Translations under genes and position numbers: made by a program
Shown: positions 1 to 64,000 of the stretch, one piece after another
How positions within the stretch are numbered: the stretch's first letter is position 1
Layout of the letters: each line of letters begins with the position of its first letter
From: Streptomyces misionensis
Lineage (GTDB): Bacteria; Actinomycetota; Actinomycetes; Streptomycetales; Streptomycetaceae
Length of the DNA stretch: 64,000 nucleotides
NCBI RefSeq assembly: GCF_900104815.1
Contig: NZ_FNTD01000004.1
Span: 2,620,501 to 2,684,500 of the forward strand
Direction: 5' to 3'
Notes under the pieces: generated by a model
Databases searched by the model: none
What the model was told of the DNA's origin: nothing
The model's input: only the letters and a program-made list of their open reading frames with translations

Positions 1-2
1 TG

Positions 3-356
3 GGACTGTCCACGGCGGTGGCCTTCGCCTGGCCGGGCGACGCGGGCGCCGCCTACGCGCTCATCGCCCTCACCGCCCTCGCGATGGGCCTGCGCAACGC
101 CACCGTCCGCAGGCTCGGCATCGCCGATCTGACCACCACGGTACTGACCGGGACCCTGACCGGGCTGGCCGCCGACTCCCGCCTCGGCAACGGCACCGGG
201 CACCGCTCCCCGCGCCGCACCGCCTCGGTCCTCGCCATGCTCGCCGGTGCCGTCCTGGGCGCCTGGCTGGTGCTGCACCACGGCCTGGGCCTGCCGCTGC
301 TGCTCGCGGCCGTGGGGTCGGCGGTGCCGGCGATGACCGCCTCCGGCCGCGAGTAG
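3..356 (+). CDS. DUF1275 (YoaK-type) membrane protein, 3' fragment
   Basis: The frame is open from the left edge, so this is the C-terminal ~117 residues of a gene that starts outside the window. It reads as two to three hydrophobic helices containing the stretch MGLRNATVRRLGIADLTTT followed by VLTGTLTGLAADS. That pattern is characteristic of DUF1275/YoaK integral membrane proteins, normally ~220-240 aa with six helices. The family's substrate and function are unknown. The stop lies 13 bases before the convergent stop of the GT87-PAP2 gene. An internal GTG at 18 is not a credible start because the conserved domain already begins upstream. Confidence 0.75.
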   Translation, partial: GLSTAVAFAWPGDAGAAYALIALTALAMGLRNATVRRLGIADLTTTVLTGTLTGLAADSRLGNGTGHRSPRRTASVLAMLAGAVLGAWLVLHHGLGLPLLLAAVGSAVPAMTASGRE

Positions 357-369
357 CGCCGCTCGGCCG

Positions 370-2409
370 TCAGCCCTCGGCGACGGCCACCGCTCCCGTC
401 TTCGGCTCCCCGGCGCGGGCGGCCTGGAGTACGGTGCGCACCCGCGGCCCCTGTACCAGGTACGACAGCCCGAAGCCGGCGGTGACCACCACCGCGCCGC
501 CCACCGCGTCCAGCACCCAGTGGTTGGCGGTGGCGAGGATGGCCGAGACGGTGAAGAAGGGGTGCAGGAGGCCGAGGGCCTTCATCCACCACTTGGGCGC
601 CAGGATCACGATCACCATGCCGCACCACAGGGACCAGCCGAAGTGCAGGGACGGCATCGCCGCGTACTGGTTGGTGAGCGCGGTCATCGCCCCGTAGTCG
701 GGGTGGGCGAGGTCCTGGGTGCCGTGCACGGTGTCGATGAAGCCGAGCCCCGGCATCAGCCGCGGCGGGGCCAGCGGGAAGAGCCAGAAGCCGATCAGGG
801 CGAGGAAGGTGGCGAAGCCGAGGGAGGTGCGGGCCCAGCGGTAGTCCACCGGGCGGCGCCAGTACAGGACCGCGAGCACGGCGAGCGGCAGCACGAAGTG
901 GAACGACTCGTAGTAGAAGTCGAAGAAGCCCCGCAGCCAGCCGATCCCCGCGACCGTGTGGTTGAGCCAGTGCTCGATGTCTATGTGCAGGAACCGCTCG
1001 ATGTCGACGACGATCCGCCCGTGGTGCTCGGCGGCGTCCCGGCCCCGGTCGTCCCCGCCGGCGCCCGCGGCCAGCCGGACCTTCGCGTAGGCGGCGTACA
1101 CGACCCGTATCAGCAGCAGTTCCAGGAGCAGGTTGGGGCGGGTCAGGACCCGGCGCAGGAACGGCACCAGCGGCACGTGCTTCCAGCGGGCGGGGACCGC
1201 GGGGGCGTACTCGGTGGGGACCGGGGTCTGGTAGTACGGCGAGGTGCGGGACAGGAACGGTACGGCGACGGCGGCGGCCAGCGCCGCGACCAGCACCAGG
1301 TCGTCGCGCAGGGCGTACAGCGCCGGGGTGTTCGGCAGCATCATCTTCGCCGGCAGGGTGGTCACCAGCACCACCGCCACCGGCCAGACGGTGCGGTCGG
1401 AGGCCCGGCGCCCGACCCGTCCGACCACCGCGAGCAGCAGCCACAGCAGCTGGTGCTGCCAGGTGGTGGGCGACACGGCCACGGCGGCGCAGCCGGTGAC
1501 GGCCACGGCGAGCAGCAGCTGCCCGTCGTGCGCGTAGCGCACCGCGCGGCGCAGGGCGAGGACCGCGACGGCCGCGCCGAGCAGCAGGAAGAGCGTGATC
1601 TCCAGGGGGCCGGTGAGGCCGAGGCGGAGCAGGGCGCCGTGCAGGGACTGGTTGCCGAGGGCGTCGGCCTTGCCGCCGAGGCCCACCCCGGCCGGGTGGC
1701 GCAGCCAGTAGGTGACCGAGTCGTGCGGCAGCGCCGCCCAGGCGAGCGCGGTCAGCGCGGCGAAGGTGCCGGTGCCGGTCAGCGCGGCCCGGCGGCGGTC
1801 GGTGAACCAGAGCAGGGGGACGAAGAGCAGCACGGTGGGCTGGAGGGCCGCCGCCAGGCCGATGCACACCCCGCCGGCCCGCTGCCCGCGCACGGCGAAG
1901 CAGCCGGCCAGCACCAGCAGCACCGGCAGGATGCTGGTCTGGCCGAGCCACAGGGCGTTGCGGACCGGCAGCGAGACCATGAGCAGGCTGATCGCGACCG
2001 GCGCGGCCAGCAGGGAGGTGCGGCGGCCGACCGGCCGGGGCAGCGCGCGGGCGGCGATCAGGCCGAGCGCGACGACCAGCAGCAGACTGCCGAAGGTCCA
2101 GCCCCAGCCGAGCGCGGCCTCGGCGGCACGGGTGAGCGGCTTGAGCACGAGCCCGGCGAAGGGGGTGCCGGTGAACTGCGTGGAGTCGTAGAGGGAGCCC
2201 TTGACGTGCAGGACGCCGTTCGGGCCCACCCAGGTCTCCAGGTCGGTGAGGCGTTTGCCGCTCGGGCTGGTCAGGACGGTGGCCACCTGCCGGACCGCGA
2301 GGACCGCGGCCACCGCCCACAGCGCGAACCGCGCCGCGCGCAGCCGTCCCTCCGCGTCAGCCGTGCCGAGACCGTCCCCCGGTCCCCCGCTGTGCTCCAC
2401 GTTCGCCAC
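370..2409 (-). CDS. GT87 (DUF2029) glycosyltransferase fused to a PAP2-family phosphatase
   Basis: A 679-aa polytopic membrane protein. The N-terminal ~420 residues hold many hydrophobic helices and resemble GT87/DUF2029 polyprenyl-phosphate-dependent mannosyltransferases. The C-terminal ~230 residues form a PAP2 domain of the Aur1/Ipt1-like subgroup: MPSLHFGW at about residues 585-592 (His589) and ANHWVLD at about 629-635 (His630, Asp634) supply the phosphatase signature. The family association suggests lipid-linked glycan or phosphoinositol-type lipid metabolism at the membrane; the substrate is inferred only. The GTG start at 2409 has GGGAGG about 10 bases upstream and precedes the first helix. 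An upstream extension of the frame to 2682 lacks conserved character. The gene is divergent from the ProP-like symporter gene. Confidence 0.8.
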   Translation of the reverse strand: MANVEHSGGPGDGLGTADAEGRLRAARFALWAVAAVLAVRQVATVLTSPSGKRLTDLETWVGPNGVLHVKGSLYDSTQFTGTPFAGLVLKPLTRAAEAALGWGWTFGSLLLVVALGLIAARALPRPVGRRTSLLAAPVAISLLMVSLPVRNALWLGQTSILPVLLVLAGCFAVRGQRAGGVCIGLAAALQPTVLLFVPLLWFTDRRRAALTGTGTFAALTALAWAALPHDSVTYWLRHPAGVGLGGKADALGNQSLHGALLRLGLTGPLEITLFLLLGAAVAVLALRRAVRYAHDGQLLLAVAVTGCAAVAVSPTTWQHQLLWLLLAVVGRVGRRASDRTVWPVAVVLVTTLPAKMMLPNTPALYALRDDLVLVAALAAAVAVPFLSRTSPYYQTPVPTEYAPAVPARWKHVPLVPFLRRVLTRPNLLLELLLIRVVYAAYAKVRLAAGAGGDDRGRDAAEHHGRIVVDIERFLHIDIEHWLNHTVAGIGWLRGFFDFYYESFHFVLPLAVLAVLYWRRPVDYRWARTSLGFATFLALIGFWLFPLAPPRLMPGLGFIDTVHGTQDLAHPDYGAMTALTNQYAAMPSLHFGWSLWCGMVIVILAPKWWMKALGLLHPFFTVSAILATANHWVLDAVGGAVVVTAGFGLSYLVQGPRVRTVLQAARAGEPKTGAVAVAEG

Positions 2410-2644
2410 GCCTCGTCGGCCTCCCGCCCCGTTCGTCCCCGGCGCCGTGCACGCCGGATCGCTCCGCGAAACTCTACGAGGCTCGCAGACCCCCTGAACA
2501 GGGACGCAGGCAACCCCCGGGCCACCTGGCGTTCCCCGCCCTTTTGTCCGGATGACGATAGTCCCCGGGACCTCCGGTTCCGCAGTCGGGGCGCGATAAG
2601 CATCACAGCCGACGGCCGGTACGCCGGCGCGCGAGCGGGCAGAC

Positions 2645-2660
2645 GTGCCTGTACAGGCAC
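2645..2660. promoter_or_regulatory. 16-bp perfect palindrome in the divergent promoter region
   Basis: GTGCCTGTACAGGCAC is a perfect palindrome in the 393-bp gap (2410-2802) between the GT87-PAP2 and ProP-like genes. Its size and symmetry suit a dimeric repressor site. The cognate regulator is not in the window. Apart from this site, nothing else in the gap looks like a gene; it presumably holds both divergent promoters. Confidence 0.4.
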
Positions 2661-2802
2661 CGTTTGGCTGCCCTGTGCGCACGGGTGCGTACGGGACGTG
2701 ACAGCCGAATCAGTGCCTATGGTCGATTTTCGGCCCGTCGCACGTCACCGCCGCCGTCCGGGTCGGGTCCCTGTCCCCGTCGAAAGGTAGGCGAGCCCCG
2801 TT

Positions 2803-4176
2803 TTGGCGACCGTCACAGCCGTCACCCCGCACGTCAAGGGCCGCGAGACCGCCGCCTTGCGCGATGTCACCGTCACCGATCCCGCGCTGGTCAAGCGTGC
2901 CGTCAAGGCGGCCGCGCTGGGCAACGCCATGGAATGGTTCGACTTCGGTGTCTACAGCTACATCGCCGTCACCCTGGGCAAGGTCTTCTTCCCGTCCGGC
3001 AACCCGACCGCGCAGCTGCTGTCGACGTTCGGCGCCTTCGCGGCGGCGTTCCTGGTCCGCCCGCTCGGCGGCATGGTCTTCGGCCCGCTCGGCGACCGTG
3101 TGGGCCGGCAGAAGGTCCTCGCGCTCACCATGATCATGATGGCGGCCGGTACGTTCGCGATCGGCCTGATCCCCTCGTACGCCTCGATCGGCGTCGGCGC
3201 GCCGCTGCTGCTCCTGGCCGCCCGCCTGGTGCAGGGCTTCTCCACCGGCGGCGAGTACGCGGGCGCGTCCACCTTCATCGCCGAATACGCCCCCGACAAG
3301 AAGCGCGGCTTCTTCGGCAGCTGGCTGGAGTTCGGCACGCTGGCGGGCTACATCGGCGGCGCGGGCCTGGTCACGCTGATGACGGCGCTGCTGTCGTCCG
3401 GCGACCTGCTCTCCTGGGGCTGGCGCATCCCGTTCCTGATCGCGGGCCCGATGGGCATCATCGGCCTGTACCTGCGGATGCGTCTGGAGGAGACCCCGGC
3501 GTTCGCGGCGGAGGTCGAGAAGGCGGAGAAGTCCCGGCCGAAGGTGCCGCTGCGGCAGATGGTGACGGGCCAGTGGAAGACGCTGGTGCTCTGCATGGGC
3601 CTGGTGCTGGTCTTCAACGTCACCGACTACATGCTGCTGTCGTACATGCCGAGCTATCTGACCAGTGAGCTGAAGTACGACGAGACGCACGGGCTGCTGG
3701 TGGTGCTCGGCGTGATGGCGCTGATGATGATCGTGCAGCCGTTCGCCGGGGCGCTGACCGACCGGGTGGGCCGCCGGCCGGTGATCGCCGCCGGGTGCGC
3801 GGGCTTCCTCTTCCTGTCCGTCCCCGCCCTGCTCCTGATCCGCCAGGGCAGCCTGCTCGCCGTCGCGCTCGGCATGGGCGCGCTGGGCCTGCTGCTGGTC
3901 TGCTTCACGGCCGCCATGCCGGCCGCGCTGCCCGCGCTCTTCCCGACGCGGGTGCGCTACGGGTCCCTGTCCATCGGCTTCAACGTGTCCGTGTCGCTGT
4001 TCGGCGGGACGACGCCGCTGGTGGTGACGGCACTGATCGGGGCGACGGGCAACATGATGATGCCCGCCTACTACATGATGGCCGCGGCCGTGGTCGGCGG
4101 CTTCGCGGTGTGGCGGATGTCGGAGTCGGCGGGCCGCCCGCTGCCGGGCTCCGCCCCCGCGGTCGAGAAGCGGTAG
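2803..4176 (+). CDS. MFS metabolite:H+ symporter, ProP-like
   Basis: A 457-aa, 12-helix transporter of the metabolite:H+ symporter family, which includes the osmoprotectant carrier ProP and alpha-ketoglutarate/shikimate permeases. Diagnostic features are GNAMEWFDFGVYSYIA in helix 1, the loop motif GPLGDRVGRQKVL near residue 100, RLVQGFSTGGEYAGA in helix 4-5 and LTDRVGRRPV in the second half. It probably imports betaine, proline or another zwitterion using the proton gradient; the substrate cannot be fixed from sequence. The start is TTG at 2803 with GAAAGG about 15 bases upstream, somewhat far. No other start precedes the conserved region. A strong hairpin follows the stop. Confidence 0.82.
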   Translation: MATVTAVTPHVKGRETAALRDVTVTDPALVKRAVKAAALGNAMEWFDFGVYSYIAVTLGKVFFPSGNPTAQLLSTFGAFAAAFLVRPLGGMVFGPLGDRVGRQKVLALTMIMMAAGTFAIGLIPSYASIGVGAPLLLLAARLVQGFSTGGEYAGASTFIAEYAPDKKRGFFGSWLEFGTLAGYIGGAGLVTLMTALLSSGDLLSWGWRIPFLIAGPMGIIGLYLRMRLEETPAFAAEVEKAEKSRPKVPLRQMVTGQWKTLVLCMGLVLVFNVTDYMLLSYMPSYLTSELKYDETHGLLVVLGVMALMMIVQPFAGALTDRVGRRPVIAAGCAGFLFLSVPALLLIRQGSLLAVALGMGALGLLLVCFTAAMPAALPALFPTRVRYGSLSIGFNVSVSLFGGTTPLVVTALIGATGNMMMPAYYMMAAAVVGGFAVWRMSESAGRPLPGSAPAVEKR

Positions 4177-4201
4177 CCGCCGGCGCTTCCTGCCGGGGAC
4201 C

Positions 4202-4245
4202 GGAAACGGCCGGACAGCCTCCTCGGGGGCTGTCCGGCCGTTTCC
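4202..4245. terminator. Bidirectional intrinsic terminator
   Basis: An 18-bp perfect stem (4202-4219 with 4228-4245) around an 8-base loop sits between the convergent ProP-like gene and the DHA2 pump gene. No U-tract is needed in this GC-rich background. It can serve both strands. Confidence 0.8.
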
Positions 4246-4271
4246 GTCCTCCGGTTCCGGCGCGGCCGGGC

Positions 4272-5984
4272 TCAGTGGCCCGCGGCCTCCTGCGGACGCG
4301 CGTGGCGCGGCAGCAGGAAGGCGAGCAGGAAGGTCAGCGCGAGCATGCCGTCGACGATCCACAGCACCGTCTTCATGACCGTGCCGAATCCGCCGAGGAA
4401 GGCCGAGGTCGTGGTGGCCGCCAGGGCGGCGGGGACCTCGGCGCCGGCCTCGGGCGTGGCCGCGGCGGACCGTGCGTCCTTCTCCAGCCGCGCGCAGGAC
4501 GCCGGGGTCGCGGCCGGGTCCTTGGCCACGGCGCGGTCCGAGGCGCAGGCACGCAGGTCGGCCACGACCCGGTCCCGGGCGGCGGGTGCCACCCGCACCG
4601 CGGCGAGCCGGTGCCGCAGGCCGTCAGAGTGGTGGTCGACGGCGGTGGCGATCCCGCCGCCCAGCAGACCGAAGAAGACGGTGCCGAGCAGGGCCACCCC
4701 GAAGGCGCCGCCGAGCTGCTGCATCGCGGTCATCGTGCCGGACGCCGAGCCCGTCTCGTGCTGCTCGACACCCGCGAGCACGATGTCGAAGAACGGCGCC
4801 ATGAGCAGGCCCATCCCGATGCCGGTGACCAGCAGGGCGGGCAGCAGCTGCCAGGGGCCGACGCCGCCGCCCGCGCGGTCGAGGGTCAGCCACACCCCGA
4901 ACACGCCGAGCGCCATCACCAGCGCGCCCGCCTGGAGCACGGCGCGTCCGAACCGGGCGACGCCCTGGGCGAGCCCGAAGCCGACGATCATGCCGCCCGA
5001 CCAGGGCACCATCACCAGGCCGGCCTTGAGCGGCGAGTAGCCGAGGCCGATCTGCGTGTAGAGGTTGAAGACCAGCATGAAGCCCTGCATGGTCGAGAAG
5101 AAGACCAGCCCGAGGGCCATGCCGCCGCTGAAGCCGCGCTTGCGGAACAGGCTCGGGACGACCAGCGGGTCGAGGCCGGCCCTGCTGCGGCGCGACTCGT
5201 GCGCGGCGAAGACGGCGAAGACGGCCAGCGAGGCGGCCATCATCACGAAGGTCCACACGGGCCAGCCGTACTCGCGGCCCTGGACCAGCGGGAAGATGAT
5301 GAGCAGCGCGGCCAGCGAGACCAGGAGCATGCCGGGGATGTCCAGGTCCGGCCGGCTGCCGGACCGGCCCCGGGGCAGGTAGCGCAGGGCGCCGAGGAAG
5401 GCGGCGGCGCCCAGCGGCAGGTTGATCAGGAAGATCATCCGCCAGCCGGTGCCGAAGTAGTCGGCGTCGACGAGCCAGCCCGCGAGGATCGGCCCGCCCA
5501 CCGCGGACAGCCCCATGACCGGGCCGAACATGCCAAAGGCCTGCTGCGACTCCTTCGGCGGGAACATCTCCTTGATCATGCCGAGGCCCTGGGGCAGCAT
5601 CACCGCGCCGAACAGCCCCTGGACGACGCGCGCGGTGATCAGCATCCCCGGCGACACGGACACCGCGCACAGCAGTGACCCCAGGGTGAAGCCGGCGGCG
5701 CCGATCAGGAACATCCGGCGGCGGCCGTGTATGTCGCCGAGCCGGCCTCCGGTGACCAGCCCGACGGCCATCGAGAGGGTGTACGCGGCGGCGAGCCACT
5801 GGAGCGTGGAGGCGCCGCCGCCCAGGTCGGCCCGCATGGCGGGGCCGGCGATGTTCGTGACGACGGCGTCGAGGAGATCCATCACCTCCGCCGCGAGGAT
5901 CACGAAGAGCGCGGCCCAGCGCCACCGGTAGGGCGCCTGCGCTCGGGCGGGCGTCTCGTCGGACGCGACACCTGTGACGGACAT
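4272..5984 (-). CDS. DHA2-family MFS multidrug efflux transporter
   Basis: A 570-aa, 14-helix drug:H+ antiporter of the EmrB/QacA type. Visible signatures are the motif-A loop GGRLGDIHGRRRMFL after helix 2, motif C-like GLSAVGGPILAGWLVD in helix 5, and WRMIFLINLPLG in helix 6. A long outward loop of ~75 residues rich in Ala/Arg/Asp separates helices 13 and 14, as is common in actinobacterial members. The ATG at 5984 is preceded by GAGGAG at good spacing. It is divergent from a TetR-family gene, and three GAACnnnGTTC sites lie between them, so ligand-induced derepression is likely. The exported compound is unknown. Confidence 0.87.
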   Translation of the reverse strand: MSVTGVASDETPARAQAPYRWRWAALFVILAAEVMDLLDAVVTNIAGPAMRADLGGGASTLQWLAAAYTLSMAVGLVTGGRLGDIHGRRRMFLIGAAGFTLGSLLCAVSVSPGMLITARVVQGLFGAVMLPQGLGMIKEMFPPKESQQAFGMFGPVMGLSAVGGPILAGWLVDADYFGTGWRMIFLINLPLGAAAFLGALRYLPRGRSGSRPDLDIPGMLLVSLAALLIIFPLVQGREYGWPVWTFVMMAASLAVFAVFAAHESRRSRAGLDPLVVPSLFRKRGFSGGMALGLVFFSTMQGFMLVFNLYTQIGLGYSPLKAGLVMVPWSGGMIVGFGLAQGVARFGRAVLQAGALVMALGVFGVWLTLDRAGGGVGPWQLLPALLVTGIGMGLLMAPFFDIVLAGVEQHETGSASGTMTAMQQLGGAFGVALLGTVFFGLLGGGIATAVDHHSDGLRHRLAAVRVAPAARDRVVADLRACASDRAVAKDPAATPASCARLEKDARSAAATPEAGAEVPAALAATTTSAFLGGFGTVMKTVLWIVDGMLALTFLLAFLLPRHARPQEAAGH

Positions 5985-6002
5985 GGGGACTCCTCGGGAA
6001 GA

Positions 6003-6141
6003 GAACGGCGTTCACTGTACAGAACGCCGATCGTCAGATGAACGCTGTTCACCAAGATATAGCGCAAGTGTGCGCGACGGACAAGCTATATCGCGTTTGC
6101 GCCTGGCGGGCAGGCCCGCCCCTCGCCGGAGAACACCGTTC
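6003..6141. promoter_or_regulatory. Three GAAC-N3-GTTC operator sites of the TetR/efflux pair
   Basis: GAACGGCGTTC (6003-6013), GAACGCTGTTC (6040-6050) and GAACACCGTTC (6131-6141) are inverted repeats of one pattern in the 181-bp gap between the divergent pump and TetR genes. One lies just upstream of the pump start and one close to the TetR start. This fits autoregulation plus pump repression. A second repeat family (TATAGCGCAA near 6058 and CTATATCGCG near 6085) overlaps the middle of the region. Confidence 0.65.
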
Positions 6142-6165
6142 TCCCCGCGTCCTAGACTCGGGGCC

Positions 6166-6951
6166 ATGAGCAACGCGGCCCCGGGCACCCCCGCACCCCC
6201 TCCGTCCCCCTGGGACCGCAGGCGCCCCGCTCGCGCCCAGGCCGCCCCCGCGCGCCTCCCGCTGTCCCGCGAGCGGGTCGTCGAGGCCGCCTTCACCGTC
6301 CTGGACGACCAGGGGCTCGACGGGCTGTCGATGCGCCGGGTCGCGGCCGAACTGGGCGTGACCGTCTCCGCCCTGTACGCCCACGTCAGCTCCAAGGACG
6401 ACCTGCTGGAGCTGATGTACACCCGGCTCTTCGACGGCTTCCAGCTGCCGGAGCCGGACCCGGAGCGGTGGCGGGAGCAGCTGCGGGACTTCGCGCACGC
6501 CGGGCGCCGGCGCCTGCTGTCGCACCGGGACATGGCCCGGATCTCCATGGCCCACGTCCCCTTCACCGCCGAACTGCTGCCGCACGTCGAGGGGTTGCTC
6601 GCGATCTTCCGCGCCGCCGGGCTGCCCGACCACATCGCGGCGGAGGCCGGCGACCTCATCTCCACCTACATCGACGGATTCGTCCTGGAGGAGGGCATGT
6701 GGCAGGACCGGGCCGCCCGCGAGGACGGCGAGGATGCCTCCCTGGCCCGCCCCGACTGGCAGGAGATGGCCGACCGGATGCGGGACTACTTCGCGTCCCT
6801 GCCCGCGGAGGACTTCCCGCACCTGCGCGCCCTGTCCGGGCTGATGGTGTCCGGCTCCTCCGACGAGAGGTTCGACACCGGTCTGGAGATCATCCTGCGC
6901 GGTCTGGCGAGCTATCTGCCGGACGCGCCACCCGCTGACGACGCCCGCTGA
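6166..6951 (+). CDS. TetR/AcrR-family repressor (TetR_C type)
   Basis: A 261-aa regulator. A ~35-residue Pro/Arg-rich lead precedes the HTH: LSRERVVEAAFTVLDDQG, then LSMRRVAAELGVTVSALYAH with the recognition helix. The C-terminal part resembles the TetR_C ligand-binding domain of tetracycline-repressor-like proteins. It is divergent from the DHA2 pump and probably represses both genes through the GAACnnnGTTC sites. The ATG at 6166 is the first start after the operator cluster. Earlier in-frame starts would translate through the operators and are rejected. There is no strong Shine-Dalgarno, so the gene may be leaderless. Confidence 0.85.
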   Translation: MSNAAPGTPAPPPSPWDRRRPARAQAAPARLPLSRERVVEAAFTVLDDQGLDGLSMRRVAAELGVTVSALYAHVSSKDDLLELMYTRLFDGFQLPEPDPERWREQLRDFAHAGRRRLLSHRDMARISMAHVPFTAELLPHVEGLLAIFRAAGLPDHIAAEAGDLISTYIDGFVLEEGMWQDRAAREDGEDASLARPDWQEMADRMRDYFASLPAEDFPHLRALSGLMVSGSSDERFDTGLEIILRGLASYLPDAPPADDAR

Positions 6952-7046
6952 CCGCGCCCCCGCGTGTTCCCGGCCGGTCTCCCCCTCCCCGCCCCTCAGC
7001 TGAGATGATCGGAGGGGCAGCAGGCATCCGGGAAAGGCGGCAGGCG

Positions 7047-7718
7047 ATGAGCGGTCAGCAGCTCTGGGACGACGTCGACGACTACTTCATCAGCAACCTC
7101 TCGCCCGACGACGAGGCGCTGCGGGCCGCCCTGCGGGAGAGCGAGTCCGCCGGACTGCCCGCCATCGCGGTCACCGCCGCCCAGGGCAAGCTGCTCCAGC
7201 TGCTCGCCCAGGTGCAGGGCGCGCGCACGGTGCTGGAGATCGGCACGCTGGGCGGCTACAGCACGATCTGGCTGGCCCGCGCCCTGCCCGAGGACGGCAG
7301 GCTGGTCTCGCTGGAGTACAACGCCAGGCACGCCGAGGTGGCCACCCGCAACATCGCCCGCGCGGGCCTGGAGCGGATCGCCGAGGTACGGGTGGGCCCG
7401 GCCCTGGAGTCGCTGCCCAAGCTCGCCGACGAGAACCCGGCCCCCTTCGACCTGGTCTTCATCGACGCCGACAAGGCCAACAACGGCCACTACGTGGAGT
7501 GGGCGCTGCGGCTCACCCGCGCGGGCAGCCTGATCGTGCTGGACAACGTGGTGCGCGGCGGCCGGGTCGCGAACGCGGACAGCACCGAGCCGGACGTGGT
7601 CGGCACCCGGACCGCGATCGAGCTGATCGCCTCCCACCCGAGGCTCAGCGGGACCGCGATCCAGACGGTCGGCGCCAAGGGCTACGACGGCTTCGCGCTC
7701 GCCCGGGTGCTGGGCTGA
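7047..7718 (+). CDS. Class I SAM-dependent O-methyltransferase (CCoAMT-like)
   Basis: A 223-aa protein with the class I Rossmann methyltransferase signature VLEIGTLGGYSTIWLA (SAM-binding loop). LVSLEYNARHAEVA holds the acidic residue that binds the SAM ribose, and DLVFIDADKANNGHYVEWA and IVLDNVVRGGRV hold the metal-binding acidic residues. These are typical of caffeoyl-CoA/catechol-type O-methyltransferases (Methyltransf_3), usually ~220 aa, so it is full length. The acceptor is unknown. The ATG at 7047 is preceded by GGAAAGGCGG, favouring it over an upstream ATG at 7005. It lies downstream of the TetR gene by ~95 bases and ends just before the convergent FHA-like gene. Confidence 0.85.
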   Translation: MSGQQLWDDVDDYFISNLSPDDEALRAALRESESAGLPAIAVTAAQGKLLQLLAQVQGARTVLEIGTLGGYSTIWLARALPEDGRLVSLEYNARHAEVATRNIARAGLERIAEVRVGPALESLPKLADENPAPFDLVFIDADKANNGHYVEWALRLTRAGSLIVLDNVVRGGRVANADSTEPDVVGTRTAIELIASHPRLSGTAIQTVGAKGYDGFALARVLG

Positions 7719-7728
7719 GCCGGCCGGC

Positions 7729-8121
7729 TCACGCCTCGTGGTGGAAGCCGACGTCGACGCTGCGCGCGGCGGCACGGTCCCGCACGACGACCTCGCCGGA
7801 CGCGCCGCGCGGCAGCGGCACGGTCGCGCCGTAGCCCAGGGGCCGGGTGGTCCCCTGGGCGGTCAGCCGGACCTCGGCGGCCGGGTCGGGCTGCGAGCCG
7901 CGCAGCCAGGTCAGCCGCCAGGTGCCGTCGGGTCCGCAGGAGAACTCCAGGTGGACGCGGGAGACGAACAGCCAGTCCTCGGGGACGACCAGCCGGCACA
8001 CGGCCGCGTCCCGGCCGACCCGCAGCACGGCGCCCGGCTCGCTCGCCGCCTGTGCCATCGTCATCCCGGCGGTGGCCCCCGCGTCGGCCGCCGAGACGGT
8101 GGCCATGGTGAGTTCGAGCAC
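7729..8121 (-). CDS. Small FHA-domain-like protein
   Basis: A 130-aa protein consisting of little more than one FHA-like fold: VLRVGRDAAVCRLVVPED, then SRVHLEFSC and a beta-rich C-terminal half. The GR, S and H positions of the FHA phosphothreonine-binding loops are recognisable (VGRD, SRVH), although the usual downstream N-G pair is unclear. It would bind phosphothreonine partners of Ser/Thr kinases in the cytoplasm. The GTG at 8121 has GGGGGA 8 bases upstream. It is divergent from the DUF1992 gene and overlaps no neighbour. Ligand competence is uncertain. Confidence 0.6.
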   Translation of the reverse strand: MLELTMATVSAADAGATAGMTMAQAASEPGAVLRVGRDAAVCRLVVPEDWLFVSRVHLEFSCGPDGTWRLTWLRGSQPDPAAEVRLTAQGTTRPLGYGATVPLPRGASGEVVVRDRAAARSVDVGFHHEA

Positions 8122-8220
8122 CTGCGTTCCCCCTGAACATCGTCGCGCGCCCGGCGGTCACCGGGCGCCGCCGCCGCATGATAGAACGCCCCGCCGGGCC
8201 CCGTCCGGCACAATGGGGCC

Positions 8221-8643
8221 ATGACCGAGCGCAAGCCGCCCGGCGTGCCGTTCGAGTCCTGGGTCGACAAGCAGATCCGGGACGCACAGGCGCGCGGCGA
8301 GTTCGAGAGGCTGCCCGGAGCGGGTGAGCCGCTGCCCGCCGAGGTCGACTCCACCTACGACGAACTGTGGTGGGTCAAGCGGAAGATGGCGCGCGAGGGG
8401 CTGGCGGTGCTGCCGCCCGCGCTGGCCCTGCGCAAGGAGGCGGAGGACGCGCTGACGGCGGCGTACGCGGCGCCCTCGGAGCGGATCGCCCGGAAGATCG
8501 TCGAGGACGTCAACGTCAAGATCCGCGACATGATGTTCAAGCCGCCACCGGGTCCCCCGCTGGGCAGGAAGCCGTACGACGTCGAGGAGGTCGTCCGCGA
8601 ATGGCGGCGGCTGCGGACGGAGGTACGGGAACCGGAGGCGTGA
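8221..8643 (+). CDS. DUF1992 (DnaJC28-like conserved domain) protein
   Basis: A 140-aa cytoplasmic protein made almost wholly of the DUF1992 domain: WVDKQIRDAQARGEFERLPG, then AGEPLP and WWVKRKMAREGL. This domain is also found in eukaryotic DNAJC28 and short bacterial homologues, without the J-domain here. The biochemical role of the family is unknown. The ATG at 8221 begins MTERKPPGVPFESW, as in related proteins. A strong hairpin follows the stop. The C-terminus is rich in charged residues. Confidence 0.8.
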   Translation: MTERKPPGVPFESWVDKQIRDAQARGEFERLPGAGEPLPAEVDSTYDELWWVKRKMAREGLAVLPPALALRKEAEDALTAAYAAPSERIARKIVEDVNVKIRDMMFKPPPGPPLGRKPYDVEEVVREWRRLRTEVREPEA

Positions 8644-8701
8644 GCCGGCGCGGGACCGACCCGCCGGCCGGCCGCGACCGGTCCCCCCGCCCTGAACGCT
8701 C

Positions 8702-8731
8702 CGGGCCGGGCCGGGACACCGGCCCGGCCCG
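8702..8731. terminator. Bidirectional intrinsic terminator
   Basis: A 13-bp perfect GC stem (8702-8714 with 8719-8731) with a 4-base GACA loop lies between the convergent DUF1992 gene and the proline-rich protein gene at 8741. Confidence 0.8.
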
Positions 8732-8740
8732 CTCCCGTCG

Positions 8741-9487
8741 TCAGCCGCGCAGCAGCCGTTCGGCCAGGTCACGGTAGTCGCGCAGGGCCAGCCGCAGCTG
8801 CTCCGTGCCGGTCTCGGCGGCGGAGCCGCGCTCGTCGGTGTCCTCCCAGGACATGCGCAGGGTACGGCGGCGCCGGGTGACGGCCTCGGTGAACCGGGCG
8901 GCGATCTCCTCCACGGCCCGGTCCGCCTCCTCCACGGCCTCCCGGGGCCGGTCCACGAACCCGGCCGTGACCTCCCGTATCCGCTGCTCCCAGCGTTCGT
9001 GCTCCTCGTGCGGCAGCAGCGGGGCGCCCGTCCCCGAGGGCGACTCGGCGGCCCCCGGCGCGGCCGGCCAGGCGTCCGGCGCGGTGCCCTCGCTGGTGCG
9101 CGCCTCCCGGCCGCTGAGGCCCCCGGGCGCGGGCGCGCCGAGCCCGTCGTCGGGCATCGGGGCCGCGTTCGGCGCGGACGTGCCGAGGTCGGACTCGCCG
9201 CCCGCCCGCAGGGAGCGGTCCCGCTCGGCCGTGCCCAGGTCCTCGGTGCCGGGGCGCAGCCCTTCCGTGCCGTGTCCCCGGGCCGCCGGTCCGGGCGGGG
9301 GCGGCGGCGTCGCACCGCCCGGCTCCCCGGGCAGCCGTTCGGACGGGGCGGGCCTTCTGAACGGGCGCTCGCCCGTCTCGGGCCGCTCGGTGTTCTCGGC
9401 CTCCGGCATCCACTCGTCGTCCGGCGGGCGGGCGTAGCGGCCGGTGGGCTGCCGCTCGTCGCCCGGTCCTCGCATCCTGTCCGGCAT
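8741..9487 (-). CDS. Proline-rich protein with C-terminal helical domain
   Basis: A 248-aa protein of unknown function. Residues 1 to ~155 are low-complexity, rich in Pro, Gly, Glu and Arg and presumably disordered. The last ~90 residues are a charged helical domain, with FVDRPREAVEEADRAVEEIA at its heart. The upstream gene product carries FVESPRQAVAEADRLLGEVA at the equivalent place, so the two proteins share a domain. It begins 22 bases after the upstream stop and is surely in the same transcript. The ATG at 9487 has AAGGGACGAG upstream. No signal peptide or membrane helix is seen. Confidence 0.65.
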   Translation of the reverse strand: MPDRMRGPGDERQPTGRYARPPDDEWMPEAENTERPETGERPFRRPAPSERLPGEPGGATPPPPPGPAARGHGTEGLRPGTEDLGTAERDRSLRAGGESDLGTSAPNAAPMPDDGLGAPAPGGLSGREARTSEGTAPDAWPAAPGAAESPSGTGAPLLPHEEHERWEQRIREVTAGFVDRPREAVEEADRAVEEIAARFTEAVTRRRRTLRMSWEDTDERGSAAETGTEQLRLALRDYRDLAERLLRG

Positions 9488-9509
9488 GGTGCTCGTCCCT
9501 TCTGCTGGG

Positions 9510-10085
9510 TCAGGCCCGGTGGCGGCCGGGCGTTGCGCCGCTGCCGGCGCGGGTCAGGTCGTCGAAGAGGGCGTGGGCCCCGACCAGGGCGGAGCGCATC
9601 TCCTCGGTGCCGGCGCCGCCCGTCTGCGCGCGGGCCATCCGGTGGACCCGGCGGTAGCCGTCGACGTGGTCGGCGTGGTGCACGGACAGCGCGGCCAGCT
9701 GCTCGTCGTAGCGGCCGCCGTCGGGGTAGCCGCGCACGGCGGCGACCTCGCCGAGCAGTCGGTCGGCCTCGGCCACCGCCTGCCGCGGCGACTCCACGAA
9801 GTGCTCCTGGACGCTGGTCCAGCGGGCCTCGTACCGCTCCCGCTCGTCCGGGTCGAGCGGCCGTTCGCGCAGGTCGCCGTGGCGTTCGACGCGTTCGTTC
9901 AGCTCCTGCTCGGCGGCCTTGGTGTCCCCGCCGTGGGCGGCCACGGTCCGCTCGTACTCGGGCCCGAAGCGCCGCTTCAGACCGGCTCCGCCGCCCCTGC
10001 GGTGGCCGAGCAGCACGGTGACGAGCGCGGCGACGACCACCAGCGCCACGATCACGACCAGCAAGATGATCAATCCTGTGGACAT
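9510..10085 (-). CDS. Single-pass membrane protein sharing a domain with its downstream neighbour
   Basis: A 191-aa protein of unknown function. Residues 4-28 (LIILLVVIVALVVVAALVTV) form one N-terminal transmembrane helix with little outside it. The remaining ~160 residues are cytoplasmic, charged and helical, and include RWTSVQEHFVESPRQAVAEA, which is matched in the next gene. The ATG at 10085 has a GGAGGAA ribosome binding site 5 bases upstream. Together with the downstream gene it forms a two-gene operon, divergent from a GNAT gene. The pair looks like a membrane anchor plus a soluble partner, but that is inference. Confidence 0.68.
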   Translation of the reverse strand: MSTGLIILLVVIVALVVVAALVTVLLGHRRGGGAGLKRRFGPEYERTVAAHGGDTKAAEQELNERVERHGDLRERPLDPDERERYEARWTSVQEHFVESPRQAVAEADRLLGEVAAVRGYPDGGRYDEQLAALSVHHADHVDGYRRVHRMARAQTGGAGTEEMRSALVGAHALFDDLTRAGSGATPGRHRA

Positions 10086-10222
10086 TGGTTCCTCCGTCGG
10101 ACCGGCCCCGCCGGCCGGCTCTCCTACCGGGTCACCCGGAACCCCGCCCGCAAACGGCGGCCGTGCGGCACCGCCCGAAAACCGCTCGGGCCGGCCGGGC
10201 CCGGCGCCCCACAATGACCCGC

Positions 10223-10720
10223 ATGACGACGTGGACGATCAGCCCGCAGGAGCCCGGTTCGCCGGTCGCGGCAGCGCTCTGGCGCGCGTACTACACCGAG
10301 GTCAGCGACCGCTGGTATCTGCGGTACGAGGGCCGCCGCACCGATCCGGCCGAGCTGGAGCGGGAGATCGCGGCCGCCACCGGCGCCGAACTCGCGCCGC
10401 CCACGGGGCGGTTGCTGGTGGGCTGGTACGGCGGCACGGCGGCCGGGTCCGCGGGCGTACGGCTGCTCGACGCCGAGACCGCGGAGCTGACCCGGGTGTT
10501 CGTGCGCGCCGACCTGCGCGGCCGGGGCGGGGCCCCGCTGCTGGTGGCGGCCGCCGAGGAGGCCGCCCGCGCGCTCGGCGCCCGGCGGCTGGTCCTGGAC
10601 ACCCGTGACGATCTGGTCGAGGCCCGCGCCCTGTACGCCCGCCTCGGCTACACCGAGACCGGCCCGCACAACCGGGACCGGTACGCCGAGCACTGGTTCC
10701 GCAAGGAGCTGGTCAGCTGA
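10223..10720 (+). CDS. GNAT-family N-acetyltransferase
   Basis: A 165-aa acetyltransferase. The acetyl-CoA-binding motif A is VFVRADLRGRGGAPLLVAAA (RGRGGAP fits the R/Q-x-x-G-x-G/A pattern). It is followed by the motif-B region ARALYARLGYTETGPHN. The substrate is unknown. The start could be ATG 10214 or 10223; neither has a clear ribosome binding site, and 10223 gives the usual MTTWTIS beginning. The last 8 bases overlap the stop of the convergent DHA2 pump gene. Confidence 0.8.
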   Translation: MTTWTISPQEPGSPVAAALWRAYYTEVSDRWYLRYEGRRTDPAELEREIAAATGAELAPPTGRLLVGWYGGTAAGSAGVRLLDAETAELTRVFVRADLRGRGGAPLLVAAAEEAARALGARRLVLDTRDDLVEARALYARLGYTETGPHNRDRYAEHWFRKELVS

Positions 10721-12752
10721 GCCCGGTCCGCTCGGCCGTGTGCGGGCGTTCGCTGTCCGCGCCGCACAGTTCGGCGGACAGCTCCTTGACCAGTCTCGTC
10801 AGATCGGTGCTGCGGCCGGGCTGCCACCAGTCGCCGAGCAGTTCGGCCAGCGACTCCTCGCGGGCGACGGCGAGCCGCTCGGCGGCCTCGCGCCCGGACG
10901 CGGTCAGATACAGGTCCAGGCCCCGGCGTTCGGCGAGCCGCCGCTCCTCGACCTGCCGGGCGGCGTCGAGCACGGCCTCCAGCGGGACGGGACTGCGCTC
11001 GGCGAGCACGCCCGGCTCCACGGAGCCGTGCCTGCGGATGCGCAGCAGCAGCCAGCTGGCGGCGGGCAGCAGGTCGTACCCGGCCCGCTCGGTGATGTCC
11101 CGGTAGACCTCGCGGCGGCCCTCGCGGGTGCCCAGCGCGGACAGGGCGCGGCAGACCTCGTCGTAGGAGGACCGCTCGACGGGGTTGGGCGCGAGGGTCT
11201 CGGAGACGTCCGGCGCGGTGACCGAGCCGCGCAGCCGGTCCTCCTTCAGGAACCAGGCCAGCACGAAGCCGAGGAGGGCGACGGGGGCGGCGTAGAGGAA
11301 GACGTCGGTGATGGACGAGGCGTAGGCGCCCAGCGCGGCGGGGCGCAGGGCGGGCGGCAGGGCGGCGATGCCGCGCGGGTCGGCCTTGAGCGCGTCGGCG
11401 TTCACCCCGGGCGGCAGGTGGACGCCCCGGAAGGCGGCGGCGAGCTGGTCGCCGAGGCGGCTCGCGAAGACCGTGCCGAAGATGGCGACGCCGAAGGAGG
11501 CGCCGATGGAGCGGAAGAAGGTGGCGCCGGAGGTGGCGACGCCCAGGTCCTCGTAGGAGACGGCGTTCTGCACGATGAGCACCAGGACCTGCATCACGAG
11601 GCCCAGTCCGAGGCCGAAGACGAAGAAGTAGACGCTCATCTCGGCGGTCGGGCTGTGCTCGTCCAGGCGGTGCAGCAGGAGCAGGCCGAGGGTGGTGACG
11701 GCGGTGCCGGCGACCGGGAACACCTTCCAGCGGCCGGTGCGGCTGACGATCTGCCCGGAGACCGTGGAGGACAGCAGCAGGCCGACGACCATCGGCAGCA
11801 TGTACACCCCGGACACGGTCGGGGAGACGCCGTGCACCACCTGGAGGAAGGTCGGCAGATAGGTCATGGCGCCGAACATGGCGAAGCCGACGATGAAGCT
11901 GATGACGGCGGCGAGGGTGAAGGTGCGGATGCGGAACAGGTCGAGCGGCAGCACCGGTTCCGCGGCCCGGCGCTCCACGGCCGCGAACGCGAGCGCGAGC
12001 AGTACGCCGAGCACCGCGAGGCCGATGATCTGCGGCGAGCCCCAGGCCCAGGTGCTGCCGCCGAGAGAGGCGACGAGGACGAGGCAGGTGGCGACCGCGG
12101 CGATCAGGAAGGTGCCCAGGTAGTCGATGACGTGGCGGGAGCTGCGCGCCGGTATGCGCAGGGCACCGGCGATCACGGCGAGCGCGACGACGCCGACGGG
12201 CAGGTTGACGTAGAACACCCAGCGCCAGCTCAGATGCTCGGTGAACAGGCCGCCCAGCAGCGGGCCGAGCACGCTGGTCGCCCCGAACACGGCGCCGAAC
12301 AGGCCCTGGTAACGGCCCCGGTCGCGGGGCGGCACGATGTCGCCGACGATCGCCATCGACAACACCATCAGCCCGCCGCCGCCCAGGCCCTGGAGCGCCC
12401 GGAAGCCGATCAGCTGGGGCATGTTCCGCGCCATGCCGCACAGTGCCGAGCCGACCAGGAAGATCACGATGGCGGTCTGGAACAGCTTCTTGCGCCCGTA
12501 CTGGTCCCCGAGCTTGCCCCACAGCGGGGTCGCGGCGGTGGAGGCCAGCAGATAGGCGGTCACCACCCAGGACAGGTGTTCGAGGCCGCCGAGGTCGCTG
12601 ACGATGGTGGGCAGCGCGGTCGACACGATGGTCTGGTCGAGAGCGGCGAGCAGCAGCCCGAGCAGCAGGGCGCCGATCGAGACGAACACGCCCCGCGCCA
12701 CGTGGTCGTCACCGCTCACGTCCTTGACCGCACCGTGCGTGTCCAGGGCCAT
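10713..12752 (-). CDS. DHA2-family MFS transporter with fused C-terminal winged-helix domain
   Basis: A 679-aa protein. Residues ~20-530 are a 14-helix EmrB/QacA-type drug:H+ antiporter (LDQTIVSTALPTIVSDLGG in helix 1, GKLGDQYGRKKLF motif A, WRWVFYVNLPVGV in helix 6). Residues ~555-660 form a cytoplasmic MarR-like winged helix: SWLLLRIRRHGSVEPGVLAE, the helix pair LEAVLDAARQVEERRL, and a wing ending YLTASGREAAERL. The fusion could let the pump sense or bind its own regulator, DNA or ligand; its role is unproven. The ATG at 12752 has GGGAGG 5 bases upstream. The gene is divergent from the peptidoglycan-binding protein gene. Confidence 0.87.
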   Translation of the reverse strand: MALDTHGAVKDVSGDDHVARGVFVSIGALLLGLLLAALDQTIVSTALPTIVSDLGGLEHLSWVVTAYLLASTAATPLWGKLGDQYGRKKLFQTAIVIFLVGSALCGMARNMPQLIGFRALQGLGGGGLMVLSMAIVGDIVPPRDRGRYQGLFGAVFGATSVLGPLLGGLFTEHLSWRWVFYVNLPVGVVALAVIAGALRIPARSSRHVIDYLGTFLIAAVATCLVLVASLGGSTWAWGSPQIIGLAVLGVLLALAFAAVERRAAEPVLPLDLFRIRTFTLAAVISFIVGFAMFGAMTYLPTFLQVVHGVSPTVSGVYMLPMVVGLLLSSTVSGQIVSRTGRWKVFPVAGTAVTTLGLLLLHRLDEHSPTAEMSVYFFVFGLGLGLVMQVLVLIVQNAVSYEDLGVATSGATFFRSIGASFGVAIFGTVFASRLGDQLAAAFRGVHLPPGVNADALKADPRGIAALPPALRPAALGAYASSITDVFLYAAPVALLGFVLAWFLKEDRLRGSVTAPDVSETLAPNPVERSSYDEVCRALSALGTREGRREVYRDITERAGYDLLPAASWLLLRIRRHGSVEPGVLAERSPVPLEAVLDAARQVEERRLAERRGLDLYLTASGREAAERLAVAREESLAELLGDWWQPGRSTDLTRLVKELSAELCGADSERPHTAERTGLS

Positions 12753-12936
12753 GGAGACCTCCCGGAGCCGGGCCTGAGGCTGGGGTGCGCCTCTTCCATC
12801 CTGGTCGGTGTCACCATTTATGGCCTGTCGACTCCTGGGGATGCGGAGGAGATGGGCATACCCTCTGAAGCTTCGGAGGAAGGCGGGGCTCACGGGGCTG
12901 GGGGGCCGCCGGGGGTTCCGAGGGGAGGGGACGAAC

Positions 12937-13872
12937 GTGACCGGGGACGCGAGGGGGGAGCGGGGCACGCCCTGCCCGGAGTGCGGCGGGCCGAGGAGCG
13001 CGGCGGGCGCCCCGTCCTGCGACTGCGCGGAGCGCGCGGCCGAGGCGCTGCGCGAGACGCGGGAGGCGGAGGCGGCCGCGGCGGAGGACTTCGACCTGCT
13101 GCGGATACGCCCGTACGTGGAGGTGGGGCCGGACGACCCGGACGCGACCCGGCCGGTGCCGCCCGTCGGGGCCACGCTGCCGCCGCGCCCGGCGGACGGC
13201 CCGGCCGTCTTCGCGTCCCCGGCGGCTGTGGGCGGGGCGGAGCCCCCGGCGCCCGAGCGGCCCGAGCCGCCGGGGCCGGCGGGCGGGCGGCACCGGCTGC
13301 GCCGTACGGCGCTGGTCGCCGCCGCGGGGGCGGGGGCGGTGGCCGTCGCGGCGGTGGGTCTCGCGCTGTTCTCGTACCACGCGCCGTCTCGGGACGGCGC
13401 GGCCCCCGACATCAGGGAGAGCGTCCCGGACCTCCCCCCGCCGGACCCGTCGGGCACACCGGTCCACGGCGCCCCCGCGCCCTCCCGGTCGGCCGCGCGC
13501 TCGCCGCTGCCGTCGGCCCCGCCGAGCACCACGCCCTCGCCGTCGCCCTCCGCGCCGTCGCCGACGCCGACCGCGCGCCGTACGCCGTCCGGGGCGGCCT
13601 CCCCCACCCCCTCGGCGACGACCGCCCCGCACACCACCCCGGCCGGTGCCCCGGCACTGCGGCGCGGGGACGTCGGACCCCAGGTCGCGGATCTCCAGTT
13701 CCGGCTGTGGCAGTTGAACCTCTACCAGGGCGCCTTCGACGGCGTCTTCACCCGCTCCGTGGAGAACGGCGTGCGCACCTACCAACTGGCCCGGGGCGTC
13801 CAGGGCGATCCCGCGGGCGTGTACGGGCCGGCGACCCGGGCCGCCCTGGAAGGGGAGACGTCGGGGCGCTGA
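12937..13872 (+). CDS. Membrane-anchored peptidoglycan-binding (PG_binding_1) protein
   Basis: A 311-aa protein. The short N-terminal cytoplasmic part contains a zinc-ribbon-like CPECGG...CDC cluster. A single transmembrane helix lies near residues 128-148 (TALVAAAGAGAVAVAAVGLA), followed by a long Ser/Pro/Thr-rich linker. The last ~75 residues are a PG_binding_1 domain: LRRGDVGPQVADLQFRLWQL, then GVFTRSVENGVRTYQ and GVYGPATRAALE. It is expected to be exported by the single helix with the binding domain in the wall. The GTG at 12937 has GGAGGGG upstream and fits better than an ATG at 12808. It is 6 bases from the convergent HAD gene. Confidence 0.78.
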   Translation: MTGDARGERGTPCPECGGPRSAAGAPSCDCAERAAEALRETREAEAAAAEDFDLLRIRPYVEVGPDDPDATRPVPPVGATLPPRPADGPAVFASPAAVGGAEPPAPERPEPPGPAGGRHRLRRTALVAAAGAGAVAVAAVGLALFSYHAPSRDGAAPDIRESVPDLPPPDPSGTPVHGAPAPSRSAARSPLPSAPPSTTPSPSPSAPSPTPTARRTPSGAASPTPSATTAPHTTPAGAPALRRGDVGPQVADLQFRLWQLNLYQGAFDGVFTRSVENGVRTYQLARGVQGDPAGVYGPATRAALEGETSGR

Positions 13873-13878
13873 GGCGGC

Positions 13879-14547
13879 TCAGCCCAGGTGCAGCCGGATC
13901 GTGCCGTCCGGCAGGCCCTCCACTCGGACCCGGGTGAGGTCGGGGACGACCGCGTCGGGACCGTGCGCGCCCGCGCGGGGTCCGACGCCGACCACGGTCA
14001 TGCCGGCCGCGCGTCCCGCCGCGATGCCCGCGCCGGAGTCCTCGAAGACGACGCAGTCGGCCGCCGCGACGCCCAGCTCGGCGGCGCCCTTGAGGAAGCC
14101 CTCGGGGTCGGGCTTGCTCGCGCCGACCGACTCGGCGGTGATCCGGACCTCGGGCAGCGGCAGCCCGGCGGCGTTCATCCGGGCGGTGGACAGGGCGACG
14201 TCCGCCGAGGTCACCAGCGCGTGCGGCAGGTCCCGCAACGCGGCCAGGAAGACGGAGGCTCCGGGGACCTCGACCACGCCGTCCATGTCGGCGGTCTCCT
14301 CGGCGAGCATGCGCGCGTTGTCCGCGAGGTTCTCCTCCCGCGGCCGGTCGGGCAGCAGTACGGCCATGGAGGCGTGCCCCTGCCTGCCGTGCACGACGCT
14401 CAGCACCTCGTCGCCGTCCAGCCCGTGCCGTGCGGCCCAGCGCCGCCAGATGCGCTCCACGACGGCGTCCGAGTCGACGAGGGTGCCGTCCATGTCGAGC
14501 AGCAGGGCGCGGGCGGTCAGGACGGTGGGCGTTGCGGTGGCCGTCAT
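13879..14547 (-). CDS. HAD-superfamily sugar/phosphoglycolate-type phosphatase
   Basis: A 222-aa cytoplasmic hydrolase. Motif I is LLLDMDGTLVDSD with the nucleophile Asp18 and general acid Asp20. Motif II Ser/Thr lies in ALVTSAD. Motif III/IV is SKPDPEGFLKGAAELGV followed by CVVFEDSGAGIAAGRAAGM. The helical cap of ~70 residues between motifs I and II is that of subfamily IA, like beta-phosphoglucomutase and 2-deoxyglucose-6-phosphatase. It is predicted to dephosphorylate a small sugar phosphate. The ATG at 14547 (MTATATPTVL) has GGAG 9 bases upstream. Confidence 0.82.
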   Translation of the reverse strand: MTATATPTVLTARALLLDMDGTLVDSDAVVERIWRRWAARHGLDGDEVLSVVHGRQGHASMAVLLPDRPREENLADNARMLAEETADMDGVVEVPGASVFLAALRDLPHALVTSADVALSTARMNAAGLPLPEVRITAESVGASKPDPEGFLKGAAELGVAAADCVVFEDSGAGIAAGRAAGMTVVGVGPRAGAHGPDAVVPDLTRVRVEGLPDGTIRLHLG

Positions 14548-14610
14548 CGGCGGTGACTCCAGGGAGGAAAGACCCCCTGCGCGGGGGCCGCGGGGGAGGG
14601 ACAAGGCGGC

Positions 14611-14640
14611 CCCGCCCGCCGGTCAGGGAAAACGGGCGGG
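14611..14640 (-). terminator. Possible intrinsic terminator downstream of the GDT1 gene
   Basis: An 8-bp GC stem (14611-14618 with 14633-14640) with a 14-base A-rich loop lies 80 bases beyond the GDT1 stop and just upstream of the HAD gene. It is a weaker hairpin than others in the window. Confidence 0.4.
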
Positions 14641-14720
14641 AGCCACTTTGTTCCTCCACGGTACAAAACCGGGGCCCTTCCCGCCACCACCCCCCGGCGG
14701 GCGTTCACCGGGCGTTCGGC

Positions 14721-15302
14721 TCAGCCCGCGACCGCCTCGTACAGGCTCCAGGCACCGAGGGCCAGCATCAGCAGCGCCGCGATCTGTGTGATCAGCCGCA
14801 GCGGAACCTTCTTCATCAGGGCCTTTCCGCCCACGATGCCGAGTCCGGCGACGGCCCACAGGCCGAGCACCGCGCCGAGCCCGACGGAGATCGGGTCGTC
14901 GTAGCGGGCGGCGAGGTTGGCGGTCATGATCTGGGTGAGGTCGCCGAACTCGGCGACCAGGATGAGCATGAAGCCCGTGCCCGCGACCTTCCAGAAGGTC
15001 TGGTCCGCGGGCTTCTTGACCTCTTCCTCCTCCTCGCCCTTGCTCAGCAGCAGCATCGCGGCGCCACCGAGGAAGAGCAGTCCGGTGACCGCGTGCACGA
15101 TGCGCTGGGGCAGCAGGGTGAGCACGCTGCCGGCGGCGACGGCGAGCACCACATGGACCAGGAAGGCGGCGGCGACGCCCGCGAAGACGTAGCTCGCCCG
15201 GTAGCGGGTGCCGAGGACGAGACCGGCGAGCGCGGTCTTGTCCGGCAGTTCGGCGAGGAAGATGACGCCGAAGACGAGCGCCGTCACGGTGATGCTGATC
15301 AA
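14721..15302 (-). CDS. GDT1/TMEM165 (UPF0016) manganese exporter
   Basis: A 193-aa, six-helix membrane protein with the duplicated cation-binding motifs ELPDKT (helix 1, residues ~19-24) and EFGDLTQ (helix 4) that define UPF0016. Family members such as Vibrio MneA and yeast Gdt1 transport Mn2+ (or Ca2+) out of the cytoplasm. A charged cytoplasmic stretch (KGEEEEEVKKPADQ) separates the two halves. The start is TTG at 15302 with GAGGAA immediately upstream. A yybP-ykoY manganese riboswitch lies in its leader, which strongly supports manganese as substrate and makes expression Mn-inducible. Confidence 0.9.
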   Translation of the reverse strand: MISITVTALVFGVIFLAELPDKTALAGLVLGTRYRASYVFAGVAAAFLVHVVLAVAAGSVLTLLPQRIVHAVTGLLFLGGAAMLLLSKGEEEEEVKKPADQTFWKVAGTGFMLILVAEFGDLTQIMTANLAARYDDPISVGLGAVLGLWAVAGLGIVGGKALMKKVPLRLITQIAALLMLALGAWSLYEAVAG

Positions 15303-15413
15303 GGTTCCTCAATCGGTCGGGGCCACCCCGCCGAGAGTGCGTTACGTCACGAGGCACCTCGGCACGGCAGCACACTCGGCGCCCGCGCCGGTGGACGCGG
15401 ACATGCACTGCTT

Positions 15414-15520
15414 GCCGAAGGTCTCGCTGGGCGGCACCCCGAAGGGCCGCCTCCGGGCGCCGGCTCAGGCTGGCTGAGCAGTATGTCGACGGTCCGGCGA
15501 AGAGCTACTCCCCTTCTGCG
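15414..15520 (-). ncRNA. yybP-ykoY manganese riboswitch
   Basis: Read on the minus strand, the leader begins with GGGGAGTAGCTCTTCGCCGG and continues with CGTCGACATACTGCTCAGCC. It then has a GC stem-loop region and ends with CAGCGAGACCTTCGGC. The two conserved blocks GGGGAGUAG...CGUC-ACAUAC and AGCGAGACCUUC are hallmarks of the yybP-ykoY family, which binds Mn2+ at the joined L1/L3 loops. About 110 bases of expression platform separate it from the GDT1 start. High Mn2+ is expected to switch the gene on. Confidence 0.85.
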
Positions 15521-15564
15521 CCTCCGATGATACGGGACGGCAAAGTCCGCCGTTGAACCTTGCG

Positions 15565-15593
15565 TTGACATGATCACGTCACTAACTTCTTAC
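15565..15593 (+). promoter_or_regulatory. Putative promoter of the secreted nuclease gene
   Basis: TTGACA at 15565-15570 is a consensus -35. A weak -10-like TCTTAC lies at 15588-15593, 17 bases downstream. The ~376-bp gap (15303-15678) also holds the opposite-strand riboswitch leader; otherwise nothing else is evident. Confidence 0.35.
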
Positions 15594-15678
15594 CGGGCGC
15601 TCACCCTCCGGCAAGACCACACCGCGAGCATTCCCTGACTCGTGGCCCAACACCCCACCCCCACAAGGGAGTTCTTTC

Positions 15679-16323
15679 ATGCCCAAGTTCTACGCGCGTC
15701 GACGCCTGAGCCTGCTCGCCGGGCTCACCGGCCTGATCGCCACCGCCGCGCTGTTCAACTCCCCCACCGCCTCCGCCGCCCTGCCCACACCGGTGAGCGC
15801 CTCCACCGCCCGCGGCTACCTCTCCCAGCTGACCGTCGCCACCGAGGACCGTACCGGCTACAGCCGCGACAAGTTCCCGACCTGGATCACCATCGAGGGC
15901 ACCTGCGACACCCGCGAGTGGATCCTCAAGCGGGACGGCACCAACGTCGTCACCGACTCCGCCTGCAAGGCCACCAGCGGCAGCTGGTACTCGCCGTACG
16001 ACGGCGCGACCTGGACCGCCGCCTCCGACGTCGACATCGACCACCTCGTGCCGCTCGCCGAGGCCTGGGACTCGGGCGCGGGCAAGTGGACGACGGCCCA
16101 GCGGCAGGCGTTCGCCAACGACGTCACCCGCCCCCAGCTGCTCGCGGTCACCGACAACGTCAACCAGTCCAAGGGCGACCAGGACCCGGCCACCTGGGTC
16201 CCGTCCCGCTCCGCCTACGTCTGCACCTACGTGCGCGCCTGGGTCCAGGTGAAGTACTACTACGACCTCTCGGTCGACCCGGCCGAGAAGAGCGCGCTGC
16301 AGAACTACCTGGCGAGCTGCTGA
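15679..16323 (+). CDS. Secreted HNH endonuclease-family protein (DUF1524-like)
   Basis: A 214-aa protein. Residues 1-34 form a Sec signal peptide (MPKFYARRRLSLLAGL, then a hydrophobic core and TASAALP as cleavage region). The mature part contains DVDIDHLVPLAEAWDSGAG with the catalytic-type D-x-D-H, and TDNVNQSKGDQDPATW with the metal-binding Asn/Lys residues of the HNH fold. Two Cys pairs suggest an extracellular disulfide-stabilised nuclease that would degrade DNA outside the cell, for nutrient scavenging or programmed death. The ATG follows ACAAGGGAG. A very strong terminator follows the stop. Confidence 0.83.
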   Translation: MPKFYARRRLSLLAGLTGLIATAALFNSPTASAALPTPVSASTARGYLSQLTVATEDRTGYSRDKFPTWITIEGTCDTREWILKRDGTNVVTDSACKATSGSWYSPYDGATWTAASDVDIDHLVPLAEAWDSGAGKWTTAQRQAFANDVTRPQLLAVTDNVNQSKGDQDPATWVPSRSAYVCTYVRAWVQVKYYYDLSVDPAEKSALQNYLASC

Positions 16324-16338
16324 GCGACACGGGAAGAC

Positions 16339-16376
16339 GGCAGGGCCCGGCCGGGGTGTCCCGGCCGGGCCCTGCC
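16339..16376. terminator. Bidirectional intrinsic terminator
   Basis: A 17-bp perfect stem (16339-16355 with 16360-16376) with a GTGT loop lies between the convergent nuclease and DedA genes. Confidence 0.85.
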
Positions 16377-16391
16377 TCGTCCTCGCGCCCT

Positions 16392-17006
16392 TCAGGAGGC
16401 GGGGCGCCGCCGCATCAGGAAGCCCGCCGCCGCGCCCGCCCCGAACAGCGCGGCCAGGGACACCCCGGTCGCCAGCCAGGTGGCGCCGAGCCAGCGGGCG
16501 CCGTAGTAGCCGAGGGCCACGCTGTAGGCGGCCCAGGACAGGCCGGCCAGCGCGGACCAGGGCAGGAAGTCGCGGGCCCGGCGGTGGGCGGCGCCGGCGC
16601 AGAAGGAGACGACCGAGCGCCCCGCGGGGGCGAAGCGGGCGAGCACGACCAGCGCGCCGCCGCCCCGGGCCAGCGCGTCGCCGAGCCGCTCCTGCGCGGT
16701 GGTCAGCCGCCGGGAGCGGGCTATCGCCCGGTCGAGGCGTTCCCCGCCCCGCCAGGCCAGCCGGTAGGCCACCAGGTCGCCGAGGAGCGAGGCGGTGGCG
16801 GCGCAGAGTATGAGGGCCGGTATGCCCGGCACGCCGTGCGGGACCTGGCCGGTCGCCGCGCCCGAGCCCGCGGCCGCCGCGGTGCCCGCCGTGATGACGA
16901 GCACACCGCTCGGCAGCACCGGCAGGAACACGTCCAGCAGCACGGACACGGCCACCGCGGTATAGATCCAGGGCCCGGCCGCCAGCGACCCCACACTCTC
17001 GAACAC
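16392..17006 (-). CDS. DedA-family membrane protein
   Basis: A 204-aa polytopic protein of the DedA/SNARE-associated family. It shows LLDVFLPVLPSGVLVITAG near the N-terminus and the hallmark FAPAGRSVVSFCAGAAHR reentrant-loop region with Arg, followed by two C-terminal helices. DedA proteins act as flippases of undecaprenyl phosphate or phospholipids or affect proton homeostasis; which applies here is unknown. The GTG at 17006 has AGGAGA 6-7 bases upstream. The glycine-rich GGGALVV segment and F/GR motif are intact. Confidence 0.78.
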   Translation of the reverse strand: MFESVGSLAAGPWIYTAVAVSVLLDVFLPVLPSGVLVITAGTAAAAGSGAATGQVPHGVPGIPALILCAATASLLGDLVAYRLAWRGGERLDRAIARSRRLTTAQERLGDALARGGGALVVLARFAPAGRSVVSFCAGAAHRRARDFLPWSALAGLSWAAYSVALGYYGARWLGATWLATGVSLAALFGAGAAAGFLMRRRPAS

Positions 17007-17095
17007 GTCGTCTCCTGATACTCCCCCGATAACAGCCGTACAGCGTACGCCGGGGGTGTGACAGGAGGTGCGCGGGGGGCCGCGCCGAGCAGCTC

Positions 17096-17133
17096 GCACG
17101 GCACCCCGTGCCCAGGTGGGAGGGGTGCCGTGC
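17096..17133 (-). terminator. Intrinsic terminator downstream of the doxX-like gene
   Basis: A 12-bp perfect stem (17096-17107 with 17122-17133) with a 14-base loop lies directly after the DoxX stop and upstream of the DedA gene. It separates the two same-strand genes into different transcripts. Confidence 0.7.
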
Positions 17134-17144
17134 GGGTGCGGCGG

Positions 17145-17603
17145 TCAGGCGGCCATCGGGGCCCGCTCCGCGACGGCCTCGCCCCGGTCCGCCGTGCGCC
17201 GGACCAGGAGCCGGTCGACGCCGAAGGCGCCGGAGCCGGTGAAGACCAGCAGCAGGAACGCCCAGCAGAACATGACCGCGGGCTCGCCGCCGTTCTGGAT
17301 GGGCCACAGCGCGTGCTGCTGGTGGATGTCGAAGTACGCGAAGGCCATCGAGCCGGAGGCGACGAGCGCGGCCCCCCTGGTGCCGAGGCCGATCAGCACC
17401 AGGGCGCCGGCGACCAGCTGGATCACGGCCGCGTACCAGCCGGGCCAGGTGCCGGCCGCGATGGTGCCGCCGTGGGTGCCCATGGCGCCGCCGAGGACGC
17501 CGAAGAGCGAGGCGGCGCCGTGCGCGGTGAAGAGCAGGCCGACGACGACGCGGAAGAGCCCGAGGGCATAGGGCTGCGCGGAATGGAGGCGAGCGGAGAG
17601 CAT
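17145..17603 (-). CDS. DoxX-family membrane protein
   Basis: A 152-aa, four-helix protein of the DoxX family: LGLFRVVVGLLFTAHGAASL in helix 1, then VIQLVAGALVLIGLGTRGAA and MAFAYFDIHQQHALWPIQNG. Actinobacterial DoxX proteins are linked to redox and thiol stress (for example with SodA and SseA in mycobacteria). The ATG at 17603 has GGGAG upstream. An ACTTG-N6-CAAGT inverted repeat about 110 bases upstream suggests MarR-type control. Confidence 0.82.
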   Translation of the reverse strand: MLSARLHSAQPYALGLFRVVVGLLFTAHGAASLFGVLGGAMGTHGGTIAAGTWPGWYAAVIQLVAGALVLIGLGTRGAALVASGSMAFAYFDIHQQHALWPIQNGGEPAVMFCWAFLLLVFTGSGAFGVDRLLVRRTADRGEAVAERAPMAA

Positions 17604-17684
17604 GGGGAAGTTACTCCCTTTCGGTGGCGAGCGAGCCCGTCGGGGACGGACGGGCCGGTGGGGGCGGCGGTACCGAACGAGAGG

Positions 17685-17725
17685 CCTAGGTTAGGTGTCC
17701 TTTAGTAGTACTTGCAACTTCAAGT
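17685..17725. promoter_or_regulatory. MarR-type inverted repeat next to an iron-box-like sequence upstream of doxX
   Basis: ACTTGCAACTTCAAGT (17710-17725) is an ACTTG-N6-CAAGT inverted repeat, a common MarR-family operator form. Immediately left, CTAGGTTAGGTGTCCTTTA matches 12 of 19 positions of the DmdR/DtxR iron box TTAGGTTAGGCTCACCTAA as I recall it. The surrounding 17604-17880 gap is otherwise empty. Assignment of either regulator is inference. Confidence 0.4.
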
Positions 17726-17880
17726 TCTGGCCAAAGTTCCACTCCAGGTAACGGGCCCCATCCCTGGCCCGACTGCACGCGGGGCCACCCGCGCCCTGGC
17801 GCCGGCCCTCCCGGAACATGGCCTGATCCGCCCTTGGCCCGGGCGCGTGGCACCGCGTGCCGGACGTTACGGGCGCCGTG

Positions 17881-18135
17881 TTACGAGCGGTCCCCTGTCC
17901 GCGTGAACGGTTCCTTGCGGGCGCCCCGCCCCCGCACCTCCAGCCCGTCCAGCAGTTCGGCCGTGGCGCGCGCGACGGCGTCCACGGCGGCGTCGAAGAC
18001 CTCGCGATTGTGGGCGGCGGGCGCGCGGAAACCCGAGATCTTGCGCACGTACTGCAACGCGGCGGCGCGGATGTCCTCCTCCGTGGCCTCGCCGGGCAGC
18101 ACGGGCGGACGCAGGGTCTTGATGCTCCGGCACAT
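17881..18135 (-). CDS. DUF2277 family protein
   Basis: An 84-aa protein beginning MCRSIKTLRPPVLPGEATEE and continuing IRAAALQYVRKISGFRAPA. This is the DUF2277 pattern, whose members are 80-95 aa and open with MCR(N/S)I. The function is unknown. The C-terminal half (FDAAVDAVARATAELLDGL) is helical and the last ~18 residues are Arg-rich. The ATG at 18135 is the conserved family start. It is divergent from helR, sharing the region with the rifamycin-associated element. Confidence 0.85.
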   Translation of the reverse strand: MCRSIKTLRPPVLPGEATEEDIRAAALQYVRKISGFRAPAAHNREVFDAAVDAVARATAELLDGLEVRGRGARKEPFTRTGDRS

Positions 18136-18192
18136 GCCCTCAGTGTCACGCGCAGGGCGCGCGGGGCGAGAGAGGCGGGAGACAAAAGCAAA

Positions 18193-18220
18193 GGCAAGGA
18201 AGCCCCAAGGACTCCTTGCC
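18193..18220. repeat. Inverted repeat beside the rifamycin-associated element
   Basis: GGCAAGGA (18193-18200) and TCCTTGCC (18213-18220) form an 8-bp inverted repeat with a 12-base spacer, ~20 bases upstream of the RAE. Its CCTTGCC half resembles the CCTTGC core of the RAE itself, so it may be an auxiliary site. Confidence 0.35.
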
Positions 18221-18240
18221 ACTCTCAACGTATAGCGCAT

Positions 18241-18265
18241 GGGGGGCCTTGCGGCAAGGCCCCCC
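18241..18265. promoter_or_regulatory. Rifamycin-associated element (RAE) upstream of helR
   Basis: A perfect 25-bp palindrome with 12-bp arms (GGGGGGCCTTGC / GCAAGGCCCCCC) around a central G. It contains the GGCCTTGCGGCAAGGCC-like core of the rifamycin-associated element known to precede rph, arr, iri and helR genes in actinomycetes and to mediate rifamycin-inducible expression. A -10-like TATAGC lies at 18231-18236 just upstream, so the element would sit at the start of the transcript. The 325 bases from here to the helR start are GC/C-rich and hold no other gene I can support. Confidence 0.85.
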
Positions 18266-18589
18266 TCATGCCGCAGAATCGCCCGCCTGACCTGGAAATC
18301 CGCCGGAACGGGGGCCCTGAGAGTGCGCGTCGTGCCGTCGGCGCACGGATCGCGCGCGGACGTCGAAGCACCGGCTGGACCCGCGGTGCGGCCGCGCGAG
18401 CGCGGCGCCGGTGTCCGCGCGCCCGCCGAGCGCCGTCGCCGCCACACCGGGGCACGCCCCGCCGCCGGGACACGGCCGCCACCCGAACACGCCCGCCCCG
18501 CCCCACGACCCCGCCCCTCGACCGGCGACCTGCGACCTCCACCCCCTCCCCCGGCCACCCACCACCCGCGCCCTCCCGATCGGAGCCCC

Positions 18590-20734
18590 TTGCCCACCTC
18601 CGCCTTCGCCCTCCCCGCCCGCCTCTCCGCCAAAGCCGACCCCGCCCTGATCAGCGCCGACGAGCACCACTTCACGGCGATCGCCGAGTGCCTGGAGCAG
18701 ACGACCGCCGAGGTCGAGGACCAGCTCGACAAGGAACGCAGGTCCCCCGGCGGCCTGGGCCGCCAGGCACTGGACCGCGACGCCGAGATCCACCGCCTGA
18801 CCGCCCGGCTGCGCACCCTGCGCCGCTTCGGCCTCGACCTGTGCCTGGGCCGCATGGTCGACGCGGACCACCCCGACGAGCCGGTGTACATCGGCCGGCT
18901 CGGACTCACGGACAGCACCGGCCGCCGGCTGCTGCTCGACTGGCGCTCCCCGGCCGCGCGGCCGTTCTTCGGCGCCACCCACGGCAACCCCATGGGGCTG
19001 GCCAGCCGCCGCCGGTACCGCTGGACGCAGGGCCGCGTCGCCGACTACTGGGACGAGGTCTTCGTCCCGGACGCCCTCGCCGGGCACGCCGCGCTGGACG
19101 ACCAGTCCGCGTTCATCGCGAGCCTCGGCGGCAACCGCTCGCCCCGGATGCGCGACGTGCTCGGCACCATCCAGGCCGACCAGGACGCCATCATCCGGGC
19201 CGGCTCGCGCGGCGCGCTCGTCGTGGACGGCGGCCCCGGCACCGGCAAGACGGTCGTCGCCCTGCACCGCTCCGCCTACCTCCTCCACTCCGACCCGCGC
19301 CTCGGCCACCGGCGCGGCGGGGTGCTGTTCGTCGGCCCGCACCGCCCCTACCTCGCCTACGTCTCCGACGTCCTGCCGAGCCTCGGCGAGGACGGCGTGC
19401 GCACCTGCGTCCTGCGCGACCTCGTCGCCGAGGGCGCCACCGCACGGCCCGAACCCGACCCGGAGACGGCCCGGCTGAAGTCGTCCGCGCGGCTGGTCGG
19501 AGCGATCGAACGGGCCGTGCGCTTCTACGAGGAGCCGCCCACCGAGCCGCTGACGGTCACCACCGACTGGGGCGACCTCGACGTGACCGCCGCCGACTGG
19601 GAGACGGCGTTCGACGCGGCGGAACCGGGCACCCCGCACAACGAGGCGCGCGAGCAGGTCTGGGAGGAACTGCTCGACGTCCTGGCCGGCGGGCACGACG
19701 GCGAGGTTCCCGCGCAGACGCTGCGCCGGTCGCTGGAAGGCGACCGGGAACTGCGCGCCGCCTTCGACCGCGCCTGGCCCCTGCTGGAGGCGGCCGACCT
19801 GGTCGGAGACCTGTGGACGGTGCCCGCGTACCTGCGGCTGTGCGCGCCCTGGCTCACACCCGAGGAGGTACGACGGCTGCGGCGCACGGACCCCCGGGCG
19901 TGGACGGTGTCCGACCTGCCGTTCCTGGACGCGGCGCGGCAACGGCTCGGCGACCCCCGGGCGGCGGTGCGCGAACGGCGGCGCAAGGCGGCCGTCGCCG
20001 CGCAGCGCGCCCGCATGGCCGCCGTGATCGACACCATGCTGGCGGCGGACGACGACGGCGAGGGCGCGGTGACCATGCTGCGCGGACAGGACCTGCGGGA
20101 CGCGCTGGTCGACGAGTCGGCCGTGCCGCCCCTCGAACCGGACGCGCTGGCGGGACCGTTCGCGCACATCGTGGTGGACGAGGCACAGGAGCTGACCGAC
20201 GCGGAGTGGCAGATGCTGCTGTCGAGGTGCCCGTCGCGCAGCTTCACCATCGTCGGGGACCGCGCGCAGGCCCGGCACGGGTTCACGGAGTCCTGGCGGG
20301 AACGGCTGGAGCGGGTCGGCTTCGACCGGATCGAGCTGACCGCCCTGACGGTCAACTACCGCACGCCCCGGGAGATCATGGCGGAGGCCGAGCCGGTCGT
20401 CCGGGCCGCGCTCCCGGACGCCAACGTGCCGACCTCGATCCGCGGCAACGGCCTGCCGGTGCTCCGCGGCCCCGCCTCCGACCTGGCCGCGATCCTCGAC
20501 ACCTGGCAGGCCGGCCACCCGGAGGGCACCGCCTGCGTGATCGGCGCCCCCGCCTTCCGCCCCCACACGCCCCGGGTCCGCTCCCTCTCCCCCGGGCTCG
20601 CGAAGGGGCTGGAATTCGACCTGGTCGTGGTGGTCGACCCGCAGCGGTTCGGCGAGGGAGTCGAGGGCGCGGTGGACCGCTATGTGGCCATGACCCGGGC
20701 GACCCGGCAACTGGTCGTCCTCACCACGGCCTGA
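18590..20734 (+). CDS. helR: HelR, RNA polymerase recycling motor ATPase (rifamycin tolerance)
   Basis: A 714-aa UvrD/Rep-like superfamily 1 ATPase. The N-terminal coiled-coil region (residues ~15-85) corresponds to the arm that inserts into RNA polymerase. Walker A GGPGTGKT is at about 214-221 and Walker B VVDEAQEL at about 528-535. Later come TVNYRTPREI and a C-terminal VAMTRATRQLVVLT motif. HelR and HelD remove stalled RNA polymerase from DNA, and HelR displaces rifamycin from the enzyme. The RAE upstream supports helR rather than a generic helicase. The start is taken as TTG 18590 (LPTSAFALPARLSAKADP), with GGAG 4 bases upstream. The same frame extends back to an ATG at 18239 that abuts the RAE, but that stretch is Pro/Arg low-complexity. 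Confidence 0.9.
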   Translation: MPTSAFALPARLSAKADPALISADEHHFTAIAECLEQTTAEVEDQLDKERRSPGGLGRQALDRDAEIHRLTARLRTLRRFGLDLCLGRMVDADHPDEPVYIGRLGLTDSTGRRLLLDWRSPAARPFFGATHGNPMGLASRRRYRWTQGRVADYWDEVFVPDALAGHAALDDQSAFIASLGGNRSPRMRDVLGTIQADQDAIIRAGSRGALVVDGGPGTGKTVVALHRSAYLLHSDPRLGHRRGGVLFVGPHRPYLAYVSDVLPSLGEDGVRTCVLRDLVAEGATARPEPDPETARLKSSARLVGAIERAVRFYEEPPTEPLTVTTDWGDLDVTAADWETAFDAAEPGTPHNEAREQVWEELLDVLAGGHDGEVPAQTLRRSLEGDRELRAAFDRAWPLLEAADLVGDLWTVPAYLRLCAPWLTPEEVRRLRRTDPRAWTVSDLPFLDAARQRLGDPRAAVRERRRKAAVAAQRARMAAVIDTMLAADDDGEGAVTMLRGQDLRDALVDESAVPPLEPDALAGPFAHIVVDEAQELTDAEWQMLLSRCPSRSFTIVGDRAQARHGFTESWRERLERVGFDRIELTALTVNYRTPREIMAEAEPVVRAALPDANVPTSIRGNGLPVLRGPASDLAAILDTWQAGHPEGTACVIGAPAFRPHTPRVRSLSPGLAKGLEFDLVVVVDPQRFGEGVEGAVDRYVAMTRATRQLVVLTTA

Positions 20735-20802
20735 AACGCCCGTTCGGCTGAACCTCACGGCCGAACTCGCGACGGTAAATCGAACAGGCGTAGCATTGCC
20801 GT

Positions 20803-21147
20803 GTGGCTACGACCTATGAATTCCCCAGTGACCTCCTCGCCGGTCAGGAGGAGCTGCATCAGGTCCGGGCCGAGCTGTCGGCCCTGCTCAGGCGGCTTCC
20901 CTGGTCGGTCGAGCCGATGGACGGCTTCAGCGACGACAACGGCTGGCGCAAGGTGGAGCGCCCCGCCTCCCCGGGCTGGACGGCCGACGAACAGGCCGAG
21001 GTGGAGAAGCTCCGCCGCCGCGAGCACGAACTCGCGGTCTTCATCAGCACCCACCGCTTCTGGGCCGAGGTCGCGGCCGACCAGCGCATGCAGGCCCGCA
21101 GCGAGCTGAAGCACGCCCACGAGGAACCGGCCGGGGAACAGTCGTAA
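20803..21147 (+). CDS. Conserved actinomycete protein of unknown function
   Basis: A 114-aa, acidic, helical protein starting at GTG 20803 (residues ATTYEFPSDLLAGQEELHQV). No domain is recognised. It has two helical segments (EELHQVRAELSALLRRL; ADEQAEVEKLRRREHELAVF) separated by a Trp-containing turn, and a hydrophilic tail. No membrane helix or signal peptide is present. No good ribosome binding site is seen, so the transcript could be leaderless. Codon bias supports translation. It follows helR by 68 bases without an obvious terminator. Confidence 0.65.
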   Translation: MATTYEFPSDLLAGQEELHQVRAELSALLRRLPWSVEPMDGFSDDNGWRKVERPASPGWTADEQAEVEKLRRREHELAVFISTHRFWAEVAADQRMQARSELKHAHEEPAGEQS

Positions 21148-21201
21148 CCGATCTGGTCCAACCAGTTGACCACTGCCCCCGGCAGCCCCACCCTGATCGC
21201 C

Positions 21202-21945
21202 ATGACCGAGGGACGGATATCGAGCGCGGGGGTCAACACCCCGCCGCACCAGGGGAGTTCCACCCGGCCGGCACCGGCGGCGCCGGGCGGGCGGTCCGCG
21301 GGAGCGGCGGTACCGCCGCTGATCCTGCTCTTCGCCGCCCTGGCCGCCTCGGACATCGCCGGCGTGGCGGCGGGGTGGCCGGCCCTGGAGTGGATCGCGA
21401 AACCCCTGCTGGCCCCCGTCCTCGCCCTGCACCTGTGGCGCCGCACCGGCACCCGGCACACCCCGGTCCTGGCCGGCCTCCTCCTCGCCGCCGCCGGGGA
21501 CGTGGCCCTGCTGCTGCCCGGCACCGCCGCCTTCGCCACCGGCCTCGCGTTCTTCCTGGGCGCCCAGCTCTGCTGGATCTCGGCGTTCCTCCGGGCCGGC
21601 GCGCTCGGCCACCTGCGGCCCCGCCGCCTCGTCTGCGCCGCGCACCTCGCCGTCTGGGCCGGCGCCGTCGCCGCCCTCGCCCCCGCGCTCGGCCCGGCCC
21701 TGGGCTGCGCGGTCGCCGTCTACGCCCTGGCCCTGCTCACCATGGCCCTGACCGCCCGGGTCCTCGGCCCCCGGGCCCTGTGGGGCGGCCTCGTCTTCGT
21801 CGCCTCCGACTCCCTGGTGGGCCTCGGCGCCGCCGGCCTCGACTTCCCCGGCCGCGGCGTCCTGGTCATGCTGACCTACACCTCGGCCCTGACCCTCCTG
21901 GCCACCGCCTTCACCCCCCGGCGACCGGCCCCCCGACCCGCCTGA
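21202..21945 (+). CDS. YhhN-family (lysoplasmalogenase-like) membrane protein
   Basis: A ~247-aa protein. After a ~35-residue soluble lead come eight hydrophobic helices with the YhhN/TMEM86 signatures LLLAAAGDVALLLP (an Asp in helix 3), FFLGAQLCWISAFLRAG and LVFVASDSLVGLG (an Asp in a late helix). TMEM86 enzymes hydrolyse the vinyl-ether bond of lysoplasmalogen. Bacterial members are annotated by homology and the true substrate is uncertain. The start is ambiguous: ATG 21202 is chosen, with 21166 possible; neither has a strong ribosome binding site. Confidence 0.75.
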   Translation: MTEGRISSAGVNTPPHQGSSTRPAPAAPGGRSAGAAVPPLILLFAALAASDIAGVAAGWPALEWIAKPLLAPVLALHLWRRTGTRHTPVLAGLLLAAAGDVALLLPGTAAFATGLAFFLGAQLCWISAFLRAGALGHLRPRRLVCAAHLAVWAGAVAALAPALGPALGCAVAVYALALLTMALTARVLGPRALWGGLVFVASDSLVGLGAAGLDFPGRGVLVMLTYTSALTLLATAFTPRRPAPRPA

Positions 21946-21952
21946 AGCGGAA

Positions 21953-21980
21953 AGCCCCCGGCCGTATACGGCCGGGGGCT
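21953..21980. terminator. Intrinsic terminator
   Basis: A 12-bp perfect stem (21953-21964 with 21969-21980) with a TATA loop and a following CTGGTTCT tract. It lies between the YhhN-family gene and the opposite-strand tRNA and probably serves both. Confidence 0.8.
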
Positions 21981-21992
21981 CTGGTTCTGCGG

Positions 21993-22064
<72 letters not shown>

Positions 22065-22250
22065 GCGCCCGGGCGTCGCCCAGGTCGAGTCGACAGCCTA
22101 CCTTGCCGCGGGCGGTGCACGGCAAACCCGAACGGGCGGAAACCAGGGGCGACCGGGGGTTATCCCCACCCCGTCTCCGGGAGCGTCCCGGATGGGCGGG
22201 GGCGGTGGGGGGTTCTACGGTCGTGGGAGACCTGATTCGGGGGGAGTTTC

Positions 22251-23021
22251 GTGATGAGTCGCAGGGTGCGGATGCGGGCCGTGGCCGGGGGTGCGCTGGT
22301 CGGGGCCGTGGTGCTGGCGGTGAGCGGGTGCGGGGCGTCGGCCGGGAAGGACAAGCATCCGGAGCACCGGTCCTTCGCCGTGCGGGGCCACACGCTCACC
22401 GTCGATTCGGACGACTCGGGGCTGGAGATCGTCGGCGGCCGGGGCGAGGGGCGGAACGTCGCGGTGACGCGGTGGTTCGACGGGTCCGTGCTCGTCGGCG
22501 GCAAGCCGAAGGTGAGCTGGGCGTTCAAGGACGACCGGCTGGTGCTGCGGATGCACTGCTCGGGGCTCGTCGCCGACTGCTCCGCCCGGTACCGGGTCGA
22601 GGTGCCCGCGGGCATCGGGGTCCGGGTGGTGGACGGCAACGGGGACGTGCGGGCGCGCGGGTTCGCCGATCCGCTCGCCGTCCGCACCGGCAACGGCGGC
22701 GTGCGCATCACCGACACGACCGGCCCGCTCGACCTGAGTTCCGGCAACGGCCCGGTGCACGCGGACGTCGCCTCCACCCGGGTGCGGGCCCGGGTGGACA
22801 ACGGCTCGGTGGACCTCCGGCTCAGCCGCATACCGGACAGCGTGGACACCGGCAGCGACAACGGGAGTCTGACGGTCGTGCTGCCCCGCGCCGCCTACCA
22901 CGTCAAGGCGACGTCCCACAACGGGGGCGTGCACGTGTCCGTGCCCCAGGACTCCGCCAGCGCGCACCGGGTGACCGCGGGCTCCGCCAACGGGAAGGTC
23001 ACGGTGCGCACCGCGAACTGA
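22251..23021 (+). CDS. DUF4097-type beta-helix lipoprotein
   Basis: A 256-aa exported protein. A signal peptide with lipobox LAVSGC (lipidated Cys near residue 27) is followed by ~200 residues of repetitive beta-strand pattern with many Asn/Gly turns: VVDGNGDVRARG, VRTGNGGVRITDTTG, SSGNGPVHADV, DNGSVDLRL, SDNGSLTVVLP, TSHNGGVHVS. This matches DUF4097 putative adhesin-type proteins. It is anchored to the outside of the membrane; the function is unknown. The GTG 22251 and ATG 22254 alternatives share a GGGGGAG ribosome binding site. Confidence 0.82.
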   Translation: MMSRRVRMRAVAGGALVGAVVLAVSGCGASAGKDKHPEHRSFAVRGHTLTVDSDDSGLEIVGGRGEGRNVAVTRWFDGSVLVGGKPKVSWAFKDDRLVLRMHCSGLVADCSARYRVEVPAGIGVRVVDGNGDVRARGFADPLAVRTGNGGVRITDTTGPLDLSSGNGPVHADVASTRVRARVDNGSVDLRLSRIPDSVDTGSDNGSLTVVLPRAAYHVKATSHNGGVHVSVPQDSASAHRVTAGSANGKVTVRTAN

Positions 23022-23092
23022 CCGGCCCGTGTTTTCGTCCGTACCGGGTGGGAGAATGGCACCCCCAGCGGACCACAGCACGGGAGAGGGAT

Positions 23093-24523
23093 GTGACGGC
23101 GAGACCGGGCACGTCAGTGACACAGCCGTACCCGCCGTCGTCCCTCGCACGGACCCGGCGCACACGGCGGCCGGGCGGGGCGGGTGCGCGCGGGGCCGCG
23201 GCCCTGCGGGACACGCTCGCGCTGATGGGTCTGCCGGTGCTGGTCGCGCTCGCGTTGCCGGGGGCGTTCGCCGGGGGCGGTACCCGGCGCTGGTTCGGCG
23301 GCCGTGCGGAGAGCCAGCGGGCCGAGGCGCAGGCGGCGAAGGACGCGGCGGCGGCCGCGTTCTACGAGCTGGACACCGCGCAGCGGGACCTGCGGATCTC
23401 CGTCGAGACGATCACGGCGGTGGACGACACGCCCGCGGCCCGGCGTGCGGTCGCGGACTTCGAGGCGCTGGGCGCGCGGATCGACGAGGTCAGCCGGCGG
23501 TACATCCAGGCGGTGGACGCGCATGACCTGGACCGGGCGGATCTGGAGGCCGGGGCGGCGGCGCGGGCCCGTGGTGAGCTGACGGCGGCGCGGGACGAGC
23601 TGGTGCGGGTCAAGCAGGAGCTGGACCGGTTCGGTGCCTCGCTCGGTCCGCTGCTGGGGTCGGCGGAGACGCAGCTGGCGCGGGTGGCGCCGGCCGTGGA
23701 GCGGGCCCGGCAGGCGCTGCTGGCGGCGAGCAACGCGTTGGACGGCGTCCGGGAGCAGGGGCTGCGGGCCGACGACCTGGCGGGGCGGCTGGCCGCGCTG
23801 GCGCCGGAGCTGACCAAGCTGAACGAGGGCGCGGGCCGGCACGGGGTGCGGCAGACGGTGGAGCGGGCCGAGCGGGTGCAGCGGGAGGCCGGGGCGATCC
23901 GGGCCGAGGCGGAGCGGCTGCCGGAGCAGGCGGCCGAGATCGATCACCGGCTGGTGTCGCTGCGGACCCGGGCGCAGGCGCTGACCACGCGTGCGGGGCA
24001 GGTCGAGCCGGTGCTCAGCGAGTTGCGGCGGCGGTTCTCGGCCGCGTGCTGGCAGGACCTCCAGCAGGTGCCGGCGCAGGCGGTGGAGAACGTGGGGCAG
24101 GCGGAGCGGAAGCTGCGGGAGGCGCAGTCGGCGCGGGACGCCCAGCGCTGGGCGGACGCCACCTCGCTGCTGTCGACGGTGCGGGCGCTGCTGAATGCGA
24201 CCGATGACGCCGTCTCGGCCGCCGGTGACCGGCTGACCAGGCTGAACGCGGTGCAGAAGGATCCGCAGGCGGAGATCGAGAAGACCCGGTTCGCGATCCG
24301 GGACGCGCAGCGGCTGGCGATGTCGGGCCGTACGACGCCGGATCCGCGTCATGCCCGGCCGCTGGACGAGGCGGTGGCCCGGCTGGAGCGGGCGATCGGC
24401 ACGCTGGAGGGCGGCCGGCATCCGGACTACTGGCACTTCCTCAGCGAGGCGGACGCGGTGCGGCAGGCGGTCGCGCGGGTGGTGGCCGGGATCCGCGAGG
24501 AGCGCGGGGGGATCGCGCACTGA
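23093..24523 (+). CDS. Single-pass membrane protein with long coiled coil
   Basis: A 476-aa protein of unknown function. An Arg-rich N-terminus (residues 1-37) is followed by one hydrophobic helix (~40-62, LALMGLPVLVALALPGAFAG). Then ~400 residues of Ala/Glu/Arg-rich heptad-like helix run to the C-terminus (for example AESQRAEAQAAKDAAAAAFY and QVEPVLSELRRRFSAACW). It resembles conserved hypothetical streptomycete membrane proteins of the septation or envelope-scaffold kind, but I do not recognise a named family. The GTG at 23093 has GGGAGAGG upstream. It follows the DUF4097 gene by 71 bases and may be co-transcribed. Confidence 0.72.
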   Translation: MTARPGTSVTQPYPPSSLARTRRTRRPGGAGARGAAALRDTLALMGLPVLVALALPGAFAGGGTRRWFGGRAESQRAEAQAAKDAAAAAFYELDTAQRDLRISVETITAVDDTPAARRAVADFEALGARIDEVSRRYIQAVDAHDLDRADLEAGAAARARGELTAARDELVRVKQELDRFGASLGPLLGSAETQLARVAPAVERARQALLAASNALDGVREQGLRADDLAGRLAALAPELTKLNEGAGRHGVRQTVERAERVQREAGAIRAEAERLPEQAAEIDHRLVSLRTRAQALTTRAGQVEPVLSELRRRFSAACWQDLQQVPAQAVENVGQAERKLREAQSARDAQRWADATSLLSTVRALLNATDDAVSAAGDRLTRLNAVQKDPQAEIEKTRFAIRDAQRLAMSGRTTPDPRHARPLDEAVARLERAIGTLEGGRHPDYWHFLSEADAVRQAVARVVAGIREERGGIAH

Positions 24524-24632
24524 GGGCGGGGCCGTGGCGTGGCGATGTGTTGCCGGGGGACCCGGGTCGGGCGGATATTGATATGGACCGTTTTGGGATG
24601 AATGGCCTCCGCTAGCGCCTAAGGGGGCGGAT

Positions 24633-25244
24633 ATGGCCACACACGCAGTGCACACGAGGTCGAAGCGGCGGATCGAGTTCGACCAGCATCTGCCGACCGA
24701 TCACCGGCTGAACCTGGTGTACCGGATCGGCGCGGGGCTGATCGGCGCGTTCCTCGTCGTCTTCGGCATTCTGGGCCTGATCAACCACATCGGCTTCTTC
24801 GACATCGGCGGTGCCACGGTCGCCGGGCTGAACACCAACGGCACCCTGAGCGTGCTGTCGATCTGCATCGGGGCGCTGCTGCTGGTCGGCATGGTGATCG
24901 GCGGGAACATCGCGTCCACGCTGAACATGGTGCTGGGCATCCTGTTCCTGCTGAACGGGTTCCTGTTCCTGGCCCTGCTGGACACGCCGCAGAACTTCCT
25001 CGCGTTCCGGATCCAGAACGTGCTGTTCAGCTTCGTGGTGGGGCTGCTGCTGATGACCTTCGGCATGTACGGCCGGGTCGGTCACGCGCTGCCGCACGAC
25101 AGCCCGTACTGGCGGGCCCGGCACCCGGAGGGCGGTGAGCCCCCGGGGCGGGAGCACGAGACCGGGACGCCGCCGGTGACCATGCCGTGGCCCGGCGCGA
25201 AGGACGCGCGGGACACGGGGAACGATCCGCGCGGGTCGGTGTAG
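24633..25244 (+). CDS. DUF4383 membrane protein
   Basis: A 203-aa protein with four transmembrane helices between residues ~30 and 150: YRIGAGLIGAFLVVFGILGL, LSVLSICIGALLLVGMVIGG, STLNMVLGILFLLNGFLFLA and VLFSFVVGLLLMTFGMYGRV. It has a hydrophilic C-terminal tail. This fits DUF4383, whose function is unknown. The ATG at 24633 has AAGGGGG upstream. The leader contains an unusually A/T-rich patch (24573-24600) for this genome, likely the promoter. A strong terminator follows. Confidence 0.8.
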   Translation: MATHAVHTRSKRRIEFDQHLPTDHRLNLVYRIGAGLIGAFLVVFGILGLINHIGFFDIGGATVAGLNTNGTLSVLSICIGALLLVGMVIGGNIASTLNMVLGILFLLNGFLFLALLDTPQNFLAFRIQNVLFSFVVGLLLMTFGMYGRVGHALPHDSPYWRARHPEGGEPPGREHETGTPPVTMPWPGAKDARDTGNDPRGSV

Positions 25245-25261
25245 CGCGCGCCGCGGCGCGT

Positions 25262-25303
25262 GCGGCCGCCCGGGGTGCCCGTGCCGGCGCCCCGGGCGGC
25301 CGC
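25262..25303. terminator. Bidirectional intrinsic terminator
   Basis: A 14-bp perfect stem (25262-25275 with 25290-25303) with a 14-base loop lies between the convergent DUF4383 and Amidase_6 genes. Confidence 0.8.
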
Positions 25304-25308
25304 TGCGC

Positions 25309-26592
25309 TCAGGTGCGGTAGGCGTAGAAGTACGCGGTCGGGTACGACGCGACCAGGCTGGCCACCGACCTGTTGTAGGTGTTGGTGGAGTGGTAGGTCA
25401 CGTACGGCACGCCGGAGCCGTCGCGGTAGGTGACGACCATGGAGTGGTCCTTGGACCCGTCCCGGTCGAAGTCCATCTGGATCACGTCGCCGAGGTCCGC
25501 CTGGTAGACGTTGGCGAGCGGGGTGACGCGCTTGGAGGACAGCGCGAACCAGGAGAACTCGTTGACGCCGACGAACGAGTCGGACTGGATGTCGGCGTTG
25601 CCGAACCACTTGGTGTAGTCGTCGGTGTAGCCGGGGACGTGCTTCCAGCCGCCGGCCTTCAGCACCTGGCTGACGAAGTTGGTGCAGTCTCCGCCGGCGC
25701 CCGCACCGTTGTAGTCGGGGTAGTCCGGGTTGTAGTGGTTCCAGTACTTCTGCGCGTAGGCGACCATCGCCTTGTAGTCGTAGGCGCCCCCGGTGAGCTG
25801 CTTGGGGTCGGCCGGCGCGGGGTAGCTGGTGGCCGCGCGGGGCGCGTCCGTCGGGCCCTCGTCGGAGGGTGACGACGGGGTGCCGGTGGGCGGCGTGGAC
25901 GGCGACGGCGAGGTGCCGCCGGTGGACGGCGCGGAGGGTGACGGCGAGGTGCCGCCGGTGGGCGGTGTGGTCGGCGTCGACGTGGTGGCCGGCGGTTCGA
26001 CCTGGTTGACGGCGAGGTAGCCGTCGTCGGTGTCGTGGATGCCGGTGAGCTGCCAGTCGCCGTGCCGGCCGGCCTTGAAGGTCAGCTCGTGGTGGGCCTG
26101 GAACCCGGTGGTCTTCGGGCCGTTGGCCGGGACGGTGCCCTTCTTGTAGGTCAGCGTCGTGGTCTCGGTGACGGCGACCTTGGCGCTGCGGCCGTGCACC
26201 TCGGTGGCGTCGAGCGTCACCTTGGTGTCGCCGGCGCTGTACTTCTCGCCCAGCTTGGCGAGGAGGGTCTTGCGGGCGCGCAGCTTGCCGAGGGCGGAGG
26301 ACTGCTCGCGGGTCTGGCCGCCGGAGAGGCGGACGGAACCGGAGAATCCCGCGGTGTGGCGGGTGTGGGCGCTGGTGGAGCCGTCCACCAGGGCCTGGGT
26401 GCGGTCGGTGAAGACCGCGTCGGCGAGCTTCTGGAAGGTCGCCTTGGTGGACGCGTCCACGGTCGGGTCGTCGGTGACGGCCGCGCCCGCGCTCCAGTTG
26501 GGTATGAGCGCCACGCCGGCGACCACGGCGGCGGCCGAGGCGCCGACGACGGTGGCGCGACGCCGCTTACGGCTCAGTTTTCTCGACTTCAA
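25309..26592 (-). CDS. Secreted protein with putative amidase domain (Amidase_6)
   Basis: A 427-aa exported protein. An N-terminal KSRKLSRKRRR stretch and hydrophobic helix form a signal peptide. Residues ~35-225 are a beta-rich region, followed by a Thr/Ser/Pro/Gly-rich linker of repeats (TGGTSPSPS, twice). The C-terminal ~165 residues form the Amidase_6 domain: AYAQKYWNHYNPDYPDYNG, GGDCTNFVSQVLKAGGW (catalytic-type Cys of a papain-like fold) and DHSMVVTYRDG (His). It may cut wall peptides. The start is TTG 26592 with GAGGGGA upstream. It is third in a minus-strand envelope cluster, 108 bases after the deacetylase-like gene. Confidence 0.83.
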   Translation of the reverse strand: MKSRKLSRKRRRATVVGASAAAVVAGVALIPNWSAGAAVTDDPTVDASTKATFQKLADAVFTDRTQALVDGSTSAHTRHTAGFSGSVRLSGGQTREQSSALGKLRARKTLLAKLGEKYSAGDTKVTLDATEVHGRSAKVAVTETTTLTYKKGTVPANGPKTTGFQAHHELTFKAGRHGDWQLTGIHDTDDGYLAVNQVEPPATTSTPTTPPTGGTSPSPSAPSTGGTSPSPSTPPTGTPSSPSDEGPTDAPRAATSYPAPADPKQLTGGAYDYKAMVAYAQKYWNHYNPDYPDYNGAGAGGDCTNFVSQVLKAGGWKHVPGYTDDYTKWFGNADIQSDSFVGVNEFSWFALSSKRVTPLANVYQADLGDVIQMDFDRDGSKDHSMVVTYRDGSGVPYVTYHSTNTYNRSVASLVASYPTAYFYAYRT

Positions 26593-26700
26593 TGATGTTC
26601 CCCTCTGTTCCGGTAGACCTACCGGGATGGGGCATCTTCGCATGCCGCGCGCGGCGGATGTGAAGGGGGTTGCACAAGCGGAACCTGGCCTGCGTTTACG

Positions 26701-27996
26701 TCACTTGACGACCGTGGACCAGTCCGGGGACTGGGCGGGGTCGAGGCTGCGCAGCGCGGCGAGGGTGGACGGCTTCTGGACGTCCATCCAGTCGGCCAGC
26801 TCCTTGAACGACACGCATTTGACGCCCTTTTTGGTGCACATCTTCGGGATGATCTGGTCGATGGCCTTCATGTAGATGCTGCCGTTCCAGTGCTCGAAGT
26901 GGTTGCCGATGAACAGCGGGGCGCGGCTGCCGTAGTAGACGCGGTTGAAGCCGGCCATGTAGGAGTCGACGGTCTGCTGGAGCCACTGCGGGTACTTGGC
27001 GGGGTCGCCGTCGGTCTCGCCGCCGGACTGGTTGTAGAGGAAGTTGAAGTCCATGGACAGGCCCTGGAACTTGCCGTTCTCGTACGGGAGCATCTGGAGC
27101 GGGAAGTCCCAGACGCCGTTCTTCTTGGTGGGCCATATCTGGAAGTCGCCCGGGGAGCTGGCGTCGTAGCGCCAGCCGTAACTCTTGATGGCCTTCAGGA
27201 GGTTGGGCTGGCCCTCCAGGCAGGGCGCGCGGCCGCCGGCGACCTCCTGCTTGAAGTCGAAGGGCAGCGGCGGGATGTCCTTGTAGCCGGTGTTGGTCTT
27301 CCAGTTCTCCACGAAGGAGTAGAACTGGTCGATCTCGCTCTTCCACTGGTCGACGCTCCAGTCGCCGCCGCCCTTGGCCTCGCAGAAGTGGCCGTTGAAG
27401 TGGGTGCCGATGTCGTTGCCCTGCTCGTAGGCGAGGCGGAGCTGTTCCAGGGTGGTGCGGATGTGCTCGTCGGTGGGGTAGTCGATGGCGGCGTCGCCGG
27501 GCTGGTGCATCGGCCCGTGGTAGAGGTCCTTCTTGCTCTTGGGCAGCAGGTAGATGCCGGTGAGGAAGAAGGTCATGTGGGCGTTGTACTCCTTGGCCAT
27601 CTCCCGGTAGTGCGAGAAGAGGTGGTCGTCGCCCTCCAGGGCGCCGTCCCAGGAGAAGACGACGAACTGGGGCGGCTTCTCCCCTGGCTTGAGCGGCACG
27701 GGCTTCAGCGTGCCCTTCTGCGGGCCGGTGTAGGAGGTGGAGCCGTCGCCGAGGACGTGCGTCTTGCCGTCCCACTCGGGGGTCGCGGAGGGCTTGGGGG
27801 CGGCGGTGCCGGCTCCCTTGCCGGAGGCGGCGGTCGGCGTGGTGTCGTCCGGGCGGCTCAGGGCGAGGTAGCCGGCCACCAGGGAGGCCACGACGAGGAG
27901 GGCGGCGAGGGTGATGACCTGCGGGCGGGTGGCGGCGGGGACGCGGCGGCGGCCGGGGGCGCGACGCCGGCCTTTCGGTGACTTCTTGCGGGACAT
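26701..27996 (-). CDS. Membrane-anchored polysaccharide deacetylase-like protein
   Basis: A 431-aa protein. The basic N-terminus (SRKKSPKGRRRAPGRRR) and single hydrophobic helix at ~26-46 anchor it outside the membrane, followed by a short low-complexity linker. The main domain resembles NodB-type deacetylases: FVVFSWDGALEGDDHLF (motif 1 Asp), AHMTFFLTGIYLL, IGTHFNGHFCEA (H-x-x-x-H-like metal motif) and YGWRYDASSPGDFQ. The canonical T-F-D-D is replaced by S-W-D-G, so metal binding and activity are uncertain. The ATG at 27996 begins MSRKKSP. It lies 48 bases downstream of the PBP-like gene. Confidence 0.75.
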   Translation of the reverse strand: MSRKKSPKGRRRAPGRRRVPAATRPQVITLAALLVVASLVAGYLALSRPDDTTPTAASGKGAGTAAPKPSATPEWDGKTHVLGDGSTSYTGPQKGTLKPVPLKPGEKPPQFVVFSWDGALEGDDHLFSHYREMAKEYNAHMTFFLTGIYLLPKSKKDLYHGPMHQPGDAAIDYPTDEHIRTTLEQLRLAYEQGNDIGTHFNGHFCEAKGGGDWSVDQWKSEIDQFYSFVENWKTNTGYKDIPPLPFDFKQEVAGGRAPCLEGQPNLLKAIKSYGWRYDASSPGDFQIWPTKKNGVWDFPLQMLPYENGKFQGLSMDFNFLYNQSGGETDGDPAKYPQWLQQTVDSYMAGFNRVYYGSRAPLFIGNHFEHWNGSIYMKAIDQIIPKMCTKKGVKCVSFKELADWMDVQKPSTLAALRSLDPAQSPDWSTVVK

Positions 27997-28044
27997 GCGC
28001 GGCTCAATCTCCGAGGGGACGAGGGGGGTCGGGGGTCCGGGCGG

Positions 28045-30225
28045 TCAGTCCAGACCCATGGCGGCCGACCAGAGGCGGTAGGGCACGTTGTCCGGCGAGC
28101 TGCCCGCGAGGCCCTTCAGCGGCAGTGGCTCCAGGGACTTCGCCAGATCGATGCGGTAGAGGACGACCGCCGTCGACACGGAGTCGTCCGTGCCGGCGTA
28201 CCAGGCGGCGGTGTCCTTGTCGGCGGTGCCGGCCTTCCCCGACAGGCCCGGCTTGGTCACGTCCGGGTGGGCCGCGCGGAAGGAGTCGGTGAGCGCCTGG
28301 TCGACGTCCTTGGCCACCTCGGTGCCGACCGCGCGGGCCGGGTGCGGGGTGGCGAGGGCGACGGGGGCGCCGTTGCGGGTGATGCGGCCGACCGAGTAGG
28401 GCTCCGTGTGGGTGCCGCCGGCGGCGAAGGTGGCGTATCCGCTGGCCATCCGGATGGCGCTGGGGGTGGAGCTGCCGAGGGACAGGGCGGGCACCTGGGG
28501 GCCGATGCTGGAGGACAGCAGTCCGGCGGCCTGGGCGGTCTGCCGTACCTGGGCGAGGCCGGTGTCCATGCCGAGCTGCATGAACGGGGTGTTCACCGAC
28601 TTGGCGAGGGCCTCGCGCAGGGTGATCTTCCCGTAGGACCTGTTGCCGTCGTTGTGTGCCGCGACCTTCTTGCCGCTGCGGTCCCAGTAGGGGCCCTCGG
28701 GGGTGGTCACGGGGACGCCGTCGTCGCCGTCGTAGACGCTGTCGGGGGTGACGGGGGTGGCGGGTCCGCCGCGCGTCTTGTGGACGCCGTGTTCGAGCCC
28801 GGCGGCGTAGACGAAGGGCAGGAACGCGGAACCGGCCGGGACGGTGGTCGCGTTGGACTCGTTGTAGCCCTGGGTACGGTGGTCGGGGCCGCCGTAGACG
28901 GCGAGGATCCGGCCGTCGGTGGCGACGGAGGCGGCGCCGTAGTGGCCGTTCTTCGCGGCGTCGGGGTTGTCCTGCTTCGCCTGCTTGCGGGCCTTGGTGA
29001 CGGCGTCGGTGAGCGCGTTCTCCCGCTTGCGGTCGAACGTGGTGTAGATCTGGTAGCCGCCCAGGTCGAACTGCTGGTCGGTCAGATGGGCGGCCTTCTT
29101 GGCGTACTGGGACGCCAGCTCCACCAGGTAGTCGCTCTGCTCGCCGGTGTTGTACAGCGGGTTGGACTTCAGCGGCTCGGGGAACGTCGTGTACGTGGCG
29201 CGCTCCTGCGGCGACAGCTTGTGGATCTTGACCATGCGGTCGAGGATCCAGGACCAGCGCTCCACGGCCCGCTGGTGGTTGGCCTTGCTCAGGGTGGGGT
29301 CGAAAAGACCGGCGCCCTTGAGCAGTCCGGCGAGCATCGCGGCCTCGGAGACGTTGAGTTCGCTGACGTCCTTGCCGTAGTAGGCCTGGGCGGCGCGCTG
29401 GATGCCGTAGGTGCCGCGGCCGAACCAGCTGGTGTTGAGGTAGCCCTCGAGGATCTTGTCCTTGCTCATCTTGTTGTCGAGCTTGAGGGAGATCATCGCC
29501 TCGGTGAACTTGCGGCTGACCGTCTGGTTCTGGTTGAGGTAGACGTTCTTGACGTACTGCTGGGTGATGGTGGAGCCGCCTTGGGTGTCCCCCTCGCCCA
29601 CGGTGCGGAACAGCGCCCGGCTGATGCCCTTCACGGATATGCCGGGGTCCGAGTAGAAGGTCTCGTTCTCCGCCGCGAGGACCGCCCAGCGGACGTCCGG
29701 GGGTATGTCCTTCAGCGGCATCGCCTGCCGCTGCACCCATCCGGTGCGGGCCATCGGGGTGCCGTCGGACCAGAAGTAGACGTTGTCCTGCTGGGTCGCG
29801 TACGTGTTCAGGTCGGTGGGTATGTCGGTGACCGCGTACGCGGTCACCAGGAAGGCGCCGAGCAGGCCGAACGAGGTCAGGACGCCGCCCAGCCACTGCC
29901 GCCAGGAGGGCACCCAGCGCCGCCAGCCGGTCCGTCCGGGACGCGGATAGGCCGGCTTGAGGCGGCGCGCGTAGGGGGCGAGCGGCCCCAGCGCGCGGGC
30001 GGCCGCGCCTCCGACGCGTTTCTTCCCCGGGGGCCGGGTGCCGCGCCGCCGCTCGGCCCGGCCGCCCGCCGAGGACGGCTCGGGCCGCGCGGGCACGCGC
30101 AGCTGCATGGTCTCGTCGGCCCGCAGGCCCTCCACTCTCAGATGCAGGGTCCTGTCGGAGTCGAGCGGCTGCTCGTCGCCACCGCCCGTCTCGGAACGGC
30201 CCTCCCCCTGCGACGCATCGGTCAC
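28045..30225 (-). CDS. Class A PBP-like transglycosylase with degenerate transpeptidase domain
   Basis: A 726-aa membrane protein. The cytoplasmic N-terminus is ~125 residues, with one transmembrane helix near 135-160. A GT51 peptidoglycan glycosyltransferase domain follows, with AAENETFYSDPGIS around residue 185 and GGSTITQQYVKNVYL. A penicillin-binding transpeptidase domain comes last. Its SxxK motif reads S466-A-F-L469 (Lys replaced by Leu), SxN is intact as S543-V-N, and KTG reads K664-A-G. Without the SxxK lysine, transpeptidation should fail, so it may act as a glycan polymerase or sensor. The GTG at 30225 has GGGGAGA upstream. It heads an envelope cluster with the deacetylase-like and Amidase_6 genes. 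Confidence 0.85.
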   Translation of the reverse strand: MTDASQGEGRSETGGGDEQPLDSDRTLHLRVEGLRADETMQLRVPARPEPSSAGGRAERRRGTRPPGKKRVGGAAARALGPLAPYARRLKPAYPRPGRTGWRRWVPSWRQWLGGVLTSFGLLGAFLVTAYAVTDIPTDLNTYATQQDNVYFWSDGTPMARTGWVQRQAMPLKDIPPDVRWAVLAAENETFYSDPGISVKGISRALFRTVGEGDTQGGSTITQQYVKNVYLNQNQTVSRKFTEAMISLKLDNKMSKDKILEGYLNTSWFGRGTYGIQRAAQAYYGKDVSELNVSEAAMLAGLLKGAGLFDPTLSKANHQRAVERWSWILDRMVKIHKLSPQERATYTTFPEPLKSNPLYNTGEQSDYLVELASQYAKKAAHLTDQQFDLGGYQIYTTFDRKRENALTDAVTKARKQAKQDNPDAAKNGHYGAASVATDGRILAVYGGPDHRTQGYNESNATTVPAGSAFLPFVYAAGLEHGVHKTRGGPATPVTPDSVYDGDDGVPVTTPEGPYWDRSGKKVAAHNDGNRSYGKITLREALAKSVNTPFMQLGMDTGLAQVRQTAQAAGLLSSSIGPQVPALSLGSSTPSAIRMASGYATFAAGGTHTEPYSVGRITRNGAPVALATPHPARAVGTEVAKDVDQALTDSFRAAHPDVTKPGLSGKAGTADKDTAAWYAGTDDSVSTAVVLYRIDLAKSLEPLPLKGLAGSSPDNVPYRLWSAAMGLD

Positions 30226-30398
30226 TATGCGTCTCCCCTCCGCACTCGCTCTTGCTCGCGCGGTGAGCTGAGCGTCCTCGCAACGGCGTTCACAAGTTAT
30301 CAGCGAAGTTTTCGATTCCTCCGCACGAGTGTCGGGTGTATCCCAACACTCATCAAACATTGAGACGCCTCTTTCGGCGCCCCGGTTACCCTGACCTC

Positions 30399-30608
30399 AT
30401 GCCTCGCTACGAGTACCGCTGCCGCAGCTGCGGCGACACGTTCGAACTGAGCCGGCCGATGTCCGAGTCGGCGGCGCCCGCGGTGTGCCCCGCCGGGCAC
30501 GAGGACACGGTCAAGCTGCTGTCCACGGTCGCGGTGGGCGGTACCGCGGGCTCCGCGGCCCCGGCGCCCCAGGGCGGGGGCTGCTGCGGCGGCGGCTGCT
30601 GCGGCTAA
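30399..30608 (+). CDS. FmdB-family zinc-ribbon protein
   Basis: A 69-aa protein. MPRYEYRCRSCGDTFELSRP is the FmdB/CxxC_CXXC_SSSS zinc ribbon opening. The second half-site is CPAGHED, a Cys/His version common in actinobacteria instead of CPxCG. The C-terminal tail GGGCCGGGCCG is Gly/Cys rich. FmdB proteins are putative small regulators of unknown mechanism. The ATG at 30399 fits the family start. It is divergent from the PBP-like gene and followed by a 178-base gap before the convergent HAD gene. Confidence 0.85.
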   Translation: MPRYEYRCRSCGDTFELSRPMSESAAPAVCPAGHEDTVKLLSTVAVGGTAGSAAPAPQGGGCCGGGCCG

Positions 30609-30786
30609 CCGCCCGCGCCGGGCCCCCAGGGCCTCTCGTTGGATCTTGCCGGGCTCGCGGACCCTGGCACCGCGCCTCGCGGCGTTGTCGTCGGTTGCCA
30701 TGGCTCCGCCATGGCGCCCTCCTCCGCCTTGCGACGCACGGCACCAGACCCCGCTCCCTGATCCGGCCTGATCCAAACGAAAGACC

Positions 30787-31602
30787 CTAGGGATTCGCGG
30801 CGCGCGTCGCCTTCAGGAATTCGCCCAGGATGCGCTCGCCCGCGAGGACTCCCCGCTCCGGCAGCGCGCTGACCTTGGGGGCCGACCAGCCGGTGTCCGC
30901 CAGTTCGCCATGGCCCGGGCGCCAGCCCTGGTCGGCGGCCAGGAGGAGGTCGGCGTCCAGCAGGGAGTCGCCCGCCGCCAGGGTGAGGCCGGCGCCGGTA
31001 CGGCGGGCCACCTCGCGCAGCGCGGCGCTCTTGGTGAGCGGCCTGGGCACAGCGTAGAGCTTGCGGCCCTGGAGGGAGACCGTCCAGCCGCGGTCGTCCG
31101 CCCAGGCCGTCAGCTCCTTCACCCACTCCTCGGGCAGCAGTTCGCGCTCGACCACGAGGTAGGCGAACAGGTCCTCGGCGACCCGCTGCCGGCGCAGCCA
31201 CACCGGGTCGGCGGTGCGCGTCAGATGGTCCCGGACCTCCGCCAGCGGCGCGCACTCCTCGGCGAGCCGGGCCAGCACCCGGGCGTGCCAGTCGCGGTCG
31301 GTGACCCCGTCGACCAGCAGATGGCCGCCGTTGGCGCAGATCGCGTACCCGGGTTGCGGGCCGGGCAGGTTGACGCGCTGGTACTGCTTGCGGGTCCGGG
31401 TCGTGGCCGGCACGAACACGGCCCGGTCCGCGAGGTCGGTCAGCAGCCGCGCCGCCGTCTCCGTCATGTACGACAGCGGCTTGCTCTCGTGCACCTCGAC
31501 GCACAGCAGCCGGGGGGCCCGCGCGTCCGGCATTTTCAGCGCGAGGGCCGCCGAGGAGTAGATCAGCGTACGGTCGAGATCGCTCGCCACCAGCACCGGC
31601 AT
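30787..31602 (-). CDS. HAD-superfamily phosphatase of the ter biosynthetic operon
   Basis: A 271-aa cytoplasmic hydrolase. Motif I is VASDLDRTLIYSS (Asp8/Asp10), motif II lies in FVPATTRTRKQYQRV, and motifs III-IV are TKSAALREVARRTG and LAAGDSLLDADLLLAADQ, of the Cof/sucrose-phosphatase-like class. HADs of this type recur beside StiP/PRTase genes in ter clusters and are proposed to dephosphorylate the module's product. Its ATG overlaps the upstream TGA by one base (TGATG), so translation is probably coupled. It is last in the three-gene operon. Confidence 0.82.
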   Translation of the reverse strand: MPVLVASDLDRTLIYSSAALALKMPDARAPRLLCVEVHESKPLSYMTETAARLLTDLADRAVFVPATTRTRKQYQRVNLPGPQPGYAICANGGHLLVDGVTDRDWHARVLARLAEECAPLAEVRDHLTRTADPVWLRRQRVAEDLFAYLVVERELLPEEWVKELTAWADDRGWTVSLQGRKLYAVPRPLTKSAALREVARRTGAGLTLAAGDSLLDADLLLAADQGWRPGHGELADTGWSAPKVSALPERGVLAGERILGEFLKATRAANP

Positions 31603-34058
31603 CAGACGTTCACCGCCCTGCCGTCGGCCCCGGTGGCCCCGCGCGTGTACTTGGGGTGGATCAACCCGACGCAGCTGTAGGGCAGTTCGGCGACCTCCTC
31701 GACCGGTACCCCGCGCTGCCCGGCGAGCAGCCGGACATGGTCCAGGTCGCGGCCGGCGCCTGCGCGCGCGAGGATCTTCCAGGGCACCCGGCGCAGCAGC
31801 ACCCGGGTGGTCTCGCCGACGCCGGGCTTGACGAGGTTCACGTCGTGGATGCCGTACTCCTCGCTGATCCGCTCCACGGCCCGCCAGCCCGCCCAGGTCG
31901 GGGTGCGGTCCTCGGCCGACAGCTCCTTGACCGCCTCGTCCACGGTGTCGGCGACCTCCGGGAAGCGGGCGGCGACGGCGTCGAGGAAGGCCACCGAGAC
32001 ATCGGCGCCCGCGAGTTCGCGGTAGAACTTGGCGCCGTGGAAGTCGTCCGGGCCGACCAGGTCGGCGCGCAGGACGGTGCGGGAGATCAGCCCGGAGACG
32101 GTCGAGTTGAGGCAGGCGGAGGGGATGAGGAAGTCCTCGCGGGTGCCGTAGGTGCGCACGCAGGAACCCGGGTCGGCGAGCACCGCGATCTGCGGGTCGA
32201 AGCCGGTGACGCCCGTCCTGCGGGCGAACTCCTCGACGGCCTCGGCGAGTTCGCGGGTGATGGCGCCCTTGCCGGTCCAGCCGTCCACGAACACCACGTC
32301 CCGGGGGTCGTGGTGGGCGGCCAGCCAGCGCAGCGCGTTGGCGTCGATGCCCCGCCCGCGCACGATCGACACGGCGTAGTGCGGGAGTTCGAGGCCATGC
32401 CGGAACGCTGCCCAGCGGCGCATCAGCACGCCGACCGGGGTTCCGGCGCGGGCCAGCGACACCAGCACCGGGCGCGGCGACCGCTCGCCGAGGACGGTCT
32501 CGGTCACCACGCCGACGGCCCGGGCGATCCGTGCGGCCGAGGCGTCCAGGGCCGCGTGGAACAGCTCCTGGTAGCGGGCGCTGGGCTGGTACTCCACGGG
32601 CAGCGACTCGGCGTAGTGCGCCCCGCCGTTCTGGACGGCCTCCTCCCGCTCCTCGGTCGGCGCCTCCAGGGCGACGTCCGAGAGGTCCTGGAGCAGCCAG
32701 CCGACCTCCTCGGGGGCGTACGAGGAGAACGCGGGGCCGCGGAGGGGCTCGGGCAGCATGGCCGGCCTTTCGGGAGCGCGCGGGGGCGCGGGGACGTAGG
32801 AGGGGACGACCGCGAGCAGTACGTGCGGCACCTGCGCCGCGAGCCGCGCCAGCAGTCCGTCGGGCGCGTGCAGCGCGGGGGTGTCGCCGGCCGAGTCGAC
32901 GACCGCGACGACGGCGTCGAAGCCGCCGCCCGCGACGTTGTAGGCGTACCGCTCGCCGGGCCCGTCGGCCGGGTCGTCGTGCGCCGGGAAGACCAGGCGG
33001 CTGCGGATGGCGTACCCCGGGTCGTCCACCGCGAGCACGGGCGACCGCGTGGTGGTCGAGAAGCGCACCTCGGCCGTCACGGTCCGCTCCAGCTGGTGGG
33101 CGAGCCGGAGCGGGGCGTACATCAGCTCCTCGGAGCCGAGGACCAGCACCCGCCGGGCCCCGGCGGGCAGCGCCTTCGCGATCCGCTCGGCCATGGCGGG
33201 CAGGGCGGCTTCGAGACGGGCGCGGTGGGCGGGGGTGAAGCCGTGCCGGCCCCCGTCGGGAAGGCCGGCGGGCCAGCCCAGGTCCACCGTCACGGGGGCG
33301 CGGTGCGCGGCGTCCGGCCGCACGTGCGGCGCGGGCCCGGCGCACTCGTGGCGGGCCACCAGCTCCCGCCCCTTCTCCAGCACGCCTTCCGGCAGCAGCA
33401 CCGTGCCCGAGGCCGCGGCGACCAGGTCCACCCGTGCCCCGATCTCCTCGGCGAACCGTGCCATCCGCGCGCTGTCCTCGGCCGACCGCATGTCCACGAG
33501 CGCCGCCACCACGTACCGGCGGCGCGGGTACCGCGCGTGCAGGTCACGGATGGTGTTCAACACCGTGTTCCCGGTGGAGAACTCGTCGTCCACCAGCACC
33601 AACGGCCCGTCGCCCGCCAGCAGTGCGGGGTCCGCGGGCAGCAGCAGGTGGGAGGTGGCGTGCGAGTGCGACTCCTCGAACCCGCCCGCGGCGGCGACCT
33701 GGGCGACCGGCCGCCGCGTGGAGTGGAGGTACGGCGCCGTGCCGAGGCCGTCGGCCACGGCGTGCCCGAGTCCCGTCGCGGTCTCCGCGTAGCCGAGGAC
33801 GACCGCGCGGGCCGCCTCCCCGCCGAGCCGCTCCGCCACCCGCCGGCCCAGCCGCACCCCGTGGCCGTACACCACCGAGGGCGTCTGCGGTACGTGCTTG
33901 CCGAGGACGTTGGAGACCAGCAGGTGGGCCCGCTTGGGGTTGCGGCGCAGGGCGAGGCCCAGCAGGGCCGGCAGCCCGTCGTCGCCGCGGAGCTCGACCC
34001 CGAGTCGCTCGGCGACCCAGCTGCCGGACCAGACCGCGTCGTTCACTGCGTTGTTCAT
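31602..34058 (-). CDS. PRTase-TRSP-StiP-PELOTA fusion protein (ter biosynthetic module)
   Basis: An 818-aa four-domain cytoplasmic protein. (1) A PRTase_2 phosphoribosyltransferase, residues ~30-215, has the PRPP motif LVLVDDEFSTGNTVLNTI. (2) A TRSP domain, ~225-430, includes the name-giving TTRSPVLAVDDPGYAIRS. (3) A StiP (CysP/PRTase_1) domain, ~450-730, has LVSLARAGTPVGVLMRRW and VVFVDGWTGKGAITRELA. (4) A PELOTA RNA-binding domain, ~735-805, has VLLRRVPWKILARAG and CVGLIHPKY. In many genomes these are two or more separate ter-linked genes. The module was proposed by comparative genomics to make a nucleoside-like compound; no reaction is proven. The ATG at 34058 has AAGGAA upstream. Confidence 0.82.
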   Translation of the reverse strand: MNNAVNDAVWSGSWVAERLGVELRGDDGLPALLGLALRRNPKRAHLLVSNVLGKHVPQTPSVVYGHGVRLGRRVAERLGGEAARAVVLGYAETATGLGHAVADGLGTAPYLHSTRRPVAQVAAAGGFEESHSHATSHLLLPADPALLAGDGPLVLVDDEFSTGNTVLNTIRDLHARYPRRRYVVAALVDMRSAEDSARMARFAEEIGARVDLVAAASGTVLLPEGVLEKGRELVARHECAGPAPHVRPDAAHRAPVTVDLGWPAGLPDGGRHGFTPAHRARLEAALPAMAERIAKALPAGARRVLVLGSEELMYAPLRLAHQLERTVTAEVRFSTTTRSPVLAVDDPGYAIRSRLVFPAHDDPADGPGERYAYNVAGGGFDAVVAVVDSAGDTPALHAPDGLLARLAAQVPHVLLAVVPSYVPAPPRAPERPAMLPEPLRGPAFSSYAPEEVGWLLQDLSDVALEAPTEEREEAVQNGGAHYAESLPVEYQPSARYQELFHAALDASAARIARAVGVVTETVLGERSPRPVLVSLARAGTPVGVLMRRWAAFRHGLELPHYAVSIVRGRGIDANALRWLAAHHDPRDVVFVDGWTGKGAITRELAEAVEEFARRTGVTGFDPQIAVLADPGSCVRTYGTREDFLIPSACLNSTVSGLISRTVLRADLVGPDDFHGAKFYRELAGADVSVAFLDAVAARFPEVADTVDEAVKELSAEDRTPTWAGWRAVERISEEYGIHDVNLVKPGVGETTRVLLRRVPWKILARAGAGRDLDHVRLLAGQRGVPVEEVAELPYSCVGLIHPKYTRGATGADGRAVNV

Positions 34059-34074
34059 GCGTTCCTTGGAGGGG

Positions 34075-35241
34075 TCAGCCGGGTATGCCGGCGGCGAGCA
34101 GTTCCACGAAGCCGACGTCCTCGTGGGCGACGCCGAACGCCTCCGCGCGCAGCAGGGTCCGTTCGGCCCAGGCGCGGTGCGGTTTCACCTCGTTCATCTT
34201 GTTCGTGTACACGGACCGGAGGACGCCTCCGCCGCCCCGCTCGGGCCGCAGTATGTCCCGGGCGTCGCTGAACTCCTCGTGGCTGACCACGGACAGCGCG
34301 TGCACGGGCAGGACGTGGGAGGGGTGGATGCAGGTCTTGCCGAGCAGCCCGTTGGCCTGGTCGAGGGAGATCTCCCGCAGCAGCCCGTCCATGGCGTGCT
34401 CCAGCAGCCTCTCGCGCAGTTCGACGGCCTGCACCTCCAGGAAGGGGCTCTGCCGCAGCTGGGGCTTGAACATGCGCTCGGAGTGGCGGAAGTACTCCCA
34501 CACGGGGCCGGTGACGGTGAATCCGGTGCCGTCGGCGCGGCCCAGCATGTTCACCACGTCGGCGATCACGGAGGCGACGACCTGGACGTCGTAGGCGGTC
34601 ATGTCGGGGGCGCGGCGCAGCCCGTAGGAGGAGCAGAAGTCGGTGACGCCGAGGCGGAGCGCGAGGACGCGGTCGCGGTACTTGTCGACGGCGCGGAAGA
34701 TGCCCTCCAGGGTCTCCACGCGCGACTCGCGGTACAGCAGCTCCGGGGACTCCAGGACCGGCATCGCGAACAGGCGGCGGCCGGTGTGGGTCTCGGCGGT
34801 GGCCAGGGCCTCCAGGAAGGGCAGGCCGCGCTCCTCGGTGAACTTGGGCAGCACGAAGCCGGACAGCAGCCGTGCACAGTCGCCGAGGCGGCGTACGAGG
34901 TCGGGGATCTGCTCGGGGGCGCGCACCCGGATGAACAGCAGCGGGGGCTCGGCGGCGGGCCGGGAGCCGAGGTCGGCGAGCTGGCGGACCAGGTTCTCCT
35001 CGCCCGCGGGCACGTCCGCGTCGTCGATGGAGTCCTCCAGGCACAGCACCATGGAGACCACGCCGTTGCCCGCCTGTTTGAGGATGTCGTCGGCCAGTCT
35101 CGGCCGGGTGGCGGGGCTGTAGAGCGTGGCGCCGAGGGCGGTGGCGAGCAGCCGGGCCGGCGAGTCCGCGGTGAACGTGCGGGGCTCCCGGTGGAAGAGG
35201 CGCTGCCGCACCTCGGGGGCGACGTGCCCGAAATGACGCAT
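34075..35241 (-). CDS. HpcH/HpaI aldolase/citrate lyase-like protein of the ter module
   Basis: A 388-aa protein of the citrate lyase beta/HpcH-HpaI TIM-barrel superfamily. LATALGATLYSPATRPRLAD leads into GNGVVSMVLCLEDSIDDADV (acidic metal/CoA region), FIRVRAPEQI (Arg), LPKFTEERG, MPVLESPELLYRES (Glu) and RLGVTDFCSSYGLRR (Asp). It would cleave or form a C-C bond on a 2-oxo or CoA-linked substrate. It is the first gene of the operon; the next start is 16 bases past its stop. The ATG at 35241 has GGGAG upstream. Its presence with PRTase, StiP and HAD is the standard ter-associated set. Confidence 0.83.
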   Translation of the reverse strand: MRHFGHVAPEVRQRLFHREPRTFTADSPARLLATALGATLYSPATRPRLADDILKQAGNGVVSMVLCLEDSIDDADVPAGEENLVRQLADLGSRPAAEPPLLFIRVRAPEQIPDLVRRLGDCARLLSGFVLPKFTEERGLPFLEALATAETHTGRRLFAMPVLESPELLYRESRVETLEGIFRAVDKYRDRVLALRLGVTDFCSSYGLRRAPDMTAYDVQVVASVIADVVNMLGRADGTGFTVTGPVWEYFRHSERMFKPQLRQSPFLEVQAVELRERLLEHAMDGLLREISLDQANGLLGKTCIHPSHVLPVHALSVVSHEEFSDARDILRPERGGGGVLRSVYTNKMNEVKPHRAWAERTLLRAEAFGVAHEDVGFVELLAAGIPG

Positions 35242-35307
35242 AGGACTCCCTCGAAGACGCGTGCCGAACCCCTGGATTCGGTAAAAGGTGGCCGGTAATA
35301 GTACGTA

Positions 35308-35328
35308 GGAACACCTGTCCGGGGTTCC
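35308..35328. promoter_or_regulatory. Inverted repeat in the divergent ter promoter region
   Basis: GGAACACC / GGGGTTCC arms with one mismatch around a 5-base centre lie in the 178-bp gap between the divergent HpcH-like and TerD genes. An A/T-richer patch (35281-35308) next to it likely holds the promoter(s). A shared operator controlling both arms is possible. Confidence 0.35.
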
Positions 35329-35419
35329 CTGCGGACGTGAATTCCCGGTGACCCGGCCGTGTCGGCGGCCGACACCCCCCGCATTGTCGTGGCCAGGGCC
35401 GAGAGGGCAGGATGACGGC

Positions 35420-36157
35420 ATGACGCACGCGATGCTCAAGGGCTCGAACGTCCCGCTGGAGGCCACCACGGTGCGCGCCGTGCTGCGCTGGACACCGGGC
35501 CAGTCGGTCCCGGACGTGGACGCCTCGGCGCTGCTGCTGGGCCCCGACGGCCGTGTGCGCTCGGACGAGGACTTCGTCTTCTACAACCAGCCCCGGCATC
35601 CGTCGGGAACGGTGTGGCGGCTGGGCAAGAAGCGCATCACCGAGGGCCTCACCGACACGATCCAGACAGACCTGGCGGGCGTCGAGCCGGAGATCGGGCG
35701 GATCCTGCTGGTCGCCTCGGCGGACGGGGTCGCCTTCGACCGGGTGCCGAACCTGAGCATCCTGGTGTACGACGCGGCGGTGGCCGACGGTGAGCCGTGG
35801 GCGACGTTCGAGATCAAACCGGAGACCGGCGCGGAGACCGCGATGATCTGCGGGGAGCTGTACCGGCGCGGTGAGGGCTGGAAGTTCCGGGCGCTGGGCG
35901 AGGGCTACTCCAACGGGCTCAAGGGCCTCGCCACGGACTTCGGCATCTCGGTGGACGAGTCGGAACCGGAGGAGCCGGCGACGGTGTCCCAGCCGCTGCC
36001 TCCGGAGCAGCCGGCGACGGCGGTGCCGCCCCAGCCGGCCTACGGCTACCCGCAGCCCACGTCCGCGCCGGCGTACGGATACCCGCAGCCGGTGCCGGCG
36101 GCGCCCGACCCCGGGTTCCGGCTGCCGCCGCAGGGGCCGCAGTTCATCGGGCGGTGA
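35420..36157 (+). CDS. TerD-family stress protein with Pro/Tyr-rich tail
   Basis: A 245-aa protein. Residues 1-~180 form a TerD beta-sandwich (VDASALLLGPDGRVRSDEDF, VFYNQP, TAMICGELYRRGEGWKFRAL, EGYSNGLKGLATDFGISVD). The Ca2+-binding acidic residues are partly different from the two downstream TerD proteins; the D-G-S-V-E-H-T-G-D stretch is absent. Residues ~185-245 are a disordered Pro/Gln/Tyr tail with AYGYPQP repeats, as in signalling scaffolds. The ATG at 35420 follows GGGCAGGATG. Its stop is exactly adjacent to the convergent stop of the TerA-like gene. Confidence 0.85.
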   Translation: MTHAMLKGSNVPLEATTVRAVLRWTPGQSVPDVDASALLLGPDGRVRSDEDFVFYNQPRHPSGTVWRLGKKRITEGLTDTIQTDLAGVEPEIGRILLVASADGVAFDRVPNLSILVYDAAVADGEPWATFEIKPETGAETAMICGELYRRGEGWKFRALGEGYSNGLKGLATDFGISVDESEPEEPATVSQPLPPEQPATAVPPQPAYGYPQPTSAPAYGYPQPVPAAPDPGFRLPPQGPQFIGR

Positions 36158-36883
36158 TCAGGCCTTGGTCTTGTAGCCGCGGCCCCATTGCAGGCCCCAC
36201 CCGTACAGGCGGTCCAGCTCGGCCTGGAAGCCGTAGACGAACTTGACCTCGCGGCGGACCACGAGTTCGCCCTTGACGTTCTCGATGAGCAGGACGGCGC
36301 AGGAGCGGGCCTGGGGGTGGCGTTCGTCCAGGCTGATCTCCAGGCGGGGGCCGCTGCTGGGGTACAGGGTGACGATGGCGTGCGTGCGGTCGAACGCGGG
36401 GGTCTGGTCGTAGATGTACACGAAGACCAGGACGCGTTTGATGGACTCGCGGTGGTCGAGGTTGATGTACATCGTCTCGCCGGAGCCCGAGCCGAACCGG
36501 TCGTCGCCGCTGATCTTGATGTACGGGGCCGCGTTGACGTCGCCCAGGTAGTCGCCCAGCGGCTGGACGACGCCCTTGGTGCCGTCGGTCAGCTCGTACA
36601 GACAGCCGAGGTCGAGGTCGACGTCGACCATGCTCTGCCCGTGGCCCTGGATCTCCGGCGGCTTCAGGGCCTTGAGGGGGTGGCGCAGCAGGCTGGGCCG
36701 CTGCATGCCGAAGTCGGAGCTGCGCATCCGCCAGGTGAGGTTGACGCGCAGATGGCCGGTGGCCGCGCCCTGCTTGCTGAGGGACACCGTGTGGTGCCGT
36801 TTGGTGAGTTCGATGGCGTTGCCGGTGCCGCCCGAGTCGAAGTCGACCGCGCGTGCGCCCAGCAGCCCGTCGAAGAAGCCCAT
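36158..36883 (-). CDS. TerA-like TerD-superfamily protein
   Basis: A 241-aa protein beginning MGFFDGLLGARAVDFDSG. It has a TerD-superfamily sandwich: LRVNLTWRMRSSD near residue 45, VDVDLDLGCLYELTDGTKGV (acidic metal-binding loop), YINLDHRESIKRVLVFVYIY, then RTHAIVTLYPSSGPRLEISL. The C-terminus is KFVYGFQAELDRLYGWGLQW. The length and order match TerA-type proteins, which bind Ca2+ and associate with TerC-like membrane proteins. It lies 88 bases downstream of the DUF475 gene on the same strand, with an ATG start at 36883. Confidence 0.8.
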   Translation of the reverse strand: MGFFDGLLGARAVDFDSGGTGNAIELTKRHHTVSLSKQGAATGHLRVNLTWRMRSSDFGMQRPSLLRHPLKALKPPEIQGHGQSMVDVDLDLGCLYELTDGTKGVVQPLGDYLGDVNAAPYIKISGDDRFGSGSGETMYINLDHRESIKRVLVFVYIYDQTPAFDRTHAIVTLYPSSGPRLEISLDERHPQARSCAVLLIENVKGELVVRREVKFVYGFQAELDRLYGWGLQWGRGYKTKA

Positions 36884-36971
36884 TGCCGCCCCCAGGTCGT
36901 CGTCCGCATGCCGTCGGGGCGGCCGGCCGTGCCCGCCGCCCCGAACGAAGCGTTCCTCACCGGTCAGGGTG

Positions 36972-38111
36972 TCACACCCCGGAGGAGACCTCGGCCTTCT
37001 CCCCGCTGCCGGCACCGGCCGCCGCGAGGGCCCGGTTGCGGCGCACGGAGGACCAGAAGGACAGGGCGATCAGGACGACGCCGACGAGGCCGGTGATCAC
37101 CTCGTTGATCTCGTACTGGATGGTCACCATCAGGATCAGGGCGAGGGCGCCGATCGCGTAGTGGGCGCCGTGCTCCAGGTAGACGTAGTCGTCCAGGGTG
37201 CCCTGGCGGACCAGGTAGACGGTGAGCGAGCGGACGTACATCGCGCCGATGCCGAGGCCGAGGGCCATCATCACGATGTCGTTGGTGATGGCGAAGGCGC
37301 CGATCACGCCGTCGAAGGAGAAGGACGCGTCCAGGACCTCCAGGTAGAGGAACATGAAGAACGCGGCCTGGCCGGCCAGCAGGACGGCCGACTTCTTCTT
37401 GCCGGTGCGGGCGGCCTCTTCCTCCTCCTCGTGCTCGCGCTCCTCCTCTTCCTCCAGGCGTTCCTCGAAGAAGCCGGAGAGACCTCCGACGATCATGTAG
37501 GTGATCAGGCCGGCGATGCCGGAGATCAGGACCGTCTGCGCCTTGTCGGCGTGGATGCCGCCGTGCTGGTGGGCCTGGGTGGCGAAGGTGAAGGAGGTGA
37601 TCAGCAGCACGATCAGGGCGATGCAGACCGACAGCATGTCGACCTTGCCGAGCTTGGCCAGGGGCCGCTCGATCCAGCGCAGCCACTGTATGTCGCGGTC
37701 CTCGAAGATGAAGTCCAGGAAGATCATCAGCAGGAACATGCCGCCGAAGGCCGCGATCGCCGGGTGGGCGTCGGTGACCAGCTGCTGGTAGCGGTCCTTG
37801 TCGGCGAAGGCCAGGTGGACCGCGTCGATCGGGTTGAGCTTGGCGGTGATGGCGACGATCACGACGGGGAAGACCAGTCGCATGCCGAAGACGGCGATGA
37901 GCACGCCGACCGTGAGGAAGATCTTCTGCCAGAAGGCGTTCATCTTCTTCAGGATCCCGGCGTTGACCACCGCGTTGTCGAAGGACAGCGAGATCTCGAG
38001 GACGGCGAGGATCGCCACGACCCCGAAGGCCTCCCAGCCCCCGTAGAAGACGGCGGCGACCAGGCCGAGCGCGGTCACCGCGAACGACCAGCCGAAGGTT
38101 TTCAGAAGCAC
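36972..38111 (-). CDS. DUF475 TerC-like integral membrane protein
   Basis: A 379-aa polytopic protein of the DUF475 branch of TerC/Alx transporters. It has paired acidic helices VLEISLSFDNAVVNAGILKK (residues ~39-58) and EVLDASFSFDGVIGAFAITN (~255-275), both with the S-F-D core, plus a very acidic cytoplasmic loop (EERLEEEEEREHEEEEEAAR). TerC-family proteins move or sense metal ions such as Mn2+ and assemble with TerD/TerA proteins at the membrane. The GTG at 38111 has GGGGTAA upstream. It sits between terD genes in one probable transcription unit. Confidence 0.87.
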   Translation of the reverse strand: MLLKTFGWSFAVTALGLVAAVFYGGWEAFGVVAILAVLEISLSFDNAVVNAGILKKMNAFWQKIFLTVGVLIAVFGMRLVFPVVIVAITAKLNPIDAVHLAFADKDRYQQLVTDAHPAIAAFGGMFLLMIFLDFIFEDRDIQWLRWIERPLAKLGKVDMLSVCIALIVLLITSFTFATQAHQHGGIHADKAQTVLISGIAGLITYMIVGGLSGFFEERLEEEEEREHEEEEEAARTGKKKSAVLLAGQAAFFMFLYLEVLDASFSFDGVIGAFAITNDIVMMALGLGIGAMYVRSLTVYLVRQGTLDDYVYLEHGAHYAIGALALILMVTIQYEINEVITGLVGVVLIALSFWSSVRRNRALAAAGAGSGEKAEVSSGV

Positions 38112-38174
38112 TGGTTACCCCATCGTGTTGTGGGGGCGCCTCCCATGAGGGTCTCCCCCGCGCCGAGCACGGCT

Positions 38175-38753
38175 TTACGAAACGTTGACTCCGAAGTCTA
38201 GAGCGATGCCGCGCAATCCGGACGCGTACCCCTGGCCCACCGCACGGAACTTCCACTCGCCCTGGTAGCGGTACAGCTCGCCGAAGATCATGGCGGTTTC
38301 GGTGGAGGCGTCCTCGCTGAGGTCGTAGCGCGCGAGTTCCTGGCCGTCGGACTGGTTGACCACGCGGATGAAGGCGTTGGAGACCTGGCCGAAGGTCTGC
38401 CCGCGCTCGTCGGCCATGTGGATGGAGACGGGGAAGATGATCTTCTCGCACTGGGGCGGCACCTTGGCGAGGTCCACCAGGATGGACTCGTCGTCGCCCT
38501 CGCCCTCACCGGTGAGGTTGTCGCCGGTGTGCTCCACGGAGCCGTCCGGGCTCGTGAGCTGGTTGTAGAACACGAACCACTCGTCGCCCAGCACCCGGTT
38601 GCCGGCACCGCACAGCAGCGCGCTGGCGTCCAGGTCGAAGGGGGCGCCGGTGGTGGACCGCGCGTCCCAGCCGAGCCCGACCATGACGTTGGTGAGGTTC
38701 GGTGCGGCCTTGGAGAGGGAGACGTTGCCTCCCTTGGCGAGCGTGACGCCCAT
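38175..38753 (-). CDS. terD: TerD-family Ca2+-binding stress protein
   Basis: A 192-aa full-length Ter[41 protein letters not shown], the calcium site [20 protein letters not shown], and [20 protein letters not shown]. TerD proteins bind two Ca2+ and confer tellurite and other stress tolerance in a membrane-linked complex; in Streptomyces they also affect differentiation. It is ~65% identical by eye to the next upstream gene product, from which it is separated by 102 bases. The ATG at 38753 is the family start. Confidence 0.92.
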
Positions 38754-38855
38754 GATGCTGGTCCTCCCCTGACGGTGCTTCCCTGTTGTCCTGCGCGTCC
38801 GGCGCCGGCCGTAAACGGCTCGGCGCCGGACGGAGTGCCGCGAAACGCACGGGCG

Positions 38856-39431
38856 TCAGACGTTGACGCCGAAGTCCTGGGCGATGCCGCGCAGGCCGGA
38901 GGCGTAGCCCTGGCCGATGGCGCGGAACTTCCACTCGGCGCCGTTGCGGTACAGCTCGCCGAAGACCATGGCGGTCTCGGTGGAGGCGTCCTCGCTGAGG
39001 TCGTAGCGGGCGATCTCCTGCTGGTTGGCCTGGTTGACGACGCGGATGAAGGCGTTGCGGACCTGGCCGAAGGACTGCTGGCGGTTCTCGGCGTCGTAGA
39101 TCGACACCGGGAAGACGATCTTGTCGACGTCGGCCGGGACCGCGGCGAGGTCGACCTTGATGGCCTCGTCGTCGCCCTCGCCCGCACCGGTGAGGTTGTC
39201 GCCGGTGTGCTCCACGGAGCCGTCGGGGCTCTTGAGGTTGTTGAAGAAGACGAAATGCTGGTCGCTGACGACCTTGCCGGAGGTGTTCAGCAGCAGCGCG
39301 CTCGCGTCGAGGTCGAAGTCGGTGCCGGTCGTGGTCCGCACGTCCCAGCCCAGACCGACGATGACGGCGGTCAGGCCCGGGGCCTCCTTGGTCAGCGAGA
39401 CGTTGCCGCCCTTGCTGAGGCTGACTCCCAC
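38856..39431 (-). CDS. terD: TerD-family Ca2+-binding stress protein (paralogue)
   Basis: A 191-aa TerD/TerE-type protein: [40 protein letters not shown], the calcium site [40 protein letters not shown] and the C-terminal [10 protein letters not shown]. It is first of four same-strand ter genes (39431 to 36158). The GTG at 39431 has GGAGG 5 bases upstream, an optimal ribosome binding site. Upstream bases contain GGATC...GATCC repeats that could be part of its promoter or operator. Confidence 0.92.
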
Positions 39432-39571
39432 GAGTCCTCCATGTGGTGTCGAGGGGCGGGGAGCCCCGTCGTGCTTCGGATATGGGATCAACGAACCGAT
39501 CCTAGTGACGGGTTCCCGCCCCCCGCGGACCCTGGACCCGAAGGGCCCCGGATATCGGCCGACCGGCCGAT

Positions 39572-40030
39572 TTAGAGGGTGTCGAGCGCCTTCACGTAGT
39601 CGTTGAGGTCGCGCGCGTCCGGCAGACCGTTGACCACCGTCCAGCGCACCACGCCGTCCTTGTCGATGACGAAGGTGCCGCGCACCGCGCAGCCCTTGTC
39701 CTCGTCGAAGACGCCGTAGGCGCGCGAGACGTTGCCGTGCGGCCAGAAGTCGCTGAGCAGCGGGTACTCCAGGCCCTCCTGCTCGGCGAAGACGCGCAGG
39801 CTGTGGATGGAGTCGTTGGAGACGGCGAGCAGCTGGGTGTCGCGGTCGGTGAACTTCGGCAGGTTGTCGCGCAGCGCGCACAGCTCGCCGGTGCACACGC
39901 CGGTGAAGGCGAAGGGGTAGAAGAGCAGGACCACGTTCTTCTCGCCGCGGAAGTCGGCGAGCCGCACGGTGCGGCCGTGGTTGTCCTTGAGCTCGAAATC
40001 GGGCGCCTTGTCGCCGACCTGGATCGCCAT
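39572..40030 (-). CDS. AhpE/BCP-type peroxiredoxin
   Basis: A 152-aa thiol peroxidase. The peroxidatic Cys46 lies in [19 protein letters not shown] (the P-x-x-x-T-x-x-C pattern), and an Arg occurs later in [17 protein letters not shown]. The usual length for AhpE-type 1-Cys enzymes is ~153 aa, so it is complete. It reduces hydroperoxides in the cytoplasm, probably recycled by mycothiol/mycoredoxin. The ATG at 40030 ([16 protein letters not shown]) has GAAGGGAAG upstream; an in-frame ATG 13 codons earlier is rejected. It is on the same strand as the ter genes and the DUF3052 gene. Confidence 0.9.
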
Positions 40031-40151
40031 GTCGTGCTTCCCTTCGGTGGGCTGTTCGGGTGAGAGCACAGCAAACGCTCGGCTCCACCCTACGCAGCGA
40101 TCACCAGGGTTCCCGGACGGGCCGGTGGGATCCGGCCCGCCCGGGCGGCGG

Positions 40152-40589
40152 TCACCGCTTCGACTTGGCCGCCTTCGGCGTGGCCAGCCGGTTGCCGCTC
40201 CAGTCCTTGCCGACGCTCACGCTCTTGGCCGCGGTCAGCCCGGCCGTCGTGGCGGCGTCCTGGATGTCGCTCGGCTCCACGTACCCGTCACGACCCGTCT
40301 TCGGCGTGAGGAGCAGAATCGCGCCGCCCTCCTCGATGTACGTGGTGGCATCCACCAGCGCATCCGTCAGGTCGCCGTCGTCATCACGGAACCACAGCAC
40401 AACGGCGTCGGCCACGTCGTCGTATTCCTCGTCCATCAGATCGCCCTCGATGGCTTCCTCGATGGACTCGCGGAGTTCCTGGTCGACGTCGTCGTCGTAG
40501 CCGATCTCCTGGACCACCTGCCCGGGCTGGAACCCCAGCCTGGCGGCAGGGTTCGTCCGCTCCTCCGCGTGGTCCGCGGTCGCGCTCAC
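40152..40589 (-). CDS. DUF3052 family protein
   Basis: A 145-aa very acidic protein: ARLGFQPGQVVQEIGYDDDV, DDVADAVVLWFRDDDGDLTD, IEEGGAILLLTPKTGRDGYV and a basic C-terminus ending AAKSKR. This is DUF3052, conserved beside aceE in actinobacteria; the function is unknown. The GTG at 40589 has AGGAGG 6 bases upstream, an excellent ribosome binding site. It is divergent from aceE across a 461-bp region. Confidence 0.87.
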   Translation of the reverse strand: MSATADHAEERTNPAARLGFQPGQVVQEIGYDDDVDQELRESIEEAIEGDLMDEEYDDVADAVVLWFRDDDGDLTDALVDATTYIEEGGAILLLTPKTGRDGYVEPSDIQDAATTAGLTAAKSVSVGKDWSGNRLATPKAAKSKR

Positions 40590-40688
40590 GGGTTGCCTCC
40601 TGATCATGTCTTGGTGAATATCTCAGCCACGCGCGTGCGCGAAGCATTGGCCGTAGTCCACACGGGCGGGGCGGATCGCGCAAGTACC

Positions 40689-40706
40689 CGGCGGTCCCGA
40701 CCGCCG
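40689..40706. promoter_or_regulatory. Palindrome in the DUF3052-aceE intergenic region
   Basis: CGGCGGTC-CC-GACCGCCG is an 18-base perfect inverted repeat about 345 bases upstream of aceE. The 2-base centre argues for a protein-binding site rather than a terminator. The rest of the 461-bp gap (40590-41050) shows no credible gene; a TTGCCA at 40838 followed ~19 bases later by TATCGT is a possible aceE promoter. Confidence 0.35.
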
Positions 40707-41050
40707 AAACGGTGACGATCCCGGCCGTGTCGCCGCAACTCCTGGCACCGTATCTCGATTCCGCGCCACCCACATCACCCCGATGTGCCCGGTTTGCACG
40801 GCGCGGAATCATCCACGGATGGAACCATCGAACAACTTTGCCAAGCGCGTCACACCCCGGGCGTATCGTTGCGTTTTGACCGGCGGTGTGCTCCGGCGGT
40901 ACGGCGGGGAGCCGGCGGTGGAGATGACGGGCGTGCTCCCTCGGTACACGATGGGGAACGGCGCGGGCACGAACAGTAGGCGCGAGTAGCGGTACGAGCA
41001 GCGAGCAGCAGTACGAGCAAGAACCGGCCCTCCGACAGGTAAGGAACAGC

Positions 41051-43798
41051 GTGGCTTCCGGATCCGATCGCACCCCGATCATCATTGGCGGCCTTCCGAG
41101 TCAGGTTCCTGACTTCGATCCCGAAGAGACCCAGGAGTGGCTCGACTCCCTCGACGCGGTCGTGGACGAGCGCGGCCGGGAGCGGGCGCGCTACCTCATG
41201 CTGCGGCTGATCGAGCGGGCCCGCGAGAAGCGCGTGGCCGTGCCCGAGATGCGCAGCACGGACTACGTCAACACCATCCCCACCAAGAGCGAGCCGTTCT
41301 TCCCGGGCAACGAGGAGATCGAGCGCAGGATCCTGAACGCGACCCGCTGGAACGCGGCCGTGATGGTCTCGCGCGCCCAGCGGCCCGGCATCGGCGTGGG
41401 CGGCCACATCGCCACCTTCGCCTCCTCGGCGTCGCTCTACGACGTGGGCTTCAACCACTTCTTCCGCGGCAAGGACGAGGGCGACGGCGGCGACCAGGTC
41501 TTCTTCCAGGGCCACGCCTCCCCCGGCATCTACGCGCGCGCCTACCTGCTGGACCGGCTCACCGAGGACCAGCTGGACGGCTTCCGCCAGGAGAAGTCGA
41601 AGTACCCGAACGGCCTGTCCAGCTATCCGCACCCGCGCTCGATGCCGGACTTCTGGGAGTTCCCGACGGTCTCCATGGGCCTCGGCCCGCTGGGGGCGAT
41701 CTTCCAGGCGCGGATGAACCGCTACATGGAGGCGCGCGGGATCGCGGACACCTCCAGGTCGCACGTGTGGGCGTTCCTCGGCGACGGCGAGATGGACGAG
41801 CCGGAGTCGCTGGGCCAGCTCACGCTGGCGGCCCGGGAGGGCGTGGACAACCTGACCTTCGTGGTCAACTGCAACCTCCAGCGCCTGGACGGACCGGTGC
41901 GCGGCAACGGGAAGATCATCCAGGAGCTGGAGTCGGTCTTCCGGGGCGCCGGCTGGAACGTGATCAAGCTGATCTGGGACCGCAGCTGGGACCCGCTGCT
42001 CGCGCAGGACCGGGACGGCGTCCTGGTCAACAAGATGAACATGACCCCGGACGGGCAGTTCCAGACGTACGCCACGGAGTCGGGCGCCTACATCCGCCGG
42101 CACTTCTTCGGCGACGACCACCGGCTGCGCGCCATGGTCGAGAACATGACCGACGACCAGATCCTGCACCTGGGGCGCGGCGGGCACGACCACCGCAAGA
42201 TCTACGCGGCGTTCAAGGCGGCCAAGGAGCACAAGGGCCAGCCGACGGTGATCCTGGCCAAGACGATCAAGGGCTGGACGCTGGGCCCGAACTTCGAGGG
42301 CCGCAACGCCACGCACCAGATGAAGAAGCTGACGGTCGACGACCTCAAGCGCTTCCGGGACCGGCTGCACCTGCCGATCTCCGACCGGGAGCTGGAGTCC
42401 GGCCTGCCGCCGTACTACCACCCGGGCCGGGACTCTGAGGAGATCCAGTACATGCACGACCGCCGCAAGGGCTGCGGCGGTTACGTCCCCACGCGCGTCG
42501 TGCGCTCCAAACCGCTCGCGCTGCCGGACGACAAGGCGTACGCGACCGTGAAGAAGGGCACGGGGCAGCAGTCCATCGCCACCACGATGGCCTTTGTGCG
42601 GCTGCTCAAGGACCTCATGCGGGACAAGGAGATCGGCCGGCGGTTCGTGCTGATCGCGCCGGACGAGTACCGCACGTTCGGCATGGACTCCTTCTTCCCG
42701 AGCGCGAAGATCTACAACCCGCTCGGGCAGCAGTACGAGTCGGTGGACCGTGAACTGCTGCTCGCCTACAAGGAGTCGCCGACCGGGCAGATGCTGCACG
42801 ACGGCATCTCCGAGGCGGGCTGCACGGCCTCGCTGATCGCGGCGGGCTCGGCGTACGCCACGCACGGCGAGCCGCTGATCCCGGTGTACGTCTTCTACTC
42901 GATGTTCGGTTTCCAGCGCACGGGTGACCAGTTCTGGCAGATGGCCGACCAGTTGGCGCGCGGGTTCGTCCTCGGCGCGACCGCGGGCCGTACGACGCTG
43001 ACCGGCGAGGGCCTCCAGCACGCCGACGGGCACTCGCAGCTGCTGGCCTCGACGAACCCGGCGTGCGTGGCCTACGACCCGGCGTACGCGTACGAGATCG
43101 CGCACATCGTGCAGGACGGTCTGCGGCGGATGTACGGCAGCTCGCCCGAACACCCGCACGGCGAGGACGTCTTCTTCTACCTCACCGTCTACAACGAGCC
43201 CATCCGGCACCCGGCGGAGCCGTCCGACGTGGACGTCGAGGGCATCGTCAAGGGCATCCACAAGCTCTCCGACGGCCCCGGCGGGGCGATCCCGGCGCAG
43301 ATCATGGCGTCCGGGGTGGCGGTGCCGTGGGCGCTGGAGGCGCAGCGGATCCTCGCGGAGGACTGGAACGTGCGGGCGGCCGTGTGGTCCGCGACGTCCT
43401 GGAACGAGCTGCGGCGGGAGGCCGTCGCCTGCGAGCAGCACAACCTGCTGCACCCGGAGGAGGAGCAGGCCGTCCCCTACGTGACGCGCAAACTGAGCGG
43501 CGCGGAGGGGCCGTTCGTGGCCGTGTCCGACTGGATGCGGTCGGTGCCGGACCAGATCGCCCGGTGGGTGCCGGGGCCCTACCAGTCGCTCGGCGCGGAC
43601 GGCTTCGGCTTCGCCGACACCCGGGGCGCGGCGCGCAGGTTCTTCCACATCGACGCGCAGTCGATCGTGGTGGCCGTGCTCACGGAGCTGGCACGGGCGG
43701 GCCGGATCGACCGCTCCGCCCTGAAGCAGGCCATCGACCGCTACCAGGTCCTGGACGTCACGGCGGCCCACCCGGGAGCGGCCGGCGGCGACGCCTGA
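41051..43798 (+). CDS. aceE: Pyruvate dehydrogenase E1 component (homodimeric AceE)
   Basis: A 915-aa thiamine-diphosphate enzyme of the homodimeric alpha2 type. N-terminal signatures include [19 protein letters not shown] and [20 protein letters not shown]. The ThDP/Mg2+ motif is [13 protein letters not shown], continuing to [20 protein letters not shown], with [19 protein letters not shown] in the transketolase pyrimidine domain. It decarboxylates pyruvate and passes acetyl to the E2 lipoyl domain; E2 and E3 are not in this window. The GTG at 41051 has AAGGAAC upstream. It is transcribed alone, ending at two hairpins. It feeds acetyl-CoA to the fatty acid operon downstream. Confidence 0.96.
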
Positions 43799-43805
43799 CC
43801 ACCGC

Positions 43806-43823
43806 CGCCCGCTTCGGCGGGCG
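43806..43823 (+). terminator. Short UUCG-capped hairpin after aceE
   Basis: CGCCCGC (43806-43812), a TTCG tetraloop and GCGGGCG (43817-43823) form a compact stable hairpin 8 bases past the aceE stop. Confidence 0.6.
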
Positions 43824-43868
43824 ATCGCCGGGGCCCGGCGGCGCGTCGTGCCCGGTCAACGGCCCGCA

Positions 43869-43903
43869 GGGCGCACGCTGTTCCCCTCCTGCAGCGTGCG
43901 CCC
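43869..43903. terminator. Intrinsic terminator between aceE and the DHA2 pump gene
   Basis: A 12-bp perfect stem (43869-43880 with 43892-43903) with an 11-base pyrimidine-rich loop lies between two convergent genes. Confidence 0.75.
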
Positions 43904-43983
43904 GGGCGTGATCCACTCTGCGGCGCGCGGTGCGCGCCGCGCCAGGGAACCCCGGCCGAGTCACCCGGCCGGGCGACCGCGGG

Positions 43984-45603
43984 TCAGATGTGACCCACGC
44001 CCGCCCCCGCCTCCGCGTTGTCGCCCCGCTTGGTGAGGAAGGCGACGAGGACGGCGACCACCGCGACGCCCGCCGCCACCAGGCAGGCGAGGCTCATGCC
44101 GGAGATGAAGGTGTGGTGGGCCACCTCGGTGATCTTCGCGGCGATCGGCGCCGGTATCCCCTTCTGCACCGGTGCCACACCGGCCTGTACTGCCTCGGAG
44201 GCCTGGTCCAGCTGGGCCGGGGTCAGCGGCGGCAGCCCGGCCGCCTTCCAGTTGCCCTCCAGCGAGCTGTCGACCTTGGAGGCCATCACCGCGCCGAGCA
44301 CCGCCGTACCGAGGCTGCCGCCGATCTGCATGGCCGCCTGCTGGAGGCCGCCGGCCACACCGGACAGCTCCATGGGCGCGTTGCCGACGATGACCTCCGT
44401 CGCGCCGACCATGACCGGCGCGAGGCCGAGGCCGAGCAGGGCGAACCAGAGGGACATCACCCCGCTGCCGGTACCGGCCTTGAGGGTGGACATGCCGTAC
44501 ATGGCGATCGCGGTCGCGGCCATGCCGCCGGCCAGCGGCACCCGCGGGCCGAACCGGGTGATCGCGGCGCCGGCGAGCGGCGAGGCGACGATCATCATGC
44601 CGGTGAGCGGCAGCAGGTGCAGGCCCGCGTTGACCGGGGACATGCCGTGGACGTTCTGGAGGTAGAACGTCACGAAGAACAGGCCGCCCATGAAGGCGAT
44701 GGCCATGAGGACCATCAAGACCACACCGGCCGACAGCGGCACCGAGCGGAACAGGCCGAGCGGGATGAGCGGCTCGGCGACCCTGGTCTCCCAGAACGCG
44801 AAGAACGCGAAGAGCAGGACCGAGGCGACGATGAAGCCCCACGTCCTGCCGTCGCCCCAGCCCCAGGACGGGGCCTTGATGAGCGCCCAGACCAGGCAGA
44901 ACATCGCACCGGACAGCAGCACGATGCCCAGCACGTCGAAGGAGCGCGGCGCGTTCTGGGCCCGGTGGTCGAGCAGGATCAGCACGCCGAGCACCAGCGC
45001 GATCGCGCCGACCGGCACGTTGATGAAGAACACCGACTGCCAGTTGACGTGCTGCACGAGGACGCCGCCGAGGATCGGGCCGCCCGCGGTGGACGCGCCG
45101 ATCACCATGCCCCAGATGCCGATGGCCATGTTGAGCTTCTCGGCCGGGAACGTGGCCCGCAGCAGGCCGAGCGCGGCCGGCATCAGCAGCGCGCCGAACA
45201 GGCCCTGGAAGACACGGAAGATGATGACGGTGGCGATGGTGTGCGACAGGCCGATCGCCCCGGAGGCGGCGGCGAAGCCGGTCACGCCGATGAGGAAGGT
45301 CTGCCGGTGGCCGAAGCGGTCACCGAGCTTGCCCGCGGTGATCAGGGTGACCGCGAGGGCGAGGAAGTAGGCGTTGGTGATCCACTGCACATCGGCGAAG
45401 CTCGCGTGCAGATGGTCCCGGATGGCCGGGTTGGCGATGGCCACGATGGTGCCGTCCAGGGCCACCATCATGACCCCTACGGCAACGGTGATCAGGGTGA
45501 GCCAGGGGTGGCCGCGCAGCCCCGCGTCCGGGGTCCGCTCCGCCGGGGCCGCCGGGGCTCCGTCACCCGGCCCTGTCGTGTCGATGGTGGTCTGACCAGT
45601 CAT
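43984..45603 (-). CDS. DHA2-family MFS efflux transporter
   Basis: A 539-aa, 14-helix drug:H+ antiporter: VGVMMVALDGTIVAIANPAI in helix 1, GKLGDRFGHRQTF motif A, the motif-C-like IGASTAGGPILGGVLVQ and FFINVPVGAIAL. A ~60-residue loop precedes the last helix. It is divergent from a TetR gene, which probably represses it. The ATG at 45603 has no ribosome binding site; a TTGTCA and a TAGTCT spaced like -35/-10 place the transcript start close to it, so it may be leaderless. The exported compound is unknown. Confidence 0.87.
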   Translation of the reverse strand: MTGQTTIDTTGPGDGAPAAPAERTPDAGLRGHPWLTLITVAVGVMMVALDGTIVAIANPAIRDHLHASFADVQWITNAYFLALAVTLITAGKLGDRFGHRQTFLIGVTGFAAASGAIGLSHTIATVIIFRVFQGLFGALLMPAALGLLRATFPAEKLNMAIGIWGMVIGASTAGGPILGGVLVQHVNWQSVFFINVPVGAIALVLGVLILLDHRAQNAPRSFDVLGIVLLSGAMFCLVWALIKAPSWGWGDGRTWGFIVASVLLFAFFAFWETRVAEPLIPLGLFRSVPLSAGVVLMVLMAIAFMGGLFFVTFYLQNVHGMSPVNAGLHLLPLTGMMIVASPLAGAAITRFGPRVPLAGGMAATAIAMYGMSTLKAGTGSGVMSLWFALLGLGLAPVMVGATEVIVGNAPMELSGVAGGLQQAAMQIGGSLGTAVLGAVMASKVDSSLEGNWKAAGLPPLTPAQLDQASEAVQAGVAPVQKGIPAPIAAKITEVAHHTFISGMSLACLVAAGVAVVAVLVAFLTKRGDNAEAGAGVGHI

Positions 45604-45617
45604 GCGTTCGAGACTAG

Positions 45618-45666
45618 TGACAGCCACTGACAATTGACAAACAATTTCATAAGTCGGTAACTGACA
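45618..45666. promoter_or_regulatory. TGACA repeats and promoter between DHA2 pump and TetR gene
   Basis: TGACA occurs at 45618, 45628, 45635 and 45662 in a 121-bp, relatively A/T-rich divergent gap. The third copy forms a consensus TTGACA (45634-45639) -35 for the TetR gene, with a GGTAACT -10-like stretch 17 bases on. The repeats are likely the TetR operator; the exact site is not resolved. Confidence 0.45.
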
Positions 45667-45724
45667 GGAGGCGGATATACACTGCTGAGCTGGCCGAACG
45701 TCATGAGAGGGGCCGTCGAGGGCC

Positions 45725-46351
45725 ATGGAGACGCTGCGCGAGCGCAAGAAGCGGCGTACCCGGGAGGCGCTGCTGCGGGCCGCTCTGGAACTGTTCACCA
45801 CCCGGGGGTACGAGCGCACGACCGTGGACGAGATAGCCGCGGCCTGCGACGTCTCCCAGCGCACCTTCTTCCGCTACTTCGCGGGCAAGGAGGAAGCGGC
45901 CTTCGCCATGCAGGAGCGGGCGCAGGCGCTCTTCCTCGCCGCCCTGCGCGCCCGTCCGCCGCACGAGCCGCCGATGGAGGCGCTGCGGCAGGCCGTCCTG
46001 GAGGGCTGGGACGCGGTCCGGGGCAACCTGGAGTCGGCCGTGCCGGTCGATCTGTATCTGCGCATGTACCGCACGATCGAGTCGACGCCCGCGCTGCTCG
46101 CCGCCCATCTGCGCCGCTCGACCGCGGCCGAGGAGACGATGGCGCGACTGCTGGCCGAGCGGGAGGGCGTGGACGTGGACACGGACCCCCGGCCGCGGCT
46201 CGCGGTGGCGGTGTTCGGCGGGGTGATAAGGGTCACGGAACGCCAGTGGTGCTCGGGCCGTGACTGCAGTCTGGAAGCCGTCCGGAAGCTCACCGTCTCG
46301 TACCTCGATCAGGTGACTTCGGCGCTCGGGGGGAACTGGCGCTCGGCCTGA
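45725..46351 (+). CDS. TetR/AcrR-family regulator
   Basis: A 208-aa repressor. The HTH occupies residues ~10-58: RKKRRTREALLRAALELFTT, YERTTVDEIAAACDVSQRTF and FFRYFAGKEEAAFA. The C-terminal ~145 residues are an all-helical ligand domain. The gene is divergent from the DHA2 pump, so repression of the pump with autoregulation is the likely arrangement. The ATG at 45725 follows a GAGGGCC stretch. The ligand is not predictable. Confidence 0.88.
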   Translation: METLRERKKRRTREALLRAALELFTTRGYERTTVDEIAAACDVSQRTFFRYFAGKEEAAFAMQERAQALFLAALRARPPHEPPMEALRQAVLEGWDAVRGNLESAVPVDLYLRMYRTIESTPALLAAHLRRSTAAEETMARLLAEREGVDVDTDPRPRLAVAVFGGVIRVTERQWCSGRDCSLEAVRKLTVSYLDQVTSALGGNWRSA

Positions 46352-46370
46352 GGCCGTTGGCAGCACGCCG

Positions 46371-46449
46371 GAAAGATCGTCCGACGCGGGTCCGGGCGAC
46401 CGCCGGCGCGGCGTCCGCCAGATCCACTTCGCCGGGTTCGAAAGATCGT
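46371..46449. repeat. Direct repeat GAAAGATCGT in front of the DUF1023 hydrolase gene
   Basis: GAAAGATCGT occurs at 46371-46380 and 46440-46449 in the 184-bp gap between the TetR gene and the hydrolase gene. An inverted repeat TTCGAC-N4-GTCGAA follows at 46460-46475. The significance is unknown; possibly regulator sites for the downstream gene. Confidence 0.3.
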
Positions 46450-46535
46450 TCACGGCGTGTTCGACTTCCGTCGAAACGTGATCCCGGTCACCCGGTTACC
46501 GCGAGACCGTCTCGTTCTCCTAGTGTGTCCTCCCA

Positions 46536-47756
46536 GTGACTTCCTTCGACACCTCCTCCCCGCAACTCAACGTCTGGCGCGCGATGCTGGCGCTGGCCGT
46601 CGTGTTCGTGATGCTCGCCACCACCGGATGGACCGCGCTGCGCACCCACCGGGAGTCGAGCGAGCTCCAGGCCTCGCTCGACAAGTGGAGACACGGCAGC
46701 CTCCACGGGCTGCGCCTGCCCGATCCGGAGGCCGGCCCCGCGCGGCTCTCCCGCTTCTTCGCCACGCTCTCCGCCCACGACCGCACCCGCCTCGTCCACC
46801 GCTACCCGCTCGCCGTCGGCAACATGAACGGCGCGCCGGTCGACCTGCGGTACCGGGCGAACCACCTGGCGCTGGAGCAGGAGCGCGCGACCGAGCGCGA
46901 GCGCATGCACGACAGCCGGCTCAGCACGGCCGGCCAGCAGGACGCGGGCCGCCGCATGCACCGCTACGAGTCGCTGCTGACCCCCGGCCGGCAGATCCTC
47001 TCCTTCGACCCGGAGGGCACCGGCCGCATCTCCGAGGTCTTCGGGAACCTGACCAGGGCCGAGCGGATCTCGGTCGTCGTCCCCGGTGTCGACACCGACC
47101 TGCTCACCTTCCAGAAGACGAACCGGCCGTACACCGCCCCGGTCGGCATGGCCAAGGCGCTGTACGCACAGGAGCGCGCGACGCGTCCCGCCACGCGTAC
47201 GGCGGTGATCGCCTGGGCCGACTACACCTCCCCCGACGGCCTCGGCGTGGACGCGGCCACCGGGCTGCGCGCGGCGGAGGGTTCCCTGCGGCTGAACGCG
47301 CTGCTGCGGGCCCTGCCCGGCGGCGCCCCGGTGTCGATGTTCTGCCACAGCTACGGCTCGGTGCTCTGCGGCGTGGCCGCGCCCGGAATGCCGCGGCGGG
47401 TCACCGACATAGCGGTCGCCGCCAGCCCCGGCATGCGGGTCTCCAAGGCCGCCCACCTGGACACCGCCGCCCGGGTGTGGGCCATGCGGGACGCCACCGA
47501 CTGGATCGCGGACGTGCCGTACCTGGAGCTGGGCGGGCTCGGGCACGGCGCCGACCCGGTCTCCGCCGCCTTCGGCGCCCGGGTGCTGTCCGCCGAGGAC
47601 GCGCAGGGCCACGCCGGCTACTTCCAGCCGGGCACGGACAGCCTGCGCAACCTCGCCGACATCGGCACGGGCGCCTACGACGAGGTGACCTGCGCCGGCG
47701 GTACCGCCGCGTGCCGGGCGGACCTGCCCGGCACGAAGACGGCCCAACGCGCGTAG
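46536..47756 (+). CDS. Membrane-anchored DUF1023 alpha/beta hydrolase
   Basis: A 406-aa protein. One N-terminal helix (residues ~14-33, WRAMLALAVVFVMLATTGWT) exports it. The hydrolase domain (DUF1023) has ERISVVVPGVDTDLLTFQ, AVIAWADYTSPDGLGVDAA, and the nucleophile elbow SMFCHSYGSVLCG (Ser in H-S-Y-G). Asp and His of the triad are plausible in MRDATDWIAD and EDAQGHAGYF. It is probably an extracellular esterase or lipase; the substrate is unknown. The GTG at 46536 has no ribosome binding site and a TAGTGT ~10 bases upstream, so it may be leaderless. Confidence 0.8.
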   Translation: MTSFDTSSPQLNVWRAMLALAVVFVMLATTGWTALRTHRESSELQASLDKWRHGSLHGLRLPDPEAGPARLSRFFATLSAHDRTRLVHRYPLAVGNMNGAPVDLRYRANHLALEQERATERERMHDSRLSTAGQQDAGRRMHRYESLLTPGRQILSFDPEGTGRISEVFGNLTRAERISVVVPGVDTDLLTFQKTNRPYTAPVGMAKALYAQERATRPATRTAVIAWADYTSPDGLGVDAATGLRAAEGSLRLNALLRALPGGAPVSMFCHSYGSVLCGVAAPGMPRRVTDIAVAASPGMRVSKAAHLDTAARVWAMRDATDWIADVPYLELGGLGHGADPVSAAFGARVLSAEDAQGHAGYFQPGTDSLRNLADIGTGAYDEVTCAGGTAACRADLPGTKTAQRA

Positions 47757-47822
47757 AAACAGCAGGAAGTGCGGTCCGCGAGGGAGGCGACGGAGGGGGA
47801 CGTGCCGCATACGATGAGCCGC

Positions 47823-48668
47823 ATGGGTGACGTACTGGCGGGTTTTCATGCCGTCTGGGAGTTCGAGTCCGACTCCGTGCTCATCCGTTACGAACGGGGG
47901 ATTCGAACACCGAAGTTGTTCCAGGCGCTCGGGGAGCGGCGCATCCCGCTGTCCGCGGTCGAGGAGGTACGGCTCGCTCCGGGCCGGCGCGGCACCGTCG
48001 TCCTGCGGCTGCTGCCCCGCGCGGGTGCCGATCCGCTGATGGAGGCGGCCGACGGCCAGCTGAAGGAGGGCTCCGATCCCTACCGGCTGGTCCTGCCGGC
48101 CGAGCGGGAGTCGGAGGCCGCGTCCCGCGCCGGGGAGTTGACGTCGCGGCTCACCGAGTCGGGGCCGGCGGACCGCTATCTGGTGGCGGCGCCCGAGGCG
48201 CCGTTGCAGTTCAAGGCGTACGACGGGAAGGCCGCCTTCGACGGCACGTCGGTGCAGTTCCGGTGGTCGTGGACGGGCGCGTCGTCGGCCAAGTGGAAGG
48301 CCGGCGACCAGAGTTACCCGGTCGCCGACCTGTGCGGGGTGGAGTGGCGCTCACCGGAGGCCCTGGCGGGCTATCTCCGGTTGCGCGCCTCCGGTCCGGC
48401 ACCGGACGTGGCGCCCGAGCCCGACCAGGATCCGGCGGCGGTGGTGTTCGGGCTCGGCTACGGTCCGGTGCACGAGTCGCTGCCGTTCGCCGCCGCGGTG
48501 CTGGCGGCGGTCCGCTCGCGCCGTCCGGTGCCGGCGGCGCCGCCGTGCCGCCGTGACCCGGCGGACATCGCCGAACGCATCCGGCACCTCGGGGAGCTGC
48601 ACCAGGCCGGGCTGGTCACCGACGAGGAGTTCGCCGGCAAGAAGGCGCAGCTGCTCGCGGAACTCTGA
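47823..48668 (+). CDS. DUF4429 protein with C-terminal SHOCT motif
   Basis: A ~281-aa protein with two DUF4429 (PH-like) repeats. The first runs from WEFESDSVLIRYERGIRTPK to about residue 100. The second runs from LQFKAYDGKAAFDGTSVQFR through the VRSRRPVPAAP region. It ends in a SHOCT helix pair, IAERIRHLGELHQAGLVTDE / FAGKKAQLLAEL. SHOCT motifs mediate oligomerisation; the function is unknown. ATG 47823 gives the conserved MGDVLAGFHAVWEF start, but GTG 47802 has a better ribosome binding site (GGAGG, 5-base spacing) and would add seven residues. Its stop touches the convergent aldo/keto reductase stop. Confidence 0.8.
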   Translation: MGDVLAGFHAVWEFESDSVLIRYERGIRTPKLFQALGERRIPLSAVEEVRLAPGRRGTVVLRLLPRAGADPLMEAADGQLKEGSDPYRLVLPAERESEAASRAGELTSRLTESGPADRYLVAAPEAPLQFKAYDGKAAFDGTSVQFRWSWTGASSAKWKAGDQSYPVADLCGVEWRSPEALAGYLRLRASGPAPDVAPEPDQDPAAVVFGLGYGPVHESLPFAAAVLAAVRSRRPVPAAPPCRRDPADIAERIRHLGELHQAGLVTDEEFAGKKAQLLAEL

Positions 48669-49685
48669 CTACTCCCGGCCCGCCGAGGTGAAGCTCATGT
48701 CCGCGTACCGCTCGCCGGCCACCTTGCCCGCGATCGGCTCCAGCCGGGACAGTTCCGCCTCGGTCAGGGTGATGCGGGTGGCGGCCACGTTCTCCGCCAC
48801 CCGGCTCGCCTTGCGGGTGCCCGGGATCGGGACGACCGCCAGCGAGTCGACGGCCGCCCGCTGCTGCACCCAGGCCAGGGCGATCTGGGCCGGGGTGGCG
48901 CCGTGGGCCTCCGCGACGGCGCGCAGGGGTTCGAGCAGGGCCGCGTTGGCCGCCGCGTTGTCGCCGGTGAAGCGGGGCTGCTGACGGCGGAAGTCGTCGG
49001 CCGTCAGGTCCTGGTCGGCGTTGGCGAAGGCGCCGGTGAGGAAGCCCCGCCCGAGCGGCGAGTACGGCACCAGGGCGACGCCCAGCTCCCGCGCGGCCGG
49101 CACCACGTGCGCCTCGATGTCCCGGCTGAACAGGGACCACTCCGACTGCACGGCGGCGATCGGGTGCACGGCGTGCGCGGCGCGCAGCTCGTCGGCGGTG
49201 ACCTCGCTGAGGCCCAGGTGCTTGACCTTGCCCTCGCGCACCAGCTCCGCCATCGTGCCGACGGTCTCCTCGATGGGCACGTTCACATCGCGGCGGTGCA
49301 TGTAGTAGAGGTCGATCACGTCCACGCCGAGCCGCCGGAGGCTGCCCTCGACGGCCTCGCGGATGTAGGGGGCGTCGTTGCGGATGATCCGCTTGGTCGG
49401 GTCGTCCTTCGGGATGGACAGGGCGAACTTGGTGGCGATCACCACCTCGTCGCGGTGGGCACGGAAGAAGGGGGCGAGGAACCGCTCGTTCTCCCCGGCG
49501 CCGTACGCGTCGGCGGTGTCGTAGAGGGTCACGCCCAGCTCCAGCGCCCGGTCGAGGGCCGCGCGGGCCTGCTCGGCGTCGGTGGGGCCGTAGCCGAAGC
49601 TCATGCCCATGCAGCCGAGGCCCTGCACGCCGACCTCCGGCCCCTGCGCTCCCAGGCGTGCCGTCGGAATCCTGGCGTCGGTCAT
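48669..49685 (-). CDS. Aldo/keto reductase
   Basis: A 338-aa NADPH-dependent oxidoreductase. The active-site tetrad is visible: Asp and Tyr in TLYDTADAYGAGENERFLA, Lys in VIATKFAL, His in DLYYMHRRD. The cofactor part is VVPIPGTRKASRVAENVAA. It reduces small aldehydes or ketones in the cytoplasm; it resembles YakC/Tas-type enzymes. The ATG overlaps the upstream merR stop by four bases (ATGA), so the two are translationally coupled. Its induction is expected through the MerR promoter. Confidence 0.9.
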   Translation of the reverse strand: MTDARIPTARLGAQGPEVGVQGLGCMGMSFGYGPTDAEQARAALDRALELGVTLYDTADAYGAGENERFLAPFFRAHRDEVVIATKFALSIPKDDPTKRIIRNDAPYIREAVEGSLRRLGVDVIDLYYMHRRDVNVPIEETVGTMAELVREGKVKHLGLSEVTADELRAAHAVHPIAAVQSEWSLFSRDIEAHVVPAARELGVALVPYSPLGRGFLTGAFANADQDLTADDFRRQQPRFTGDNAAANAALLEPLRAVAEAHGATPAQIALAWVQQRAAVDSLAVVPIPGTRKASRVAENVAATRITLTEAELSRLEPIAGKVAGERYADMSFTSAGRE

Positions 49686-50146
49686 CGAGTGGTCCCCTCT
49701 GTCGCGTAAAAGCTGATCTTGCGGTCCAGTACGGCGAGCGTGTCGCGCAGTTCGGCGATCCGCCCGAGGACGTCCCGGCGGGTCTGCTCCAGCAGTTCCT
49801 GCCGCTCCCGGTAGGTGCTGCTGCCCGCGCGCACCAGTTCCGCGTACCGGACCATGTCCGCCACCGGCATGCCGGTCAGCCGCAGTTTGGTCACCAGGTC
49901 CAGCCAGTCCAGGTCGCGGTTGCTGTAGCGGCGCTGCCCGGTGTGCGAGCGGTCGATGTGCGGCATCAGCCCGATCCGCTCGTACCAGCGCAGGGTGTGC
50001 GCGGTCAGACCCGTGAAGGCGACGACCTCACTGATCGTGTAGCGGTCCTGGCCGTCGGGGCGCGGATGGGGCGCGGGCCGGGCGGAGCAGATGTCGGCTG
50101 GGTGGGATTCCTCGAGCGTCGCAGGCGTGGTCTGCATCACCGTCAT
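49682..50146 (-). CDS. MerR-family regulator
   Basis: A 154-aa regulator. The winged HTH (residues ~36-105) is YTISEVVAFTGLTAHTLRWY, ERIGLMP and RRYSNRDLDWLDLVTKLRLT. A dimerisation helix follows (RQELLEQTRRDVLGRIAELR). It lacks the Cys residues of metal sensors, so it belongs to the TipAL/BmrR-like or short HTH-only group. ATG 50146 is taken; ATG 50137 (MQTTPATLEE) has better spacing from the GAGG. It drives its own operon with the aldo/keto reductase from a 19-bp-spacer promoter. Confidence 0.88.
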   Translation of the reverse strand: MTVMQTTPATLEESHPADICSARPAPHPRPDGQDRYTISEVVAFTGLTAHTLRWYERIGLMPHIDRSHTGQRRYSNRDLDWLDLVTKLRLTGMPVADMVRYAELVRAGSSTYRERQELLEQTRRDVLGRIAELRDTLAVLDRKISFYATEGTTR

Positions 50147-50152
50147 GCCTCA

Positions 50153-50183
50153 ACGCTATGACCTTGGAGTGCACTCCAAGCAA
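50153..50183 (-). promoter_or_regulatory. MerR-type promoter with 19-bp spacer and palindromic operator
   Basis: On the minus strand, TTGCTT (50178-50183) and TAGCGT (50153-50158) are separated by exactly 19 bases, the elongated spacer typical of MerR-activated promoters. The spacer contains the perfect 18-bp palindrome CTTGGAGTGCACTCCAAG (50163-50180, overlapping the -35). It sits directly upstream of the merR gene, implying autoactivation. Confidence 0.75.
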
Positions 50184-50243
50184 GCGAGGCCGGTAAGAAA
50201 AGCGCGGGACCGGCGGCGAGGCCGGTGGTTAGCCTACGGCTTC

Positions 50244-50717
50244 ATGAGTCCAGTGAGGCGGGCACTGCCCGAGGAGGCCGGCGAAGTCCTGCGACTGCGG
50301 CAGGTGATGATCGACTCGATGTCCGCGGACGGCGGCGGGCCGACGGACTGGCACGCCGAATCGCTTCCGGCGCTGCGGGACCGGCTGGCCGATCCGGGCG
50401 GCGGCTTCGCGGCCTTCGTCGTGGACCACCCGGACCGGCCGGGGGCGCTGGCCGCGCTGGCCTGCGGGACCGTGGAGTACCGCATCGGCCGGGCGGGGAA
50501 CCCGCGGGGGCGGGTCGGGCATGTGTTCAGCGTGGCCACCGATCCCGGTGCGCGGCGGCGCGGGTACGCGCGGGCGTGCGTGGAAGAGCTGCTGGAGTGG
50601 TTCCGGGCGCAGGGCGTGCGGCGGGTCGACCTCAACGCGTCCGCGCAGGCCGAGCCCCTGTACGCGTCGCTCGGCTTCGTCCGCAAGCCCGACCCGTCGA
50701 TGCGGCTGGAGCTGTGA
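50244..50717 (+). CDS. GNAT-family N-acetyltransferase
   Basis: A 157-aa acetyltransferase. MSPVRRALPEEAGEVLRLRQ opens the fold. Motif A is HVFSVATDPGARRRGYARAC (R-R-x-G-Y/A acetyl-CoA loop) and motif B is VDLNASAQAEPLYASLGFVR. The substrate is unknown. The ATG at 50244 gives the family-typical start; no strong ribosome binding site is present. It is followed after 19 bases by a serine hydrolase gene on the same strand, probably co-transcribed. Confidence 0.85.
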   Translation: MSPVRRALPEEAGEVLRLRQVMIDSMSADGGGPTDWHAESLPALRDRLADPGGGFAAFVVDHPDRPGALAALACGTVEYRIGRAGNPRGRVGHVFSVATDPGARRRGYARACVEELLEWFRAQGVRRVDLNASAQAEPLYASLGFVRKPDPSMRLEL

Positions 50718-50736
50718 GCCGCATAGGCTCGTCCGC

Positions 50737-51564
50737 ATGTCGTTGAACAGCCTGGCGTCGATCGAGAACTGGCCCGTGCCCACCGCGGCGGCGGGTGTCG
50801 TACGAGCCGACGGGACCGTCCTCGGGACGCACGGCCCCGTCGCCCACCGCTTCCCCCTCGCCTCGGTCACCAAGCCGCTGGCCGCGTACGCGGCGCTGGT
50901 GGCGTACGAGGAGGGGGCGATCGAGCTGGACGAGCCGGCCGGCCCGCCCGGGGCGACGGTCCGCCACCTGCTCGCGCACACCTCGGGCCTGGCCTTCGAC
51001 GAGCACCGGGTGACGGCACCGCCCGGGGAGCGGCGGCTGTACTCCAACGCCGGGTTCGAGCAGCTCGGGGACCATGTCGCCAAGGCGACGGACATCCCGT
51101 TCGCCGAGTACGCGCGGCAGGCGGTGCTGGAGCCGCTGGGCATGACGGCCACCTCGCTCGCGGGTTCCCCGGCGAAGGACGGGGTCTCGACGGTCGAGGA
51201 CCTGCTGCGGTTCGCGGCGGAGCTGCTGGCGCCCCGGCTGCTGGACCCGCGCACGGTGGCGGAGGCGATGACGGTCCAGTTCCCGGGCACCAAGGGCGTG
51301 CTGCCGGGGTACGGGCACCAGAACCCGAACGACTGGGGGCTGGGCTTCGAGATCCGTGACTCCAAGTCCCCGCACTGGACGGGTGGTTCGTCCTCCGCGC
51401 GCACCTTCGGCCACTTCGGTCAGTCCGGTACGTTCCTGTGGGTCGACCCGGACGCGGACCTCGCCTGCGCCGCCCTGACCGACCGCGCCTTCGGGCCGTG
51501 GGCGATCGAGGCGTGGCCGGTGTTCACGGACGCGGTGCTGGCCGAGACGCGCGCCGCCCGCTGA
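50737..51564 (+). CDS. Beta-lactamase-fold serine hydrolase
   Basis: A 275-aa enzyme of the class C beta-lactamase/esterase family. The nucleophile motif is S43-V-T-K46 in FPLASVTKPLAAYAAL. The second motif Y-x-N is in RRLYSNAGFEQL, and the KTG-equivalent is HFGQSGTF near the end. There is no signal peptide, so it is cytoplasmic and more likely an esterase or peptidase than a penicillinase. It is shorter than typical (~350-400 aa) members. The ATG at 50737 lacks a clear ribosome binding site and may depend on the upstream GNAT gene. Confidence 0.83.
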   Translation: MSLNSLASIENWPVPTAAAGVVRADGTVLGTHGPVAHRFPLASVTKPLAAYAALVAYEEGAIELDEPAGPPGATVRHLLAHTSGLAFDEHRVTAPPGERRLYSNAGFEQLGDHVAKATDIPFAEYARQAVLEPLGMTATSLAGSPAKDGVSTVEDLLRFAAELLAPRLLDPRTVAEAMTVQFPGTKGVLPGYGHQNPNDWGLGFEIRDSKSPHWTGGSSSARTFGHFGQSGTFLWVDPDADLACAALTDRAFGPWAIEAWPVFTDAVLAETRAAR

Positions 51565-51639
51565 CCGTCGCCCGAGGCCGGCCCGTTCGACGTCCCCCGG
51601 CGGGAGGCGGTTCACATCCGCGGGTACGCCGCGTCGGCC

Positions 51640-52293
51640 TCAGCCGGTCATCTCCCAGACCAGCAGTTCCGCCCGGGTCGTCGCCACCGCCGTCAGGCCG
51701 CGGGCGCCGGTGATCCGGGCCGCGTCGCCGGGGTGCAACTGCTCGCCGGCCAGCCGCACCTCGCCGCGCACGACATGGACGTAGAGGTACGGCGCGTCGG
51801 GCAGGGCGGTGCGGGCGCCCTCGGCCGGGCGGCGGACGTGGAGCGTCGCGCCCGCGGCCGGGACGGCGTAGGGGGTGGCGTCGGCGATGCCGGGGACGAT
51901 CGCGTACGACGGGTCGCCGCCCGGCTCCCGGGGCGTCAGCCACATCTGGAGGAAGGCCAGCGGGCCCTCGCCGTCGTTGCGTTCCACGTGCCGTACGCCG
52001 GCCGCGGCGCGCAGGTGCTGGACGTCCCCCGGGCGCACCGTCGTCTCGTGGCCCGCGGAGTCGCGGTGGGTCAGCTCGCCCTCGATCACCCAGGTGACGA
52101 TCTCGGTGTGGCTGTGCGGGTGTTCGCCGAATCCGGCGCCCGGCGCGAGGCGCTCCTCGTTGCAGGCGATCAGCGGGCCGAAGGCCAGGTTGTCCGGGTC
52201 GTAGTGCGGGCCGAAGGAGAAGGCGTGGCGGGTCTCGATCCCGGCCGCCGGGTCCCCGCCCGGGTAGCGCTCGGCGGCGCGCCGTACGTCCAT
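51640..52293 (-). CDS. Pirin-family protein
   Basis: A 217-aa bicupin-like protein similar to YhhW/YhaK: FGPLIACNEERLAPGAGFGE, HPHSHTEIVTWVIEGELTHR (metal-binding His-x-His and Glu), VRPGDVQHLRAAAGVRHVER, FLQMWLTPREPG, and a second barrel ending LLVWEMTG. Some members have quercetinase activity and others are redox regulators; the role here is unknown. The ATG at 52293 starts MDVRRAAERY. A GTG three codons upstream (52302) is an alternative. It is divergent from fasR. Confidence 0.85.
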   Translation of the reverse strand: MDVRRAAERYPGGDPAAGIETRHAFSFGPHYDPDNLAFGPLIACNEERLAPGAGFGEHPHSHTEIVTWVIEGELTHRDSAGHETTVRPGDVQHLRAAAGVRHVERNDGEGPLAFLQMWLTPREPGGDPSYAIVPGIADATPYAVPAAGATLHVRRPAEGARTALPDAPYLYVHVVRGEVRLAGEQLHPGDAARITGARGLTAVATTRAELLVWEMTG

Positions 52294-52458
52294 CACGATC
52301 ACCACCGTATCCCCGCCCCGCCCGCGGACGGACCCGCACCCCGCCCCGTGCCACGGGTCCGCCCCGGCGTCCCGCTCCGTAGTCCCCGTGGCCCCCGCCC
52401 GTCCCCACCGGTGACCCGGCGGCGCATGGTGCCGTCCGGATAAGGCACTCTTGTCCCC

Positions 52459-53664
52459 GTGCCCGAACCCGAATCCCACAGCAGTGACCCCGCAGCATCG
52501 AACGTCCATACGCACGCCGCGACCCTGAAACGGCTGGAGAAGTCCTCCGGGAATCTCGCCGCGCAGGCCATCGCGCGGATGGACGAGACCCTGCCGTGGT
52601 ACCGGGCCATGCCCCCGGAGAACCGTTCCTGGATCGGGCTGGTCGCCCAGGCGGGCATCGCGGCGTTCACCGAGTGGTTCCGGCGGCCGGACGCCCCGCA
52701 GGCGATCTCCACCGATGTGTTCGGGACCGCGCCGCGGGAACTGACCCGGGCCATCACACTGCGGCAGACCGTGGAGATGGTGCGCACCACCATCGAGGTC
52801 ATGGAGAGCGCCATCGACGAGGTGGCCGCACCGGGCGACGAGCGGGTGCTGCGCGAGGCGCTGCTGGTGTACGCGCGGGAGATCGCCTTCGCCACCGCCC
52901 AGGTGTACGCGCAGGCGGCGGAGGCCCGCGGCGCCTGGGACGCGCGGCTCGAATCGCTGGTGGTCAACGCCGTGCTCAGCGGCGAGGCCGACGAGGGTGC
53001 GGTGAGCCGGGCCGCCGCGCTGGGCTGGAACTCGCCCGAGCACGTGTGCGTCCTGCTCGGGACGGCCCCGGACGGGGACAGCGAACTGACCGTGGAGGCG
53101 ATCCGGCGGGCCGCCCGGCACGCCAAGCTCCAGGTCCTCACCGGGGTCCTCGGGGACCGGCTGGTGGTGATCGCGGGCGGCAGCCCCAACCCGCTCGCGG
53201 TGGCGAAGTCGCTGATCGGGCCGTACGCGGCCGGGCCGGTGGTCGCCGGTCCCGTCGTACCTGACCTGCTGGCCGCCACCCGGTCCGCGCAGGCCGCCGC
53301 CGCGGGTCTGAAGGCGTGCACCGCGTGGCCGGACGCGCCGCGGCCGGTGCTGGCGGACGATCTGCTGCCGGAGCGCGCGATCGCGGGCGATCCGAGCGCC
53401 CGCGAGCAGTTGGTGGAGGAGATCTACAGACCGCTCGAAGAGGCCGGCTCGGCGCTGCTGGAGACCTTGAGTGTCTACCTGGAGCAGGCGAGCAGCCTGG
53501 AGGGCGCGGCGCGGATGCTCTTCGTTCACCCGAACACCGTGCGCTACCGGCTCCGACGTGTGACAGACGTCACCGGTTGGTCGCCTTCGGATGTACGATC
53601 CGCGTTCACGTTGCGGATCGCGCTGATCCTGGGGCGTCTGGTCGACGGCGAGGCCCAGGCATAG
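52459..53664 (+). CDS. fasR: FasR, PucR-type activator of fatty acid synthesis
   Basis: A 401-aa regulator immediately upstream of fabD in the conserved FasR position. The central GGDEF-like/PucR domain lies at ~150-290 (LVVNAVLSGEADEGAVSRAA). The C-terminal PucR HTH is SVYLEQASSLEGAARMLFVH then PNTVRYRLRRVTDVTG. In S. coelicolor the orthologue activates the fabD-fabH-acpP-fabF operon. The GTG at 52459 follows ACTCTTGTCCCC with no ribosome binding site, so translation may be leaderless. An inverted repeat just beyond its stop is the candidate binding site. Confidence 0.93.
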   Translation: MPEPESHSSDPAASNVHTHAATLKRLEKSSGNLAAQAIARMDETLPWYRAMPPENRSWIGLVAQAGIAAFTEWFRRPDAPQAISTDVFGTAPRELTRAITLRQTVEMVRTTIEVMESAIDEVAAPGDERVLREALLVYAREIAFATAQVYAQAAEARGAWDARLESLVVNAVLSGEADEGAVSRAAALGWNSPEHVCVLLGTAPDGDSELTVEAIRRAARHAKLQVLTGVLGDRLVVIAGGSPNPLAVAKSLIGPYAAGPVVAGPVVPDLLAATRSAQAAAAGLKACTAWPDAPRPVLADDLLPERAIAGDPSAREQLVEEIYRPLEEAGSALLETLSVYLEQASSLEGAARMLFVHPNTVRYRLRRVTDVTGWSPSDVRSAFTLRIALILGRLVDGEAQA

Positions 53665-53666
53665 GG

Positions 53667-53687
53667 TTTTGTCGGAGCTCAACAAAA
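53667..53687. promoter_or_regulatory. Inverted repeat in the fabD promoter, candidate FasR operator
   Basis: TTTTGT (53667-53672) and ACAAAA (53682-53687) are perfect 6-bp inverted repeats around 9 bases, starting two bases after the fasR stop and ~67 bases upstream of fabD. An A/T-rich repeat is striking in this GC-rich DNA. FasR of S. coelicolor is known to bind upstream of fabD; that this is the site is inference. Confidence 0.65.
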
Positions 53688-53753
53688 GCCCTTCGTGTTC
53701 TTCGTCCCTGTCCCCACGGGCGGCCGCGCCCGTCCCCAAGAGAGAGTGTGAGA

Positions 53754-54680
53754 GTGCTCGTACTCGTCGCTCCCGGCCAGGGCGCCCAGACGCCCGGCTT
53801 CCTGACCCCCTGGCTCGAACTCCCCGGTGCCTCGGACCGTGTCGCCGCCTGGTCGGACGCCATCGGTCTGGACCTGGTGCACTACGGCACCGAGGCCGAC
53901 GCCGACGCCATCCGGGACACCGCCGTGGCCCAGCCGCTGCTGGTCGCCGCCGGGCTCCTGTCCGGCGCGGCACTCGGTGCCACCGCCGAGTTCACGCCCG
54001 GTGCGGTGGCCGGCCACAGCGTCGGTGAGATCACCGCCGCCGCCTTCGCGGGCGTGCTGTCCGACGCCGCCGCCCTGGGCCTGGTCCGCACGCGTGGCCT
54101 GGCCATGGCGGACGCCGCCGCGATCACCGAGACCGGTATGTCGGCGCTGCTCGGCGGCGACCCGGAGACCTCGATCGCGCACCTGGAGAAGCTGGGGCTG
54201 ACCCCGGCGAACATCAACGGCGCGGGCCAGATCGTCGCCGCCGGCACGCTGGAGCAGCTGGCCGCGCTGAACGAGGACAAGCCCGAGGGCGTCCGCAAGG
54301 TCGTCCCGCTGAAGGTCGCCGGCGCCTTCCACACCCGGCACATGGCCCCGGCCGTCGAGACGCTGGCCAAGGCCGCCGCGGAGCTGTCGCCCGCCGACCC
54401 GCGCGTCGCCTACGTCTCCAACAAGGACGGCAAGGCCGTCGCGACCGGCGCCGAGGTCCTCGACCGCCTGGTCGGCCAGGTCGCCAACCCGGTGCGCTGG
54501 GACCTGTGCATGGAGACCTTCAAGGAGCTGGGCGTCACCGCGCTCATCGAGGTGTGCCCCGGCGGCACGCTGACCGGACTGGCCAAGCGGGCGCTGCCCG
54601 GCGTCAAGACGCTGGCCCTGAAGACCCCTGACGACCTCGACGCGGCCCGTGCGCTCATCACCGAGCACGTCGACGCCTGA
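53754..54680 (+). CDS. fabD: Malonyl-CoA:ACP transacylase FabD
   Basis: A 308-aa enzyme that transfers malonyl from CoA to ACP, the entry step of type II fatty acid synthesis and, in Streptomyces, of type II polyketides. LVLVAPGQGAQTPGFL opens the fold. The nucleophile is Ser89 in VAGHSVGEITAAAF, and the catalytic His193 lies in GAFHTRHMAP. The GTG at 53754 is chosen because the family begins (M)LVLVAPGQG; GTG 53748 is two codons earlier. AAGAGAGA lies upstream. It is first gene of the fab operon, with fabH 17 bases downstream. Confidence 0.97.
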   Translation: MLVLVAPGQGAQTPGFLTPWLELPGASDRVAAWSDAIGLDLVHYGTEADADAIRDTAVAQPLLVAAGLLSGAALGATAEFTPGAVAGHSVGEITAAAFAGVLSDAAALGLVRTRGLAMADAAAITETGMSALLGGDPETSIAHLEKLGLTPANINGAGQIVAAGTLEQLAALNEDKPEGVRKVVPLKVAGAFHTRHMAPAVETLAKAAAELSPADPRVAYVSNKDGKAVATGAEVLDRLVGQVANPVRWDLCMETFKELGVTALIEVCPGGTLTGLAKRALPGVKTLALKTPDDLDAARALITEHVDA

Positions 54681-54697
54681 CGCCTAAGGAGCCGTAG

Positions 54698-55729
54698 ATG
54701 GCGAAGATCAAGCCCAGTAAGGGAGCCCCGTACGCCCGCATTCTCGGCGTCGGGGGTTACCGCCCGACCCGGGTCGTGCCCAACGAGGTGATCCTGGAGA
54801 AGATCGACTCGTCCGACGAGTGGATCCGCTCCCGCTCCGGCATCGAGACCCGGCACTGGGCCGGCCCCGAGGAGACGGTCTCCGCGATGTCGGTCGAGGC
54901 GGCCGGCAAGGCGATCGCGGACGCCGGCATCGACGCGTCGCAGGTCGGCGCGGTCGTCGTCTCCACCGTGTCGCACTTCAGCCAGACCCCGGCCATCGCC
55001 ACCGAGATCGCCGACAAGCTCGGCACCGACAAGGCGGCCGCGTTCGACATCTCGGCCGGCTGCGCGGGCTTCGGCTACGGCCTCACCCTGGCCAAGGGCA
55101 TGGTGGTGGAGGGCTCCGCCGAGTACGTCGTGGTCATCGGCGTGGAGCGGCTGAGCGACCTGACCGACCTGGAGGACCGGGCGACGGCCTTCCTGTTCGG
55201 CGACGGCGCGGGCGCGGTCGTCGTGGGCCCCTCCCAGGAGCCGGCCATCGGCCCGACCGTGTGGGGCTCCGAGGGCGACAAGGCCGGCACCATCAAGCAG
55301 ACCGTCCCGTGGGACCGCTTCCGGATCGGCGACGTGTCCGAGCTTCCCGTGGACAGCGAGGGCAACGTCAAGTTCCCCGCGATCACGCAGGAGGGCCAGG
55401 CGGTGTTCCGCTGGGCCGTGTTCGAGATGGCGAAGGTCGCCCAGCAGGCGCTGGACTCGGCCGGGATCACCGCGGACGACCTGGACGTCTTCATCCCGCA
55501 CCAGGCCAATGTGCGGATCATCGACTCGATGGTGAAGACCCTCAAGCTGCCGGAGCATGTCACGGTCGCCCGCGACATCCGTACCACCGGCAACACCTCG
55601 GCCGCCTCGATCCCGCTCGCCATGGAGCGGCTCCTGGCGACCGGGGAGGCGAAGAGCGGCGACACCGCGCTCGTCATCGGATTCGGGGCGGGTCTCGTCT
55701 ACGCCGCCACGGTCGTTACCCTCCCCTAG
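54698..55729 (+). CDS. fabH: Beta-ketoacyl-ACP synthase III FabH
   Basis: A 343-aa initiating condensing enzyme, joining acyl-CoA (acetyl or branched starters) to malonyl-ACP. The catalytic triad is intact: Cys122 in FDISAGCAGFGYG, His268 in FIPHQANVRIIDS, Asn299 in TTGNTSAAS. The oxyanion loop GFGAGLVYAA closes the protein. Streptomyces FabH accepts branched-chain acyl-CoA, giving iso/anteiso fatty acids. The ATG at 54698 has AAGGAG upstream. It lies 17 bases after fabD. Confidence 0.97.
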   Translation: MAKIKPSKGAPYARILGVGGYRPTRVVPNEVILEKIDSSDEWIRSRSGIETRHWAGPEETVSAMSVEAAGKAIADAGIDASQVGAVVVSTVSHFSQTPAIATEIADKLGTDKAAAFDISAGCAGFGYGLTLAKGMVVEGSAEYVVVIGVERLSDLTDLEDRATAFLFGDGAGAVVVGPSQEPAIGPTVWGSEGDKAGTIKQTVPWDRFRIGDVSELPVDSEGNVKFPAITQEGQAVFRWAVFEMAKVAQQALDSAGITADDLDVFIPHQANVRIIDSMVKTLKLPEHVTVARDIRTTGNTSAASIPLAMERLLATGEAKSGDTALVIGFGAGLVYAATVVTLP

Positions 55730-55810
55730 GCACTCCGTGCCGGATCATGCGGTTCGGCAAGGGGACAACTGCCACAAACCGTCTGGATTATCGAAGAAGG
55801 AGCGCCTGAC

Positions 55811-56059
55811 ATGGCCGCCACCCAGGAAGAGATCGTCGAAGGTCTCGCCGAAATCGTGAACGAGATCGCCGGCATCCCGGTTGAGGACGTCCAGCTGGAC
55901 AAGTCCTTCACCGACGACCTGGACGTCGACTCGCTGTCCATGGTCGAGGTCGTCGTCGCCGCCGAGGAGCGCTTCGACGTGAAGATCCCCGACGAGGACG
56001 TCAAGAACCTCAAGACCGTCGGCGACGCGACCGAGTACATCCTCAAGCACCAGGCCTGA
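55811..56059 (+). CDS. acpP: Acyl carrier protein AcpP
   Basis: An 82-aa acidic four-helix carrier. The phosphopantetheine attachment site is Ser41 in DDLDVDSLSMVEVVVAAEE. It carries growing acyl chains for fatty acid synthesis. The usual length is 77-82 aa, so it is complete. The ATG at 55811 has GAAGGAG upstream, a strong ribosome binding site suited to high expression. It lies 81 bases after fabH and 95 before fabF. Confidence 0.98.
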   Translation: MAATQEEIVEGLAEIVNEIAGIPVEDVQLDKSFTDDLDVDSLSMVEVVVAAEERFDVKIPDEDVKNLKTVGDATEYILKHQA

Positions 56060-56154
56060 GCCACTCGCTGAGGCCGCACGGCCGTCAGGCTGTACAGCCC
56101 CGCCACCCGGCGGTGGCGCCGTAGATTCCCGCATCCGTTGGAGAAAGAATTCCC

Positions 56155-57417
56155 GTGAGCCCGACCAATCGCACCGTGGTCGTCACCGGTATCGGCGCAA
56201 CCACACCGCTGGGTGGCGACGCATCCTCGTTCTGGGAGGCCCTGGTCGCCGGCACGTCCGGTGTCCGCCTGCTGGAGGAGGACTGGGCGGCGGACCTCCC
56301 GGTCCGCATCGCCGCCCGGGCCGCCGTCGAGCCGGGCGAGATCATCCCCCGGCCGCAGGCCCGCAAGCTGGACCGTTCGGCGCAGTTCGCGCTGATCGCC
56401 GCCCGTGAGGCCTGGCAGGACGCCGGCTTCACCGCCCGGGCCGGCGAGGACGCGTCCGTGAACCCCGACCGTCTCGGTACGGTGATCGCCTCCGGGATCG
56501 GCGGCGTGACCACGCTTCTGGACCAGTACGACGTGCTGCGCGAGAAGGGTGTGCGCCGCGTCTCCCCGCACACCGTGCCGATGCTGATGCCCAACTCCCC
56601 GGCGGCCAACGTCGGCATCGAGCTGGGCGCCCGCGCCGGTGTGCACACCCCGGTGTCGGCCTGCGCCTCGGGCGCCGAGGCCATCGGGTACGCGATCGAG
56701 ATGATCCGCACCGGGCGTGCGGACGTGGTCGTGGCCGGTGGCACCGAGGCCGCGATCCACGCGCTGCCCATCGCCGCGTTCGGCAACATGATGGCGATGT
56801 CCAAGAACAACGACGACCCGGCGGGCGCGTCCCGGCCGTTCGACTCCGGTCGCGACGGCTTCGTGCTCGGCGAGGGCGCCGGTGTGATCATCCTGGAGTC
56901 CGAGGAGCACGCGAAGGCCCGCGGCGCCCGGATCTACGTCGAGGCCGTCGGCCAGGGCATCTCCGCCGACAGCCACCACATCACGCAGCCGGAGCCGTCC
57001 GGTAACGGCATCGCGCACGCGCTGCAGAACCTGCTGGACAACACGGACCTGAAGCCGGCCGAGATCGTGCACGTGAACGCGCACGCCACGTCCACCCCGC
57101 AGGGTGACGTCGCCGAGATCAAGGCGCTGTGGAAGGTGTTCGGCGACGACGTCGAGCACATGGCGATCTCCGCGACCAAGTCGATGACCGGTCATCTGCT
57201 CGGCGGTGCCGGCGGTATCGAGACCGTGGCGTCGATCCTGGCGCTGGTGAACCGTACGGCGCCGCCCACGATCAATGTCGCGGACCTCGACCCCGAGGTG
57301 AACGCGGACATCGTGGTGGGCGAGGCGCGCCGGCTGCCCGAGGGCCGGATCGCCGCGCTGAACGACTCGTTCGGGTTCGGCGGGCACAACGTGGCCCTGG
57401 CGTTCCGCACCCTCTGA
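56155..57417 (+). CDS. fabF: Beta-ketoacyl-ACP synthase II FabF
   Basis: A 420-aa elongating condensing enzyme. The Cys-His-His triad is present: Cys170 in TPVSACASGAEAIGYA, His310 in VNAHATSTPQGDVAE, His347 in KSMTGHLLGGAGG. The C-terminus contains LNDSFGFGGHNVALAFRTL. It is the last gene of the operon, closed by a strong terminator. The GTG at 56155 is preceded by TTGGAGAAAGAATTCCC, with GGAG at slightly long spacing. Confidence 0.97.
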   Translation: MSPTNRTVVVTGIGATTPLGGDASSFWEALVAGTSGVRLLEEDWAADLPVRIAARAAVEPGEIIPRPQARKLDRSAQFALIAAREAWQDAGFTARAGEDASVNPDRLGTVIASGIGGVTTLLDQYDVLREKGVRRVSPHTVPMLMPNSPAANVGIELGARAGVHTPVSACASGAEAIGYAIEMIRTGRADVVVAGGTEAAIHALPIAAFGNMMAMSKNNDDPAGASRPFDSGRDGFVLGEGAGVIILESEEHAKARGARIYVEAVGQGISADSHHITQPEPSGNGIAHALQNLLDNTDLKPAEIVHVNAHATSTPQGDVAEIKALWKVFGDDVEHMAISATKSMTGHLLGGAGGIETVASILALVNRTAPPTINVADLDPEVNADIVVGEARRLPEGRIAALNDSFGFGGHNVALAFRTL

Positions 57418-57437
57418 GCCACCGCCTCCGAGACACA

Positions 57438-57473
57438 GGGAAGGGCCCCCACCGGCTGGTGGGGGCCCTTCCC
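57438..57473. terminator. Terminator of the fab operon
   Basis: A 16-bp perfect stem (57438-57453 with 57458-57473) with a GGCT loop and a short T-containing tail lies between fabF and the convergent DUF3145 gene. Confidence 0.88.
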
Positions 57474-57499
57474 GTTGCCCGTCCGGGTCGTGCGCGGTC

Positions 57500-57994
57500 T
57501 CACACCACCTGGTGCAGCCAGCGCACCGGGGCGCCCTCGCCCGCGTACCTGAAGGGTTCCAGTTCGTCGTCCCAGGGCTTGCCCAGGAGCTTGGCCAGTT
57601 CGGCCGCCAGGTCGCTCTCGCCGCGCTGGGCGCGGGTGAGGGCGGCGCGCAGCCGGTCCTCGGGGATGAGGATGTCGCCGTGGATGCCGGTGACGGCGTG
57701 GAAGATGCCCAGCTCGGGGGTGCAGCTGTAGCGCTCGCCCTCGGCGGTCGGGCAGGGCTCGGCGGTGACCTCGAAGCGCAGCAGGTGCCAGCCGCGCAGC
57801 GCGGAGGCGAGCTTGGAGGCGGTGCCGGCCTGGCCCTGCCAGGAGAACTCGGAGCGCCAGGTGCCGGGGGCCGCGGGCTGCCGGATCCAGTCGAGGTTGA
57901 CGCGCGTGCCGAGCACCCCCGCGACGGCCCACTCGACGTGCGGGCACAGCGCGCGCGGCGCGGAGTGCACGTACAGAACTCCACGTGTCGTCAC
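57500..57994 (-). CDS. DUF3145 family protein
   Basis: A 164-aa protein of the actinobacterial DUF3145 family: TTRGVLYVHSAPRALCPHVE, WAVAGVLG, TWRSEFSWQGQAGTASKLAS, LRFEVTAEPC and WLHQVV. The function is unknown, but the family is conserved beside the fab operon in actinobacteria, suggesting a lipid-metabolism link (inference). The GTG at 57994 has GGAGG at good spacing. No membrane helix is present. Confidence 0.88.
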   Translation of the reverse strand: MTTRGVLYVHSAPRALCPHVEWAVAGVLGTRVNLDWIRQPAAPGTWRSEFSWQGQAGTASKLASALRGWHLLRFEVTAEPCPTAEGERYSCTPELGIFHAVTGIHGDILIPEDRLRAALTRAQRGESDLAAELAKLLGKPWDDELEPFRYAGEGAPVRWLHQVV

Positions 57995-58250
57995 CGGAAC
58001 CTCCGGGCAGAGCGGGACATCTTGCTGGCTGGCCGGCGGCCGTGGCGCGACGGCCGCACTGATGGCGAGGCTACCTTGCGGCGGCGCAAGGAGTGTGACG
58101 TACCGTCGGTCCCGGCGCCAGGAATCCTCCGCCATTCACCCGGGGGGACGCTTGTACGGGGTCCGTTCGTTCCAGCGGGCCGGGCGCCGGGAACCCTCGC
58201 ACGTTGTGATGGGGGGAGACACCCGACACCGAGCGAGGAGACGTGCGGGA

Positions 58251-59138
58251 ATGCGGAAGCGAAGCCACCGTGCGCGGGCCGCGCTGGCCGTCGCGGCGGC
58301 CGCCGTGCTGGGCCTCGCCGGATGTGACGCCGCCGGGGGTTCGCCCGCGGCCGAGGGCACCAAGGCGCGGGCCGTGCGGGCCCCGGTGTGGAACCGCAGC
58401 CCGGCCTCGATCGCCGCGGTGGGCGACTCCATCACCCGGGGCTTCGACGCGTGCACGGTGCTGTCGGACTGTCCCGAGGTGTCCTGGGCGACGGGCAGCG
58501 ACGCCCGGGTGGACTCGCTGGCGGTACGGCTGCTCGGTGCGGCCGGTGCGGCGACGCACAGCTGGAACTACGCGATGACCGGCGCCCGGATGGCGGATCT
58601 GACGCGGCAGATGCGCGAGGCGGCGGCCCGGGACCCGGAGCTGGTGACGGTGATGGCGGGCGCGAACGACGCCTGCCGTTCCTCCCCCCGGGCGATGACG
58701 TCGGTGGCCGGGTTCCGCGCGGACTTCGAGGAGGCGCTGCGGACACTGCGCGCGGCCCGTCCGGCGACCCAGGTGTACGTGGCGAGCGTGCCCAACCTGA
58801 AGCGGCTGTGGGAGCAGGGCCGGGACGATCCGCTGGGCAAGGAGGTCTGGAAGCTCGGCATCTGCCCCTCGATGCTGGGCGACGCGGACGACCTGGGCGA
58901 GTCGGCGGCGCGCCGGCGGGACCGGGTGCAGGAGCGGGTGGTGGCGTACAACAAGGTGCTCAAGGAGGTCTGCGCCCGGGACCGGCGCTGCCGCTTCGAC
59001 GGGAACGCGGTGTACGACTACCGGTTCGGCACCGACCAGCTGAGCCACTGGGACTGGTTCCACCCCAGCAGGGACGGCCAGGCGCGGCTCGCGGCGATCG
59101 CCTACCGGACCGTCACCGCACCGGATCCGGCGTCCTAG
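58251..59138 (+). CDS. SGNH/GDSL hydrolase lipoprotein
   Basis: A 295-aa exported esterase-type enzyme. The signal peptide carries lipobox LGLAGC (lipidated Cys25). The SGNH blocks are Ser60 in AAVGDSITRGFDA, Gly in NYAMTGARM, Asn in MAGANDAC, and the Asp/His pair in HWDWFHPSRDG. Several Cys pairs suggest disulfides. It acts on the outer face of the membrane as an esterase, lipase or glycan deacetylase; the substrate is unknown. The ATG at 58251 is preceded by GTGCGGGA and a GAGGAG ~12 bases upstream. Confidence 0.88.
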   Translation: MRKRSHRARAALAVAAAAVLGLAGCDAAGGSPAAEGTKARAVRAPVWNRSPASIAAVGDSITRGFDACTVLSDCPEVSWATGSDARVDSLAVRLLGAAGAATHSWNYAMTGARMADLTRQMREAAARDPELVTVMAGANDACRSSPRAMTSVAGFRADFEEALRTLRAARPATQVYVASVPNLKRLWEQGRDDPLGKEVWKLGICPSMLGDADDLGESAARRRDRVQERVVAYNKVLKEVCARDRRCRFDGNAVYDYRFGTDQLSHWDWFHPSRDGQARLAAIAYRTVTAPDPAS

Positions 59139-59164
59139 ATCAACGGTGACCTAGGGTTTTCACC

Positions 59165-60142
59165 ATGAGTGAACTCTTCGGCAGACTTCCCGACGGCACC
59201 GAGGTCCATCGCTGGACGCTGGAGCGCGGCGGGACACGGGTGGAGGTCCTGACGTACGGCGGGGTCGTGCGGTCGGTGCGGGTGCCGGACCGGGAGGGCC
59301 GGCCGGCGGAGGTGGCGCTGGGGTTCGCCGCTCTGGACGGTTACCTCGCGCATCCGGACCCGTACCTGGGCGCGGTGATCGGCCGTTACGCCAACCGGCT
59401 GGCGGACGCGCGGTTCCCGCTGGACGGCCGGGTGTACGCCCTGGAGCCGAACGAGGGGCCGAACCTGCTGCACGGCGGTGCGCGGGGCTTCGACAAGCGG
59501 GTGTGGGCGGCGGCGCCGGTGGAGCACGGGGTGCGGCTGAGCCGGGTGAGCCCGCACGGCGAGGAGGGCTTCCCGGGCACCGTGGAGGTCGCGGTGACCT
59601 ACTCCCTGTCCGCGTCGGGCGCGCTGCGGATCTCGTACGAGGCGACGACGGACGCGCCGACGGTGCTCAGCCTCACCAACCACAGCTACTTCAACCTGGC
59701 CGGCGCCGAGTCCGGTTCCGCGGGCGGGCACGAACTGAGGCTCGCCGCCTCCCGGTTCACCCCGGTCGACGAGGGGCTGATCCCGACGGGCGAGCTGCGG
59801 GACGTGGCGGACTCGCGCCTCGACTTCCGTACGGCGCGCAAGGTGGGTTCGGGGTACGACCACAACTACGTGCTGGACAAGGGGGTCACGCGGACGGCGC
59901 AGGAGGTCGCCGAGCTGCACGACCCCGGCTCCGGCCGCACGCTCACCGTCTCGACGACCGAGCCGGGCCTCCAGCTGTACACGGGCGACCATTTGCCGGA
60001 CCCGTTCGTCCCGGGTGCCGGGATCGCCCTGGAGACCCAGCACTTCCCCGACTCCCCGCACCACCCCGACTTCCCCTCGACGGTGTTGCGGCCCGGCGAG
60101 GTGTACCGCTCGGAGACGGTGTACGGGTTCTCGGCGCGCTGA
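59165..60142 (+). CDS. Aldose 1-epimerase (galactose mutarotase family)
   Basis: A 325-aa sugar mutarotase. NRLADARFPLDGRVYAL and NEGPNLLHGGARGFDKRVWA contain the conserved Arg and HGG. The catalytic His is in LSLTNHSYFNLAG and the catalytic Glu in GIALETQHFPDSPHH. It interconverts alpha and beta anomers of galactose or glucose in the cytoplasm. No signal peptide is present. The ATG at 59165 lies ~25 bases after the GDSL stop; TAGGGTTTTCACC precedes it, so it may have its own promoter. Confidence 0.9.
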   Translation: MSELFGRLPDGTEVHRWTLERGGTRVEVLTYGGVVRSVRVPDREGRPAEVALGFAALDGYLAHPDPYLGAVIGRYANRLADARFPLDGRVYALEPNEGPNLLHGGARGFDKRVWAAAPVEHGVRLSRVSPHGEEGFPGTVEVAVTYSLSASGALRISYEATTDAPTVLSLTNHSYFNLAGAESGSAGGHELRLAASRFTPVDEGLIPTGELRDVADSRLDFRTARKVGSGYDHNYVLDKGVTRTAQEVAELHDPGSGRTLTVSTTEPGLQLYTGDHLPDPFVPGAGIALETQHFPDSPHHPDFPSTVLRPGEVYRSETVYGFSAR

Positions 60143-60194
60143 ACGCGCGCGGGGGCGGGCCGGCCCGGGAGCCGTCCTGTCGCGGCCCCGGGGT

Positions 60195-60222
60195 GTCCCC
60201 CGGCCGGTGCGGGCCGGGGGAC
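60195..60222. terminator. Bidirectional intrinsic terminator
   Basis: An 11-bp perfect stem (60195-60205 with 60212-60222) with a 6-base loop lies between the convergent epimerase and Tat-exported protein genes. Confidence 0.75.
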
Positions 60223-60232
60223 GCCGGGTCGG

Positions 60233-61360
60233 TCAGACGGTGGCGGTCCGCCCGGTGACCGGGCAGGTGCCGGCCGCCGCCGCGCCGAAGGCGGCGGTCC
60301 TGGCGGCGGGCGCGGTGCCGTCGAGCTGCTTGAGGATCTCCTTCGAGAGCAGGTCCTCCTTGCCCTTGAGGGCGTCGGCGACGTCGAGGGCGGAGTTGAA
60401 GACCATCTCGGCCGCCACGTTGTCCTGGACGATGCGGGCGAGGTTGTCCAGGGCCACGCCGATCGGGTCCGCGGGGGTCTCCGCGGTCGGCAGGTCGATG
60501 AGGTGGGTGTCCACCTTCGCCTGGTTCATGGTGCGCCGGATGATGATGGACGCCTGGTTCAGTTCGGCGGTCGTCCAGATCGACAGCACCATGACGTACA
60601 GGTCGCTCCACGCGGCTTCGCCGATCAGCGCCCGCCACCGCTTCATCAGCGCCTCGATGCCGGTGATCTGCGCGGTGGAGGCGAAGGTCATGTTGACCCG
60701 GATGGACGGGTAGACGGTGGCGGCGAACTGGTTGAAGGCCACCATGTCGAAGGACTTGGCGCCGAGGGCGGTGTCGATGAACCGGATGGCCTCGGTGAGG
60801 ATGGTGTTGCTGGAGGTCTCCAGGTCGGCGGGGAGGTTCGCCGTGGGCAGCTTGGTGCGGGCCGCGTTGAGGGTGGTCCGGAAGCTGGTCAGCGGGGTGG
60901 TCCAGCCGGTGTCGCCCGCGGCCTTGAAGGCGACCATGGCCAGGTCGTGCGGGTCGATGCGGTCGGCGTTGGGGATGTTCGGCACCTTGCCGCCGAGGTA
61001 GGCGGCGATCACCGAGTAGATGCCGAGGGGCACGTGGGCGATGGACTTGGCCAGTTCGAAGTACTCCGGAACCGGGTCCACCGTCTCCACCTGGACGCCC
61101 TTGTCGATCAGGGTGAAGCGCCCGCCGACGGCGTTGTTCTGCACGACGACGACCGGGCTGAGGTGCTTGATCAGTTCTGCCTTCAGGGACGCGTAGTTGG
61201 CGCGCATCCCGGAGTTGACGCCGCGTATCGCGTCCCGCGCGGCCTTCTCGTCGGTCGCGGTGGTCGCGGCCGAGGCGTTGGTGGCCGCCTGGGTCTCCAT
61301 CAGCAGGGTGGCTGCCCCTACGGCGGAAACGGTCCCCAGAAATCCTCTGCGAGTGGTCAT
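60233..61360 (-). CDS. Tat-exported protein of unknown function
   Basis: A 375-aa protein. The twin-arginine signal MTTRRGFLGTVSAVGAATLL (R-R-G-F-L-G) is followed by an Ala-rich cleavage region near residue 30. The mature part is mostly helical, Ala/Thr-rich and cysteine-free until the C-terminus, which ends AAAGTCPVTGRTATV with a single Cys in CPVTG. Segments such as HLSPVVVVQNNAVGGRFTLI and TFASTAQITGIEALMKRW do not match a family I know. Tat export suggests a folded or cofactor-bearing protein. The ATG at 61360 has GACGGGG upstream. It lies 168 bases beyond the isochorismatase-like lipoprotein gene on the same strand. Confidence 0.72.
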   Translation of the reverse strand: MTTRRGFLGTVSAVGAATLLMETQAATNASAATTATDEKAARDAIRGVNSGMRANYASLKAELIKHLSPVVVVQNNAVGGRFTLIDKGVQVETVDPVPEYFELAKSIAHVPLGIYSVIAAYLGGKVPNIPNADRIDPHDLAMVAFKAAGDTGWTTPLTSFRTTLNAARTKLPTANLPADLETSSNTILTEAIRFIDTALGAKSFDMVAFNQFAATVYPSIRVNMTFASTAQITGIEALMKRWRALIGEAAWSDLYVMVLSIWTTAELNQASIIIRRTMNQAKVDTHLIDLPTAETPADPIGVALDNLARIVQDNVAAEMVFNSALDVADALKGKEDLLSKEILKQLDGTAPAARTAAFGAAAAGTCPVTGRTATV

Positions 61361-61528
61361 GCCCCGTCTTTCCGTGATCAGTGATCGGTCTTCGTGGGGT
61401 GGGGGGAAAGGCGTGGGGGGGCGTGGGGGTGTTCGTGGGGGTGGGCCGGCCTGCCGGCGTGTCCGGTCACCGGCGGGCCGGCCGGTCCATGGGTGCCCGG
61501 GGGCACCGGCGGCGTACGCCGCGGCGGA

Positions 61529-62248
61529 TCAGGTCAGGGATTTCTGCGACGGCACCACGACGCCGTAGAGGTCCTGGACCGTGGCGAGGGCGGCCTCGTG
61601 CACCTGCCGCGCGGGGATGCCCTCGGGGTCGCCCTTCAGCGGCAGCGGCCGGGTGGCCGAGGCGTCGGCCACGACGGTGGGGTGGTAGCCGGCCAGGAAC
61701 GCGCCCTGCGTGGTGAACAGGACGCACATGTTGGTCATGAAGCCGGCGACGATGACGTTCTTGCGCCCCGCCTGCTTGACCTTCTGCGCGAGATCGGTGC
61801 CGTGGAAGCCGTCCGGAACGCTCTTGCGGACGACCGGCTCGCCCTTCGCGGGCTCGAGGTCCGGGATGATCTGTCCGGCCTTCGACGAGAGGTCGTAGCC
61901 CTTGTCGACGATGTGGATGACCGGCGTGCCCGCCGCGCGGGCCCGGTTCAGCAGCGCCTTGGCGTTGGCCACGGCCGGCTTCCAGCCGTCGAGTTCCATG
62001 ACACCGTCGGTGTAGGTGTTCTGGTAGTCGACCAGGATGAGCGTGGCGTCGGAGAGCGTGGCCGGGGTCTCGTCGAAGCCGTTGAGCTCGCGCAGCGTCG
62101 TGGTGTCCTCGGCGACGTTCGTCCGTGCGGCGGGCGCCGCGGCCGGCTTCGCGGCGGAGGAGTCCTGCGAGCCGGAGCCGCACGCGGCGAGCGTGGCGCT
62201 GAGGAGGGCGGCGGTGCCGAGCGCGGCGATGCGGCGCGTTGACCTCAT
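61529..62248 (-). CDS. Isochorismatase-like hydrolase lipoprotein
   Basis: A 239-aa exported protein. The signal peptide with lipobox LAAC (Cys ~23) and a ~30-residue Ala/Ser linker precede a cysteine-hydrolase domain: LILVDYQNTYTDGVMELDGW (Asp), VVRKSVPDGFHGTDL (Lys), VAGFMTNMCVLFTTQGAFLA (nucleophile Cys). An extracytoplasmic isochorismatase-fold lipoprotein is unusual. Its domain is a close relative of the product of the upstream gene. The ATG overlaps that gene's stop by four bases (ATGA). Product and substrate are unknown. Confidence 0.85.
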   Translation of the reverse strand: MRSTRRIAALGTAALLSATLAACGSGSQDSSAAKPAAAPAARTNVAEDTTTLRELNGFDETPATLSDATLILVDYQNTYTDGVMELDGWKPAVANAKALLNRARAAGTPVIHIVDKGYDLSSKAGQIIPDLEPAKGEPVVRKSVPDGFHGTDLAQKVKQAGRKNVIVAGFMTNMCVLFTTQGAFLAGYHPTVVADASATRPLPLKGDPEGIPARQVHEAALATVQDLYGVVVPSQKSLT

Positions 62249-62838
62249 CGGCCCAGCTCCTCCTGGGACGCGACGACGACCCCGTACAGGTCGGCGATGG
62301 TGGCGAGGGCGCTGAGGTGCACGCCCTGGGCGTCCAGTTCCGTTCCGTTGACCGGCAGCGCGCGGGTGGCGCAGGCGTCGGCCACCACGGTGGGCCGGTT
62401 GCCGCGCAGGAAGGCGCCCTGGGCGGTGAAGGCCACGCACATGTGGGTCATGAAGCCGGCGATGACCAGGTCGCCGCGGCCCGCCTCGTCCACCAGCCGG
62501 CCCAGTTCGGTGCCGTGGAAGGCGTCGGGGGCCTGCTTGACGACGACGGGCTCGCCGTCGGCCGCGGCCACGCTCGGGTGGATCCGTCCGATCTCGGCGC
62601 GGATGTCGTACGGCGTGCCCTCGCCGCCGTCGTTGACGACGTGGATGACCTTGGCGCCCTCCCGGCGGGCGCGTTCCAGCAGCCGGGCCGCGGCGTCGAG
62701 GGCCGGCTGCCAGCCGTCCAGCTCCATCACACCGGTGGTGTAGGTGTTCTGGTAGTCGATCAGGACCAGGGTGGAATCGGCCAGCTTCGCGGGGGTCTCG
62801 TCGAAGCCGTTGAGCTGACGCAGCGTCGTTCTGGGCAT
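62245..62838 (-). CDS. Isochorismatase-like cysteine hydrolase (cytoplasmic)
   Basis: A 197-aa hydrolase of the isochorismatase/nicotinamidase fold. The triad is visible: Asp in STLVLIDYQNTYTTGVMELD, Lys in PVVVKQAPDAFHGTEL, Cys in IAGFMTHMCVAFTAQGAFLR. The N-terminus TTLRQLNGFDETPAKLADST matches the lipoprotein paralogue after its linker, showing a tandem duplication. It is the first gene of a two-gene, ATGA-coupled operon, divergent from a GlxA-type regulator. The substrate is an amide, urea or isochorismate-like compound. The ATG at 62838 has a weak GGCGGTATTCC upstream. Confidence 0.88.
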   Translation of the reverse strand: MPRTTLRQLNGFDETPAKLADSTLVLIDYQNTYTTGVMELDGWQPALDAAARLLERARREGAKVIHVVNDGGEGTPYDIRAEIGRIHPSVAAADGEPVVVKQAPDAFHGTELGRLVDEAGRGDLVIAGFMTHMCVAFTAQGAFLRGNRPTVVADACATRALPVNGTELDAQGVHLSALATIADLYGVVVASQEELGR

Positions 62839-62899
62839 GGAATACCGCCTGAGAAATCGGGAGTTGGCGAGGCAGCGCGCCGTGCGGCGGCTTGCGCCT

Positions 62900-62937
62900 A
62901 TGACGCTATGGCCCGCCCCGTCGCGTCGGCAATGACG
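62900..62937. promoter_or_regulatory. ATGACG direct repeats upstream of the isochorismatase operon
   Basis: ATGACG occurs at 62900-62905 and 62932-62937 in the 160-bp divergent gap. The 32-base period (three helical turns) suits binding by an AraC-type activator on one DNA face. The GlxA-type neighbour is the obvious candidate; this is inference. Confidence 0.4.
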
Positions 62938-62998
62938 TCTAGCATGCAGAAACCGACATCGCGGAGGCCGGTGTCGTCCTGACCGTCCGGAGGGGTTC

Positions 62999-63991
62999 GT
63001 GCGCACCGCCCGCCAGCTGATCGTGATCGTCCTGTTCGACCAGGTCGACCTGCTCGACGTCACCGGGCCGCCGGAGGTCTTCCACCTCGCGCGGCGCGAG
63101 ACGGAGGAGGCGGCCGCGTACGAGGTGGTGCTCGCCGCCGAGACCATGGACCCGGTGGTCACGGCCGCCGGGGTGCGGGTGCTGCCCGACGTCACCTTCG
63201 ACGGACTGGCGGCGCGCGGCATCGACACGGTGATCGTGCCGGGGGCGGTGGAGGTGGACGGCGACCACCGCGTGCACCCGCTGGTGGACCCGGCGCTGGT
63301 GCGGCGGGTGCGGGAACTCGCCGACCGCACCCGCAGGGTGGCCTCCGTCTGCGTCGGCGCCCACATCCTCGCGGCGGCCGGACTGCTCGACGGCAAGCGC
63401 GCCACCACGCACTGGTCGACCGCGCGGCAACTGGCCGCCGACCACCCGGCGGTGGCGGTCGACGCCGACCCGATCTTCATCCGGCAGGGGAACGTGTGGA
63501 CCGGCGCGGGCATCAGCGCCTGTCTCGACCTCTCCCTCGCGCTGATCGCCGACGACCTCGGCGAGGCCGTCGCGCTGCGGGTCGCCCGGCAGCTGGTGAT
63601 GTACCTGAAACGGCCCAGCGGGCAGAGCCAGTTCAGCGTCCCTCTGGAGCAGGTCTCCACGACGCGGCGCATCGAGGATCTGCGCCACTACGTGCTGCGC
63701 CACATCGCCGAGCCGCTGACCGTCGCCCAGCTCGCGGAACACGCGCACATCAGCGACCGGCAGCTCACCAGGATCTTCAAGAACGAGCTGGGCACGACCC
63801 CGCACGCCTACATCGAGTCGGTGCGCGTGGAACACGCGCGCAACCAGCTGGAGTCCACCGACGCCACGCTCGAACGCATCGCGGCCGCCTGTGGGTTCGG
63901 CACCCTCGACACCCTGGTCCGGGCCTTCCGGCGCAGGCTGGACACCACGCCGACCGAGTACCGGCGGCGGTTCAGGACCACTGCCGACTGA
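62999..63991 (+). CDS. GlxA-family transcriptional regulator (DJ-1/PfpI plus AraC HTH)
   Basis: A 330-aa regulator. The N-terminal DJ-1/PfpI-like domain (residues ~8-190) has IVIVLFDQVDLLDVTGPPEV and the nucleophile-elbow region VASVCVGAHILAAAGLLDGK, with Cys kept. The C-terminal AraC/XylS double HTH occupies ~225-325: LTVAQLAEHAHISDRQLTRI, FKNELGTTPHAYIESVRVEH, RIAAACGFGTLDTLVRAFRR. It is divergent from the isochorismatase pair, which it probably controls. The GTG at 62999 has GGAGGGG upstream, an ideal ribosome binding site. The stop is 10 bases from the window end. Confidence 0.9.
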   Translation: MRTARQLIVIVLFDQVDLLDVTGPPEVFHLARRETEEAAAYEVVLAAETMDPVVTAAGVRVLPDVTFDGLAARGIDTVIVPGAVEVDGDHRVHPLVDPALVRRVRELADRTRRVASVCVGAHILAAAGLLDGKRATTHWSTARQLAADHPAVAVDADPIFIRQGNVWTGAGISACLDLSLALIADDLGEAVALRVARQLVMYLKRPSGQSQFSVPLEQVSTTRRIEDLRHYVLRHIAEPLTVAQLAEHAHISDRQLTRIFKNELGTTPHAYIESVRVEHARNQLESTDATLERIAAACGFGTLDTLVRAFRRRLDTTPTEYRRRFRTTAD

Positions 63992-64000
63992 GCGGGGCGG

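Follow-up and report, generated by a model that had tools for sequence, protein, structure and literature searches.

Within a 64,000-nucleotide stretch of Streptomyces misionensis DNA (the window), we propose that a Ter-linked operon converts PRPP into a dephosphorylated ribosyl compound through two PRPP-using sites and a phosphatase, a reading to which we assign a probability of about 0.58. Protein models suggest that the operon builds a ribose-carrying compound and that the part of its central protein now labeled a protease is mislabeled. The operon spans 35241 to 30787 on the minus strand, where three tightly packed genes encode a lyase, a four-domain fusion, and a HAD phosphatase:

34075..35241, minus strand: HpcH/HpaI-type C-C bond lyase gene, 388 aa, first gene of the operon (PF15617 C-C_Bond_Lyase, E 5e-121)
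31602..34058, minus strand: 818-aa PRTase_2-TRSP-StiP-PELOTA_1 fusion, from Pfam and the same open frame in relatives
33405..33965, minus strand: PRTase_2 domain, residues 32-218 (Pfam 3e-69)
32850..33257, minus strand: TRSP domain, residues 268-403 (Pfam 5e-41)
31974..32726, minus strand: StiP domain, residues 445-695 (Pfam 2e-105), a second PRTase fold by model
31656..31895, minus strand: PELOTA_1 domain, residues 722-801 (Pfam 5e-35), L7Ae/L30e-like
30787..31602, minus strand: HAD phosphatase gene, 271 aa, last gene of the operon, its start overlapping the stop of the fusion

The initial annotation had described an 818-aa polypeptide with four domains, coupled through TGATG to the HAD gene and lying 16 bases downstream of an HpcH/HpaI lyase gene, and each of these points held. 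A domain search recovered PRTase_2, TRSP, StiP, and PELOTA_1, all four far above the Pfam cut-offs, within a frame that runs uninterrupted from ATG to TGA over 818 aa. The TGA of the fusion and the ATG of the HAD gene share one base, and the coordinates give the 16-base spacing to the lyase gene. A profile of 26 operon lyases, the one from the window included, matched CLYBL (5vxc) at 7e-12 and malyl-CoA lyases as well. Our promoter and terminator scan returned no candidates. At 30402-30608 on the plus strand, a small frame that we named from its sequence as an FmdB-like zinc ribbon converges on the HAD gene.

Upstream of the lyase gene lies a set of Ter genes:

35420..36157, plus strand: TerD-domain gene, divergent from the operon (PF02342, E 4e-44; start placed by eye, Pfam run on the longer frame 35348-36157)
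36158..37015, minus strand: TerA/TerD-like protein (weak TerD match, E 0.04; compared with TerA by eye)
36972..38111, minus strand: TerC-type membrane protein, DUF475 (PF04332 1e-137, PF03741 2e-19)
38175..38753, minus strand: TerD (PF02342, E 2e-84)
38856..39407, minus strand: TerD (PF02342, E 1e-84; the match begins at profile position 10, the true start lying slightly upstream)

With the linked domains, the lyase and HAD genes in one operon, and terD and terC alongside, the assignment to the Ter biosynthetic gene set was borne out. The accompanying claim that the system is undescribed was not: Anantharaman, Iyer and Aravind (2012), as cited in later papers, already proposed a Ter-linked biosynthetic module with a nucleoside-like product, and the fusion is routine in the genus (see below). 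As cited there, the module shares with the window PRTase_2-TRSP, StiP (there PRTase_1)-PELOTA, HpcH, and HAD beside terD/terC genes, whereas the window has one polypeptide rather than two and carries no ATP-grasp gene. Gene order differs as well, since the window places HpcH first and HAD last, while two enterobacterial plasmids run ATP-grasp, PRTase-TRSP, HAD, StiP-PELOTA, HpcH. The missing ATP-grasp gene, also remarked on in the initial annotation, proved to be a genome-wide absence, as a PF15632 profile search of the 8.47-Mb genome found no dedicated Ter ATP-grasp. The profile matched four places, of which a single one reached the cut-off and only as a sum over a 1106-aa frame, and it also gave matches in 14 of 14 control genomes. 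Because only 10 of 53 well-flanked loci (from the 80 top-ranked of at least 591 relatives) have a detected ATP-grasp, this enzyme does not define the module. PADLOC returned only a sub-threshold PRTase_III-A match (E 0.083). Elsewhere in the window, at 18239-20734 on the plus strand, lies an 831-aa helicase-like protein with matches to UvrD and AAA_19.

The PRTase_2 domain is an APRT-like PRTase with the motif D158-E159-x2-T162-G163-x-T165. Upon comparison with hhalign, the TRSP profile aligned to the N-terminal half of PRTase_2 (probability 80.7, E 1.3e-5), pairing AETAT...TRRP/TTRE with SEELM...TTRSP, and none of 40 column shuffles of the thinned alignments scored as high. The TRSP profile found no match in PyrR (E 0.035). 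TRSP is thus probably a degenerate duplicate of a PRTase domain, as judged from these alignments. Searched by sequence against solved structures, the whole fusion matched nothing up to E 1.

The initial annotation had treated StiP as a domain apart. PRTase folds were instead the best solved matches of the StiP predicted model, with CriT on top, which would make StiP a second PRTase fold with CriT as its nearest structural counterpart by the model; a plain Foldseek of the model was equivocal on this fold, and support from profile comparisons was weaker. Two separate models were made, the MAFFT alignment of whole-fusion and split forms having placed PRTase-TRSP rows on StiP. Profiles run against solved structures gave no sequence match between StiP and CriT; those of StiP-PELOTA matched mainly through the PELOTA part, to L7Ae-type proteins and all weakly, and a 61-row StiP-PELOTA profile did not match 8a0c at E<=10. 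StiP lacks the classic PRPP loop with two neighboring acids and has one acid only, in D592-G593-W594. Compared without superposition, D592 may correspond to CriT E818, and D572 is a candidate second acid, in loop 2 as against loop 1 for D680. The candidate acid pair of StiP thus does not occupy the loops that it does in CriT, from which StiP also differs in carrying an L7Ae-like domain. Among the papers listed in our literature searches, none dealt with the StiP fold.

Neither Pfam nor NCBIfam assigned the HAD of the window a name at E 1e-3. Its motifs DxDxT, T, K, and GD..D are present, with D9, D11, T68, K192, D213, and D217 invariant in 26 of 26 sequences (numbering that includes one extra leading residue). 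Alone, the protein matched the solved 'Trehalose phosphatase' structures 6cj0/6d3v/6d3w at 2.8e-11, far ahead of all else; the HAD-family profile did so at 6e-58, partly by construction, as its alignment includes a protein all but identical to 6d3v. That protein is the HAD of a Pseudomonas plasmid Ter operon, about 26% identical to the HAD of the window, and the near-identical solved protein is the extrachromosomal trehalose-6-phosphate phosphatase (TPP) of Pseudomonas aeruginosa (6d3v, 6d3w, 6cj0). An 'extra-chromosomal TPP' of P. aeruginosa, whose Cys85 and Cys231 are named, is reported to be active as a phosphatase (PMC6838324). As both of these cysteines are found at the same positions in the plasmid HAD, we take the two to be the same protein; one member of the HAD family therefore has a measured phosphatase activity, assayed as a trehalose-6-phosphate phosphatase. 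The true substrate may be something other than trehalose phosphate.

We compared 87 loci: the window, six plasmid or phage records, and 80 relatives of a Lachnospiraceae-like query, the top-ranked among at least 591 (a Firmicutes-leaning set). PRTase_2 and TRSP share one frame in 80 of 81. Across 396 phylum genomes, TRSP occurred in 16, the same 16 that have full-length StiP, and the remaining four StiP matches were three divergent forms and a PyrR. The divergent loci (L215, L216, L217) carry PRTase_2-TRSP-type, StiP/PELOTA-type, and HAD-type genes in that order, with DGWTSGGG as the StiP motif. No lyase was found in these three by a profile that includes the lyases of four control loci and detects the enzyme in those four. 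Because the divergent loci keep these three genes and TRSP co-occurs with StiP, the two PRTase proteins and the HAD look like the core of the module by gene content, and the lyase and ATP-grasp like variable parts. Two sets of apparent exceptions were rejected: all three divergent loci have PRTase_2, and four genomes with StiP and HAD but no PRTase_2 nearby (L098, L102, L104, L107) all encode it elsewhere. The core genes of the divergent loci adjoin genes that we named by eye as TerD-like and AIM24-like.

The two PRTase proteins also turn up on mobile elements: 2,515 of 72,556 plasmid records encode them at a query coverage of >=80%. Acinetobacter phage ME3, a jumbo phage (L025), has PRTase, HAD, StiP, TerD, and vWA genes and a TerC match, with a macro-domain-type gene and an NAD synthetase nearby; its set has been described as a Ter system (PMC7824862). 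Another, unverified record labeled bacteriophage (L024, MT836648) appears by eye, from its housekeeping-like frames, to be a fragment of a Lachnospiraceae-type bacterial genome rather than a phage, and the nearest relatives of its StiP are from Lachnospiraceae (among the best 80 of at least 591).

The fusion protein found matches in 149 of 150 same-genus genomes. In 75 of the 150, by hand count among the matches listed in E-value order, a single unbroken match ran from residue <=9 to >=815, which rules out the possibility, raised in the initial annotation, that the fused gene is an artefact of a stop or frameshift. The others were shorter or broken: in four genomes (G447, G464, G472, G496), both match pieces share one open-frame length, and three (G430, G442, G451) have an internal TGA in the fusion, among the matches listed. 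A survey of fused versus split forms, suggested in the initial annotation, found both in the actinobacterial class. There, 95 of 394 genomes matched, 40 from the same genus and 55 others (a few of these weak or partial), and the protein was fused in 40/40 and 11/55, respectively, as judged by one match or by pieces with equal open-frame length. We checked by script 30 same-genus loci, all 11 fused others, and 29 of the other 44; the fused form was confirmed in 30/30 and 11/11 and the split form in 29/29. Of the 29 split loci, 26 have a start codon at exactly the place that gives a 4-base gene overlap, a figure biased upward because the script picked the start nearest to that position. On a 76-row StiP-PELOTA tree, several rows of which are long branches, the fusion label needs four changes; the starred branches force four, and bootstrap trees need 4-5. 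The fusion was therefore gained or lost more than once; repeated fusion is consistent with proteins that act next to each other. Within this genus the fusion is commonplace, and it is only in being fused that the operon is a variant of the known module. A different fusion from the same pathway, of lyase, PRTase_2, and TRSP (726 aa), lies in Allobaculum at L075:6824-9004.

A chemical model for the operon comes from ribofuranosyltransferases. CriT transfers ribose-5-phosphate from PRPP onto a hydroxyl and the HAD CrpP then removes the phosphate (PMC10299916); Cj1432 works likewise (PMC12096443). Both the CriT-CrpP pair, which belongs to the Bcs3 capsule polymerase, and the gPRT-PRP ribofuranosyltransferases place a PRTase fold beside a HAD in one operon, as the Ter core does; unlike for CriT-CrpP, no glycan-synthesis context was seen around the operon of the window. 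Because the Ter core pairs a PRTase fold with a HAD as CriT/CrpP does, we propose two phosphoribosyl transfers and a dephosphorylation, with the lyase acting on the acceptor. What the analysis itself documents are the domains, the folds of the models, the conserved motif residues, the order of the genes, and their co-occurrence. PRTase_2, given its APRT/XPRT-like fold and intact PRPP motif, would transfer 5-phosphoribosyl from PRPP to an acceptor that is probably base-like. StiP, whose predicted fold is closest to CriT, would transfer 5-phosphoribosyl to a second acceptor, perhaps a hydroxyl. TRSP, as a putatively dead PRTase copy, may shape or regulate the first site. The coupled HAD would strip the 5-phosphate in the manner of the phosphatases in the CriT/CrpP and Cj1432 pairs, and the HpcH lyase may make or trim the carbon skeleton of the acceptor. 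In loci that have one, the ATP-grasp would add a further bond. PELOTA may provide a link to RNA, whether as substrate or as sensor, and the fusion of the two PRTase proteins would keep them close together and supplied 1:1. The TerD proteins may perceive the product, as the initial annotation suggested; our data weigh neither for nor against it.

An RNA link is possible through the PELOTA_1 domain, which by model and sequence profiles has an L7Ae-like, predicted RNA-binding fold with an E..K/R RNA-contact pattern. E749, R752, and R757 are invariant in 144 sequences, and the first two sit at the E and K positions of L7Ae alignments, which we take to be RNA-contact residues. StiP-PELOTA could then be an RNA-modifying enzyme, in which the L7Ae-like domain holds a structured RNA, StiP adds phosphoribosyl, and the HAD removes the phosphate to leave a ribosylated RNA. 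Chemical precedent exists in Rit1, which places a PRPP-dependent 2′-O-ribosyl phosphate on the yeast initiator tRNA. In 87 of 87 loci, StiP and PELOTA are also encoded within a single frame. Nevertheless, we consider such an enzyme unlikely: no Rfam family was found at gathering scores in window positions 28000-42000, no RNA target is known, and PRTase_2, HpcH, and ATP-grasp better suit small-molecule synthesis. In addition, when PELOTA_1 was docked and simulated in a published study, it formed fewer k-turn hydrogen bonds than L7Ae did (PMC5571608). The broader version, in which the StiP-PELOTA and HAD core would ribosylate RNA in a stress-linked manner and so mark RNA rather than make a free signal, seems to us improbable; we retain it because PELOTA was parted from StiP in 0 of the 87 loci.

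The PRTase domains could also act as sensors or regulators like PyrR and PurR, which by the model have a fold in common with StiP; they would bind PRPP or nucleotides while PELOTA relays to RNA, making the protein a stress regulator with little synthesis. PyrR, a PRTase-fold regulator that also binds RNA, is among the best structural matches of the StiP model, the Pfam StiP profile reaches the PyrR in locus L020 at E 1e-4, below its cut-off, and TRSP looks degenerate. However, motif residues of PRTase_2, StiP, and the HAD are conserved across the sampled phyla, and the HAD partner, often with lyase and ATP-grasp, points to synthesis. To our knowledge, PyrR and PurR have neither a joined PELOTA-type domain nor a HAD or lyase partner. 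A mainly regulatory role is thus, in our judgment, rather doubtful.

Lastly, that StiP is a cysteine protease, as current Pfam and NCBI names have it, is hardly credible, as only the database name speaks for it (carried by 39 of 40 plasmid rows among the matches listed) and the best solved matches of its model are PRTase folds. No Cys is invariant among 144 sequences in columns present in the protein of the window, which leaves the protease label without support; the best column has Cys in 134, and the 10 exceptions, plasmid and phage homologues among them, carry Ile, Leu, or Ala. Since PF11202 has been listed as PRTase_1 in a paper, the PRTase reading of StiP restores an older assignment.

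Taken together, these findings argue for a review of the 'cysteine protease' label on StiP. They also bear on the product of the Ter biosynthetic genes, a standing question since 2012, for which StiP as a putative CriT-like PRPP enzyme and a HAD with a solved, assayed relative provide a sharper, testable chemical hypothesis. The fusion would offer both PRTase sites in one purifiable unit.
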